This document shows, in pieces, positions 1 through 64,000 of a stretch of 64,000 nucleotides of DNA; within the stretch, counting starts at the first letter, position 1, and each line of letters starts with the position of its first letter. The stretch spans positions 52,086 to 116,085 of the forward strand of contig VCJN01002130.1 of the NCBI GenBank assembly GCA_006384855.1. Direction: 5' to 3'. Under the pieces are notes generated by a model, which saw only the letters and a program-made list of their open reading frames with translations, was not told the origin of the DNA and ran no database searches. The stretch comes from Tetraselmis striata (Eukaryota; Chlorophyta; Chlorodendrophyceae; Chlorodendrales; Chlorodendraceae). The translations under genes and the position numbers were made by a program.

Positions 1-2770
1 TTCCCACCCCCCATGCCAAGCTAAAATGCATGCGATAATCTTTACAACGATGTTCTCGTCCACTAGGGCGAGTGGCTGAGAGGGGCATGCCGCTCACACC
101 ACAAGCAAGCTGTTCACCGGCCGCACTACCGCTCATGGTTTGATCCAACTCGCTACCGAGATATGAAAGCATATGAAGAAGAAAGCAACATGTGAGTCAT
201 CCTGCAGCGCGGCCCTCTCACCCATGCTCCCTCTCCAATTGCCCTCTCAAATGCCAACGTCCTCTCACCAGTGTTTTTTGATGCCTTCACTATTGCCGAA
301 TCGAAACCGAATCCGAAATTCGCCGAACACCTCTCCGCTACATGCCACCGCCGCCGCCCGTGTGCCGTTCTTCCGTTTCGCGCCGTAATTTCCGCGCGTT
401 GCTTTTTATCTCGGTACTAACCATGAGTCGAGGCGTCGTGTCACGTCGCGTCCATATGCTCTCGTTGATGCCTCGTTGTGCATGTACTAGCTTCGCAAAT
501 GTGCGTGCTTGTTACATGTGCGAATCCCATGCCTTCCGGGCTGGCGCGCTTCCTTGATAAGCTCGATGAACGGGAAGCAAGTCCAACAACGGCTAGAGAG
601 GACGAGCGTGAAGGAGCTGGATGCCGCCTTCACAAACACCGGCTGCCAGTGGCAGTCGAGCGGCTTCTGGACAAAGGTCGTGAAGGGCTTGAAGTCCCTC
701 GGGCGCAACGTACACCGGCACAACGAGACTCTCTATCTACGCGCAGACGAACAAGCGCCAGAAGCAAGCACACGTTATTGCACTCGACGCCCTTCGCAAC
801 GCCAACAACGTCCCGATATTATGCATCATCGAGCTGCATCCAACCGACAAGATGATCCGTATCGACCTCTTTAGTATCAACAACTGGATGTTGTCGTCAG
901 TCAACTACGACTCCATCGACGTGAATTAGTCCATGGTTTCGATGGGTACGCGGAAAAGGCGGACCTTCATGGAGAGCCTCAAGACATGCCTCGGCATGCC
1001 GTGCCGCCTGTGGAGCTAGCAGATGCGAGGCGGCAGCTCGGCAGGGGTCGCCGCCCATTTCATTTGGCGCGAGTCTTAGAACCCGACAACATATATGTCT
1101 GAGCACACTACCGAGGATGCTTACATCACGGGATCGATCACATATGACCAGAAACTCTTACGCCTACAAATGTGTCGTCAAGGAGTGTTCTTGGCATCTG
1201 TCATCGACCCAGGCTTTGCGTCGAGCAAGGTTGCAGCCGCTGCAATCTTCGATTTCGTCACCGGTGACTGCCTCCCATGCGACACCGAGAGTCGGAATGC
1301 GCGTGCCACCATTTTCTTTGCCTTGTCGTCTCAAAGTCCTGACATGCCACTGGATCTGCAGCGTCTAAACGGCCGGCCGGACAACAAAACATTTGAAGCG
1401 TTCTGAGATGAGATGAATGCGCTTATGGACGAGAAGTACAAGCGGGTGCGTGATCGGCGGCATGGTGCGCCTCACCCCCCCCCCCCCCCCCTACCTCCGA
1501 TATGTCTCCATAGTGCAAACCTTTGTTTTTTCAATCTTGCTGATTCATGTGCGTGCCAATGCGTTCACCGCAGATGAAAAAATTGTTCATGACCATCGTT
1601 GTGTCCATTCGGTCAATGGCGGACAAGACAATGAAGCGGTTGCAGGCAAAGCACGCCGATGTTGAGCACCCCGAGCCTGACATGGAGCGGCTGAAAGAAC
1701 TCGATGTGCACAACGATTGCTTGGGTGACGATGCAGATCACCCCCAGTAATTCCTTGGACACGAGGGGGCTGGCGTACACAGGAGAATCCCGTCCCTCTC
1801 ATTATTTTCCATGTGTTCTTCGCTTCGTGTGATGATAAGTGCAAGGTGATTGCTGCTAGCCGTGCTGGCAGTTATGACTTGGCGATGTCGCACATGTTTG
1901 CATGTACATATAACTGAGATATGATGTGATTGTTTTGCAGGTCAGCATCGGAGAGCCAAGTTTGCCAATTGCTATGACCGCACGAGGCAAGTCTTGGCGC
2001 ATGCTGCCAGACAACGGCCCACTGGAAGCGGAGGATCATGGGTGCGGCAGGCCCCGCGGCACCACCCCCACCTCCACGTGTTGGGCGTTGGCAACCCCCA
2101 AGACCCGTGCCCGGCTGGGTGCGGCAGGGGGTTAAGCGGGGTGGCGGGTTGTGACGGGTACTTGGGTCCTGCGACGACCGGGGAGCCCTATTGGGGGCTT
2201 TTCAAATACTACTCGTAGTCCATGTAGTGCATGTTGGTGTCAAGGCAGCAACCATGTACAGAGGCCCGCTAAAAATAATTCCTCTACGACCTCGGCCTTG
2301 CGCGTAGTCGGCCTCTCCGATCCGCCTACGCACGGTTGGGGAGGGGGTGTGTACGACTCGGACGGGGGCAGCCTACTCGCGAGTAGGGCTGTTTGAAAAA
2401 AAACGTGTTCTCGAACCTCGGTACGACCCACGACCGACCTGCATTACCCCCCCCCCCCCCCCACACCTTCCCCTCCACCCGTATTTGTTCCACCAATGAA
2501 TTACTCGAATCCCGGCCTAGTACAACGGAGTGCTCGGCGGCGCCATGCGTCCGACCTGTTATTTGGAACACCCGGGAAATTGAAATCGAAATTGATTTAC
2601 AACATGCATGCTGACTTGCTGCTCTCCACTGCTCAAGCCGAGTTGCTTTTAGGACCTGCTTTATCCAACCACTGTGGGAACCATAGGGAGAACGGATGCA
2701 GCTTCCGGCCTTCCTCCTTTATCACCCGCGCCCCTACCTCCTCCTTCCATGCCGCTTGGTATTGTCCTCC
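1..2770. other. Region without a recognisable gene
   Basis: I found no gene I can support here. Several short open stretches exist on the plus strand (about 509-874, 1095-1406 and 1547-1750). They have no start or splice-site pattern that joins them and no family I recognise. Poly-C runs sit near 1475-1493 and 2446-2462. The stretch may be decayed transposon sequence leading into the LINE relic that follows, but this is inference. Confidence 0.4.
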
Positions 2771-4390
2771 CCTACCGTGGCGGGGGTGTTGTGTACGGTG
2801 GTCTGCGGAAAGCGTGTATGTTAACGGTGGGTGTGCGTGCGGGGTTTGTGGGAGGTACTGGGGTTGGACATGGCAGGTTTGAGGGACTGTCGGGATATGC
2901 GGAGGAGAGTGTGTAGCCATCCGATTGAGTGTCGTTGGAGTTCCTACATAGGCGGATTGCAGCTGCGCTAGGAGGCGGAGGGGGTTTCTCCGGGGGTTGC
3001 TTACTCTTGGCGGGGCGGAGGACCGTGAGGCTATGGATGGCTTCTAGTGTGAGTTTGTGCATGGTGCCGCTGCGGCCGAGGGTGACGGGTATGATTTCAA
3101 TCGGACACTGCCAACCTTGTTGACGTAGGGCGCTCACCATGTGTTGGTATTTTTCGCGGATGAGAGCGTGCACGGTGGCATGATTGCGATCAATACAGTC
3201 TTTGAATTCGATTATCTGTATTTTTGGGACTGCTCTTGGATAGGTGCTGGGAGATATGGTTTCGGTGGCCGGGTCTCAGTCGACCCCGACGATGCAAACT
3301 GCGTCCGGCTTGCAGTGTTTAGGGCGGAGGTGAGGGGGTAGCATGGTCGTGGGGAGCAGGGTGGGTGCTTGGACGGCGGTGGGACCTTCGGTTGCAAAGT
3401 GGGTTCTTGGGCGTCCGCTAGCTAGGCGATCGGGGATGTTGACGCACGGGACTGTGTGTGTGATTATGTCGGTTAGATCGGAGATCAGGGTGTCTCTGTT
3501 GGGGGAGGAGAAGTCAGCCACATGTTTGTTGCCCGCGTCCGTGGATAGTACGTGCCAGCGACCGCCGTTCAGGACTTCCAGCTGGTTGAGGAGGAGTTTA
3601 AGCGTGTTATTGTGTGTGTCTTTAGGCCGGCCATGGAGGGGCAATTGCCTGCCATGTGGCCGTTGCTGAGGTGCTGTCCGCATTTCCCGCATGTGAAGGA
3701 CGGTTGGCCTTTGCGTCTCATTCGGCTTGAGTGTGTTCCCCACATGAATTCCAGCCTGTGGATTCTTTCCGAGTTGGTGATGTCCGAGGGGGTGACGAGG
3801 TCCGGCATTACACATGTGGCCAACGACTGGTCTATGAGGTGGGAGTGTAGGGTTTCGTCGGAGGCGTCGCATCCTACTGTAGCGTTGGCGTGTTTCCGAA
3901 GGGCGGCTTTCAAGTTTTGGGGGGTGTGAGTGGTGGTCGGCGCGCCTTGGCATGGGTTCAGCCACACGTCATCGGTTGGTTCGGGAGTTGCGCCTACTAC
4001 GGTTACGATAGTGCCAGGTGGGATTGTCCCGTTGGCTACTTCGCCGGCGATGGTGTCGGCTTGCTCGTTGCCTTTGACCCCAATATGGGCTTTGACTTTC
4101 TGGAGGATGGTTCAAAGTCCCAAATCCGCTCGGTGTCGGAGTTGGCGTATTGTATGTTCGAGTAGTATTTTGTGAGCGTGGCGTCGTAAGGTGACCGGCC
4201 GGTACATCATGCGCTCTATTAGGTGAAGGGAGACTTTGCTATCTGAAAGGATGTGCTTCGGAAGGTCAGACTCGAGTGCCACCGATATGGCGGATTGAAA
4301 TTGATTACAACCGCTAGTATGATGCGTCCACCGGCTCAGACTGGGTTGTTTTTCGGGCATGCTATCTCTGACCATGGTAGGGAACACTAG
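2770..4390 (-). mobile_element. LINE relic: RNase H, CCHC knuckle and restriction-like endonuclease tail
   Basis: This is the decayed 3' part of a non-LTR retrotransposon ORF2, read on the minus strand. From about 4330 to 4010 it encodes the end of an RNase H domain, with the motifs SDSKVSLHLI and KVKAHIGVKGNEQADTIAG. At about 3700-3650 comes a zinc knuckle, CGKCGQHLSNGHMAGNC (C-x2-C-x7-H-x4-C). Between about 3290 and 3190 lies a PD...E-x-K pattern (KPDAVCIVGVD, then IQIIEFKDC), followed by IPVTLGRSGTMHKLTLEA, which suits a C-terminal restriction-like endonuclease. The order RNase H, CCHC, endonuclease recalls the Dualen/RandI clade described in Chlamydomonas. A frameshift near 3625 and an in-frame TGA between PD and E-x-K show it is dead. 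No reverse-transcriptase motifs are visible directly upstream. Confidence 0.7.
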
Positions 4391-4799
4391 GTGTAATCAC
4401 AGCTCAAGCTATCGGCCGTCCTCTTGTATGTCCTATTAGCCCCTCCTCCTTCCCGCGGGCCGTAGTTGGGACAGCAGCGCCCCCCTATTGCCCTTACCCA
4501 AGTCATGCCTATCCCATTCATAGCTTAGCATGCATGCATAGGCAGCCAAAGGCGTCCCGCCTACAGCTACAAGGTGAGATGGGGGAAGGGAGCTGACCGG
4601 AATAGCTAAGTGTTGCTCAGTATATATTCACCGCTGAGCTGGCTAGTAGGTTTAGTGGGGGCTGCGATGACCGCCTTCGCTGGAGGAAGTATTTGTTATA
4701 TGCGGCGGGGAAGAACCTGCTGCGGTAATCAGCGATGGGGATGTCTCATGTTTCGGGCGGTTCTGTCATGATTGTGTGATAGCATACTAGCAGCACCGG

Positions 4800-7610
4800 T
4801 TATATTTGGTTTAGTACTGGCCGTTGTTCTTGAGTCAGCAAGCCTGCATGTCGCGGCGGTGGATCGCGCGGCCGTTGCTGATGCGATATGCTAGATGGTT
4901 GGGCTGCTTCGTCGTCCGTTTCCCATTCACCGTAGGAATCGCGAGTGCTAGAGAGGCGCGACTTGCTCGTGCTGCGGTTGCGGGCGGCGGCGCCTGAGCG
5001 GCTACGCCCCATGGGTTGCTTCTTCTTGTGCTTGGCAGGTGCGGCTGGCTTGCCCTTGCCTGCTGGGAGGGGTTGGCGAGGGTGGTGTTCGAGCCGGATC
5101 GAGTAGTGGCGCTGGGGGTTACGCAGTTGATATCACTCCGCTGTGAGTCGGGCGAGTTTGGCCGCGAGTGCATGCGCTGATTGGCCGGGGAGGACAAGGC
5201 GAGCAGCTTTGTGGTCTCGGTGGCGAGGTGCTGAGGCTCGACCAGTCTTTTTGGGGTGCCTTCAGGCGTGCCTTCGCGGAATTTGTGTTGCGCTATTGAG
5301 CGCTGGGGGGGAGTCGAGGGTAACGGCGGCCAAACCCGGTACCTCCGCTGCTCCCGGATGGGCAGTGTCCACATCCATGTTGCTGTCGTTCTCCTCGTAG
5401 TTCAGTTCAAGCTCGTCCTCGTCTTCCGCCTGTACTCCCGTCATGGCGGTCGCCGCTAGGGCTGGGGCTGTAAACGCAGGGGCTGGGTGGGCTAGCTGTC
5501 TGGGGGCGTGCTCCGTTGTTGTTCGGCGCTAGTCGATGGCTGCGACGGCAGTAGCGACCGCCCCGCGCCTCGGTATCATGTGCTTGAACCCTGGGAGGGG
5601 AGTGTCGTTGACCTGAGGTTATTTGGTCTAGGCTGTTGGGGTCGCTGGTAGTGTTAGTTGGGTTGGGCCGGCTAGCGGCGGCGGTGGCGGTGTGCTCGCT
5701 GGCCGCCCCTCGGCCGGTGCCGGAGCTGGCGCTGCCTTGATCTTCCCGCTCGCCGTCGATACTGTCTTATGCCGTTGTCCCCTTCTGTTGGTTGCGCGGT
5801 TGCCGCCGATGATGCTGTGGTGGTGGGCGGTCAGCTGCATGGTGAGACTGTAGACCGGCGGTGTTCTGCTCGGAGGGATGCGGGAGGGGTCTTACGGGCC
5901 TTCTTACGCAAGCCCATCGCTTTGCGTCGGAGCTGATTGTGGCCAGAGTTGCCGCCGAGTTCTCCCGCCTCCCGGACCGTTTGGCTGAAGGGATGTATGA
6001 GTAGTTCCGAGAGATCGAACTCGGACTCCGTGAGGTAGATGATGATGGTGCGGAGGCGTACCGCCCGCAGTAGTGCGATGGGAGAATTGAGGGCCATTGC
6101 CAGGTGCAGGGTGTCCGCGAACTCCTCGTCCTCTTATTTGCCGAGGGAGATGGCGCGGAGATTGTCGTCTCCCACGCGCGCAGCAGTTTTGGTTCGGTAT
6201 GGTATTGCTACATGTCGACGCCGGCAGCCATCATGGTGCCCGTCTGCCACTGGGCGTGTAGCGGCTCCGGGGGCGTGTTGACACGCTGGCTGATGGTGGC
6301 TTCGATGGCCTCTGCTAGCTGCTCGACCGTCGGCAACTCCAGGTTGGCTAGGGGGCCGGTGCATATCGCTCGGGCCGCAAGTGCGCAATGGAAGAACTGC
6401 TTGGACAGTGATGGGGACAGCACTCCCTGGTGTGAGGTAGGGGGCGGGTCCTCGCGTTCTTCACTGTGTTGGACGGTGACCTAGATCACCGCTCGGCCCT
6501 GCGTCTGGTCGCCGAACGGCAGCGCCAATACGGCGTCGTGGCACACATCCTGTGGTAGGCGCGCCGCTTCGGAATCAAGAAGTTCGAGTCGCACCGAGTC
6601 GGCCGAGCGGCGGGCCTCCCACACCTCGCGCACATGCGGGAGCCTACTTGCATGTGGGTCGGGGGCAGATAACGACGTCGTTTGCGTCTGGGTCGGCCTC
6701 ATACTCGGCCCAGGCCCTCACGCCGGCCCGTGCCATATTGTCTGCCGGCGTTGCTGCCGGTTGGTCTACCGCCGCTTCGCCGGGTTGGAGTTGGTCGTAC
6801 GCCCGGAGGACGCCCTCCGCCATGTGCTGCCATGTCGGCCTCTGTAAGCCCCATGTACGAGGGGAGCGGAGCCACACATGGTGTACCGGTCGCTCAATGT
6901 CGTCGAGGTGCGGCGCTCCGAGCATCGCGCGGGTGGATTAGCGACGGCCAAGTCGGTCGAGGATCGTTGTGCCCTCTCCTGTCCATTGGGCATGCAGAAC
7001 GCTAGCGGCTGTTTCTCGGCGGGCTTTTCGCATGATGACGGACCCAATGGTAGTGGGGAGCTTGGTGCCACTCGATCCGGTTGGGTCAGCGGGTGCGGGT
7101 TTGGGGGGGCGGCGGGTCACCACCCGGACGTCTGCTCGTAGGATCTGGACGCCGATTTCGGGGCAAAGGTTGCGGATCAGATTCGTCACGGTGCGGTCGC
7201 GCGACTCTTCGTCCATCGTTTGATTTTGGGCCACCAGGTCGCCGAACAATAAAGCCACGTGGGCGGCATCGTCCGTGCCGGTGGGGAGGCCGGTGACGAG
7301 CAAGTGGGATGGGCGTTGCGGTACGCGTATGTGGCGGCAGGTAGCAGGTGGGATTTGGGTGCTCGCGATTTTCTTGCAGTTGCGACCACCGTGCGGATCG
7401 CTGGCTGTTGTACTCTGCCGCCACGCACGCAGCGCGGCCAGAGAAGTGCCGGCTCCAGCGTCATGTTGCTCCTCAAATCTGTCGGTGTCCATGGTGGCTG
7501 TAGTGGTGTCCTCTTGGAGGGCATGCTCTTTAGGCCACTGAGGGCGCTTGCCGGCAATTGGCATGGTGGTGGGTCGTCCGGTCGTCGGACGGTCCACCGT
7601 TTCGCATGAG
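4800..7610 (-). mobile_element. Probable 5' (ORF1-like) part of the same LINE relic
   Basis: The minus strand holds a chain of Pro/Ala/Thr-rich open segments (about 7597-6938, 6925-6644, 6097-5831 and 5374-4835) that shift frame repeatedly. The first contains a compact, possibly folded part (HLLVTGLPTGTDDAAHVALL at about 7310). A later segment has paired cysteines (PRPTCK, then CARCGRPA read across a frameshift near 6640), suggesting a zinc finger. This resembles the basic, low-complexity first ORF of LINEs. It sits 5' of the RNase H part on the same strand, with no endonuclease or reverse transcriptase between them. I infer one element that lost its middle. No single segment is diagnostic on its own. 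Confidence 0.4.
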
Positions 7611-8009
7611 GATCACACTACCACCACCAGTAGGCGCGCCGGCTCGCCCGGATTTAGTACATACATACGCAGTTCTTCGCCCGATGTTAAGGGCCGGCTG
7701 GAAAGTGAGAATACCTAAGAAACCCTCAGCCGTCCCGTGAGAACGGGCGAGGGCGGCGAGCTCGAGGAGACGGGAGCGGGCGGGGCGGGCTGAGAGGCCG
7801 GGCATGGCAGCAATTGAGGGGCCAAGAGACTTGAGCCGGAGTGCCCTACCTGAGGGAGTCGCAGCCATATGCGGCGGGAGGAGTCAGCTGGCAGCCAACT
7901 CGGTCTGACCTTGGACGGGCGATTACAACGACGAGGCGCGCTGATGAGGCAAGTGGCGCGCGGGCGAGCATGAACGGCTTGCCGACCACGGAGCGACGAC
8001 ACGCGGACG

Positions 8010-8012
8010 TGT

Positions 8013-8043
<31 letters not shown>

Positions 8044-8047
8044 GGTT
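8010..8047. repeat. (GT)n followed by a poly-G run
   Basis: A short GT microsatellite (about 8 repeats) passes directly into a run of about 19 G. Confidence 0.9.
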
Positions 8048-8052
8048 GATAG

Positions 8053-8310
8053 AGGTAGTCGCTCTTACTGACGATCGCCGGTAGTTATCCGGAAATAACA
8101 GAGCTACTGAACACGTGATGAAAGGAGGCGGGGATTGGAAACGAGCGAGGATCATGGCCGAAAGCTTGAGCTGCAATTACGCTATATGTGCCTCGTACTA
8201 CTATATGGTTAGAGGCGGCATGCCCTAAGAACAACTCAGCCCGGGCGGTGGAGAGCATCATACTTGCACGTTATTGCAATCAATTCTAATTCAATTTTTA
8301 ATTTCCAACT
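8053..8310 (+). repeat. Dispersed repeat, copy 1
   Basis: This segment aligns by eye with 32838-33080 in the same orientation. Shared blocks include ggtagtcgctc, gtgatg-aaa-gaggcgggg, ggaaacga, ctcagtc/ctcagcc and gcggtggagagca-catact-gcacgtt. Divergence is moderate. It probably marks an end of an uncharacterised transposon family. No coding capacity is seen in it. Confidence 0.6.
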
Positions 8311-9400
8311 AGCAATATTAATGCTTACCACTACTACACCTACCTTCACGGGGACGATGGAATGTGAGGAGATGTTCTCACAATATGTATATGATACACT
8401 CTCGCAGTGTTTCATGCACAGATCCTCCGCGCATTTGACATAGCGCGGCTATCAATGATACCTCCTTTCAGTAAAGAATGTAGCGAGATGGTCGACTCCC
8501 GAGCTGGTGGTGGTGAAAAGTGAAAGGTGAAATCAGCTAAAGTTCTTAAAGGTAGAGATGAGGCATAGTTGCACGTAGCCAGTAAAGTAGCGAACAACAA
8601 CACGCTGAAGTGCTGTAATTTTAGCATTGTGAAACAGCATGGCAAGCCTTATTACCCGTATGACTGTCCCAAATGTGTCAGATCCCTTTGCAGTCATAGG
8701 TGGTATGCGCTGCGGTAAATACCCAACACTCGGCGGGATGCCACGCTGGCGCTGTCAAGCCTCTCTAGTGATCTAGTCAGCATTGCAAATGGTATCATGT
8801 AGGAGGGCATTTAGTAAGGTCGAGAACTAGGTTTGTAACTACCCTAACATGATCTCCTCACTACATGCGGCCTGAGCGTTTAAGCGGCGCCCTTCGTACG
8901 CGCGCTCGCATGTGCGCATGTTTGATTCAATCGCCATCGGCACATGTCGTTGTAGTGAGGCGAACCACGGTGCGCGCGCGGACTTAGCGCGGACTTAAAA
9001 GTGCGGAATTAACGCGGCCTTCGTGGGCGCGGGTGCGACCAAGTACCGCGCCCACAGTTGACAACCACACTATGATATTATTACATACTGCGCGCGTACA
9101 TCGCGATTTCTGCGCATTTCATTGCTGACCGGCAATATGTGTTTTCCCAGTGGCTGCGCACTGGCTAGCGGGCGGGAATCGATGATTTAACACATACGCC
9201 AAGCGCGGCCAAATGCCGGCATGGGCTTGCGACGCAAGATACATGTACTGGTAGTCACAACGTCACCGTCCCCACCTGTTTTCAGAATAGGGCATAGATC
9301 TACCATAGATAACCCTAGACGTACACCGCGTACATGCGATGTAACGCACTTACATATGGCACGCAAGGTGCTTGATGTAGCATTTCACCAATGCTAAATG
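8311..9400. other. Intergenic, nothing recognised
   Basis: No gene, strong repeat or RNA gene was recognised. Around 8860-9060 the sequence is rich in alternating CG steps (gcgcgcgc-like patches), with no motif I can name. Confidence 0.4.
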
Positions 9401-10196
9401 TAAAGCCCGTATTCGAAAAGCCGCTAGATTTATAGTCGCAGATCCGACTTCCTAGATTATTTTGCCGATCTAGGAGTATGTGCGATTTTACCCCATACTC
9501 GAAAAACAACCGTCTCAAATCGCCATCTCGTTGCGGCCGCGCCGCCCCCCAGATCCCGCCGCCGGGGTTGACCCAAAAGCCGCCGAGACCCGCGTCACTG
9601 CTCATTGCTTACTGAGTGTCCCTACCCGTCGGTACCCAACCTCAGAACCCCCTCCCCGTGCTACTCTACTGCTATGCGTCTCCTCATATCACTTGCGGGT
9701 ATTTTGTACATGGCCTTGCTGGCCATCGCCATGCCATCGCCTCGTGTCGCGAGCGTTGGTGGCGGCGACGCGGGGCGCCTGACTACGCAACGATGCAATC
9801 CTAGTAGGACGGATGGATATTCATCACCGATGCCCCGGGATAGGCGCCTATATATACATGGCGCCGGGCGGCGGGGGCATTGGATAGGCGGCGGGACCGG
9901 GGCGCGGGTGGTGGAGCGGTGGAGTTGGCGACAGTCGCGATGTTGTATGACTCGCGGGGTGGCCCGGAAGGCCCATGATACGTACTTTATGGGCCCGAAA
10001 GGCCCTCGATGCCAATCTAGGACGTGCTAGATTTTTACTCGTTTCGTCCTCAATTTGCGCTAATCTAGGACCTTCGGAGGTCGAATCTACGACGTCCTAG
10101 ATTGAATCTAGCAGCGGCTTTTCTAATATGGGTTTCCTAGAGTAGCGGCGATATCGGCTAGTCTACGACTCTAGCGGCTTTTCGAATATGGGCTTA
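9401..10196. mobile_element. Inverted-repeat element (MITE-like, about 795 bp)
   Basis: The left end at 9403-9428 (aagcccgtattcgaaaag then ccgctaga) is matched in inverted orientation at 10170-10195 (ctagcggcttttcgaatatg then ggctt), with about 2 mismatches in 26. Further inverted partial copies of the same end sequence lie inside the right end (about 10105-10135), and cctagatt motifs recur in both halves. A possible 5-bp flanking duplication is aaatg (9396-9400 and 10196-10200). No transposase is encoded, so it would be non-autonomous. Confidence 0.55.
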
Positions 10197-10533
10197 AATG
10201 GGTATATGTCCACCATACGCCATTGCATTCATTGTGCGAATACTGAAGGCGGCTAGCTCGAGGGAGGATGAGGACATACAGGGTATTTGCCAACAGGGCA
10301 GGAATCGGTTTGGCGACATGTGGGGTGCAGCCTGCTCACGGCTGCAACCCACCCGTTTCATTACTTTTGACGCCTGTAGTGGTGAGTTTGCAACACGTGC
10401 TCCACCCATCACAGTGAATTACCGTAGCGAATCATGTACATCACAGTTCTTTACCGACCTGACGACCGTCGGACGTACTGTCGACGTACTGGCTAGGAAG
10501 CAGTTTATTTATATTACTGTGTACTTTTTGGTT

Positions 10534-10565
10534 ACAGGAGTTTACAGGAGTTTACAGGAGTTTAT
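10534..10565. repeat. Short tandem repeat (tttacaggag, three copies)
   Basis: A 10-bp unit is repeated three times, followed by the inverted form actcctg. It lies about 300 bp upstream of the ZIP transporter start. A regulatory role is possible but unsupported. Confidence 0.7.
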
Positions 10566-10869
10566 ATTACTCCTGGATTAATATTTAAATAATCGCCCTA
10601 CGCAAGGATTTGATGGTCGGGCCCCGACCCTGACAACTATAATCCCTGCGCTCCGTCGCCCCGCGCGTTACCTGCCGCCGCCGCCGCCGGAGTCGTCATC
10701 GGCGTCACGTAATCCTTATCCCGGCACTGCCGCACTTCAGGAAACCCTTCTACTGACAACCTCCCCGTTTTATTGCACGCACCACAAGCCGCAAGGCAGC
10801 CAGCATCGGCGGCTTCATAAGCGTACCCCGCCCCCGCCCTCAAAAGGACCCAGCCCTCGCACGTTCGCC

Positions 10870-13700
10870 ATGACTGCTGCGGCTTTTTCAGCGGCGTGGC
10901 ACGAGTCCATGTGCCCTCGCCGCCACCTTCATGACGAGGCCGCGCACGCCAAGGAGGCGCACGACCATCACCACCACCACCACGCCGACGGCAACCCCTG
11001 CAAAGCCGACAAGGAGCGCCCCGCGTGCAGCAACCGGGCCTGCAGGGCCTGCAAGCCGGCAACCTGCCCGGTCTGCCTGGTGATGATGTCGATGATGCTG
11101 CTTCTCTCGCCGCCGTCCGCAGCGGCGGCGGCCGGGTGCGGCGGCCACGGCGCTGTGCTCGGCGGTGTCGGCGGCGGCGGTGCGTGCGCGTGTCATCCCG
11201 GCTACGCCCCGGCCGGGGGCACCTGCACCGCGGCGCCCGACGCCCCAGGAAGCTGGCCGCTTCGTTTCGCCGACGGCGCTGAGAGCCCCGAGGAGCATAT
11301 GTGGGAGCTGATGAGCAAGCCCGGCGACGCGCCGCTGGACGCTGACGAGGCGGTCCGGATGATGGACATGATGAGGTAGGAATGCTGCGTGTCCAAACGC
11401 TTTTACAAGCCCCGTAAGCTAACCCCCCACCCCCACTCCCCACCCCCCGCCCACACACACACACCCGTCGGGCCCGTTCCCGCTGATCCCATTTCTGTCG
11501 GTATATTAGATTTCCGATCGGTCGTCGGACCGGTAGCCACTTTCCGCCAACCGGCTCGGGAAGCTCGGGAACTCGCCGAGACCAGGCGTCGATATGCTGC
11601 TATACGCGGTCGCTGTCTGACTTGTGCACGATCGCTGCCGCTTCCAGTGGCATTTACATCGAGGAGGAGCACGACGAGCACGACCACGATGCGCGCGACC
11701 CTGACGAGAACGCCCACGATGAGCACGACCACGATGAGCACGCCCACGAGGAGCCTGGCCATGATGAGGCTGCCCACAATGAGCACGACCACGATGAGCA
11801 CGCCCAGGAGGAGCCTGGCCATGACGAGAACGCCCACGATGAGCACGCCCACGATGAGCTTGACCATGACGAACACGCCCACGATGACCCCGACCACGAT
11901 GAGCACGCTGACGCGGAGTGCAGCGGACACGGGCACCTGCATGACAGTGTGTGCCACTGTGACGATGGCTGGGTCACCAGCAGCGCCAATGCCACGCTAT
12001 GCGTGCCGCCCTCAGCTGGTCGCCGCAGGCTGGCTCAGGAGGTAGACCCCAGCGCCACCTGCCATGTCTCATGCCATACCTCCCTCGATCTAGCATACAT
12101 TATTTCGTGTCTGAGCGCTGTGGATGCGCCCCTTTGCTTCACAGATGTGTGGCGGCCACGGACACGTCTCTGGGAGCAGCTGCCATTGCGAATCTGGTTA
12201 CGAGCAGGACCCTGCCAACGCCTTGAATTGCATTGCCTCCGGCACCTCTGGTGAGCGCAGCGCTGTCCCTCGCCATGCCTGCCCGTGATTGAACCAGTGC
12301 CCTGCGTGTCGCCTCAACCGCTCATTGCGCTGAACCCCCCCCCCCCCCCCCCCCCCGCGTCCTCCTTCGATGCTGCTGCTTCACAGCCCCTGCAGCAGGT
12401 GGCGCTACCCAATGGACCCTCACCGCCGCCGACATCATCGCAGCTGCCGGCGCCAACGGCGTCCTGGCCATGCAGGACCTGAGTAAGGCGCTGCCGCTGA
12501 TTGCCTCGTGCCAGATGGATCCCAGCTGCTCGCTGCAGACTGCGCAAGTGACGTCCTCAGGAGACCCCCACGACCACGCGGGCGAAGGCGAGGGTGTGGC
12601 CATCTGGATGGCGGCGGTAGCAGCCATCAGCTTCTTTGTCATCCCCATTGTCTGCGCAGCCACGCCTTTCTGGATGTCCCGCGTGGTCAGCGATGACACG
12701 TTCACCATGCTGTTCTCCCTGGGCAACTGCTTCTCTGCGGGTCTCATGTTTTCGCTGGGCATCATGCACATCGTGCCCGAGACCATGGAGGCCCAGTATG
12801 CCGGTCCCCATGGACTACCCGCTCAACTTCTTGCTCATCGTCGTCGGCTTCTTCGTCACGCTGTTTCTGGAGCAGATTCCGTCCGCCCACATCAGCAGCC
12901 CGATCCTGCATATGAAGTCCGTGGCGAGCGTTAAGAAGGTGCAGTCCATGATGCGGAGCATGAGGAACACCATTTCGTGCAAAGCACTCTCGCTGTCCAG
13001 CCACGGGCGCTCCAAGAAGGCGTCCAGCAAGGCGGTCGTGGGCCCCTGCTGCGACAGGGAGCACGCTCCCGAGGCGGCCGGCCTGGAGGCTGGTACCCCG
13101 CCGGTACAGGAAGCGTGTGTGAAGGCCTCACCGCCCGGCGCCCTGGAGCGCGCCAACAGCCTCATGCCTGTGTTTGTTTTCTTCGTCGCGAGCCAGTTCC
13201 ACGCGTGCCTGGAGGCCACATTTGTGGGTGTGACCAGCTCCAGCACAGACTTCTGGATCATCTTTGGCGCCGTTGCGGTCCACAAGGCCTTTGTTTCGCT
13301 GACCTTTGGCATGAAGGTCTACACCGTCTGGGGGGTGTCGGATAGCTGCCAGCGCTGGACCCTCGGCGCCATCTCCCTGATTTGGGCCCTGCTTCCCGCG
13401 CTCTGCCTGGTCATCGGCTACGCCGTCTCCGCAAGCATCAACGCCATGGCCCTGCTGGTGCTAACCTCGCTCGCGGCTGGCACGTTCCTGTACATCGGCA
13501 GCTTTGAGATCTTGTCCGAGGAGTTTGAGCATGCGCACACGGCCGGGGAGTGCGCGGACGCCTGCGGTGATCCTCTGGCGCCACCTCAGCAGACGGGCGC
13601 CTGGGGCACCAAGCCCTCGCACCGCTACAACAAGTTCCTGGCCATCATCATCGGTGTGGGAGTTGTGTCTCTCATGGCCCTCGTCCCGCACAAGCACTAA
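10870..13700 (+). CDS. ZIP-family zinc/iron transporter with His-rich, EGF-like N-terminal region (frameshifted)
   Basis: Predicted metal-ion transporter moving Zn2+ or a similar ion into the cytosol across a membrane. Exons: 10870-11375, 11648-12041, 12145-12250, 12387-13700 (about 772 aa if the frameshift is ignored). The last exon carries the ZIP core: several membrane helices from about residue 407, the helix-4 motif HACLEATFVG (about 13197) and the helix-5 motif VHKAFVSLTFG (about 13280), both matching the family's metal site. A long His-rich loop-like segment in exon 2 repeats H-D-E-H units. Three Cys modules of the type CGGHG...C.C..GY...C occur, one in each of the first three exons. 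A hydrophobic stretch (MMSMMLLLSPPSAAAAAG, about 11082) looks like a signal peptide, so translation may start there and not at 10870. One extra C within 12806-12809 shifts the frame between AQYAGP and MDYPLNFLL. The family is certain; the start is not. Confidence 0.88.
11701..11850 (+). repeat. 60-bp coding tandem repeat (His-rich)
   Basis: A 60-bp (20-residue) unit is repeated about 2.5 times in exon 2 of the ZIP gene. It encodes variants of HDEHAHEEPGHDE. The reading frame is kept, so copy number can change without breaking the protein. The His/Asp/Glu content suits metal binding. Confidence 0.85.
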
Positions 13701-14400
13701 GCCTGCGCGCGGCGAGCGATGCTATCCCGCCGCCACCGGCCCGCGCATGTTGTGCAGGCTTTAAGACAGGCTGTAGAACGGCCAGTTCAGGGCAGTTGCT
13801 GCGCTAGAGCGCTAGAACACTTCCACAGAGCGGGTGTAAGGACGTAGTCAGTCTCACTCGCAGTCTTGTGTGCGGCTCAGTCGCTGCATGCGGATGTCTT
13901 GAAGTGCCCATCCCAAATGCAGCGCCGTCTTCCGCGACAGCATCCCATAATAATCAGCATGCCATGCAACTGATACCTCCTATCCGCCCGCCATGCAAGT
14001 GAATTGGTGTATTTGTTGCTGGGGCGTCGGTTACAAATGTGAAACCAGGGGCACGGCATACGTGCCTTGAATCCGGTGTTTTTGAATGGCAATTGATCCA
14101 TACATACCAGGCCGTGTACCAGCGCTGTCCTGGTAACGACAGGGCCCCGGCATTGGAGTGTATACGCCTTGGAGGAGGGCTCTGTGGCTCATCTTGAGGT
14201 CATGCGGCACTTTTCTTTGCGGGACGCCGTCTGTTGCTTGAGGTGGGGGTGGGGTGGTGTGTGTGCGTGTGTGTTGGGGGGGGGGGGGGGGAGGGGGTTA
14301 TGGAACACTTATATGTGCATATATACATATATTTCTATACTACATGTATATAAAGAAGCCCATAAATAAATAATGTAACACATTTGTCTAAACTTATAAA

Positions 14401-14471
<71 letters not shown>

Positions 14472-14786
14472 CAACACTCGAGAGCACCGCAATGTTTTCC
14501 GACGTAGCAGACATGTACAGTGCCAGCACAGGCATGTTGTGATTGCACATGCACAGGATTTAGCAAAACGTGCTCAAGTATGTACAGGTATGACGGGCAC
14601 GGTCGCCATGACTCAAAATCGCCATGACATCCGCCGCTGCTCAGGATTATTACAGCGAGCATCGGCGAGTTGAGCACTGTGTGGCATGGAGAGCAGACAC
14701 AGCCGCTGCTCCCCAACACTCCAGCGCTTCCCAATTTCATGCTGAGCGCCTACCAGTGCCGGCCAGAGCTGCGGAGCGGCCGTCGC
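13701..14786. other. Convergent intergenic region between ZIP and Cgi121
   Basis: It holds the 3' flanks of the two convergent genes, a poly-G run near 14275-14291 and a long GT microsatellite (next entry). No gene was seen. Confidence 0.6.
14402..14470. repeat. (GT)n microsatellite, about 34 units
   Basis: A nearly pure GT dinucleotide run of about 68 bp. Confidence 0.97.
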
Positions 14787-15951
14787 TCAGCAGTCCCTTG
14801 CGGCTATCCGCATCGCGATGGCGTCCACCTGCGTCCCAATCCTCAGCTCATCCTGCGACAGCTTGTAGCTCTGCGGTCGCGGCACAGCGCGGGGGGCATG
14901 CCGTCAGACACCCCCTCACGTTGGTGTGCCATCAGTGCATGCAACCAGAAGGGCATGTGACATGGCACCTTCTTGATGCCTTTGCTGTCCGATAAGCTGG
15001 GCAGGGTCTCCAGCGGCGCCTCCTTGCCGTCCACGAGCTTCGACACCGCCGCCATCTGCACGCGCACCGGAATGATAAATAAATATACCCCAACGGACGC
15101 ACCAGCAGCGGAGCGCCTGCCCGGGGACTGGTACCTCCTCGTCGGTGGCGTCGAATCGCGCGACGAGCAGGTGCGCGGTGCCCTCTGATACGCCCCAGCG
15201 CTTCAGCGTCTCGGAGATCTAGCAGGGGAAAATGAGGCACGCTCAGGAATGACGTGCGGGATCTCTCGCAGGGGTCGCCGGGGGGAGGAAATCCCGGGAT
15301 ATTGGCAGAGGGCAGCTCGGGGAACGGATGCCAAGTCGAGCAGGCGATGGTGGGCGGGCTGGCAGGCGGGCGCGCCCACGTGCTTGGAGCCCGAGGTGTT
15401 GTACACCAGCTCGGAGTGGAGCGAGCGCGTGAGGATCTTGCCGCGCGCCTCCCCCAGCAGCGCCTTCATGGCCGCCAGGTGCAGCACGAAGAGGTCGGGC
15501 ACCTGGGGGGGCGCATTGAAGGTCAGCTCTAGCAGGGAGTGAGCGCGCTGCCGCGTAGCACGTATGAGTGTGATAACGCTGACATGTGGTAAAGAAAGCC
15601 ATGGCCCACGGTGCATGCAAAGGAGCTGCTCAAGCATGATGGGTGACATAGATTGGTCGGTGGAGGGCTGCCTGACCAGTGCCGCATTGACGAAGGCCGC
15701 CTCCACAGTGTGCGAGTCTGAGATGATGCCCTCCTTGATCTCCCTGGCCGACCATCCGCAACAATGTTCCGTCCGTGAGGGCCGGCTCATTCCAGATGGA
15801 GGCAGGTGCGCAGGTGCGCAAGGCGATGGGGCGGGGGGGGGGGGGGGGGGGGGGGGGGGGTCGTCCCGCACCCGCCGTTCTTCACATCGGTGAACAGCTT
15901 GACGGTCAAGCTCCGGGAGGGGAAGGCTTCAAACTGGAGAGTGGCCGCCAT
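14787..15951 (-). CDS. CGI121: EKC/KEOPS complex subunit Cgi121 (TPRKB-like)
   Basis: Small subunit of the KEOPS complex, which makes the t6A modification on ANN-decoding tRNAs and affects telomeres in yeast. Six minus-strand exons: 15951-15872, 15743-15677, 15502-15380, 15218-15135, 15055-14969, 14870-14787. All join in phase and give 174 aa, the usual family length. It opens with MAATLQFEAFPSRSLTVKLF then TDVKNGG. The hallmark is ILTRSLHSELVYNTSGSKH followed by ISETLKRWGVSEGTAHLLVA (about residues 69-110), where Cgi121 proteins carry a TR-L-H/T-E-x-x-x-N-x-S motif. The C-terminus SYKLSQDELRIGTQVDAIA and the -RIAARDC end also fit. Intron 1 has a 30-base C run on the coding strand. It is divergent from MAK16. 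I am confident of the family. Confidence 0.88.
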
Positions 15952-16334
15952 CTAGCGCGTCCAGTTCCTGACGCATCAGCGCCAGCGGCAGTCTAGTGCG
16001 CGGTGCGGTCCCGGCAGCAGAATTGGACGTTGATGGCTGCTGGCTCCCACAGCTTGGAAAGTTCTTTATTTCTTTATGGGTCGAGGAGCCGCCGCCGCTG
16101 CGAGGTCGTCTCCTACAAGGGGCGCGGTGACAACACGGGCCGAGGTAGGCTGCACTCGAGGATACCGATGAGTCTCTATGACTCTTAAACCGACCTGACT
16201 GGGGACGGACAGACAGGTAAGTTGCTGCTATGGGTACCCTGTGTGTGTCGGGTGATGCTATAGCTGGCCTGATGGTGTGCACCGCGCGCGTGGGAGGGGA
16301 CAGGGTGGGGGGCGGTAGTGCAGTACAGGTAGAA

Positions 16335-16436
16335 GAGGGTCTGCGCTTCAGGTTGTTAGTAGGGTATAGTTAGGGCATTTGGGACGTTTAGGGTTTGGTT
16401 TTACCCTAAAGCCCTAAACCCTAAAACTCTAAACAA
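16335..16436. promoter_or_regulatory. Telo-box cluster in the bidirectional Cgi121/MAK16 spacer
   Basis: The spacer between the divergent starts (15952-16841) contains gtttagggtttgg at about 16389 and, inverted, accctaaagccctaaaccct and taaaactctaaac to 16436. These are telo-boxes (AAACCCTAA and its complement). In plants such boxes are common in promoters of ribosomal-protein and ribosome-biogenesis genes, which suits MAK16. They are about 410-500 bp upstream of the MAK16 ATG and about 390-480 bp from the Cgi121 ATG. Whether they act here is inference. Confidence 0.5.
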
Positions 16437-16841
16437 CGAGGACGGCGCGCGCCGCCCGATCTTCGCGATCGCCAGCGCGCCGGCGGCGCCGACCTGTTTT
16501 GTCGCCGTCGTCGCGACCGCCGCAGCAGCCGCGAACAAGGAATCGACAGCAGCCGTCGCCGCCACGCCAAAGCCCGACGGGATCAACACCCTTCCGGCGT
16601 CACCAAGCCAATACAGCCTTCCCGTCACCTTTCACTCCAACCAGCCCCTTCCATCGCACCGTCGACGAGGTTGGCCCGTACTGGTAGAGCGGAGGCGCGG
16701 CGGACTTCGGACGGCCAGCGACAGCAGCGCGGCGGGCCGACGGCGGCGGATTCCACTTCCACTTCCAGGGACAGCAGGGCGGCAGGGGAGCAGGGGGGCA
16801 GGGGGGCAGGGAGGCGGAACGAGGCGGTCTGAGGCGTCGGG

Positions 16842-18762
16842 ATGCAGCACGACGAGGTTATATGGCAGGTACGGCGCGCTGTGGTGGCCGGCAGGATTGC
16901 CGTGCCGCGGCGCTCACACGACAGATAGCGGCGAGATACAATTCCAGTAGTGGATGGGTGCAATAATTAAATGCTGTGCAGTTAGGAGGGCAGCGGCTGA
17001 GTGGCATTGTGCTACTCGTATGGGCGGTGGGGCGGCTGGTGGACATGCTGCGTGGTGGAGTTTCTCAGGGGCTCACCCTGGCTGTGTCCCGCTGATGTCC
17101 CGCCGCAGTGCATCAACTACGGCCACTGCAGCTTCAAGTCCAAGACCAAGACGCAAAACTTCTGCCGCAATGAGTACAACGTGACGGGGCTGTGCAACCG
17201 CAGCTCCTGCCCGCTGGCCAACAGCCGCTATGCGACCATCCGGGAGGAGAAGGGCCGCTGCTACCTCTACCTGAAGACCATCGAGCGCGCGCACAGCCCC
17301 AAGAACCTCTGGCAGAAAATAAAGCTCAAAAAGAGCTACGCGCAGGCAAGTGGCGCCCCCGCCTGTGGCCCCTGCCGGAGAAGGGAGCGCGGAGGGGGGA
17401 TGGCGATGCCGGCGTGGATACGCCCCCACCCCATAACATGTTGGTTGGGTTCATTCGCGTGTCGCAAAGAGATTGAATAGTTTGGCACCACCGAGCCCCC
17501 CGGCGGCCCGTTCTTTATTCGTGCTAAATTCCTTGATGAATGTAGTGTGCTCTTCTTTGCGAGGCGGTCAGGAAGAATACTGTATAGCTAGCCCAAAGCG
17601 GGGTCACGGTATGGCCTTGCCCTGGGCAGCTCGGGATGGCTATAGCCCCTGCCCTGCCAGGGTTGGGCGTGGCGAGGTGGATGGGGCATGACGTGCGGGC
17701 GGTGGCGGTGGTTTCGGCAGGCGCTGGAGCAGGTGGACTCCCACCTGCAGTACTTCCCCAAGTTCCTCACGCACAAGAACAAGCAGCGCCTCACCAAAAT
17801 CACGCAGTACCTCATCCGCATGCGCAAGCTGGCGAAAAAGTCGACGCCGGCGCTGATGACGATGCCGGCGCGCAAGGAGAAGCAGCTGGCTCGCAAGGAG
17901 GCGCGCGCGGAGAAGGTGGCGGAGCTGGAGAAGGCGATCGAGAAGGAGCTGCTCGACCGGCTCAAGAACGGCACTTACGGCGACATCTACAACTTCCCCG
18001 CCAAGCAGTACGAAAAGGCGAGCCCCCCCCCCCCCCCCCCCCGCCCCCCCCCCACCCCGCCCCGGTGTCTTCTCGCTATGACATCGCCTGTATCTGAACG
18101 AATCTTCAGGCCCTCGCGCATCGGCGACTGAGCCCGATTCTCGGCTCACGTGCAGGCGCTGGATGCGGAGGAGGTGGAAGAGGAGGACGACCTGGAGTTT
18201 GTGGAGGACGAGGAGGAAGAGGAGGAGGAGGAGGTGCGGCGGCAATGGCGGCGTCGGCGTTCCAGACCTGCGCCGTGCCTGCATCAATGCTGGGAGGGGA
18301 GAAGGAGGGGGGGTGCGGAGGTGGCCCTGTGCTGGGTGTGCGGCTGATGCAGCCTGCCGGGGCGCGGGCGCTGCAGGAGGCGGAGCTGGTGTCGGACTTT
18401 GAGGAGAGCGAGGACGACATGGAGGACAACCTAGACGAGGGCATCGACTACGACGACGAGTTCTTCAGCGACGAGGAGGGCGAGGAGGGCAGCGGTGCGC
18501 GCCGCCCCCGCTGCCATGGCACACCCTCGGGCCGCACGCCGGGAGGAGCGCGGCTGGGGCCTCGAGCGCGGCTGCGGCGGTGCGTTGTCGGGCTGCGCGC
18601 TCACCCGCCGGTGGATGTGCAGGAACGTCGGACGAGGAGGCGGAGGAGAAGCCCACCAAGCGCAAGCCGCCGGCCAAGCCCAAGGCGGGCAAGAAACCCA
18701 AGCGGCGGCATGTGGAAATCGAGTACGAGGAGGAGATGGAGAGGGTGCGGGCCAAGGCGTGA
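16842..18762 (+). CDS. MAK16: MAK16 ribosome-biogenesis factor
   Basis: Nucleolar protein needed for 60S subunit assembly (with the RPF1/NSA1/RRP1 module in yeast). Six exons: 16842-16868, 17109-17345, 17721-18017, 18156-18233, 18377-18494, 18623-18762, giving 298 aa, close to the family length. It begins MQHDEVIWQ. The N-terminal domain has [20 protein letters not shown] and [20 protein letters not shown] with the conserved cysteines, then [38 protein letters not shown] and [19 protein letters not shown]. The tail is acidic (long Glu/Asp runs) and then Lys-rich, ending [19 protein letters not shown], as in MAK16 orthologues. Introns 2 and 3 use GC donors (CAG|GCAAGT and AAG|GCGAGC). A poly-C run follows the donor of intron 3. 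Function is well established for the family. Confidence 0.95.
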
Positions 18763-19609
18763 GCGGAGGAGGAATTACCCCCCCCCCCCCCCCCCCCCCC
18801 CTGGACCCCACCATCTGCCTCCCATCCTCTTAGCCAAAGCGTGCCGCTGCTGCATAGGGCGCCCGCATCGCTGTAATTGCCAATAGCCACCACCTTGCCG
18901 CGCAACGATGACTACGTGCGCTAGAATCACCCAAAGTTAAGAGTGCCCGAAATGAACCGGCCAAAAGAAAACTGAGAGCAATGTAGAGGAACCCGTAGGT
19001 GAACCCAGCCACCAATCGGCCCAGCTCCTCCAGCTTGGGGACAGCCCCCCCCCCTCCCCAGAGCAGATGGAGGCCAAGGAAGACCGGGTCCCATCGGCAC
19101 GAAGTTCCTCCATAGTAATTTGAAATTTCTTCCAACTTTGTTTCCCGCTTGGTCTTTGATGCTAAGCAGGGCAGCTGTCTTATGGCCCGGCCGCACGAAC
19201 CCACATAGAGTCCACTCATGAAAGCGCGTAGCGTGCAGCCCTCTGAAGGCCAGGTCTCATAGTACTGTGGACAGTGGCCGACACGCGCAGCAGAGGAACG
19301 GAGCGCACCCGAGCCATCGGCTGACGAAACTCGGCCGGTGACGCTGTCGGTTCCGCTGGCCAGTGGGCGCAAAGGCCCTCCGTCGCCACGGTGACATGGC
19401 CAAGCCGTGGGGTGATGTCTTCGTGGGCGATGCCTTGCCGCGGAATCATCAGGTAGCAGAAAGGAGCAGGTCGGGGACAGGAAGTTTCCCTGGCAACCCT
19501 CTCGGAGTACGTCATACGCGTACTCCCATGCGGCATCAAGCGTTGCTCTCCTTGGGCTTCGAGCAGTTAGGTTTCAGCACGAGCGCCGACCCACTACCAG
19601 CAAAAGACG

Positions 19610-19640
<31 letters not shown>

Positions 19641-20235
19641 ACACACACACCTGAGCTCAACTCCCAATCATTCCAGTAACGGATTGATCAGGGTTATATT
19701 ATGAACAGTTTCTCGGCAACTTGAGGCTGGGGATGAACATGCGGGCCCTCCTGAGTCCACGCCCGCAGCGCCGATTGCTTAAACCACTCGCAAAAACAAG
19801 CGCCATCCCCACTCTGCAAACAGCGGGGCGGCGCCGAGCTTGCATCTGCGGGGGGCGCCGGAGCGCCATGCCCTGGCGCGATCCCGGCTCTATGCGGCGT
19901 AACGGAGCGGGGTGCCTCACAATTGGCGAGCCTCCACCAGCTCAGCGCCGCCTCGGTGTCTACGTTCCAGATAGCGGCGTACTTCGTTGCCCCTGCTCTG
20001 GGTGGGTGTGACCATCCCAGGCGGAAAGATCATCCAGTGCATGAAACATGCCCCACTCCTTCAATGACTCGCCTGCCAATGTATCACCGAGGCTGACATG
20101 CTACGAGTAGCCGAGCAGCGCCATTAAGCTATGTGTGGGTGCGTGGATGCCTGTGTGCCAGGGCATGCGCGCCGCTGCCAACATCTGCACCGGAAGCCTC
20201 ACCACCTCCCATATCCTGCGGTCAGCGTGCGTCTG
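18763..20235. other. Convergent intergenic region between MAK16 and the TFIIIC gene
   Basis: No supported gene. It contains poly-C runs at about 18777-18800 and 19609-19640. A 181-codon minus-strand open frame (19372-18830) has no recognisable family or splice pattern. Confidence 0.5.
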
Positions 20236-20592
20236 TTACGTGTCGCCCTCAGCGGTGGCCGCGCCGGCGTCTGTGCCCGTGTCTGCCGCAGGAGCACGCG
20301 CCGCTGCCGCCGGTCCCGCTTTACGAACCACGCGCGGCACATGGGGCAGCTGCCGGAACACCAGCCGGAGCTGCGTGCAGCCCTGGTAGCCGGCGTCGTC
20401 GCCGGCCCCCTCGAAGATCATCGCGCTGCCCAGTATCTCCTCGTACTGCCCCCGCCACACCGTGCCGTCCTCCAGCTCCAACTTGGGCGCGTCGGTGTCC
20501 AGTGCCTGCCGGAGCGCGAGCGCTTAGGCAGCAAGCAATGAGACGACACCCTGCGGCATGGCGGATAGCCGGGGGAGACCAGCAAAGAGTGG

Positions 20593-20625
<33 letters not shown>

Positions 20626-21270
20626 CGTCCCCACCGAGAACTTGTACCACATGTCCAGCTCAAGCACGTTCCGGGCTCTCTTCCCCTCCAGCTGCACCAG
20701 CAGGTACTGCATCTCCTCTGCGGCGCACGCGGCTGTCAGCAGCAGCAGCAGCAGCAGGTGCAGCAGCGCTCCCCACACCCTCCCACTCCCCCCAAGCCGC
20801 GCCATCCTTTGCCGGCGAGCCGCTTCGTCCGCGCCAGGTCGTGGATACTGCCCTGCCTGGCATCAAAGAGGAGACCTACCGTTGTGAGACGGGGAGGAGG
20901 AGGACGGCTGCCCACTGTCACCAGCCGCATCGCGGCCGGGTGCCGCTCGTTCCACAGGCGCGTCCTCGGGCACCGCACTCCTGGCAGCACCGTCGCCCTG
21001 CTGACTGCCGATTGGCGCAGCCGCTACCGATGCGTCGTCCTGCTGCTGCGGCGCCCCGCCGGCGACCCGCTCTGTCGCGGGGGCGGCAGGAGCCGACGCC
21101 GGCGCTGGGGCAGGGTCAGGGGAAGGGGTAACGGTGGGGGTGGGGGTCGGGGTGGGGGATGTGGCAGGGGGGCGCGCGTCGCCGTCCGGCTGCCGCGCTC
21201 CCACATCCGGGAGGGTCTGGCGGGTCGACATATCGCCGCACCGCCGCGCGGCCTCGCGTAATGCTGCCAC
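20236..21270 (-). CDS. TFIIIC tau55/GTF3C6-like subunit (triple-barrel domain)
   Basis: Probable subunit of TFIIIC, which binds internal promoters of tRNA genes and recruits TFIIIB and RNA polymerase III. Exons on the minus strand: 21270-20880, 20717-20635, 20505-20236 (247 aa, all in phase). Residues 1-130 are low-complexity, rich in Pro, Thr, Ala and Ser. The conserved part begins EEMQYLLVQLEGKRA and continues ALDTDAPKLELEDGTVWRG, QYEEILGSAMIFEGAGDD. The last matches the G-x-Y-E-x-x-L-G-T/S-x-x-I-F signature of the TFIIIC subunit 6 family. A short Ala-rich tail follows. Intron 2 has a roughly 30-base C run on the coding strand. A second ATG 13 codons in (MSTRQTL) is an alternative start. 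The domain assignment rests on motif recognition alone. Confidence 0.75.
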
Positions 21271-22037
21271 CTGGCGTTGCGCTCGCGTGCCAGGCGGGTC
21301 CAGTGGTTAGGCTCCAATGGATGCTGCGCTGTGGTAGCGCGGGCGCTCGAGTGCTGTGGATGAGGAGTTGGGCAGTGAATGGCCGCGATGAACGGCTGAT
21401 GCGTTCGTTGGGCTGCTGGGCCGATCATTGGCGGCCGCTGCTGCTGCGTGGCGGCCGGTGTTAGCTCACCCCTGGTGTTAGCCTCCTAGTGTTCCGCCCG
21501 GACCTAAGGATTACACGTAGAGGTACCCATCCAGTATAAGTTATTTAGATTATTAGCGACTATTACGTACGAATAATCCTTATCTTCAGATGATTCCATT
21601 ATAGAACAATGAGTATTAATAGAAGACTCATCGTTAGGGACATGGCCCATCGGCCCAACACCATCCGTGAATATCAGAGCATAAACGAAATGCGACGAAA
21701 TATATGATACGCCTCTGATACGCCCGGCGGAGTGCTGCTGCTGCTGCTGCTGTGCTGCCACCGAATCCTCACGGAGTCCATTAATCATCTGATGAGGGGT
21801 AGTTTCTCTATTACAGAAACCCTAGCTCCTAGCGCTAGATGAAATAAATCTGGCGACTGATGCGATATCCATCTAGAGGACCTTTCTGATTGCCTTTTAT
21901 TTTGGTGATTTCCGATATCGCCTTGTGCTGCTAGCTCATGTAAATAATATCCATCTAAGTTTCTCTATCTATACTCCAGCTAGAATTCTAGAGTTAGTCC
22001 GCGCCTTTTTGCAGTCTAGCAAGCAATAGTGTCGCAG
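21271..22037. promoter_or_regulatory. Divergent spacer between TFIIIC-like and YqaJ-like genes
   Basis: The spacer is 767 bp and becomes AT-rich after about 21510. It must hold the upstream regions of both genes. I saw no motif I can assign, apart from a short CTG/CAG repeat at 21733-21753. Confidence 0.4.
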
Positions 22038-25000
22038 ATGCTGAGTGGCCGATCGCGCTCCAACGAGTCAGACACCGTCGGCAGCAGTCGCCCGCCGCCG
22101 CACACCTCACCACCGTTCACCACCTACCTCCGCCCGGCAACAACACCCGCAAAATGGCGCCTGCGACCCATTAGTGAGCCTGCAGCCGTCGACATGGCCA
22201 TCCCCGCCGCCCGAGGCCACCCCGCACCAATCGCAGCGGCATCAGCGCGTTACACTCCGTCGGCGCCGGCCGGGATGGGGCTGCGTCGCGTTGCAGCGGT
22301 CGCTCGCCGGCTACCCCCTTCCTGGCCGCTCGCCCCCGTCGTGCCCGTGGCGAACTCCCTACGGCCGCAGGTGCAGGCACATATACAGGCGCAGTCGCAG
22401 GCGCAGGCACAGGCGCGGGCGCATTCGCAGGCCAAGACCTCGGCAAAGGCACAGGGGGCGGACTGGGTGTCGGACCTCAAGAAGGGGCTGCAGTTTGAGG
22501 CGCAGCACGGCTACACCAACGTGCAGGTGGGCTACTGGGCTGGGCTGGGCTGAACTGGGCTTCTCTGACGGCGCGCAGCTCTTCACCTGCTACTCATGTG
22601 GCTATCGCAGGCGACTTCCAATAGAAGGGGGGGCAACTTGTGGTCGCTAGCTGGGTGAGGTTATTTACTACTGTTCTTCCAGAGTAGGTGCCAAGTTACT
22701 TAGAACAGGACCTCTAGGTGACTCCATACCTCCACTATACATACACCCCGTTGATCTGATGTGGTGTCCCGAGCTCTAAACTTGCCAACTTTCACTCCAA
22801 CTCTCTGACAGTCCGGCAATGTTGGGTGCTTAAACCGGACAATCTCCACAGATACTAACCAAATTGGCGACTTCCGGATGATACCCAGCTCATTGGGCGC
22901 ACAGTTGCAGGCATTACTGCAACTGAAACCCCCCCCCCCCCCCCCCCACTCCCTCTCGCCCTTCGCCCCTCTCTGGCGCACGCAGGGCCGGCATGAGGTG
23001 TTCAGTGCCTTTGCGCGGCGAACCATGCACTTGCTAGTCGACGACCTGCGCAACGGAAGCGCCCCCTCGCAGGCGGCACCGGGCGCAGTGAGCCCCACAC
23101 CTTGGCCCCCGCCCCCCCCCCCACCCCCCCTTCCCCTTTCCCTTTCCCCCCAAGCGCCCCCGCACCACTGTCTGCCACGCTACCCCACGCACAGTGCCTG
23201 GCAGACACCCCTGCCTCCCAGCCATCCCCCCCCCCCCCCCCCCCCCCCCCAACCATCCACCCCGCGCGGGATTGACGTGCATGCATGGAATACTGCAGGA
23301 GCTGGAGCAGCTCTCGCAGGCGGTGGCCTCGTACCAGGACCTGCCCCCGTCGGACCGGCAGGCGCTGGTGGCGCAGATCCTCCGCACGCTGACCTCGATG
23401 GTATGGACCTCCCTCCCCTCCCCCCCCCCCCCCCTCCAAAGACCACTCGAACTCCGCATGGCCCTCGCCAGAGCATACCATGCAAGACCTACACACAGGC
23501 ACAGTTGTGCGCTTGCACGCGCATCGCGACGTCTCATGGTGGCGTGGGCCAGAGCGCCATGCAACTCATGCTGCCGTGTGCCCCGCCCAACCCCCTCCCC
23601 GGCCCCCATGCCTCGCCCTCATCTGTCCGCCCGCCTGCCAGCCCTCGCGCATGTACCTCAACACCGGCGCGACCCAGCATGCCGCGGGCAGACACCCCAG
23701 CGCAGCGGTCAGCAGCCGGCCGGCCGCCGCCGCTTGGGGCTCTGCGCCCAGCCCCCCTCCACCCGCCGAGGAGGAAGAGACAGCGGCGGCGACGGCGGCG
23801 GCAACGGCGGCGGGCGCATCGCCTGCTGGGGGCGCCTCCTCCGCCTGGGGGCGCTGGCTGAGCAGCGGACTGCCAGGGCAAGGCGCCGCCAACCCACCGG
23901 CCGCGGGCAGACACGCGCCGGAGACCCTGCCCGCGCGTGCCCTGGTTCCCTGTGCCCCCACCAGCGAGGCGCCGCCGGCCGCTGCGCTAGCCCCGACCCC
24001 AGCCGCACCGGCCGCCGCCGCGGAGGGGGTCTCCCTGGCGGACCGCTTTGAGCAGGAGGCGCGCTTGTGGGAGGAGCGGCAGGTCGCGAGGCGGGCGGCG
24101 GTGGGGGATTCGTTCCAGGTGGGGCGGGCCACCACGACCTGGGCGGCACCCAACCTTACCCCTCCGGCAACCCCCCCCCCCCCCCCTCCCCTTTCCGCCT
24201 TCAGCATTGCCAACCCCGCCGTCCCCGTCCCCGCCTCCTTTTGCGCCGTCCAGGGGGAGCAGCGCACAGAGGCCTGGCGGCAGCTCAGGAACGGCCGCCT
24301 CACCGCCAGCGCCTTCTCCAACGCGCTGGGTGAGCTGCCCTGGAGAGCCTGACGCCAGCGCATATTACTAACACTGCGAGGAAGAGCGCGCCCTGCCTGT
24401 CAGAGGCAAGGTGTAGACGTATAGCGGAGCCTTTGTGAATGTTGAGTCGACTCACCTACAAGCGGGTGCCGACACGCCTATAAGATCCGTTCTGATACGC
24501 CTCAAATTGGGCTTGCATGCAAGCCATACGGACATTCACTATAGGTCCGCTATCGTTTCGTCTGCGTTGGGCCCCGAGCAATTAGCGCAGGTTCTCATTC
24601 GCCGTGTTCTCAATACGGAGTCAGCACTCGTAGCGGAACCACCGTGATTGTGAACCATAGGCTGCATGCAAGCCCAATTCGAGGCTCACGCTGCGGGTTC
24701 TCACAGGCGCCCGTACAGGAGGTGCATCCTGTCTGCCAGAAGCAGCTGCCGGCGGGTCGCTTGGCGGCGGTGTTGTCGCATCTCACCGCGCCCGCGGCCG
24801 TGGCCCCCCGCAGGCTTCTGGAACCGCGGGGACTCCAACGGCCGCCGCGAGCTGTGGGAGGAGAAGCTGGGCCTGAGCGCGCCGTTCCAGGGCAACGAGG
24901 CCACGCGGTGGGGCAGCGCGCAGGAGGCGGCCGCGCTGGAGGAGTACCAGCGCCTCATGCAGCTGGACGTGAGCGAGGCCACCATGTTCAAGGCGCGCCC

Positions 25001-26723
25001 CGCGCCCACGTCACTTGCCAAAGCTCCATCGGCAAATAGATCTAAATGCTTCTGGCTCTGCTACACGTATCAAAGCTCTGGCGACCAGGGGGCGCTGGGA
25101 TGGCCATCGTGGAGCTCCGACTCTCCATGGTGTATAAGCCAATTGTGTGCCGTCAGGTGTGGAAGGACGACCCGGTGCACGACTGGATCGGCGCGTCTCC
25201 GGACGGCCTCATCTCGCCGCCGTCGCCGCCAGGTCCCCCCACCCCCCGGTTAGCATCGCCCTCAGCCGCGCCTTCAGCCCCGTCACTCCGACGCCTCGTA
25301 GTCGCCCCGCCGCCTGACACATCACCTCCTCGGAACTGTGGCTGCGCCGCTGGCAGGCGCTGCGGGCGGGGCCACCGGGCCCGGCGTGCTGGAGATCAAG
25401 TGCCCCTTCAACAAGGGCGAGCCGGAGCAGGCCGGTGCCGTACCGCTCGATGCCGTACTATTACATGCCCCAGGTGCCGCCTCCCCGCCCCATGCCCCAT
25501 GCTGGCGCCTGCGCTGATGCCGCTGTCTCCGCCATACCACAGCATTCCGCCGGGCCTAATACTAATCGGGTCGTATCAATAATAATCAGCTGTCTGGCGC
25601 CATCACGTTTGCGATTCCGTGTGGTGTGAAATGTGTTTTCATACATTTCGAGATAAACATAGTCTTTCCTGCCTGCACAAGGGGATTGAAAATATTCATA
25701 CATAGCGAAGCTACAGCGTGGTTACGGCGTCTAGGCCTGCACGCACGCACACATGAAGTACGGGGGCCGGCGCGGTAACAAGAACGCTGCCCTGCCTGTC
25801 AGGGCTCAAATGTAGACGAAGCTACGGCGGACCAATACCAAATGCTCTTCTAGCTAGGATGCATGCGAGCGAGCCCAATTTGAGGCTTATCATCAGGGTC
25901 TCCATAGGTGCATCGGCACGCGTCGCTGATTCGTGCATACCTGGCGTGCGCGCAGGTTCAGGGCCTCATGGCCATCTTTGACCGCGAGTGGTGCGACCTC
26001 TTCTCGTGGACCGTCAACGGGAGCAAGATCTACAGGGTGAGACGCCGCTCTGGACCCTAGCCGGCGGCGCTCTGCGCTACGTGTTGCGCTTGACATGGCG
26101 CGGCGTCCCACGTCTGCGAGCCAGCCCGTGCCTGCTCTTCCTCAGCATGCGGTCTGGCTTCTGTCAGGCTTGAATCTCACGGGAAGGTGGGGGGGGGGGG
26201 GGGGGGGGGGGGCTGAGGGTGCTGCTGCGGCGCTGCGCAGGTGACGAGAGACCGCGAGTACTGGGCGCTCATGCAGAGCATGCTCGCCGAGTTCTGGTGG
26301 CTGCAGGTCGTCCCAGCCAAGCACGCAATGCGGCGGGGTGAGAGCACCGATCGCCCCCGCAAAGAGCCCCCCCGGCCCCTCTGCCCTTGCGCACCACCAC
26401 CACCACCATCCTCCATCTGCAGGCATGGTCATGCATTTTAGTGCCTTCGCACCACTGGCCTCCAGGAGAGCCAATGCGGTAGTGAGGCGTGTATGCTTCC
26501 CTCCTGCTCGTCATGTAGTGGGGTCATGTACCCAGGTGCAGTGCGCGGCATTGGTCGTGCGTGTGCTGACCGCCCGCCATTCCTCTGCATGCTAGGTGGC
26601 GCGGAGGCAGCTGCCCAGTTCCTGCCCCCGAGCTCCCACCCACAGACGGAGCGCATAATATCGTGGAGCAAGCGCCTGGCGGCGGAGAGCCTCGTCATCC
26701 AGCCACACGGGCAGCAGCGCTAG
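22038..26723 (+). CDS. YqaJ/lambda-exonuclease-fold nuclease (frameshifted)
   Basis: Predicted PD-(D/E)XK nuclease of the YqaJ viral-recombinase type, with plant relatives annotated as restriction-endonuclease-like proteins. Eleven exons: 22038-22526, 22986-23087, 23299-23400, 23642-24118, 24254-24329, 24814-24992, 25157-25232, 25357-25473, 25956-26036, 26241-26337, 26596-26723 (about 640 aa). Residues 1-390 are Ala/Pro/Gln-rich and disordered, with a possible organelle-targeting start. The nuclease domain starts at GEQRTEAWRQLRNGRLTASA. Active-site candidates are D492 in GASPDGLI and E513/K515 in VLEIKCPF. The end carries YYYMPQ, VQGLMAIFDREWCDLFSW and EYWALMQSMLAEFWW, all typical. One extra base near 25430-25437 breaks the frame between NKGEPEQA and VPYRSMPYYYMPQ. 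Intron 6 appears to use a GC donor. Cellular role unknown; DNA end-processing is inferred from the fold. Confidence 0.85.
24391..24725 (+). mobile_element. MITE-like insert in intron 5 of the YqaJ-like gene
   Basis: It starts with ccctgcctgtcagag and tgtagacg and ends near aagcccaattcgaggctcac. Inside (about 24500-24527) the right-end sequence recurs inverted (cctcaaattgggcttgcatg). The same start and end sequences occur in intron 8 of this gene. Confidence 0.5.
25788..25920 (+). mobile_element. Shorter copy of the same element in intron 8
   Basis: It carries ccctgcctgtcagggc, tgtagacg, then gagcccaatttgaggctta and ataggtgcatc, in the same order and orientation as the intron 5 copy. About 200 bp of the middle is missing. 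Confidence 0.5.
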
Positions 26724-27292
26724 CTGGTGAGCAGCGCCGCTGCCCGTGCGGCTTCATCCGCGGGACGTGCGCCTCGCGGGCCGAGCCGTTCCGTGATCGG
26801 GCAAGAATGGCCGCGCCCCGGTGCAGCCCTGGTTCCTGCGCCCTACGCCCCAACTGGCGCAGCTCGTTATTTATCCTGGAGCTCGGCGGCGTAGATGATT
26901 TGTATTCTACGCACATCGGGCCAAGCGCGCATGATCCATGCCTCAGGACGCCCAGAGCAGCTTCACGGATCAACCGCCAATTGTCTCTTGATTTCGCTGC
27001 ACGCTGTGGCAGTGGTCCCGCAAGTGTTCGGATTTAAATTTGTCGAAGGTTTGCGCCAGCCCCAATAGGTCCACTACGCTTCCCTGGGGTGCGGAGCAAG
27101 GTCGGCAATCTCCCCACATTTGCCGCATCCCTAGTGTATATGTGGAAGGTGCGAGCCGGTGCGCTCTCTGTGGCCTATCGTAGATTGCACAGCGTGCCGA
27201 CGCGTACTCTATATTTCATTAATCTGCAGTGTCCGCGCGATAGTAGTCCAATATTGTATTTGTGCACTTTGATATTATTTATAGCATTATGC

Positions 27293-27328
<36 letters not shown>

Positions 27329-28539
27329 GGAAAAGGAACAACAACGTACCTGTAGTTATGCCGTCGGCATTTATAATCTTCATTATTCACCTACGCCATT
27401 CATTACATCATCATCAACACCGTTAAGGCCATCACAACTTGATTTTTTAATTAATATAAATGATAGCTGCCCCCCTCCCCTTTTCACCAAAATGAGCTCA
27501 TCTTGCATCTCTACTGCTGCGCGCTATACAACTCCGCAGATCGGACGAAGGTTGGAGCGCCTCTGGGGCGCGCACCGCGCTATGCATCATGTCAACTACC
27601 CCGACCCGCTGTTGATACTGATGCATCACTACTGCACCCCTCCACATAAGTCCGAGGCCCCGTTTTCGCCAAATCTGAGTTTACGAATAGATGGGCAGTT
27701 GAATGTAGGGTTTTTGACTTAACACCCTGCACGGTTATTGCACATTTATAATCAGCCTTTATCATCATAGGGTTTATTTAAACCCTATTACCCTTACAAC
27801 TGCGCCACATCACGAGTGGTCATGGCACCACATGGGGCGTTTCAAGTACTACCTGCACATCATTGGGGTTGGTACCCCACATGTGCTGCCACCGCGCACG
27901 TTCCGACATGGTTCAGGCTACAAACAACGTAAGAATAGGTCGAACCATTCCAGTCATCCAGTGCCACTCGGCTTGCGGTGATGTGCGATGGGCATCTAGC
28001 CACGCATCACTATAGGAAAGCTTCGCTTTACGACAAGGAGGAGGTGAGAACCTTCTCATGCGTGCGTGTGCAAGGATTGCAGCAACATTTCCCCTGTGAT
28101 TTGGCTCGGTAGCCAGCGAAATCCATAAATAGGGCTTGTCCCATGCCCTGAATAACCTAGTTTCAATACCATACGCGAATGCTGGATAGGTATAATTGCA
28201 AGTACCAAGGGTGGTGTGGTATGAGTACGGGGGAGCTTTGTCCCATGGTTATATATGCACATGGATGGCGCAACACGCGGTTTTGAAGCGCTAATAAGGG
28301 CCACCGATCTGTGCTTTTGTCTCAAGGTGAAAGTGCTGGTGGGAATGGCTACCACGTGGCAATATCCGGTCTAGCGCGCCGTCACAGCATATCTCCCAAT
28401 AAGGCATACTACCCTTAGCAACATGCATGCACGCGTGCACTGACGGCCTCGATGCAGCCATGAATGGTTGCATGTGCATGTCGATTGAATCCCCGAAACC
28501 CGGACTTGTGTGGAGTGGTGTATGTACCATTGTGGAGTG
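26724..28539. other. Gene-poor region with a (GT)n run
   Basis: No supported gene. A GT microsatellite lies at about 27294-27327. A short palindrome, agggtttatttaaaccct, lies at about 27769-27786. Confidence 0.5.
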
Positions 28540-28853
28540 GTGTATATACCAGGGTTGGGCTGCAGTCCACTTTCCAGTACTGCAGGCTGCAGTGCAGTAC
28601 TGCAGGCTGCAGGCAGGTTGCAGTGCAGGCTGCAGTACTGCAGGCTGCGGGCAGGCTGTAGTAGCACTGAAACTGTTGATTATAGGGAACGGCGGGACAG
28701 TGAAGGGCATATATTTGGGGAACTTTGGGTAACTGCACTGCAGCCCCTTTTCGGGAAGTACTGCAGGCTGCAGTGCAGTAGCTTAACTGCAGGCTGCAGT
28801 TTCTGCAGTCTGCAGTGCAGTAGATACTGCAGTCCAACCCTGGTATATACCAT
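28540..28853. mobile_element. MITE-like element with ctgcag-rich interior
   Basis: Terminal inverted repeats: left tatataccagggttgggctg at about 28543, right end the inverse (ccaaccctggtatatacca at about 28834). The interior is packed with ctgcag, tgcaggctgcag and actgcagt units in both orientations, so each strand can fold on itself. Just left, a 22-bp unit (tgtggagtggtgta...) is duplicated at 28507-28550. No coding capacity. Confidence 0.65.
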
Positions 28854-28906
28854 CTTATTATTATTGCTTTACCTGTAGTGGTTATTCCAGGCCCGTATCT
28901 TTTACC

Positions 28907-28907
<1 letters not shown>

Positions 28908-28947
<40 letters not shown>
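28908..28947. repeat. Poly-C run, about 40 bases
   Basis: This is the longest homopolymer in the window; its true length is probably uncertain in the assembly. Confidence 0.9.
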
Positions 28948-29074
28948 TTTACTGCTGGGACCTACAAGTTTTAAACAAAAAATCAGGTCGAGATATGGCC
29001 TGAAATGTTTTATCATTTCCCCAAATGCTCATAATTACTAATAGATAATACGGTATGCTCCAGGGTTGTGCTAA

Positions 29075-29275
29075 ACATCGGCCAAGTTCGGTTAGGACAG
29101 AACTAAATTCACAGAGTTGGGCCGAATACTACAATTAGCGGACTGAACGAACGGAACCGCAGGTCGGACTGAACCGAAAAACTGACTTGTCCGAACTAAG
29201 TGTCTGAACCGGGCTGAGTTCGGTCCGAACTCCCACAGAACTGCGATCGGACTGCAGTCTGAATATGCCTAGAAC
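29075..29275. repeat. Degenerate simple repeat of gttcgg/ccgaac and cggactgaac
   Basis: Short words such as ggttcg, cggac, ctgaac and ccgaac recur with drift across about 200 bp. It looks like an eroded simple repeat. Confidence 0.5.
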
Positions 29276-30419
29276 TGGCTGGTGCGGTGTCCAATTTGAA
29301 ATGCATTGGCAACATGTTATGGCAACAGTTCGTAATGGAACGGAAAATAGTAAATGTGTTGGTGTCTATGCCCCTTGCCCTCCCGGCCTCACGGGCAACC
29401 ATCTAGGTCATCTATGCAGGCGTATCATCATATTCTGAAGCGAGTTAGAAGTCTCCTGCCACTCCTCCACTTGTTTCTCCAGCAGGGTGAGCTGGCCAGC
29501 ATCGCGTGCCTTGCCCCCGCAGACAGGCAGCCCCTGGTTGCATGCCGCCGCGATGGAACATGCCTACTCCTCCGCAGGTGAAGGTATCTCCAGATTGCTG
29601 GAGATGGCGGTGTTGGACGTGTTCTCGCCGTATTGCTGCAGCAGGTTGTCTTGGATCTCAGTGGCTGTATCCACGTTGTTGGTAATGAGGACGTGTGTGG
29701 CCATGATCTCCACTCCCGTTTTGTTACGCAGGCTTTGAGGAACCAGATCTGCTAAAGAGAGAACGCGCTCACATTACTCTATCTGGCTAGATGATGCAGA
29801 GCAGAATATGGCCGCTCTTGACTGGAGCGGTGAATTTGATGACCTTGGCGCATGCATGCATGCATGCATGCCTCAGGGCCGATCAACCCTTGGGGAACTT
29901 CTCCGTCAAAGTGATGCAAGCCTGCAGCCTGTCAGCGATGATTTTGAAGTTGAACACCTGAAAGCACGACATGCAACATCAATGCATCGGGAATCACATC
30001 ACATTATATATCAGAGCCATGCAAGGACAATAGCATACACAAATAGACAGCAACATTGGAAAGAGCATGAACTTTCCAGTCCAGTCATTGCTTTTGCAAG
30101 CAGTGCCCTGGCATTGCAAGATCCGTTGATATTGTGCGCAAAATATATGGTGATGGAAGGGGCCTGTAGCTTCAAAACAGAGCAACCACACAGTGACACA
30201 GTCACTGCCTCACAAGGACCCGTGTGGCGGTAGAAAGGTTCCCGCCGCCATATATACTTCCCCGCCGCGATCACACGCCAGCACAAGCCAAACTCCGTCA
30301 GCACATGCTTCATGAGAGGGGCAATGTCCCCGCATGCGGAAGAGTCCTCGCATGAGACAATGCCGGCGTGCTAGTGATGCCAGTGTGACAATTACAGGAG
30401 TATACGGTAAACTACGAGT
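29276..30419. other. Intergenic, no supported gene
   Basis: A 141-codon plus-strand frame (29808-30233) and shorter frames exist, but they lack family likeness and splice context. A gcat tandem run sits at 29851-29870. Confidence 0.4.
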
Positions 30420-30546
30420 TAGTACCAGTACTATGCGTACGAGGATTAGTACGATATGTACCTGAGACTAGGAGTACATGTACCATATAATGCTGCCATT
30501 TAGCAAGGGTTGTTCTTTCGAGACGAATGTCGCCTCGATTGTTTCA
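30420..30546 (+). repeat. Direct repeat, copy 1
   Basis: It aligns with 31294-31427: agtacca-tact, tagtacgatatgt, atgagacta/cctgagacta, taccatataat, ttgttctttcgagacgaatg, tcgattgttt. Spacing is about 875 bp. It could be a pair of decayed terminal repeats or two copies of one dispersed repeat. Confidence 0.6.
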
Positions 30547-30635
30547 CTGATTATCGAGGCCTGACCTTCGATCTACGGACCTAGAGGTCACCGTCGTTTC
30601 GATCCCCAGTGTTGTCGAGAATTGATATCTCGCCG

Positions 30636-30662
30636 GGGGGGGGGGGGGGGGGGGGGGGGGGT
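30636..30662. repeat. Poly-G run, about 26 bases
   Basis: A homopolymer between the two direct-repeat copies. Confidence 0.9.
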
Positions 30663-31293
30663 CACAGCGCATGTAAATATGGGGGACATGCCTACTTTTT
30701 TATGGATACAACATCGACCACTACGAAATACCCACAGGTTTCGAGATTCCACACTCAGGTTTCGACTAGAAATGAAACTGAAAAACAAACTTCGGTTGTG
30801 TAAGACGATTTTAGCAATGAAATGTAACTGAGCAAGTTGCTTTGAAAGGGCATGTCAGTTCCTTAAAAGTAGACATTCGAATACTGCACGGATTCATCAC
30901 GGACCATAGCTTTAAAAGTAGTATGGAGTGTTGGCAGATGATCCGTGCGTTGTGGTAATCTGACAATATACGAGTACACGATATAGTACGCTGGCTCTTG
31001 GGAACTTTGTTGTCAGCCAGCCCGCTGAGTTCCGCCATCACAGGTCGCGCACGCGGCGGGGGTTGTTGCAGCGAGTCTATGCTTGCGTGCATGGTACCTT
31101 GGGCGGCATTCTCTCTGCCGGAGTGCAGACGGCCAAGTCTGATGCGTCTGCCCGTGCTCACTCCGCACCCTCTTCTGGTGTTGCTTCCACCTTGTTGTAG
31201 TGGACGTTTCCTGTTGCCTTATTGGGTGGATTTCTGATCGCCTTTTGCAGCTAACTCGTGAAACTATGATATCTTAGACATAAAACGATTATT

Positions 31294-31427
31294 TAGTACC
31301 AATACTCTGTTTACGAGTACTAGTACGATATGTGACATGAGACTACCAGTTTATGTAGGTACCATATAATAATGCTACCATGTGGCAAGAGTTGTTCTTT
31401 TGAGACGAATGTCATCTCGATTGTTTT
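31294..31427 (+). repeat. Direct repeat, copy 2
   Basis: Partner of 30420-30546. It ends where the hAT-like coding remnant (minus strand) begins to be readable. Confidence 0.6.
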
Positions 31428-32240
31428 ACCACATCGTCCAGCAACCGCGATCGATAAAATGGATATCCAGCGACGAAATAAGGTTGTCCTTCGTCTTCCT
31501 GGACATCCACAGGTCGAAGGCGATGGCAACACCCATGACACCAGCTAGCGGCCTCTCTTGAGTCTTTCGACCCTTCTCATGCATGTCAGGCAGCAGGGTG
31601 TCGCACAACTTCCGGCGGGTCGGCAGCGGCATCGTTGCATAAAGAAGCCACACGAAGGCCTTGCAAAATGGGTTCTCGACGATGGCGGGAGAAGGGGAGT
31701 CGACAAAAGATGACGAGGATGGCAAGCATGCGCTAGATAAACTCGACCTTCGGGTCGCCTAGCTTCCGCCTCTTTGTCTGCGAGAAGTGGCCCCAAATTG
31801 TGTTGTTGGCGGCGGCATGCTATTCGTGGCGCAAGTCGGGACAACCGATGTCGTCGAAGCGTCCGCAAGGGCGTCATCGGAATCTTCAATCTTCGTGCAT
31901 AGCTGCGCGAGTGCAAAAACGAAGAGTTAGCAACGCCACAACACGTACAACATCAAGTTAGCATTGCGTCATCGGGCAAGCAGCATGCATGGCGGAGAGC
32001 AGCGACCGTAGCTTCGCAAACTCATCGGGGTGATGGTACAGCTTGACGTGTTTTTCAGTCCGGTGTTGCCACTGCTGCCGTTGTACTTTAACCGAGATTA
32101 GCGAGCTCGTCGTCTTTCGTGCGGGATGGTGCTGGCTGCGCCCGAAAGTGCGCATCTGAATCGTAATGCCGCGCCTGCTTGTCGTTGCAGCACAAAACGA
32201 ACTGATGGTATAGGGTTTGGTGTCTCGCGGCGTGGCAAAC
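31428..32240 (-). mobile_element. hAT-like transposase relic (BED finger plus DUF659-like part)
   Basis: On the minus strand, around 32090-32000, mixed frames spell a BED-type zinc-finger end (GNTGLKN then HVKLYHHPDEFAKL). Around 31690-31450 one frame reads NPFCKAFVWLLYATMPLPTR, TLLPDMHEKGR and VAIAFDLWMSRKTKDN then LISSLDIHFIDRGCW. The phrase FDLWMSRK...D.HF is typical of hAT-superfamily transposases. Frame changes and the lack of a catalytic or dimerisation region show a truncated relic. Confidence 0.5.
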
Positions 32241-32837
32241 AAAGCATACGACTCTTAGGCCCTTAGCCTTGTAAGTACAGTCATCCTTGCTCTCTGGCGT
32301 TGGATGATCACCCGAGACATAGAACCCCCACTATTACTCCACTTCCGCTTCCGGTCGTTCTCCAGTCATCGTGCCAGATGCGATGTGCCATATCGACGCG
32401 GTAGGTAATTAAACGCATTGTCGCCGGGGGGCGCGTTTCCAGTGTGATGTTGGCTGTTCGAATCATCAGGTTGTTTTGGTTCGAGCAATAAGTCAATTTA
32501 TAATCCAAGTCGGTGATTTTATCGTGGGTTGCTGTATAAAGGAAGCAAGGTAAGAAAACATAGCGGTAACTACTCTCAAAGTCCAGAAAACACGATCACA
32601 ACCATATTGTGATATTGTGATATTGTGCTTGGGCCAAGTTGCAAAATTGATTAGGGAAGGGTGTCATTTCCAACTTGTTTGCTGAAATTGAAACATGGCA
32701 AAGGGGTAGGGGCGGGGCCCGGGTGGCACCGGGGCACAGTCAGTAGTATTCTATTCCGGTGCATTATCGATGTCTAGGAAAAACCATTTCGGGGGCGGGG
32801 TGAGTATTGCATTCGTAATCCCCGTACTGCCAATCAG

Positions 32838-33080
32838 CGGTAGTCGCTCGTTCTGGCGACTACCCGTAATTCTTAGGAAAATCACAGCGCTATTGATCGC
32901 GTGATGGAAAGAGGCGGGGTGTGGAAACGAAAAGGATGGCCGGATGCTTTAGCTGTAATTACACTACATGTGTTCCATACTATGGTCAGAGATGGAGGGC
33001 CCAAAGAACATCTCAGTCTGAGCAGTGGAGAGCAGCATACTAGCACGTTGTAATCAATTTCAATTTTACCACTATATGAT
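32838..33080 (+). repeat. Dispersed repeat, copy 2
   Basis: Partner of 8053-8310 in the same orientation (see that entry). Confidence 0.6.
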
Positions 33081-33221
33081 CGAATTGCGTCCGACTTTAT
33101 CGCGTGCAACGCACATGGCGCAAGTCTTGCCAAGCCATCGAGTATGCCGTAAGTTTTACACTCGCGGTCAGAAACCGCAAAAGCCTCGTGCGAAGGACAT
33201 GCCCCCAAGTACCGCCCACGC

Positions 33222-33707
33222 GTGATGGCACGCACTTTCCCCCACTTGATCCTCGCGGAGGCCAAGCGCGGCTTGCCCGATAGCTCCACTCGTCCACTGT
33301 TTTGCTGCAAGTCCAATGGTTGCATCGCCAAGCTCCTCCGTTCTGGCCAGTTAAAGACCAAGCATGGCATTCCCTCGCATCCGCCTCCGTCCTTCCCGAG
33401 CACCTCCGCTTCCCCACCCCCCGATAACGGCCTTGACTTTGCGACCACGGTGGCTTTCACTCGGCGTGTCATCCACGGCAACGGCCAGAAGGCATCGTGG
33501 GACGAGTTATCGAAGAGAGTCAACCGGTGTTTCAAATCCAGCGAGATTAAGTCGTGCCATGTTCCCACCGACTACGAAAATTTGGGCAAGAACGTCGAGG
33601 GTGGCGACACACGGCATGCGTATGGGTGGTTGTGCTTCATTGAGAGCGGCAGCTGCGTATGGGTAGGTCCCACCGCCCATGGCCCATGCTTAACATGTCG
33701 ACTATAG
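33222..33707 (+). other. Unrecognised open segment
   Basis: A 161-codon frame with non-repetitive composition (for example KASWDELSKRVNRCFKSSEI). It has no recognised family, no clear splice partners and no orthologue I know. It follows dispersed-repeat copy 2, so it may be the coding remnant of that transposon. Confidence 0.2.
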
Positions 33708-34344
33708 TTCGACGACCTCAGATGTCCTACTAGGGTTCCGGCGACTACTTTGACCGACAGAACGTAGACCCGCCGTCCCAACTGTTTTTCTCAACATGCC
33801 AATTATAAATTAATAGTATATCGACATCACTTCTTGCCCGAACGCGGTGTCGCCAGCGGTTACTTTGACGGACAAAACGTTGGCCGGCCCCACCGGCAAC
33901 CCGCAAGATGCGGACTCTAGCGCGACCCCACATGTCGCCTGAATGCTATTCACCGTCGTCAGCGTTTATGGTATGTACGTTGACCGGAACCTCCCAAACA
34001 TGTGCAAGGAGGCCTGGATGTTTATCCACAAGGTCGACTTTTCTCCGGCTCCGCAAGATTATGCCGGGAGGTGTATGACCTATTGAACTTACCCTGACTT
34101 TCGCGCAACATGCCACCCGTGGTACCACTGTGCGCCGCACACAGCCACGCATGTGTGGCTATAAGACTACTTCGACCCAAAGCATGGCAAAACTGAGAAG
34201 ATCCGCAACCCTTCCTCGGACCGAGAAGAGTGGCATCGTCTACCAGCTTAGACGAACAAAGCCAAAGTCTTCAAAATCTACATGGACGACCACACATGGT
34301 AGCCTTCAGGTAGGCCGTACCTCGTTTCATAGGCACTTATGTGA

Positions 34345-34915
34345 ACCGAGGTGACCTCGAGTCCGGGACGTGCATATTGTTATCGACGGTCATAACGTGA
34401 GTTTATCAAAATTTTGGACATGCAACGGAACCGAGGTGACCTCGAGTCCGGGATGAAAGGCTTGTTCTCAACGGAAATAACGCGAGTTCCTCATACTTAT
34501 TGACATGCAACTACGGAACCGAGGTGACCTCAAGTCCGGTAGGAAATAATCGCTCTCGACGAAAATAACGCGAGTTCCTCATAATTATGGACTACCCGCC
34601 ACGGAACCGATGAGGCGACCCCGATCCGGGTCGCACAACGTAACGTTTACTACATAACTGTGGCAACCTCGTATTTATTAATTGGCATTCAGTACAGACA
34701 CCGAGGTGACCTCGTCTCCGGGATGAACTGATCGTTATAATCAACGGAAATAACTCGAGTTTCTCATAATCATGGACATGCAACGGAACCGAGGTGACCC
34801 CGAATCTGGGTCACAACGTATGGTTATGTACTACTACGTAATTGCGGCGACCTCATGTTCACTATTTAGCATTCAATAGAACCGAGGTGATCTCAAGATC
34901 ATTGGGAATGGGACA
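34345..34915. repeat. Satellite of seven 85-95-bp units
   Basis: The core accgaggtgacctcgagtcc starts at about 34345, 34430, 34518, 34605, 34700, 34788 and 34881. The core contains a near-palindrome, gaggtgacctc. Two kinds of spacer are seen: type A (gggatgaa ... acggaaataacgcgagttcc ... atggacatgcaa), and type B (gggtcacaacgta ... actacgtaattg ... ggcattca). B follows copies 4 and 6. Confidence 0.85.
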
Positions 34916-36190
34916 AGATTAGAGCGTAAACGGTACATGACACGCCGCTGTAAATTGTCCCGTTTTTTTGGTACAAAATCCGAGCGTGTAACCCTGTGCA
35001 GTTTTTTAGGGTTTCTACCCGTTCGCATATACTTGCATAAAGTACATGTGCACCTAATGGTGGCGTGGTGGGGCACCAGTAGTCCTCGCCATCTAAAGTC
35101 GGTTGGTGCATAGTGCGGGCATTTGTCTGCTTACCCCACCTAGTCCAACCGATCTTGGTCCAACATGACCGACCACACTGGAGGGGGCATGGGGGCGGCG
35201 GGGGTAGAATGCTGGGCGTTGCTTTGCAAGCTATCAACGACCTAGCCGCCGCAATAGAGCGGGCGAAGGCCGTCGTTGTCGCGAATGATGGGACGTTCGG
35301 TAGGCAAGAGGTTGTTGGGTTGACAATGAGCTATATCGAGTACATGTGACCAGCCATCCCATCCCCGCGTAGTGCCACCCCGTTCGACCCTGCGCCTCTA
35401 GGAGAGTTGTTCATGGGGCCTCTCATGCGGCCTCACGCGTCTTTGGCCGAAGGGGTGGCGTCAGAAGTAGCTGCCGAAGGCAACCGCGGTCGGCATGGAA
35501 GCGTGCAACTGGACCGGCGAGTCGTTAGAGGGGATGGGGGCCGTCGAACACCCTGCCTAAGGCGCACGTGCTATCGGGCATTGGCTTCCTGCCGAATACG
35601 TGACACCGAATGTGCCGACTACAAAGCTGTCAAGGCGGCAATATCTGTCCTCCCGACTACTCAATGGCGATACCTGCATACCTCAGGGGATACTAAGGTG
35701 CGCAGCATCCCCCCTACTCGCCCGCTCGCCTTCCTACACATTGTAGCCTTCCCGCTTTGCAATCAATGGGCTGGAAACCACCACTTGGAAACAAGCCAAT
35801 CATTACATGGATGGGGGCCCGTGGACCACCCCGACTAAGGCACAGCCATAACCACAGCATGAGATCGGGCAGTAGCTTCCTCCGAGTGAGAGGAAGGCAC
35901 ATAAGTCGGCACCGCCAAGGCTTCCCTTATATGATAGCCCCTGCCTGCTATCCTGTGCTGCCCCTAGCATTTGCCTCTGCATCTTTTCATAAGTTGGCTG
36001 GTGATTTCATTTGTGTGAAGAACATCACACCTTGTGCGACGATTCATATCTCCTGATGTGACGGAGCGATATTTATTTTGAGAATATTGTTATTTTCAGT
36101 TTCAGACAATTTCGATTTCAAACTCCCTGTTTGATTTATGCAGCAGTCATCCAAGCTGCTTGCTGACCACTATGATGCTGTCTGTGGCGT
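34916..36190. other. Gene-poor region
   Basis: Short open frames only (for example 35407-35838, 143 codons), with no family likeness. Nothing supported. Confidence 0.4.
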
Positions 36191-36199
36191 TGGCATTTT

Positions 36200-36850
36200 G
36201 TGACAGTTTTATCATCAGCTAATTTTGAGTTTCCTCATGAACCGACTCTGGACACCAATTCTCCTGTGGAATCTGCCAGTGTTATTCGTAAAGGCTGGCA
36301 ATTTTGGGACAGCATCACTGACTCAGTCAGAGACAGTCAAGTCAGAGATTGGGTCAGACATGGCTATCGTATGAACTGGGCTGACGGACCCGCTCCATCC
36401 AGCCATCTGCCAAATCACCCTTATGCTCTTCAGCACCCTGATTTTATTGATGGGCAGATCGCTCTGCTGTTGCCGCTGGGCCATATCAGAGAAGAATCTG
36501 TGCGTCCTGTGGTCTTGAATTCCTTGGGTGTGGCTCCTAAATCCCATGGTGGTCTCAGGCTGATCTGTGACCAGCGTCATGTCAACAAGCATTTGGTTTA
36601 CACTCCTTTCAAAATGGAGTCGTTATAAAAATTGTCAGACCTGGTAAATCCCGGTGACATGCTGACCAGTATGGACGTGACTCAAGGCTATTATCATGTC
36701 CGCCTCCATGACTCAGCTGCTCCTTACAATGAGTTCGAGTGGAGAGGAAAATTCTATACTTGGCGGGTTCTGTGTTTTGGGCTATCCGATGCCCCCCAAA
36801 GCTTTCATCCGCCATGCTGGACGGTCGCGCAAAGGCTCCATTCTAGCGGC
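36200..36850 (+). mobile_element. DIRS-like reverse-transcriptase relic
   Basis: The frame encodes the N-terminal part of a reverse transcriptase: WVRHGYRMNW, HPDFIDGQIALLLPLGHI, SLGVAPKSHGGLRLICDQRH then VNKHLVYTPFKMESL. After an in-frame TAA at about 36626 it continues with SMDVTQGYYHVRLHDSAAPY, FEWRGKFYTWRVLCFGLSDA and PQSF. The phrases FEWRGKFY, LDxxxGYxHV and FGLSDAPQSF suit the DIRS/PAT tyrosine-recombinase retrotransposons known from green algae. The catalytic YxDD box, RNase H and recombinase are absent, so only a fragment remains. Confidence 0.7.
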
Positions 36851-37499
36851 TCCTTGTTGGCTTGACACGCCTTACGCTTCAGCCGAGGCCGAAAGTCGGC
36901 ATCGGCCTCGGCGTCGGCTGCATTTGTCAGACGATGCTGCTTCCGAGCACGCACGAATGCCGAGTTATGCTTGAACGGCAGCATGTCGCCACCCGTAATG
37001 CCCCAGCAAAGCGCCCATATTTCAGCATCGGCTTCAAATATTTAATATAACATAGGGCGCTGACATATATATAGCAGAAACGCCCCTTCTCCTTGGTCTT
37101 TTTAGAGAGCAAGTCTGCAGCCTTGTTGTGCAGGCGCCGCGTCGGAGGCGCTGGAGTATATGCCTACTTTCTGGATAGTGGCTCATGTGCCACATGGCGA
37201 CAAGATTATTAGTAAGCCATATAAATACAAAGGCGCACAACAAAACTGTATCGCAGCAAGGTCACCCATTGGCAAATGGCGTCCCTATTTCGAGGGCGGC
37301 TGCGACTCGCCGGCAGCGAGGGCAGGGAGTGGTGTTGCTCGTGCCAGCTTTGGCACTCGGGAGATGTCTGTGGAACGTGCGATCATGGCGACAGCGATGC
37401 AGATGCCCGCGTGATGGAGCGGGAAGCGGAGGCTGCGTCGGGCTCCGTCGCAAAAGGAGCTCACGGCATTTCTAGAACATGCCAACAACTCTCAACTTT

Positions 37500-37890
37500 A
37501 GAATGAGGTGTTCGCTCTCCCTGTCACAGCATGTAGGGAACGGATCTTGTTCAACCAGCTCGATGCGGCGTCGGGCATATGGACGGTGGCCATCCCCACC
37601 GCGCGGACGGTCATGACTCCGCATGGGCTGCGGGAGGTCGCTGCCGGGTACTTTTTTCTGCATCGCCCATGCCTGGCTCCGGCGGTCGGAGGCCAGATCA
37701 TCCTGCCCTCAACAGTGCACAACCCCGGCACTGTCGACCTCTATGGCGACGCGCTCATGAACCTCATGAGAGGGCACCATACGGGCTCAACAAAAGGCCT
37801 TAGTCGCAAGAGAGTTCCTCGTCGGGATCCTGAGCTTGATGGCGGCTCGAGAGCGTGCTCGCTGCCTCATCATACTGCGTAGATTCGTCC
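37500..37890 (+). mobile_element. Possible LINE C-terminal fragment
   Basis: The frame at 37508-37882 reads RILFNQLDAASGIWTVAIPT then ARTVMTPHGLREVAAGYFF. The layout (R-x-x-x-N..SG-x-W-x-x-x-x-PT, then a hydrophobic R-x-R-L-like stretch) resembles the region after the reverse transcriptase in some algal LINEs. The match is weak, and the flanks shift frame. Confidence 0.25.
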
Positions 37891-39949
37891 GCCATCCCGT
37901 TGCCGAAGCTTCACAGCACGTCCGGGGATTACCCTCGCATACATACACGTGCACGCGTGGCCCGGACTTTGAACCGTACGCGCATCACTCATTCATTGCT
38001 GCTGAGCATGCAAGGGTTTCACTGGTGCTAGTCCTATCCCGGGGGCGGAAAAAATGACGCCCTTGCTGTTATTGTGCCTTCTTTGTGATGCGCCAAGAAA
38101 TACTGTGCGGATGTGATTGAGGCAGTGGTGCCGGTATCGGTGCTCGCGTAGTCGCTAGTACACATGAACTGGCGTGGGTTCCACATACGCTGATACAAAT
38201 AAGTATGCAGTTATTCCCAAAATAGCACAGTTCGCAATTTAAAAATTTGTATCGGGATAGTATCCGGATACAGGCGGATTTTTCATAAGGGGCGATTTCA
38301 AGTAAAAGGATTAGTCTAGCTAGCAACCATTCACTAAAACGAAATTGAAAAACAATAACGAAATTTTTTACTCGCACTATAGCGACTACTGGTAGTGCTG
38401 TGAGTACCTGCTCTGTTCCCTGCTCAAATTATCCGAATATTCTCAATGATATAAATTTTGCGGTGATGATCAGGGGTGATATGAGCATCGCCAGAGGATC
38501 ACCCCCAGCAGGCCCCTAGATCATCCGTGAATCTAGCGTCGACACGTTTTCATCTCGCAGCACATTGCAACTACTAATCGGACTTTGAACGAGGGTGTTG
38601 TAGTCGCTTTGGCGGTACGTGAGATCAGCTGCGCGCTGGATGAGCCGGGCAGGGATTTCGATGAGTCACGTAGAGGAACCGGGAGCAGTCGCAGCGTATC
38701 GTCATATCGTCTACATCTAAGGCGATTAATGTACCCGTACGGGTATCACTATCAGCAATATAAAACAGTAGTTTGGGTACTGAGCTCGTATAGGTACGAA
38801 ATAGTCTTTGCTTCCACCGCGCAGCGATAACGAAATCTGGGCGAGTTGCGGACGATGCGGATCACTACCGTCCTCGTACACTACCCGTGCTCGTAGCAGA
38901 ATGTTAATATTGTTATTTATATTGATTAAAAAAACCAATGAACGATGTACATGCCCCGCCCCGCTGTACTTGTATTGCTCCTGGCCTGGCCTGCTACTGC
39001 TGGCGGCCGGGGTGGCGAGCTTTTAAATTATTTAAGATTATGACAACGATATCCCGGCAGCTGTCGTTACGGGTGGCGTCGTACCGCCTGTGGCGTGGTA
39101 GGCCGCCAGCCCCAGGGCGTGTGGCGGCGGCGACAACGTAGTGCGCGCTGTAATCCGTGCATGAGTTTCCATGGGCGCTGTACTCGTACGTATCCTGATG
39201 ATGCACACATAGTCGCTGTGTGGTGCGTGCACATACGATGGCTCGCCAGAGTAGTGCGCCTTCTGCTGCTACTATCAAGTTCCATATCCTGGGGGTGCAG
39301 CTACTGATATAGCGTGCCCCACGACGGCGCAAGCAGTAACGCAAGGTGAGTAGGCTCTGCTTGATGCAAACCACCCCATCAGCCCGAGCCGTGCCGGTCA
39401 CCAATATTTCTATGGCGTCAGGCCCTCCGCGCCGAGTCGCGCACGTTATATACGGCCAGCGACATATCCAATAATTCAGCTGGGCGAGGTAACAGGGTGC
39501 GCATACCAACACACAATGCCGATCAACAGTGTTGGCCACCACTGCTCCTCAATTGGTTGTCAATTGTGCCTTTCAGTAGGCTTGCACTCGTAGTTCAGTA
39601 TGCGGTAGTTGTGCGTTACAGGCGGGGGTGCGGTGCACGGACGCATCGCCGCCATGTTGGATCGGGCCTTTGTTCTATGCAACTACTACCATACATATTC
39701 CTCGCTCATTGACACGCCCCCGCATATGTTTTGCTTGATGCAGGAAGTTCGTTTACTAAGCGCTCATCCGAAGCAGCTCAATTTGTGCGCCCGCATTCCG
39801 TCCGTGCGGACTACGCCAAGAGCTGTGTTATTGTTGTTCGAGCTTGTGCGCTGATTCGGGAGGCGGTGGATCATCGGCGGATCATCGGCGTCTGATCTAT
39901 CCTTCAGTAGCCCTCACCAAGCCGCTGCCGGCGGACGATAGGTGGCAAG
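37891..39949. other. Region upstream of the synthetase gene
   Basis: AT-richer sequence without a gene I can support. I looked for the missing N-terminal half of the condensation domain (HHxxxDG motif) here and did not find it. Confidence 0.4.
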
Positions 39950-42900
39950 ATGGCGGCACCGTCCGAAGTTCTGGGTCTCTCGCGTAGCAAGCCTCCGGTA
40001 GCGGAGCTGCCTTACCTGAAGCCGGCGCATCAGCAGCTGAAGGCGACGCCACGCTACGAACACGTCCGCATACCGGTGGACGCCGCTCTAGTGACCGAGT
40101 TGAAGGTGCGGGCGATCTCCCAACGGCTGTTGCACAGTTTCACATCGTCACCCGTATCTCGCATATCACACGGGCTCGTCCGGGCCCTGCCTTACAAGAA
40201 AAGATCAGCATTTCGTTCCATTTTTTTATTGATACGCAATATTAGTAGCACTACGCCGAACTTGATGAAGCCGTAAATTTGTCTCGTTCATTACGATCGC
40301 GCTGGCTTCGAAGATCAAATGGTCGTTGTAACCATAGTAGACTTTGTAGACTGTAATATTATTCCTACACAGTCTACGAAGTTTGCTGATTGCTCGCGGA
40401 GGTGGTCTTCCGATCCATTCCGTTCAGCGACGCTAACGTCTTGGGAAGCAGATGCGACGAATGAAGCGACGTCGAAATAACGTCGAAACGGGCTATTGAA
40501 GTACCACTCTCGGAATAGACGTTCAGCAGTGCGACCGAGGCTACTCGTGTCCGGCGACGTGTGAATTCCATCACCACCGGACTGCGACGGTTTGCGACGA
40601 TACACACGATGTGCCCGTGAATGAAGTAGCCGCCCTCCGTCAGACTGCGCTGTTCGGATTCGGCATCGCAATCACCTGGCTCGTCCAAGCTTGAATTCAC
40701 TTTTGCCAGTCGCGTCGTCTCTCAAGTGTCGAGTTCCTATTGCATGAAGCTCTGCTTTTTTTTGCCGGTCAGTAGCAGCAGCACATGAATAGCAAGGGAC
40801 ATGCCAATGCAGTCGAAAGCGACGAGTATTTATTCATCTGAGCATAATCTTCCCTGTCGCCGAAAGTGTTATTATCGAGTGTAGGCAAACGCACGTGTAG
40901 TGTGTGCATCGAGTGTCTATCGATACAGTTCGGTCGTCGGTCGAGTGCCGGCGGCGTACCTCGTCCTCCTGTATGAGCAATCCTGTCAGCCGACGGTTTG
41001 CCGAGACCATCTATAAGCATGCATATAGGGATCGCGATACGGCCAGATCGAACCATTTGATCTACAACCGGCCGACTACTAAAAGCACCTTGTCTTCCAT
41101 CTTCGCTATCGCAGGCCCGTTGCAAGAAGGCGGGATCGGGTTCGGAGGCAGCCTTCCTCGCCGCATTGCAAACCTATGTCTTCCGCGTCACGGGCGTCGC
41201 CGATCTTTTATTCCTTCACGTGTCGGCTACTGCTGAGGCAGATATCCTGCGCGTGGTGGTGTCCCCTGACGATAGCCTGTCAGGTAAAATGCTGTGGCAA
41301 CTCCGGCATCTCGCAGTGCGCGGCCTTTGTCGATTACCTGCTTGGTCGATTTGATAATTGCTGCTATCAAATTATCGACAGTCTTGTGATACTGTCAAAC
41401 CGTTACATCAAATCGAGATGATCATATGCTATCAAACCGTAATTAATGCGACATTACTACAAACCTCAATTCAGATTGATAAAATGTTACCACATGTCGT
41501 TGGATGCTCCCCGGGCAGTCTTGGCACGTTACACTGTTCCAAAAGTGTCGGAGTCTAGTACCCAGAGCGAAGTCGAAGAGATGATTACAGCTTCTTTAAT
41601 TCTTCATAGTCATTTGCTTTTTCCTGCAGCATAGCTTCTGCCTGTGAATCTCGGTGCTCCGAAATCCCGCGAGGTATTACTCGAGACTGCATGATACTGT
41701 TGCAAATCACGCAGTGTTATTATCATTGACCGTTGCGTTTGTGCGACTCATAATTTCACGTAGTACTACATTTTTTGAAAGAAAAGGATGTTACAATAAT
41801 GAGCTGTCTCACATGCTGAAGTGCGGGGAGGGGGTAAACTTACCTGTAATGGGGCCCTATTGTAGGTGGCGATTTGGGTGTAGATAGTTGCAAATAGTGC
41901 ATGAAGCAAACCTTGCTGGCCCTGGTTTTGCCCGGTTCTGTCCTGCAGACGATGCTGGCTGCCCAAAGCCACAGCCCCTGTCAGCTCAGCGTACTTGCCG
42001 GCTGGACATGCGGGCTGATGAGGCAGCCCAGCCATGACTGTGAGGTAGCCCTGTAGCGCAGGTAGAGATGACAGTTTCAGTAGTTTTCCCGCCTTCTCTG
42101 CCGGCATATTTGACATGCTTTTGATTCTCATTTGTTCGTCGCGTGTTGCTGGTTTTGGTACCTATGGCGGCAAGAAATTATGGTCTTTCGTACGTAGCTC
42201 GCTGTGCGGAAACAACACGCGATGTTTGACCCGGTCAATGCATGGATAAAAACTTGTTGCGAAACTATGCCTAATCATAAGAGCAGAATGCGAAGTGGGA
42301 TTTAGTGAGGGATTCGCATGCAGACCCCCTCTTACCTCAGCTGCCTGGATGGACCGAGCAACTGTGGTAAATGGTTGTCTCGAGGTGCCAAAGGGAAGTG
42401 ATGCAGTATTCACACAATGATGGCGATATTTCGTAGTACCGAAATGTCGTTTGCCTGATCTTTTGCGCGGGTGGGGATGTGCGGGTGGCAGCGTGAACTG
42501 TTGTGCGAGTCTCACCCGTATCAATTCCAAGTGGCGTGTCTCCCTTCAGCACAAGTGTCTGGTGGTCGGACTGATGTAGCCCTCTCCGGAAATGATGCAC
42601 CGCTGGAATGCAGATGTTCTCGATGCAGCTGCCCAGGCGCTGTCAACCGTCCGCCAGAAGCGCAGCCAGCACAGCCTTGCAGATTCCGTGGCTGCCCTTG
42701 AGGCCGCTCAGGTGGATGCTCCTTGCGCTGTCATCTCCTTCTCAGCTGACAAGGACGCTGCCATCAAGGCAGCCTCAGCTTTGCCCTCCAAGAGGTATGC
42801 CGTGACGGCCGGTGGTAATGGTGCCAACACGCACTATGGACTACTGCTACATTTCCTCGTGATTGGTCCATACTGAGGCGTCCTCCGCTTTCGCTGTCCC

Positions 42901-45900
42901 GGCAGGTACGGTTGGTGCCTGAACGTCGACCTGGACGCGAAGGAAGTCGGCCTGTCATACGACGCCAATCGCTACTTTCACGAGTTCTCCTCCACTCCCG
43001 AGGCGGTCGCCAACCATCTGCACCGCATCCTGGACCTAATTTGCCACGCGCCGCACGAGACCCTCATGCGTACGGACATCCTGCAGGTGCGCGGCCGCAC
43101 CCCCCCTGACATGGCACTGTGATTCTCTGGATCCATGCCAACCACCCCTTGATTTGCCCATGGCCACCTTCTCGCGCTGACCTCTCCTGATGTCCGTGTC
43201 CCTGGCAGGCAAAGGAGCGGCACCAGCTGCTAGAGGAGTGGAATGTGACGGATGTGGCGTACCCCAATGCCACCATTCACGAGCTGGTGGAGCGCTCCGC
43301 ACGCCTGCACCCCGCCAAGACTGCAATCATCTTTGAGGACAAACCACAGAGTTACAGTGAGCTTGACACCGCCGCAAACAAGCTGGCCCACTACCTTGTG
43401 CAGGCGGGCGTGGCGCGTGGCGCACGCGTGGGGGTGTACCTCCACCGCAGCACAGAGCTGCTGGTCGCGCTCGTGGCGGTGCTCAAGGCTGGCGCCGTGT
43501 ACGTGCCGCTGGACCCGCTGTACCCCAAGGACCGCGTTGCGGTCATGCTGCAGGACTCCAAGGCCGCGGCAGTGGTGACAGACGCTAACCTGGCTGACGG
43601 CCTCACTGGCGTCCTGCCATCCTGCACCAAGGTGCGCCACGGAATGTCTCAATTCCCCCGATGTTTTTCACTGACTTGCGTGCTGCTCCTGGCGGTGCTT
43701 GTTGCGGCATGTCATTGCAACTGGGTGCTGACGTAACATACCTTGTTATACCTTGTCATACCTTGACATACCTTGTCACAAAATACCTTTTATTGTAAGC
43801 CTGCGATTGGGCTCACTGGTAACCCATCTAGCATTTGCTATACTTCCGCTGTAGTGTTGTCAACATTCCACCCAAAGTCGCGCAACTACTTGCCAAAGTT
43901 GCCAAAGTCGCTGCTTCACCATCCGTCCGGGAAACGTCTCACACTAAATATCATTCGCAAGTTTGTAGCCACCATTGATTATTGATAGCTCTCCCAAGTT
44001 TGAATAGACAACTCAGCAGTCTATGAGGATGGAAGTTCGGCAAATGGAATAGGAATATATTGGATAATGTATTGTCCGCTTTCTCTCGCTGTATAGTTTG
44101 GATTATTTGGAAGAATCTGATGGATACATCTCAGTAATACATGGATGTGTAATGATGCTCAACGATAAGACAACATCAATCATATGGGCGCCGTACATCT
44201 GTAATGCGGATATAGTGCGTATACACACTGGCAAGGCCCATGTAGTGTGGTAAGGATATTTTTTTGATGAGGATTGCATGCATGAAGGAAGACACGATCT
44301 TTACAATTGCTTCTAAGCAATCTATTAAAATGGAACTTCGGCAAGAATAACAAGATGCGAGCATCCTTGTGAACTAGCTGCCATTCCGTTCCAGCTCATA
44401 TAGCCCATTGATCGTGCCCCCCTTTTGGCTTGGCTGCCGGCAGGTGGTTGCGATGGATGCGTCGGCGTCTGCCATCGCCGCCATGCCCGCCGTCAAGCCG
44501 CCCTCCGCAGCAGCCGCCTCCCCAAAGGACCTGGCCTACACTATCTTCACCTCCGGCTCAACCGGGCGGCCGAAGGGCGTGTCCATCACGCACGCGGCGC
44601 TGGTCAACCTGCTGCACCACTTTCACCGCCAGCTGAACGTCGGCGCCAAGGACGTCTTGGTGGCCATCACCACCGTCTGCTTCGACATCGCGGGGCTGGA
44701 GCTGTTCATGCCACTCAAGGCGGGCGCCACGCTGGTGATGGCCTCACGCGACCAGGCGGCAGACGCCAACATGCTGGCGGACCTGCTGGACGCCAGTGGT
44801 GCCACGCTCATGCAGGCGACTCCCGCCACGTGGCGCAACCTCATCGCGGCCGGGTGGCCGGGGAAGCCCCGCAGCCTGCGCGGCCTCTGCGGCGGCGAGG
44901 CGCTCCCGATCGATCTCATGCGCGGTCTGCTGCCGCAGCGCCTGAAGGAGCTGTGGAACGTGTACGGGCCCACAGAGACCACGGTGTGGTCCACTGCCGC
45001 TTGCCTCAAGCAGGGCACGGAGACCGTCCACATCGGCAAGCCCATTGCCAACACGCAGGTGTATGTGCTGGACGCCAACCTCAACCCGCTGCCCGTCGGC
45101 ATCCCCGGGGAGCTGTACATTGCCGGCGACGGCGTGTCCCCCGGGTACCTGGAGCGCCCGGACCTCACCGCCGAGGTGAGCTGCTCTGCTGGGGAGCCAT
45201 GCGCACCGGCCATGCTACAAGTGAAGCTCACCCTCTGTAACCTTGCCATTGCTTCCCGACTCGAGGATGGAAATGCTCTGTTTACCCCCCCCCCCCCCCC
45301 CCCCCCCCCCCGAGAGAGAGAGAGAGCACTGCATTTATCCGAAACCGCGGCATTAATCTACTAATGTGTCGGTGGCAATAAATTGCATGGTGGTGCCCGG
45401 CCGTGTTTTGCCACCCTTCGAGCGGTTTTTCCCCTAGTTCTATTTCATTGTGGTATCATCCATCTCTCACCTTCTTATCACTGCTGATGTTTTATCGTGA
45501 TAGATTGTTTGCACGTGACAGAAAGGACTACGTAATCCTTCGTTTCTGCACTACATCCTGTGCTGACAAACACCAGTAGTGTACTTGTGCGTACCAATGC
45601 TACTAGTACTATGTACCAGAGTACTCGGAGTGTACTCTTGCGGGCCAATACGCGATTGAGTGGAGTAATATCATCTTATCATCGTGCCTTGCTCCGCATC
45701 CCTGCATCGCTATCTTCTCTCAAACAGTGCAGGTATTGTTCTCCCAATTAGATGGGCAGTACTAATTCAAGTAGTGAACTCAGTACTTTCAAAATCAAAT
45801 CGCAATATGACTACGATGTATCTGTCAGTTTTCTTGAACGAATCCAAATTACCATCAGCTCATTTTCCATTTCTATTTCTATTCCTATCGCCGAACTCCC

Positions 45901-46551
45901 ATCATAAATGACTGGGTAGTCCACACGACTATTGCGGTCTCTCGGTTTGGGGGGGGCATGCTGGTTCAGACGAGAGCCCCGAAACCGCTGCAAAATGTAC
46001 CAACCCGTGGCTGGTCACAGCTATTTGGCGCAGCACGTGGACGAGTATCCGGCATGCCCTGTGCACTGGGTGCATATCTACTGTTCTAACCCTAACTACT
46101 AACAACTAGAACCCTTAATATAATGTAGTGTGTGTACTATAGTTTCGGGGTTTGTGTTAGGGTTGTAGAGTGAACCTGCACCGGAAAAAACTCTAATAAA
46201 CTGTATTAAGGAAGTTACAACAGCCAAAAACTGTAATGAACTGTAGTTGACGGGACCGCGATATCGCCACGCAGAATCTGCGACTTCACGGCACAGAAAT
46301 ACCCAGCTATTTTGGTGACTCGTGAACCTAATTAAACATTCCGGGATGCCTCAATGACTGCATGCCTCAACTGCGAGCTGACCTCCCTCCCTGTCCCACT
46401 TTCCCCTTCGCATGTGACGCAGAGGTTTGTGGCCAACCCGTTCAAGAACAGCGGGCGCATGTACCGCACTGGCGACCTGTGCCGCTGGCGCAGCGACGGC
46501 ATCCTCGAGTGCCTCGGCCGGCTGGACCACCAGGTCAAGGTCCGCGGCTTC

Positions 46552-46584
<33 letters not shown>

Positions 46585-49500
46585 GGCACGCACCCGCGCG
46601 TTGCGCACGTGGTGGTGGAGGCGCGGAACGTGGGCGTCTCGACAGAGGGCGAGAAGCGGCTCGTGGCGTACGTGGTGCCCAATGCGGCAGACTCAGACGA
46701 CGGCAGTGCGGGCGACATGGACCCCGCGGAGGAGGAGAAGAAGCAGCAGGAGGAGGAGATCGACAGTGAGTCGCCGTTTGCGAAGGTGTGTTTCGCTATC
46801 ACTCTCCTGGCATGGGCGCCCGAGGTCGCGTCATGCGCTCTGCACGCGTTTGTGCATGTTGGCGTGGCCTCACGCGCTGATTTTGTCGCTGCCACTGCGT
46901 GCGCACCCCCTCGGCCGCTCCCCCTCCAGCCGGTGGCCTCGTCGGCGCAGGACCTGGATGAGGTGGCCAAGTGGGGCGCCATCTATGAGGAGGCGTACGC
47001 CAGCCAGAACGCCGTTAACGAGGACCCCACGCTCAACTTCAGCGGCTACGACAACAGCTACACGCCGCGCGTGCCGCACCGCGCGGAGGTGGTGCGCGAG
47101 TGGGTGGAGACCACGTGCGCGCGATTGGCCGCCCTCGCGCCGCGCCGCGCGCTGGAGATGGGCGCGGGCAACGGCATGATGCTGCTGCGCACCGCGCGGC
47201 TGCCGGCCTGCGAGCGCTACATCGGCTGCGACCTCAGCGCCCACAGTGTGAACTACGTGGAGCAGGTGTGCCCTCCCCCATTCGCAGCGCACGGCGAGCA
47301 AGGTCAATCATGGGTTTCAGGTTTAGGTTATTGGTCTCGAGTTTAGAGTTTAAACTCCCTGAAACTCCTGAAACTGGTGACCCATTGTGATGAATATTGG
47401 TATTAACCAGGACGCCTGGCCGGTATGACAGCGGTGCTCATGACATGACACGTGACATGTGCCACTTCCGACAATCGTTATCGCCGACAATAGTGATGCG
47501 CGCTACCGGTCCGCTGACGGGTGCTGACTGGCGCTGTGTGTGCCGCCGCTGCTCAGGTGCTCAAACAACCCAACTTCGCGGATATCGCCCCCAAGGTGGC
47601 GCTCTTCACGGCGGGCGCGCACGAGAGCGGCCGCTTTGCGGCCGAGCGCCTGGACACCGTCATCTGCAACGGCGTCAGCATGTACTTCCCCTCCGCGGCG
47701 TACCTGCTGGAGGTGGTGTCCAGCGCGCTGGCGGCTCTGCAGCCCGGCGGCACCTTCTTCCTCGGCGACGTGCGCAACGCGTGCCTGCTGCAGCACTTCC
47801 ACGCCAGCGTCGCGTACTTCCAGGCCAAGTCCGCCGGCGAGCCGGGCCGCCCCGCGGTGGCGCTGTCCTCTGCGGTGGAGAAGGCCATCCGCTTCGAGAA
47901 GGAGCTGCTGGTGGACCCCGCGCTCTTCCTCGCGCTGCCGCACCTGCTCCCCGGCCTGGACAGCGTGCGCCTGGACATGAAGCGCGGCTGGTTCCACTCC
48001 GAGTTCTCCTGCTTCCGCTACGACGTCACCTTCGTCAAGGCCGGTGGCCGCCCCAGCGGCGCGCCAGCCCCCGCGAGCTACGACCTGCAGCCCTTCGCCG
48101 GCCTTGACTCGCTGCGCGCAGAGCTGTCCGCCGGGCCGCCGGTCCTCGCGGTTGCGGACATGCTGGATGCGCGTGTGGCGTCGGACGAGGTGGTGGCCGG
48201 GCTGCTGCTCGACCCGCTGGCTCGCCCCGCCACGGTGGGGGAGCTCGTCGCGGCGGTGAGCGAGGTGGAGGCCGGCCTGGAGCCCACCGACCCCGAGGCC
48301 GTGTACAGCCTGGGCGAGGAGCTGGGCTACGAGGTGCAGCTGATCTGGCAGCCGGGGAGCCCGACGCGCTTCGACGCGCTGTTTGTGGCTGCCGGCACAC
48401 CGGCCGGCGCCTACCTCCCCCTGGCCATGGTCACCTATGCGGCCGCGGGCGCGGTGCCGGCGGCGGCGCCCGCCACGCCCGGCTTCTGGGAGGCCTTCAC
48501 CAACAAGAGCGGCAACTACGCGCCACAGGGCCGCCGCGACGTGCTGTCCGCGGCGGACGTCGCCAGCGTGCGCACCCTCGCGCGCCGCACGCTGCCAGAG
48601 TACATGGTGCCCTCCGTGTACGTCAGCCTCACGGCGCTGCCCAAGACGGACAACGGCAAGGTGGACCGCAAGCAGCTGCCGGAGCCGACGCCTGCTGACC
48701 TCGAGGCCAGCGGGCAGCGTGACTCCCCGTTCGAGGCGCCGGCTGGCAGGATGGAGGAGGTGCGCGCTGGAGCGCCTCCCCTTTTCCCCTTTCTTGCCAT
48801 GTATTGTGCCCTCACCCTTCAAACCAGCGTTATCTCTCTCTATCAGGCAGCGACGTGGCGCTGACCTGTGAGGAGATAAACCTCCAACCCTCTGCCAACC
48901 CTACCTGTACCCTAAACCTGGTTTATGCCGCCGCTGACCATGTGCTGTGGGCCGCGCACCAGGAGCTGGCGGCGATGTGGTCGGAGCTGCTGATGACGCC
49001 GGAGATCTCAGCCGCGGACTGCTTCTTCCGCCTCGGCGGCCACTCCCTGCTGGCGATGCAGCTGGTGCACCGCGTGAAGGAGCTGACGGGCGGGGTGCAG
49101 CTGCGCCTCGCGGACGTGGTGGAGCACAGCGTGCTGCGCGACCTCGCGGCGCACGTGGAGCGCCACGTCGCCCTCTCGCGCTCGCCGTCTGCGATGAGCG
49201 TCGGCCTGCCCGCCTCCACCGCCGCCTCGGACCTCCGCATCGTGAGCACCGACGAGATGCCGTTTGACGTGGACGAGGTGAGGCGCAATGATCCTGGAGT
49301 AGCTCTGCTGTGACCTACCAGTCACCGGCTTGTGCAGCAATAGTAAGTACTGTCGCCACTCATATTAGACCTTGATGATAATGACCGAGTACCCACCCCC
49401 CCCCCCCAAACAACCACAGGTGCCCCACACCTGGATCCCCATGAGCGATGGCACCAAGCTGGCGGCGCGGGTGTGGCTGCCCGTCGTGCGCGGCGGCGGC

Positions 49501-51992
49501 CGGCAGCACCGGGGCCCCGTGGCGGTGGAGGTGCTGCCGTACCGCAAGGGCGACGGCAGCGCGGAGGTGGACGCGCTCGTGTGGCCCTACCTCGCCGGCC
49601 ACGGCGTCGCGGGCGTGCGCGTGGACTGCCGCGGCTCCGGCGATAGCGGCGGCCTCTTTGACGACGAGTACAGCGGCTTGCAGCAGTCCGATGCGCGCAC
49701 AGTGGTGGAGTGGGCGGCGGCGCAGTCGTGGAGCAGCGGCCACGTGCTCGCGATGGGCTGCTCCTGGGGCGGCATCACCGCGCTGCAGGTGCGCCCTACC
49801 CGGGCCGCTGCCTGCATGGCTCGTCAACTTAAAGGCGGAATTGGAGTATCTCAACGACATTCGGAATTTAGGGTCTGTAGGGTTTTGAATCAGACGTTGC
49901 TGCGGAGGGCTCTACTGCCTCGTGACTGGTGTTTAGGGTTCAGGGAAGGGTGGGCAATGGAGCTGTGACGCTGACAATCGTGACGTGGGTTGTCCTGCAG
50001 GTGGCGGCCGCGGGGCATCCCTCGCTGGTGGGCGCCGTGGCGGTGTGCGCCACCGATGCGCGCTACGAGGACGACATGCACTACCAGGGCGGCTGCCTGC
50101 TGTCTGAGAACCTGTCCTGGGGCTCCTGGCTCATGCACGTGCTCAGCCAGCCGCCGGACCCAACCGCGCTGGGATCCGCCGCACAGCCCGGCGCCTGGCG
50201 CGAGCAGTGGCTGGCGCGCCTGTCGGCGCTGGAGCCGCTGGCGGCCAAGTGGATGCGCCACCCCTCGCGCGACGACCCGTACTGGGCGGTCGGCAGCGCG
50301 CGCCCGCACGCGCGCGACATCCGCGTCCCGCTGCTCCTGCTGGGCGGCACCCACGCGGGCGGCTACATCAATTCGGTCGCTGCGCTGGCGGCGGAGGGCG
50401 CCACGTCGGCGCCGGTCACCGCGCTCGTGGGCCCGTGGAGCCACAACTACCCGCACATCAGCCCAAACGGCCCCCAGGTGCGGCGCCCGCACCTACCCAC
50501 GGTCGTGTTTTGGGGAGTTTATGGGCGCCGCAGTCTTCTACGCAATGTTGTTCTATGCAACATAGTTACATTGCTTAAGCAGTTAGTACTATTATTATTA
50601 ACACAGTGTTAGCAATTTATTATTGTTGTTATGATCCGCCGGGTGATGGTGCCCTCCCCCTGACGTGATGGTGGGCCGTGTGCAACCCGCGCCTTTCCGC
50701 AGGTGGGCTTCCTGCAGCTGCTGCTGCGCTGGCTGTCGGAGCAGCTGCCCTCTCCCGACCTCATCCGGCAGCCGCCCACCGAGTCCGCCCCGCCGCCGGC
50801 GCGCTTCACCGCCTTCGTGGCGCGCCCGCCTTCGCGGCAGCCGCCCACCGGCGAGCCCAGCGCGGCGGCGGAGGGCGAGTGGCTGGCGGCCGGCAGCCTG
50901 GAGGAGCTGGCGGCGCTGGCGCCAGCGGCGCGCCTGTCGCTGCTGCCGGGCGGCCGCCTCGGCGACCCGGGTACCGACCACGACACAGCCATCCAGGACT
51001 CTGGCACGGTGGCTGTCCCTGGCTCGTGCGCTGAGGCCGCCGCGGCGCTGGCGGCGGGCGAGGACGACCCTGCCACCCTGAACCCCGCGGGGCTGGCCGC
51101 CGGCGCATGGTTCACCTTCGGCGTCGGCCCCGACCTCCCGCTGGAGCAGACCGCCGATGACAGTGCATCCGCGCTGTGGGACAGCGCCCCGCTGCCGGGC
51201 GCCGCGCTGCTGCTGGGCACCCCCGTCGCGCGCCTCGCGCTGGCCAGCGCTCCGCCTGGCGCCCAGCTGGCGGTGCGCCTCTGCGCGGTGTCGCCCTACG
51301 GCGTGTCCACCCGCCTCGCGTTCGGCCTCGCGAAGGTCGAGGCGGCGGCGGAGGTGGTGGAGGTCAGCCTGGGCTGGACGGCGGCCAAGGTGCCGGCACG
51401 CTTCAGCCTGCGCCTCGCGGTCAGCGCCGGCTGCTGGCCCATGTTGGCGGCGCCGGGGCCCGCCGCCCGCCCCTCTATCCGCCTGGCCGGCTCCAGCCTG
51501 GAGCTGCCGATGGGCGACGCAGGAGGCGAGCGCCTGGAGGCCGCGCGCGCCGCGGTGGCACTCCCGCCCGCCGTCCACCTGCCCGCGCCGCTCCTCACCA
51601 CGGCGCTGCGCCCCGGCGCTGCCAGCCGCACCGTGGCGCTGGACCGCGTGGGCCGCGCCCTCACCGTGCGCCGCCTCGACGACCGTGGGCGCCGCCGCCT
51701 GGAGTCGGCCGGCGGCCTGCAGGTGGAGAGCGGCCAGGAGGAGAGCTACGAGCTGGGCGCCAGCCTGGCTGGCGCCCCGCGGTCCCGCCACGCTGTGACG
51801 CACCGCACCAAGCTCAGCCGCCCCGCGGCCGGCGGTGGCGACGACGCCCCCTGGGTGGCCGAGATGCGCCTGGCGGCCAGCCTGACCACCTCCGCCGGCG
51901 GCGAAGCCAAGCTGACAACCACCGTGACGGCGCTCGAGGACGGCGTCCCAATCTTCTCCCGCAGCTGGGCCGACGATCTGCTCCTGCGCTGA
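39950..51992 (+). CDS. Single-module nonribosomal peptide synthetase: partial C, A interrupted by N-methyltransferase, carrier, CocE/NonD hydrolase
   Basis: Thirteen exons join in phase (2064 aa): 39950-40105, 41115-41283, 42614-42794, 42906-43086, 43209-43631, 44444-45175, 46423-46785, 46930-47265, 47557-48759, 48963-49277, 49420-49788, 50001-50477, 50703-51992. Residues 1-229 match only the C-terminal lobe of a condensation domain (no HHxxxDG). Adenylation: [14 protein letters not shown] (402), FDIAGLELF (450), NVYGPTE (542), [26 protein letters not shown]. An N-methyltransferase follows (ALEMGAGNG, 809; [10 protein letters not shown]), then A10 ([13 protein letters not shown]1215 in NGKVDRK). 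Carrier: [11 protein letters not shown]1276. The hydrolase (1354-2064) has GCSWGG (S1468), [16 protein letters not shown] and GPWSHNYPH. It should activate, N-methylate and tether an amino acid; release by the hydrolase is inferred. The ATG at 39950 aligns inside the domain, so exons may be missing upstream. Confidence 0.9.
45284..45324. repeat. Poly-C run followed by (GA)n in synthetase intron 6
   Basis: About 26 C followed by about 6 GA units, about 110 bp after the exon 6 donor. Confidence 0.9.
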
Positions 51993-53529
51993 AGCTGCGC
52001 CCCGCAGCAAAGGACCCTCCCCCCCCTTCCCCCAGCAGCCGCCGCACCCTCTGGCCCGCGCTGCATTGTTTCTCCCTCCTCAAACCTGGCCGACACGGGC
52101 ACTGTCCTGCGCTCCCTCAACCTGTCATCGAGCCAGTAGACCAGGACGACAGCAACAGTCTAGCAGCGACATCAAGGCTTAACCCCCCCCCCCCCCCCCC
52201 CCCCCTCGCTCCTCCCCCCGTTGTTTCCAATACTCTTTTTGGCCGAGCCGCTCTGTCGCAGCAGGCTCGTCGCTTCTCTGTTGACCGCCCCCCTGGGCTG
52301 CCTATGGCGGTCAGGCGGAGGGATTTTGCTGCCCGCAGTGCCCCGTGCTGTGGGACCCCCTCCCCTGCCGACTTTTTCTGGTCATCAGTTTTCCCATTCC
52401 GCGCCGGCCGGGCGCTGTCAAGAAGCCCCCCCCCCCCCCCAATCCGTAGTGCTACCTACCTGCTTCCTGCCCTCACTTCTCTCGCCAAGACCAATGTAAA
52501 CAGTCTGTTGCTCTCTCCTAGTGGTCCCCTGTTGTAACACATCTGCTGGTCCACAGAATTGGGTTTGCCATCAAGATGAGAGGAATGGTGAACTGTATCT
52601 TCCGCAGTGCATTGGTGATAAATAAGGATTGTGCTCTGTCCATTTCACAGATACTTCATCGAAACATAAGTGACAAACATTAACCCAAATAAATTGTGCC
52701 TTCGTACACTGAAAAACAAGTGTATAAGGACTGCAGGAGCGTCTATACCGAGTGTCCTATTTGTCCACCATGAGAAATACTACATTGAATGATTTCCTAC
52801 GTTGGCCTCGTCTGTTCGCTCGGTGGAGCGGTGGTCTCATACTCGGGAGGTCCCTGGTTCGATTCCCGGCTCTGTCATTTTAGTTTGGGCAATATCGTCC
52901 CGCCGTGTCCTGGGTTTACGCGGTTGATGCTTTGGGCCTTCAAGGTTTGAATGAGGCGACGGTCTAATGCCAAACTTATGACTGCAGTTGGCGCAAGAGT
53001 GTTGGGGCGGCTGCGGCCCATGCCCAGGGCGAACTTATATTTTTCTACATTGATTTCACCGCCCTGCTCTGGTTGCAATCTGGCAGCAGCAAGACAGAAA
53101 CAAACAGGTAGTGTACAAGTGAATTGTAGTCCCTACTACAATGTGCAAATTTTCAGCACTTTTGGAATATACCAGCGCGCGTCCATTTGTGGGAAAAATA
53201 TAGAACAGGTCAGGCGGTGGACTCGCAGTCACCCGCGGTCACAGCAGCAATATCCGGCGGACTGTGACACTCACCGGCCCACCACCTTTCGCAGCTCACT
53301 GCAGTGCAGTGCAATTAGTGAATGCTTTTCCCGAGGCGCGTATCGCTCCAGGGGCAGGTTTGTTGAAACACCCGAATAGTGGTGATCAGTTCCAGTTACA
53401 ATGAAAAACGTTGGAATTAACCCGGTTCCTGTGGCACTGCGCCAAAGGGACCTTCCAACAGCACCCGATGGACACGATAACGGTCGGAGGATTCGCTGGC
53501 CGCCGCCAGAGCTAAATACAGAGACTCAG
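51993..53529. other. Intergenic 3' of the synthetase
   Basis: It holds the synthetase 3' flank with poly-C runs at about 52183-52205 and 52428-52440, then a tRNA-like segment (next entry). The rest is unassigned. Confidence 0.5.
52809..52882 (+). other. tRNA-like / SINE-like RNA polymerase III promoter segment
   Basis: The sequence has an A-box-like tcgctcggtgga and a perfect B-box ggttcgattcc (52856-52866). It also has a Met-like anticodon loop ctcatac (CAT), the variable loop aggtc and a tttt stop at 52878. The D-loop is too short, the anticodon stem has several mismatches, and the acceptor arms do not pair. I read it as a decayed tRNA-Met or the head of a tRNA-derived SINE, not a working tRNA gene. 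Confidence 0.45.
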
Positions 53530-53539
53530 ATGTTGCGAT

Positions 53540-53645
53540 CTGCTCAGCAGCTTCGCCCACAGCCGCTATCGGACAAGCAGTTGGCGCTCGTGTCCGTGAT
53601 GATCTTGAAGCTGTCCAGTGCGTTGCCGCCCTCGTTGCGTGGGTT
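53540..53645 (-). pseudogene. Duplicated C-terminal coding end of the phosphatase
   Basis: On the minus strand this reads NALDSFKIITDTSANCLSDS then GCGRSC and a stop. It closely parallels the true end of the adjacent gene (DEVDSFKIIKDMSASCSSGS then GFGPTC and stop). It lies about 120 bp downstream of that end. It may be a leftover of a tandem duplicate or an alternative last exon; no catalytic part is present. Confidence 0.65.
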
Positions 53646-53664
53646 TCATAGCCTTTTCCATGGC

Positions 53665-56600
53665 TTAGCAGGTTGGTCCAAAGCCGCTCCCTGACGAGCA
53701 GCTGGCGCTCATGTCCTTGATGATCTTGAAGCTGTCCACTTCGTCGCCGTCCCCATCAATGCAGTTTGCCTGCAGCTCGTTGCCTGTGATGATGATGGTT
53801 GTAGTGCACTTTTCGTAGATGGAAACGTCATGGGCATCATGGTTGAGGCTGGCCGAGCTCCTCTTGGAGGCGCTGCCCGTCACCACGTGCACGGTGCCAG
53901 ACTCGCCGCATCGCTTCTTGCGGTACACAGTCCCCTTGCCGTCGCCCTCCTGGACAATATGACTGTCTCTCAGCTTGTCGCTCTCCTCGTAGTGGCCGTT
54001 GATGAGGTGCGAGCGTTCGTAGCTGTGCGAGTGCCCGGTGAGGTGCACATCCACGCCGTGCTTGTCCATGATGGGCACCACTTTCTCGCGCACGTCGATG
54101 AGAACCCCTTGGCTGTCCGAGTTGTGGCTGCCGCGCGAGTACGGCGGGAAGTGGTTGCCAGCCAGAATCCAGTCGGTCTGTCCGCTGGCGCGTGCAGCGG
54201 CCAAGTCCTCGTCGATCCAGTCGAGCAGGTCGTCGTCCTCCTCCCAGTCCTTGAAGCTCAGGTCCATCATGATGATATGCACACGGCCGTGCTGGTAACT
54301 GTACGACCCCTTGTAGGAGCTGCGCGTGGGGTAGCCGGGCTTGAAGAGCTCAAAGTACGGCCCAGTCTCCTTATCGCCCTTCGCGGTGTATGCATCGTGA
54401 TTGCCAAGGATGGGGTAGAGCCCTACTTTCGCGAACTGGCCGCAGTAGTAGTCGAAAAACTTCTCGCGATACTCGTCGAATGTGCCGGACTTGTAAGCAT
54501 TGTCGCCCAACGCGAAAGTGCCGTCCCAGCGGCCGCCGAAAAAGTCCATTGCCGCATCACGATTGTCAGCCTGCGTTGGGCACACATAGATCACTGTGGC
54601 GAGTGCATTCCATGCGCAGAACAACATTCTGGGGCACTGCATACCGATTCGATACACTGTCTCAATTATAGTCTCGCAGGCACTTCTCTTATCACGAGCA
54701 TTAGCAGAACTACTGGTCGAAGTACTACTCGAGACAGCATCCCAACCAATACCCGTTCTCAGGCTACCTGTACCTGTACCCGTAATACATTCACAACGAA
54801 TAATTGGCAGCGCACCTGGTCACTGCTGGCGACACCAGAGTCTCCGAGCCACCAGCTGCGGAACGTGAGGCCACACTTGCCGGGCACTGGCGCCGTGGTG
54901 AACTCCAGCGAAAGGCCGCTGCAGCCGGTCTCGGCAGCACGCGCAACGCCGGTCGGTGGACGAGTGTATTCGTCGATCCAGCCGGGGTCGCCCGGGCGGG
55001 TGATCGGCGGCAGGGGCACGGGCTCCTCGCCAGGGCATGCCGCGGGGAGGGTGGCGATCGATTCGACCTCGTCTTCCTCGAATATCTCGTCGTCGCCTCC
55101 GTTGGCCCTCTCGCGGTTTTCGAGGTACTCCGCGCGGCAGGCGAAGTCCAGAGGAGGGTCGGCCGCCCCGCCAGACCGGCTGCTCCGCGAGCCACCGCAA
55201 TACGATAGCGACTGGTGCGAAGCGCAGTCCCAGGCATCCTCAAGGTCCGTTGTGAGCACCTTGTACTCGTACGCCGTCTCGGGCGACAGGCCGACCGCCT
55301 GGGCGGCGTGCAGCTCCGTCTCGTCGTCGTCCCAGTCGGCGGACCAGGTTGCCGAGGAGCCGGCAGGGCGCCAGCACAGGCGCGTGGTGGCCTTGTCGTC
55401 GGTCTCCCAGCGCACGGTGGCGCTGGACTCTTCCACGCCCATGACGTACGGCGCGATGGTGAGGCACACCTCGCCGCTCTTGGGGTTGGGGTTTGGCGGG
55501 TGCGGGGTGGCGCCGCTGGGGGGCGACACTGGCGGCCCGGCAGCGGGAGTGGGGGCAGGCGTGGGCCTTGCGGTGAAGGGGTCCGGTTGGGGCTGCTGCT
55601 GTGTAGGGCTTGGTGTCAGAGGCTGGCCGTCAGCGCCATAGGGGCACCAACGCCCCTGGCAGAGCGCGGAACAATGCGACTCACGCGTGCTGCAGACGGG
55701 GCTGACCTGCGTGACGGTGGGGCAGGCAGCGGCATGCGTGCAGAAGCCGGTGGTGGGGCACCATGTCCCCGTGCAGCCCAGGACGCAGGCGCCCTCGTCG
55801 GCGTTGCAGCCAAGGCCGCCCTGTGGGAAGCCGCTGGAGCAGCTGCTGTCACTGAGCGAGCAGTAGCCGGGTCGTCCGGGTGCGGCTGTGGGCGCCGGAG
55901 CGCTGACTGGTCCGCTCTGCCACTCCCATTGCCCTGAGTTGAAGTTGAACACCCATCGTCCGGTTTGGACGGGTGCAGGGGTGGGCGCCGGAGTGTTGGC
56001 AGGCCCGCTCTCCCACACCCAACCAATGCTTGGGTAAAACACCCATTGCCCAGCAGCGGCTCGGCTTGCCCCTCCGGAGCGTGACATCTCGGGCCGCCCC
56101 CAATCCTCCAGCCAGGCAGGCAATGGCGCCGAGCCGCCCGATCTGCTGGCGACCCCATCTGCCGCAAACAGGACATCTGGTGCCGGCATGCCGCTGGGCT
56201 TCACTTCGGCCTTGGCCAGCTCAGGAGGGAGCGCAGCACCGGAGGACAGCCAGCGCTCGGCCTCTTGGCCATCGGACGGGCTGCAGAAGAAGGAGACGGA
56301 GGAGGAAGACGCCACAAACATGACGGCGCCGCCAGGCGTGAAGTCGATCGCCCTGGGCGCTTCCGGCGTGGCCAGCTGGAGCTTTCCCACCACCTGTCCG
56401 GTGCCGCTGATCTCGTACACGGCTCCGTCGCACGACACGCACAGGGCGAAGAGGGAGCCGCTCTCGGGGGCGAAGTAGATGCTGTCGAAGCGGACGGTGC
56501 GGGCGGCCTTGGTGTCCGACTGCAACGCCAGGGAGGAGGTGCCATCTTGCCGCACCTGGTGCAATAAAACACGGCTTTCAGTACGAATGAAAACATATCT

Positions 56601-57840
56601 AATTGATATACGGATATATCTTTTCATATTAAATGGTATGTACCGCCGGTGAATACAATGCATATTCCGATATTATCTTGAGTTACATGTTGCTGCAAAT
56701 GTCTCTCCCAAAAGTCGTCCGATTGTCAGCAACTAGCAGGCACTTGTCGACACGGGTCAAAACAACGGTGGAAGACATTGAGCCCTGACATGCACATGGT
56801 TGTGAAGGGAGGGTCGGCTGATGGGCAGGCTGTTGCTAGGGCGACTGAGCAGCACTATTAGCGAGGACTATTTCCTGGTCACAGGGGCATTTGTACTCAC
56901 GTGCCACAGCGGAGTCTGCGCCTCGGGGGAGGGGAACAGGTCGTAAGAGGCGAGAACACTGGCGTGGCCGCGGAGAGCGGTGAAGGCGGTGCCGCCGTCT
57001 GCCAGGCTCGGGAAGCTGCCGACGACGCGGAAGGGCTCGTTGGGTGTCGCGTCCGCGAAGTCTAGAACGCTGAACTGGGGGCCGCTCGAGTTCCCGCTGG
57101 TCGAGTGCGTCACGATCAGCGTGTTGCCGCCGGCCCACGCCACGCCAGCCGGACCTGCGACGGTTTACCACGTTTTTCGTCAGATAACCAGGAGGTACAG
57201 CGGGATGGCGCGGGCAACATAAGTAATAAACGTAAAACGTTCACGGACCCGACACGACCGACGCGATACTGGGCGGAGATGTGGGGTGGAACCGGTGCGA
57301 GAGGGTGATACGAGGGGTGGATGCAAGTTTTTCGTCGCGGGGGGAGACCTCCAGGGAGCCCAGCTTCCACGAAGCTGCTGGCTGGGATGGTCGCCAGAAG
57401 CGCGCCCTGCGAGGCAACGCGGTAAAAACTGCAGTAAAAACGGGCCGCGCCGGCGGAAGCACAGGTTCTGCACAAGGTACTGCACTGCCCTGTAGCGGTG
57501 TTGTAGCACCGACATGGCTCGCGTTACCCGCCGCGCCCGCTCGTCCAGGCGCAGCACCCAATACACGCAGCGGCAAAGCGGTGGAGGGAGCAGCATCAAG
57601 TATTCTCACCTCCAGGCCGTGCTGGCGGAGGTCGCCTCCGGCTGTCGTCACCCATAGCCCATTGGCAGTTGGGTCAAACGAAAAGTCGAGCAGATCCGGC
57701 GCGCCGGTCAGCTGCACTGTCCCGCACGACGCCCTGACGCCCAAATCGTCCCACTCCGCCAGCGCGCAGCCGCAGCAGACCAGCAGGGCGAGTACGCTCG
57801 CGGCGGCCCGCCGCTGCACCATGGCAAACTCAGGTTTCAT
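53665..57840 (-). CDS. Secreted multidomain purple-acid-phosphatase-like protein
   Basis: Predicted extracellular metallophosphatase releasing phosphate from esters. Minus-strand exons: 57840-57610, 57406-57349, 57154-56901, 56555-54816, 54570-53665; all in phase, 1062 aa. A signal peptide follows the second Met (MVQRRAAASVLALLVCCGCA). Residues 25-330 look like a beta-propeller fragment (GLWVTTAGG, HASVLASYDL, GAVYEISGTGQVVGKL). Next are two Trp-rich repeats (QWVFYPSIGWVWESGP and GRWVFNFNSGQWEWQSGP), two Cys-rich repeats (CTGTWCP, CQGRWCP) and a Pro/Thr linker. A fibronectin-III-like domain (SATVRWETDDKATTRLCW) leads into the catalytic domain: WLGDSG (about 749), GDNAY (783), GNHD (817), AGNHFPPYS and GHSHSYER (940). 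These are the five metal-ligand motifs of the family. The start could be M1 or M7. Substrate unknown. Confidence 0.88.
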
Positions 57841-58299
57841 CCGTGCGTCCTTGTTGGTCTGCTCGCGTGTTGCTGGAGGGCCTTCTCACCGCTCTGCTGC
57901 TAATCCTTATTATATTCGCTCTTGGCTGGCTTGGCTACCGGGCGGAAGCAGCGCGGATGCTCATCGACCTACGACGAAACGGTACGCGGTGGGCGCGCTG
58001 GCTGTAAGGATTACCCTGTAGTGGATTACTACCGGTAGCGACTACCTGTACCGTAGAGGTTTTTTTCCCGTCCCCGTAGGGGTACCGGTACTGTACCAGC
58101 CGCGGTTTAGCGCTGGCATTTCAAGTCGAGTCTGATCCTGCCGAAAAGGTCGGTACCTGTAAGGCTCTTTTTACATCGAAAAGAGCCGAAATATGGGCAG
58201 AGGTTTATTATCAAATGGCTTTCTGGGGGAAAATACGAAAATATCCGCGCAGGCCGCCGAGCCGTTTACCCGCGCCTCTAACGATTATACTAATTCTAT
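57841..58299. promoter_or_regulatory. Upstream region of the phosphatase gene
   Basis: It must contain the phosphatase promoter. Repeated ggtac/gtacc words (ccggtagcgactacctgtac, ggtaccggtactgtacc) occur at 58030-58100. No known box was assigned. Confidence 0.35.
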
Positions 58300-58452
58300 A
58301 AATTTCTTGCGGCCTTGCGCGCCGTGAAGGAAGACCCCCTGCCCGAGGATCTGTACCGCGCCATGCTGGCGTACAATGTGGACTTCTTGGGAGACAGCGC
58401 GGCTGCGGCGACCCCATCCGAGTGGCGCAAGGCGGCCAAGGCAGCGGAGGTC
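58300..58452 (+). other. Orphan exon-like coding segment
   Basis: An open stretch reads KFLAALRAVKEDPLPEDLY then RAMLAYNVDFLGDSAAAATP and EWRKAAKAAE. It ends at a good donor (GCGGAG|GTCTGT) and is followed by a poly-C run, as in introns of real genes nearby. There is no ATG in frame at its start, no clear acceptor, and no downstream exon that I could join. It may be a fragment of a duplicated gene; family unknown. Confidence 0.3.
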
Positions 58453-59388
58453 TGTCCCTTCCCGCAGCGCCGCCGCCGATCCGTCCGGAATCCGGAGTAT
58501 TGTTTCTGCCCCCCCCCCCCCCCCCCCCGCTTCCCTCTCCCTCCTTCTCATGCATGTATCCTCTGCACTGCCGTGCTTTAGAAACAATCATCATTCAGAA
58601 TGCAACACGAAAATATCATGGCTCCACAAACAGCCACAAACACCCAAATTCAGTGGAATTACATTCAGCATACCGCCGATGAGACCTTACACGCAAGGCA
58701 CAGGGAAATGTCGCATGAGCCGAGCCGAAGCACAGCGAGAACGGGCAAGGAAAGCAGCAGGATAGACATCAAGGTGGAAGACGGTTCTCCAAGGATAACA
58801 GAAAGGAATAAATAGTGATTGTGATTAAACACCTAAATACAAAACCTGCATCTTGAACGCCGTGGCAGGTCAGCCTGCTTGTTCCTGGCAGCCGTCTGTG
58901 GCCCACCCGTGCTGAGAGTCATGCACGCACCCTACATGCAGCTACCCTGGGTGGCAACCTGGGCTACCCTCTAGCGGATGGCGATCAAATAATCCGCCAT
59001 AGCGTCTTGCCCATACTGCTCACTCCCCGACGGGAGTAAAGCAGTCGTTTGCTTCTTAGCTTTGATGTCCTACTATGTGAATGTATATATTATTATGAGA
59101 GGCTCCGCAGCACAGCAGGTACGAGACCGCCTCGGGAGCGGTTTGTGGTTGAACGTTTGTCATTTCATATCGATATACGAGATTAGCAGCCATGTAGACC
59201 GCACTATAATCCGGACCAGGGGTGGACTACTCCGGGCGCCAGAACCTACTGTAACCGAACCTCCACGAGTGCACAACTAAACAGTATTTTTATTGAAACG
59301 ACGACGATGATTTCAATACTGGTAACTGGTATGATTTTAAATTTTCGCCTTGCGTGAAACTTTTTATGCCCTTTTGTGTTAATATATT

Positions 59389-59422
<34 letters not shown>

Positions 59423-60489
59423 CATATATTTACATCTATATATATATGTATATATATATGTATATATATAAATATATGTATATCTATATATGGGATATAT
59501 GTATGTATGTCCTGCTGCTGCCTGGTATATGGTCGCTTGATGTAATCCTTCTTTCAAACTGCATGTACAGTGAGCCTAATACTAATGGCCCTTGCTGTCG
59601 CTGGTACTCGAAATGAATGTGAACACCAGGCAAGACTTTCTCAGTATCCGAATGTCATCATGAGTTCCATTTAGAGTCTAATCCTGGTGGCCAGGGCGCT
59701 ACGGGCTGGGTGAACCCTGAAACTCCGATTTGCCTGATCGTCGCGCGCCCGCCCAACATGAGACGGGCGCGTGCTGCCATCTCCGCGAACAACCAAAGAA
59801 TTCGAGCCAGCTGTGGCCTGTGCACATCTGTGCCTCTGGGAACAGCCCAACATGTCCAGTAGGTATTGAGAATCCATATCAGACCCAGCAAGGCCCGCTG
59901 ATCGACTACCCATTAAAGTTGGCACTCGGAGACAATCATGAAGGACTAGGTTCCAGTGGGCAGGGTACGGTTAACTTGACGAAAACTCTCAACACAGTAT
60001 TATCCCTGGCCGTGATTCGACACCAGTTTACACTCCATTCTACCTCGCTAGCGGCGCTATGCGGGCAAGCAGCACTGTGACACGTTCGAGATGGCACGTC
60101 CTCCAAGCAACCCCTCCTCTGGGCCGGGTCTGAGGATGCACATGCAAGTGGTCCACAAACTCCGCCAGTCGCAATGGCAAGAGGTTAACGAAGCATACTG
60201 GGGATGGCGTCGAGTAGCGGTGGTTAGTCGCAGGTGCTGCCCCAGGGGAGTCACGCCACCGATACTGTACGCAACTCCGCTCATGTGCGTATTGAGATCG
60301 CCCCCGCAGCACTTCTGGTGTGCTTCCAGCGCGCCGTAGGGCGTGGCTCCTAGTCTGCGCACAGCACCTCTCCGCTAAAACAGCACCAACAGCTCGGCGC
60401 TTTGAAGGTGTGTAGACACAGCGTAAAACAATCACCGGGTACCCAGCCTACACGCGGCTGCTGCGCCCCCTGCCAGCAGCGTTCATCAA

Positions 60490-60522
<33 letters not shown>

Positions 60523-61694
60523 ATACAGACGATTCACAACTACAGCCGCTTGGTCTGACCATGAGCAGCAAAACACACCCCCCCTCCCCTCCTGCCCCGC
60601 CACGCCGCTCCCCCACTCTACCCCCCTGCAACCTTTGCCACTGAAACAAATTTCAATTCCACCGCCGAAACGATGAACATTGTTTTTGTTTCTATATTAT
60701 CACGAGCCGTATCGCACCGACTTACCTCTTGGCAACATTTATAACGCTAGGGCGGATCATCAATACAAACACCATAGATAGAGGCCTTGTCCGGGTAGGG
60801 CACGTACACCAGTAGCCGTATGCTTGAGCGCGCATGTCAGTATGTGGCGTCGGGACCGTCGGGACGACTGAGTAGCAGCTACCAGCTGGCCCGCCACAGG
60901 CTGTATCCAGACTGTCGCCCCGTTGGACACGTTCCGGGCGAGGCGCGCTCGGTTGAAGCAGCCTCACTGCGTACACTCGCCACGAGCAGCTCCACAACCC
61001 GCATCGACCAATTTTGTCTATCAACCCCTCTAGACTGAGGGAAAAGTGCACTGCGGAGACCTGCGGAGCGTCGAACCAAGTCCAGGCAGGCGGAGAATGG
61101 CGCGCCTCAACCATCAGGCTGGTCGCGATGCTCTCGGGAAACCTGCATAGTGGCGACGATGCGTTTGCCACGGAGGATGCCACGCTGGAAATATATGGAG
61201 CTTTCAAAGATGCCACGTTTTCCCAGCTTCCGCCGATCGCCACTATGTGCCTCGTGGACCGCCACGAGCGCCCACAAATCTGCATATATTGAGCAGGGCA
61301 AGACCTTGTCTCCCGGGCGACAAGCCCTGCCAATGACACGTGAACTCGAAATTGCGCTATCATATCGTAGATATAGCAAAATACAGCCGTGATATAATCT
61401 GATGCCGTTCATCTTATTGCCCTGCTGCGAGCATCAGCAGGCAGCATTGTACACTGTGCAAAGTACTGCATACCACAGATGGCGTCGATCCGCGCCCTAC
61501 GGTGCTGCCCTCCCGACCACTTTTAGTCTTGTACTACGAGGACCGGCGGGACGGCGATATATGGCCATAAAACCGCAGTACGCCCAAACATAGCTCGCCC
61601 ATCAACCGCCGCCCCTCAAGACTTTGTAGCTGCAGTTACCACTCGTTCACCTTCTTCTGACAGTCCACAGTAGCCATCCCACGTCTTATTCGCC
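58453..61694. other. Long gene-poor region
   Basis: Only short frames are present. It contains poly-C at about 58510-58528 and 60490-60519 and the TA-rich microsatellite below. A 213-codon minus-strand frame (61363-60722) shows no family likeness. Confidence 0.4.
59388..59500. repeat. TA-rich microsatellite
   Basis: Runs of tatata interrupted by tttaca and gtat over about 110 bp. Confidence 0.9.
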
Positions 61695-62421
61695 ATGGCA
61701 CCCCTCGCTATCGCTGTCTCCGCCGTCGCCCCCGCCGCGCTGGCGGCTCGCGCCAGCAGCAGCCGCCGCCTAACGGGGCGCGTCAACGGGCTGGGCCTCG
61801 GCTTACGCCGCGCTTCCGCTCCCGTGGTCGGCCGCCGCTCGCTGCCGGTCGCCGCGCTGCCAGAGAAGGAGAAGACGCTCACGAGAGAGGATGAGCCAGA
61901 GGATTTCTGGGTGAGCGAGGCGGAGGCGGAGGGCAAGAACCCGTTCAAGGTGCCTCCTCGCAGCCTGTCGTTGCCCGTCTATCGTCTCGTATCGCTTTGC
62001 TCCCCCACCCCCACCCCACCCCCGCCCCCACGCTCCCTACCTCCCTTCTCGCAGCTACCTGCCTTAATCGAAGTACGAGTAATGGAAGGCTAGAAGGCCC
62101 GGTGAACGTGAATGACGCCTTCATCAAGCAAACGTGTACACAGGCTGTTGATGTGGTTTATACCCCCACCCGATGTCAACCCCCCCCCCCCCCCCCCCCC
62201 CTTTCTGTCTTCTTCCTCATTCCCTCGCATAAAGCATCTCTATGAGAGCCACCGGCCTGCCCTAAATCGCCCTGCAATTGGCCAGTGACTCATACTTACC
62301 CTCTCCCTCGGTGCCCACATCACAGGACCCCGCTGCCTGGATCGCCTGACCGCACATCTTCTTCCCCTTCATTTTTCTGCTCATTGCAGCTGCGTTTGGC
62401 ATTGTAGACCTCAACCCCTAG
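61695..62421 (+). pseudogene. Small putative plastid membrane protein with in-frame TGA
   Basis: Exons 61695-61949 and 62326-62421. Exon 1 starts MAPLAIAVSAVAPAALAARA, an Ala/Ser/Arg-rich region typical of algal plastid transit peptides, then RRSLPVAALPEKEK, a likely cleavage area. The mature part reads EDEPEDFWVSEAEAEGKNPF then K. The acceptor cacag|GACCCC continues DPAAWIA and then hits TGA (62347-62349). The same frame goes on PHIFFPFIFLLIAAAFGIVD then LNP and a TAG at 62419-62421, a clear membrane helix. Without the TGA the protein would be 116 aa. I do not recognise the family. The TGA may be a sequence error, a nonsense allele or readthrough; if it truly terminates, the product lacks its helix. 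Typed as pseudogene for the stop only. Confidence 0.6.
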
Positions 62422-64000
62422 GCAGCAATCCTACCACACTCGAGCGAGATGTCTTCGTACATCAGGGCGGGATAGGGAAGCCCCGACACGAATCGCTAAC
62501 ACGTCGATGGGAAGTTTTGTGAGCGTTTTTCCTGGCATTGAGCCCAGCACCGGCCATTGGCTGTGGACACCGTGCTACCGCGCCGCCACAAACACAGCGG
62601 CATGGAGTTGATGGACCATGGCAGCCATCCAGGAAAATCCAACCACTGAGACCCAACTATTATACAGCTGCATGTACACCTTACTAACCCTCTTACTGTA
62701 ATGCGATTTACAAGGCTACTGGCCTTACCAATTGCAAAATCTCGCACCCCAGCGCTTGCACTTGCAAATTCTCTCCCTATAATTGCATGTATGGCCGCAG
62801 GCGCGTTGGAAGTGTTCTGCACAGGACATGCCCCGCAACATGCTGCGGCGGCAGTTGCCATCAACCCTGCTACTCGCTCGCCGTATGCCAGCCCAGGAGA
62901 GATGGTCAATGTGCAGCTTTGGCGCATGGTCCAATGCACTTGTGCACTGCCATGCCCACGCCCTCCTCTTCCCGCCCGACGTTGCCCATTATGAGACCGT
63001 GCACGGCAATACTGCAGACTCGTGGTAGGCAGACAGATGGTAAACCTCATGGTAACCTTGAGACATTGCAAGCAATCAGCTGTTACGACAATGTTCATAC
63101 AAGTTGTCACCAATGAGGACAGATGGTTACCGACAAAGGGGGGGGGGTAGGAGGGAGTATTATTGGGTACCTTGTTTGTTTCCAAGGAATCATATCCACA
63201 CCCATAACAACATGCCAGGTAGCGCTTGTTACCTGGCGTGGGTTGCTTTGTCGCAGTCTGATCGGGATGTGGGACATGATCTTGCTGCGAAAGAACTCAG
63301 GTGAACTGTCACAGATGTCCCCTTCACAGCCCAGGCAGCCAGGCATCGTTAAGCACCTGGTTGCCCTACCTCAACCCACCCTCCCCCGGGGTTGTGCAAG
63401 CTCCTGCTGAGTGATATGGAAGAGTGGGATGCCGAGAACGGAGGGCGTCATAACCACATTAATCTGATGGAGGTTGCGCGAATAATCATCCCGGTAGATA
63501 AAAACCTGTTGTTTTAGTAATCTCACAGAATTTCCCAGGGGATCTTTCTAAGGATTAGATCCTGGCATGTCACTGATTCTTGACTTTAAAAATGTGGCCA
63601 CATGTGCTTGCAACGCTTCCATACATCACATTCCTTTTTGCAAAAAGGCGCCAAGAAAGGGCCAAGGGGGTGGCACATTGGTACAGAACAATTGTCAGGT
63701 TGTGCACTTTTGAATGTAGTTTGTAGGTTGATCAGATTATTTGTAAGAAACTCTTAAAACAGATGTTACAGAGTGAAAATTGCACTCATTCCCATTGCAC
63801 GTTTTGTCCTACTCAAAACGTTCAAAACGTACAAAATTGGGGTTGCGCTGCACAGATGCAAACAGTGACCGTTGTTCGTACACGCGCCTCCGAATAATTG
63901 CATAGTTGTTGACGGTGTATGATTGTGGGGCAGAGTGTTGATGGTGATGGGGTTGTACATCAGGATCCCAAGCTCCTGCTGAAGGTCGGCATACCTGCGC
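62422..64000. other. 3' end of window, no supported gene
   Basis: Frames on both strands overlap (for example 63185-62496 minus, 229 codons) but show no family likeness. At the very end the minus strand shows gcgcag|gt and then a short open stretch (YADLQQELGILM), which could be an exon of a gene extending beyond the window. This cannot be judged from here. Confidence 0.35.

Follow-up and report, generated by a model that had tools for sequence, protein, structure and literature searches.

Whether a green alga carries an N-methylating module of a nonribosomal peptide synthetase (NRPS), and what such an enzyme would release, is the question raised by a locus on the plus strand (39950-51992) of the window analyzed here, a stretch of 64,000 nucleotides from Tetraselmis striata. 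An earlier note had joined 13 exons at this locus into one intron-rich eukaryotic gene. The exons were rebuilt and yielded 6195 nt including the stop codon, encoding a protein of 2064 aa with zero internal stops, and all of the introns (12/12) are bordered by GT-AG. Every letter of the rebuilt protein agrees with P0001, the EukProt entry jgi/Tetstr1/435762/TSEL_024655.t1 of T. striata, which bears out the single gene and means that the gene model had already existed as an annotation. Aligned with P0002 from Tetraselmis sp. GSL018, which is 61% identical, the protein shows no gap in the 30-column window around 9 of its 12 junctions, and junctions 2-3 and 7-8 have 3 and 1 gap columns, respectively. 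Junction 1-2 falls outside this alignment, the P0002 protein beginning later. It is spanned by P0004 from Pyramimonas, with 8/30 identities and 2 gap columns, and is therefore the weakest join.

Two homologue searches were performed, in each of which about 8000 candidates were scored and the best 120 listed. Among the matches listed, at least 30 proteins, including P0001, are of the A(Gly)-nMT-PCP type, consisting of a glycine-type adenylation (A) domain, an N-methyltransferase (nMT or MT) and a peptidyl carrier protein (PCP), and 29 of them also carry a peptidase S15 domain. Motif patterns for A3, A8, A10, MT and PCP, which were composed on the family's own forms, were found in 30/30 of the listed family proteins.

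The adenylation core A1-A8 is encoded by exons 5-7 (43209-43631, 44444-45175 and 46423-46785, +; overall 43209..46785). P0001 matches PF00501 over aa 257-606 (1.6e-88) and scores 442 bits with TIGR01733, whose cut-off is 317. The A8 motif lies at 46516..46551 (+, aa 646-657) and the A10 motif NGKVDRK at 48652..48672 (+, aa 1213-1219); the A8 pattern and NGK[VI]DR are both present in 30/30 listed family proteins. The pocket code of P0001 is DILQCGVVW, which is close to DILQLGLIWK, presumably a glycine code, and the A10 lysine is present, as expected of a glycine-activating domain. A literature search for the string DILQLGLIWK returned no paper. DILQ[CV]GV[VI]W is found in 29/30 listed family proteins; the exception, P0122 with DVLQSGEVY, was counted against the glycine reading. 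DILQ also opens the code of six further retrieved A domains that are interrupted by an MT. The best solved matches of the A domain are to linear gramicidin synthase A and are uninformative on the substrate.

Exons 8-9 (46930-47265 and 47557-48759, +) follow, and exon 8 with the first part of exon 9 encodes the N-methyltransferase and the C-terminal subdomain (46930..48583, +, end approximate). Methyltransferase Pfam models cover aa 799-930, so that the insertion between A8 and A10 that the earlier note had described holds, and the A domain is of the nMT-interrupted type. The SAM motif is kept. At three other positions the family departs from its relatives: Tyr775, Gly886 and Met889 occur in 30/30 listed family proteins, whereas the equivalent residues in 81 other MTs are Trp (80/81), Ser (79/81) and Gln (81/81). 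The layout had also been called specifically cyanobacterial, which proved too narrow, as it is that of N-methylating modules generally; the best solved MT match is PDB 5wmm, listed as 'NRPS' (E 2.9e-32).

The remainder of the protein sets the gene apart from an elongating NRPS of the C-A-PCP type. Exons 1-4 (39950-40105, 41115-41283, 42614-42794 and 42906-43086, +; aa 1-229) encode, over aa 1-228, the remnant of a condensation domain, its C-terminal half. The N-terminus of P0001 has zero Pfam matches, and the half domain was recognized through three homologues, whose N-termini were tested as pieces and whose best PF00668 stretches begin at least at profile position 195 (profile length 456). 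P0075 (positions 195-343) and P0014 (positions 297-455) exceed the cut-off; with 28.9 bits, P0004 (positions 208-277) falls short of it (30.6). PF00668 was not found in P0144, P0130 and P0223, which were scanned whole. No HHxxxD was detected upstream of the A domain in any of the 30 listed family proteins, three of which (P0147, P0166 and P0171) have 0 to 16 aa in this region. A condensation domain with HHxxxDG, as in an elongating NRPS, is thus lacking, and the amino-acid-adenylation signature and a carrier domain with its phosphopantetheine serine are present. Because there is just half a condensation domain without HHxxxD, we file the gene as NRPS-like. The carrier domain (PF00550, aa 1249-1313, 1.1e-10) lies at 48963..49157 (+) in exon 10 (48963-49277), with the codon of the phosphopantetheine serine, Ser1276, at 49044-49046 (+), and its motif GG[HNQ]SL is found in 30/30 listed family proteins.

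Downstream of the carrier, exons 11-12 (49420-49788 and 50001-50477, +) encode a peptidase S15 or CocE-like catalytic domain (49447..50450; PF02129, aa 1363-1626, 3.5e-43). Exon 13 (50703..51992, +; stop codon 51990-51992) comprises the end of S15, a PepX_C-like part (PF08530, aa 1763-1883, 3.9e-6) and a C-terminal extension. Both models score above cut-off, so that the S15 domain and the C-terminal non-catalytic domain of CocE/NonD enzymes are both present. TIGR00976 is above cut-off for P0144 and P0223 and absent among the 25 of 103 matches listed for P0001. The type I thioesterase release domain PF00975, which would mark a thioesterase-terminated NRPS, is absent from P0001. The best solved matches for the S15 part of P0004 are cocaine esterase structures (E 2.7e-13). 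Free-standing bacterial hydrolases can be aligned as well: L001, from a Desulfuromonadales MAG, aligns with aa 1333-2057 (35% over 753 columns), and plasmid-encoded enzymes are 34-36% identical to the hydrolase and C-terminal region. Six such proteins, namely 5 of 15 listed (from 268 matching plasmid records) and L001, served as bacterial controls, and an S15 tree comprised 22/29 family proteins and 6 bacterial ones. The controls retain Ser, Asp and His (6/6). In the fused proteins, Ser and His are kept in 28/28 (in P0001 Ser1468, 49762-49764, and His1624, 50442-50444, +), whereas the catalytic Asp is replaced by Gly, accompanied by a one-residue insertion, in 28/28 (Gly1596, 50358-50360, +). 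The count is 28 of 30, as P0075 ends before the Asp/His region and P0135 is without S15. Other conserved polar residues of the catalytic domain are common to the fused proteins and the 6 free bacterial hydrolases. Since a complete Ser-Asp-His triad is found in none of the fused proteins (Asp 0/28), we class the domain as S15-derived and not as an ordinary hydrolase.

Taken together, these features suggest, with chances that we judge to be about even, a self-contained, non-peptide-forming NRPS-like enzyme of the order half-C/A(Gly)/nMT/PCP/S15 that releases sarcosine, dimethylglycine or glycine betaine. Domain order, intact A, MT and PCP motifs, the glycine-type pocket, the conserved Ser and His and the lack of a condensation motif are read directly from the sequence, the rest of this assignment being putative. 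The A domain would adenylate glycine and load it as a thioester onto the carrier domain of the same protein, where the inserted methyltransferase would use SAM to methylate the amino nitrogen in one or more rounds. The CocE/S15-like domain would then accept the acyl group on Ser1468 and release it, most simply to water, as sarcosine, N,N-dimethylglycine or glycine betaine. The substrate, the number of methyl groups, the acceptor and chemistry of release, the product and a biological role in osmolyte or one-carbon metabolism are what we infer.

Several points bear on the product and role. Typical NRPS nMT domains carry out a single methylation. Free glycine can be methylated by GSMT/SDMT-type enzymes with no need for ATP or a carrier, which would make the present enzyme a costly route to a simple osmolyte. 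Mesostigma is a freshwater alga, and its possession of the family weakens an osmolyte-only role. Plain hydrolysis is not assured, since the S15 Asp is replaced by Gly next to an insertion in all 28 fused proteins. According to the accessible part of PMC9695272, axenic T. striata contains all the compounds listed there except gonyol, and sarcosine and glycine betaine are on that list; these may, however, come from other routes in this alga. For Tetraselmis (Platymonas) subcordiformis, the title of Dickson and Kirst (1986), as cited in PMC7024275 and PMC3721227, ties glycine betaine and homarine to osmoacclimation. We consider it unlikely, though conceivable, that glycine undergoes up to three methylations on the carrier, in the remodelled MT site, and is freed by the Asp-less S15 domain to supply glycine betaine or its precursors in marine algae.

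The altered release domain also allows other readings of the same core. Possibly, although we hold this to be rather doubtful, the S15-like domain acts as an acyltransferase and forms an ester or amide, in place of a free acid, by transferring N-methylated glycine onto a small alcohol or amine. The uniform loss of Asp with retention of Ser, His and the other conserved polar residues would fit such a change of chemistry, and S15 alpha-amino-acid ester hydrolases are able to transfer aminoacyl groups. However, neither an acceptor site nor a partner gene was identified, an ordinary thioesterase occupies the S15 place in P0187, and thioester activation may suffice for a Ser-His dyad to hydrolyse the bond. 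The lost Asp, together with the remnant state of the condensation domain, could instead indicate a catalytically inactive S15 domain and a carrier from which another synthetase takes over N-methylglycine in trans, as the starter of a peptide pathway. We regard this as quite improbable: Ser and His persist in 28/28 and the remaining site residues are likewise conserved, which is not what a decaying domain would show, and the available part of PMC4661987 reports NRPSs whose C domain is intact from 7/32 algal species.

An N-methylating peptide synthetase module of the cyanobacterial type appears very improbable. The nMT, inserted after A8 and before A10, and the segment behind it do fit NRPS N-methylating modules, but the condensation motif is absent, the MT carries the Tyr, Gly and Met described above, and the trees point elsewhere. 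In a midpoint-rooted A-domain tree (21/30 family proteins, 6 Gly-plus-MT, 30 other glycine-type domains, each from a different protein, and a further 22 that are MT-linked), a branch (100/99) separates the family from the rest, and at moderate support (88/93) it groups with glycine-type A domains of bacteria, apart from the cyanobacterial modules, of which three were sampled (Nostoc P0145, Moorena P0148 and Oculatellaceae P0053). In the MT tree (23/30 family proteins and, of 82 other MTs, the best 55, P0187 included), it joins P0187 at 100/100, at a distance from the remaining 54. Neither tree supports the cyanobacterial origin suggested previously. That the locus is an artefact of contamination or of misjoined neighbouring genes is hardly credible. 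The gene model does rest on genomic sequence, with little support at junction 1-2, but its introns and its identity with the existing model argue against this, the same domains stand in one chain in the Tetraselmis sp. GSL018 (61%) and Pyramimonas (44%) proteins, and metagenome proteins, which are single predicted frames, show the same domain order.

The named sources of the family among the matches listed are Tetraselmis, Pyramimonas, Mesostigma, Pycnococcus and Aureococcus. The 29 distinct PF02129-bearing proteins among these matches divide into 7 eukaryotic ones (six identified at genus or species level, in part through labels, the seventh being P0122 from EukProt) and 22 metagenome proteins, and none of those listed bears a bacterial name; a prokaryotic carrier may be among the 22. 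Metagenome clusters reach 350 member sequences (P0132). A homologue search with the S15 part of P0001 alone gave 3 proteins, one of them new (P0121). No relative was found in viral contigs in two scans with the MT and S15 alignments, and a viral origin was rejected. Three loci came out of a genome-contig scan for which the S15 alignment was used; L001 is the single strong one, and 0/7 of its neighbouring ORFs scanned match an NRPS or a SAM-methyltransferase, which leaves L001 as a free-standing hydrolase. This one scan (S15 alignment and one peptide pattern) revealed no bacterial fused ancestor, although a bacterial fusion may exist, given that it was a single S15-only contig scan. The gene with its bacterial-type nMT-interrupted A domain is probably an old, domesticated acquisition, because it is common to green algae and a pelagophyte. 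This part of the earlier proposal is retained, without the cyanobacterial source. Its 'one module' likewise stands as an nMT-interrupted NRPS-like protein, but had omitted the carrier, S15-like and inactive half condensation domains, which turn a peptide-building module into a self-contained synthetase.

The architecture of the family is fixed, two of its active sites are remodelled jointly, it extends over green algae and a pelagophyte, and its metagenome clusters comprise up to 350 sequences, so that it is probably no oddity. No printed description of the half-C/A(Gly)/nMT/PCP/S15 architecture was found in titles and abstract openings, with subscription journals and preprints mostly outside this coverage, and the accessible part of PMC8269262 names no genus of the family. 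If sarcosine, dimethylglycine or glycine betaine is indeed the product, a specific gene would be linked to compounds reported from T. striata, and the origin of methylated glycine in marine algae would become a directly testable question. Were it glycine betaine, this would be an ocean-osmolyte route separate from choline oxidation and free-glycine methylation, overlooked because a survey had sought complete condensation domains. The protein also offers a natural example of a hydrolase that was taken into service downstream of a carrier domain and had its catalytic acid altered.

NRPSs are reported to be rare in algae and their products mostly unknown, according to the available text of PMC4661987, a 2015 survey that required a C domain with HHxxxD and named Aureococcus. 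As far as that text goes, its algal NRPSs share A and PCP domains with the present family, which lacks HHxxxD and would therefore go uncounted under this rule. Compared with nMT-interrupted NRPS A domains such as 5wmm, the algal enzyme has the MT between A8 and A10, the MT family, the SAM motif and motifs II/III in common, but differs in Tyr775/Gly886/Met889, in its single module, in the S15 fusion and in having no condensation motif. Bacterial glycine-to-sarcosine modules, as in actinomycin synthetase, likewise combine a glycine-type code with an inserted nMT, a group to which six of the retrieved A domains belong; these modules sit in longer synthetases, whereas the algal enzyme stands alone with its own release domain. 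With CocE/NonD (S15) hydrolases it shares an alignable hydrolase and C-terminal region with Ser and His, and differs by the Asp-to-Gly change with insertion and by its fusion behind a carrier domain. The nearest relative in the MT tree, P0187, an N-terminally cut JGI metagenome protein, resembles the family in domain order, in a glycine-type code (DILQSGLIW, read by eye, the script having given none) and in the Tyr, Gly and Met of the MT. In contrast to the family, its A-MT-PCP is followed by the ordinary type I thioesterase PF00975 (5e-31), so that the place of S15 is taken there by a standard release domain.

The earlier note had claimed a multi-exon, in-phase reading frame, and such a frame was rebuilt at 39950-51992 on the + strand, where 13 exons separated by 12 GT-AG introns of 111 to 1330 bases join into 2064 codons plus stop, with a GC3 of 0.90. 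The joined protein is identical in sequence to P0001 (eukprot jgi/Tetstr1/435762/TSEL_024655.t1), a pre-existing gene model whose label assigns the window to Tetraselmis striata. In an alignment to P0002 of Tetraselmis sp. GSL018 (61% identity), nine of the 12 junctions lie in 30-column windows without gaps. Junction 1-2 is the least certain, because it lies upstream of the P0002 start and P0004 from Pyramimonas spans it with two gap columns and 8/30 identities. The assembly may be weak at three poly-C runs, each at least 15 bases long: one at 45285-45311 in intron 6, with an AG repeat after it, and two 3' of the gene, at 52183-52205 and 52426-52440.

Pfam matches place AMP-binding at residues 257-606, the first half of AMP-binding_C at 663-703, methyltransferase models at 799-930, PP-binding at 1249-1313, Peptidase_S15 at 1363-1626 and PepX_C at 1763-1883. 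The methyltransferase is flanked by A8 (646-657) and A10 (1213-1219), and the interrupted adenylation domain that had been proposed is thus borne out. The 228 residues ahead of the adenylation domain in P0001 gave no Pfam match. When the corresponding region of three homologues was tested, it matched the condensation profile (length 456) in its later portion, the best profile stretches being 195-343 for P0075, 297-455 for P0014 and 208-277 for P0004, the last below the cut-off; P0144, P0130 and P0223, scanned whole, gave no match to this profile. HHxxxD was found upstream of the adenylation domain in none of 30 family proteins, three of which (P0147, P0166, P0171) have only 0 to 16 residues there. 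The domain order and the absent HHxxxD therefore point to a synthetase with its own carrier and its own release domain, without a condensation motif.

AMP-binding and PF02129 occur together in at least 29 distinct proteins including P0001, and P0135, which stops ahead of the S15 (CocE/NonD hydrolase-like) domain, brings the family to at least 30; these counts are lower bounds from the best 120 of about 8000 scored candidates in each of two protein searches. Named sources are T. striata, Tetraselmis sp. GSL018, Pyramimonas (taxid 36882), the streptophyte Mesostigma viride (label Mesvir1), the chlorophyte Pycnococcus provasolii (annotated 'chondramide synthase' at source) and the pelagophyte Aureococcus anophagefferens (annotated 'phosphopantetheine binding protein' at source); the remainder are P0122 from EukProt and 22 metagenome proteins. 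A bacterial source is named for none of the 29 S15-bearing proteins listed, the 22 metagenome proteins carrying no source name.

Patterns for A3, A8, A10, the SAM motif, MT motifs II/III and the carrier serine, composed from the family's own sequence forms, match all 30 proteins, and the S15 nucleophile pattern matches 29 (P0135 lacks the domain). The nine-position pocket code reads DILQCGVIW in 11 proteins, DILQVGVVW in 11, DILQCGVVW in seven and DVLQSGEVY in one. We take DILQLGLIWK to be the glycine code; a literature search for this string gave no match. Among the 485 adenylation domains retrieved, which as a sample lean towards the query, 84 have codes starting with DILQ, and six of the 84 are interrupted by a methyltransferase. 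P0122 alone has the altered code, its other motifs being intact, and may represent a natural change of specificity. In the methyltransferase, Tyr775, Gly886 and Met889 are present in 30/30 family members and likewise in P0187, the nearest MT relative outside the family in the retrieved set; the equivalent positions in other methyltransferases hold Trp (80/81), Ser (79/81) and Gln (81/81).

An alignment of 28 family S15 domains with six free-standing bacterial hydrolases showed that Ser1468 and His1624 are kept in 28/28. The motif G[GA]W-ADxY is present in all six bacterial enzymes (GAW in L005), while every family sequence has a one-residue insertion and Gly in place of Asp. From this motif and the cocaine esterase triad, we assume this Asp to be the catalytic one. 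No replacement acid stands out in the alignment. The only family-conserved acid that most of the six bacterial enzymes lack is Asp1962, near the C-terminus (27/28, with one gap, versus 2/6). Three residues beyond the Gly position, P0144, P0160, P0175 and P0223 carry an Asp instead of the Asn of the other family members.

Domain identity and intact motifs suggest that the adenylation domain would activate glycine, that glycine would be self-loaded on the enzyme's carrier and that it would be N-methylated there, before the S15-like domain would release the product. Release is the weak point of this proposed cycle, because the S15 Asp is lost. Hydrolysis via a dyad of the retained Ser and His seems the likeliest course; acyl transfer comes second, and hand-over in trans is the least likely of the three. 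A 1986 paper by Dickson and Kirst reportedly deals with glycine betaine and homarine in Platymonas subcordiformis, and a synonymy look-up places Platymonas in Tetraselmis. In a further study, an axenic T. striata culture extract contained all compounds detected in the bacterium of that study except gonyol, with sarcosine and glycine betaine on the list (PMC9695272). Such methylated-glycine compounds provide a circumstantial link to the synthetase, independent of the sequence argument.

Elsewhere in the window, a pair of ORFs at 53665-56663 (- strand), 330 and 634 aa long and convergent with the synthetase gene, match calcineurin-like phosphoesterase (PF00149, 5.1e-13) and, weakly and below cut-off, a purple acid phosphatase N-terminal domain (PF16656, 9.5e-5); they are probably one purple acid phosphatase-like gene. 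ORFs at 12636-13700 (+ strand) and 15203-15871 (- strand) match a ZIP zinc transporter (PF02535, 3.9e-23) and the kinase binding protein CGI-121 (PF08617, 1.2e-8).

Judged by its sequence, the gene product is an algal A(Gly)-nMT-PCP-S15 synthetase of a conserved type in which two active sites have been remodelled, and it is of more interest than the earlier description suggested. This architecture was not described in the titles and abstract openings listed by our literature searches. A 2015 survey of algal synthetases names Aureococcus and counts only proteins with A, PCP and an HHxxxD-bearing C domain (PMC4661987). The family was probably overlooked for this reason, since it lacks HHxxxD and falls outside that counting rule.

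In the adenylation tree the family forms one side of a 100/99 branch, inside an 88/93 group that otherwise holds glycine-type domains only, and under midpoint rooting the Nostoc, Moorena and Oculatellaceae modules are placed elsewhere. The earlier interpretation stands for the interrupted domain and the many introns, but its cyanobacterial likeness is not supported, the three cyanobacterial modules sampled lying outside the family's adenylation group. One 100/100 branch separates 22 fused S15 sequences from six bacterial ones, which fits a single fusion event. Aureococcus and Pycnococcus group together in the MT, A and S15 trees, suggesting, on thin sampling, transfer between algae. In a single genome scan with one peptide pattern, the free enzyme of L001, a Desulfuromonadales MAG locus, was recovered; it aligns over the S15 region with 35% identity over 753 columns, at similar length and order. 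CocE/NonD hydrolases of alphaproteobacterial plasmids also align there, at 34-36%. At L001:2773-4182 (- strand), an ATP-grasp gene adjoins the free hydrolase divergently. Two scans of viral sequences gave no relatives. In the MT tree, where the bootstrap had not settled and composition deviates in some rows, the family occupies one side of a 97/96 branch, P0187 joins it at 100/100 and 54 other methyltransferases lie apart. P0187, a JGI metagenome protein of 1239 aa with a cut N-terminus, is like the family in its A-MT-PCP order, but carries a thioesterase (PF00975) where the family has S15.
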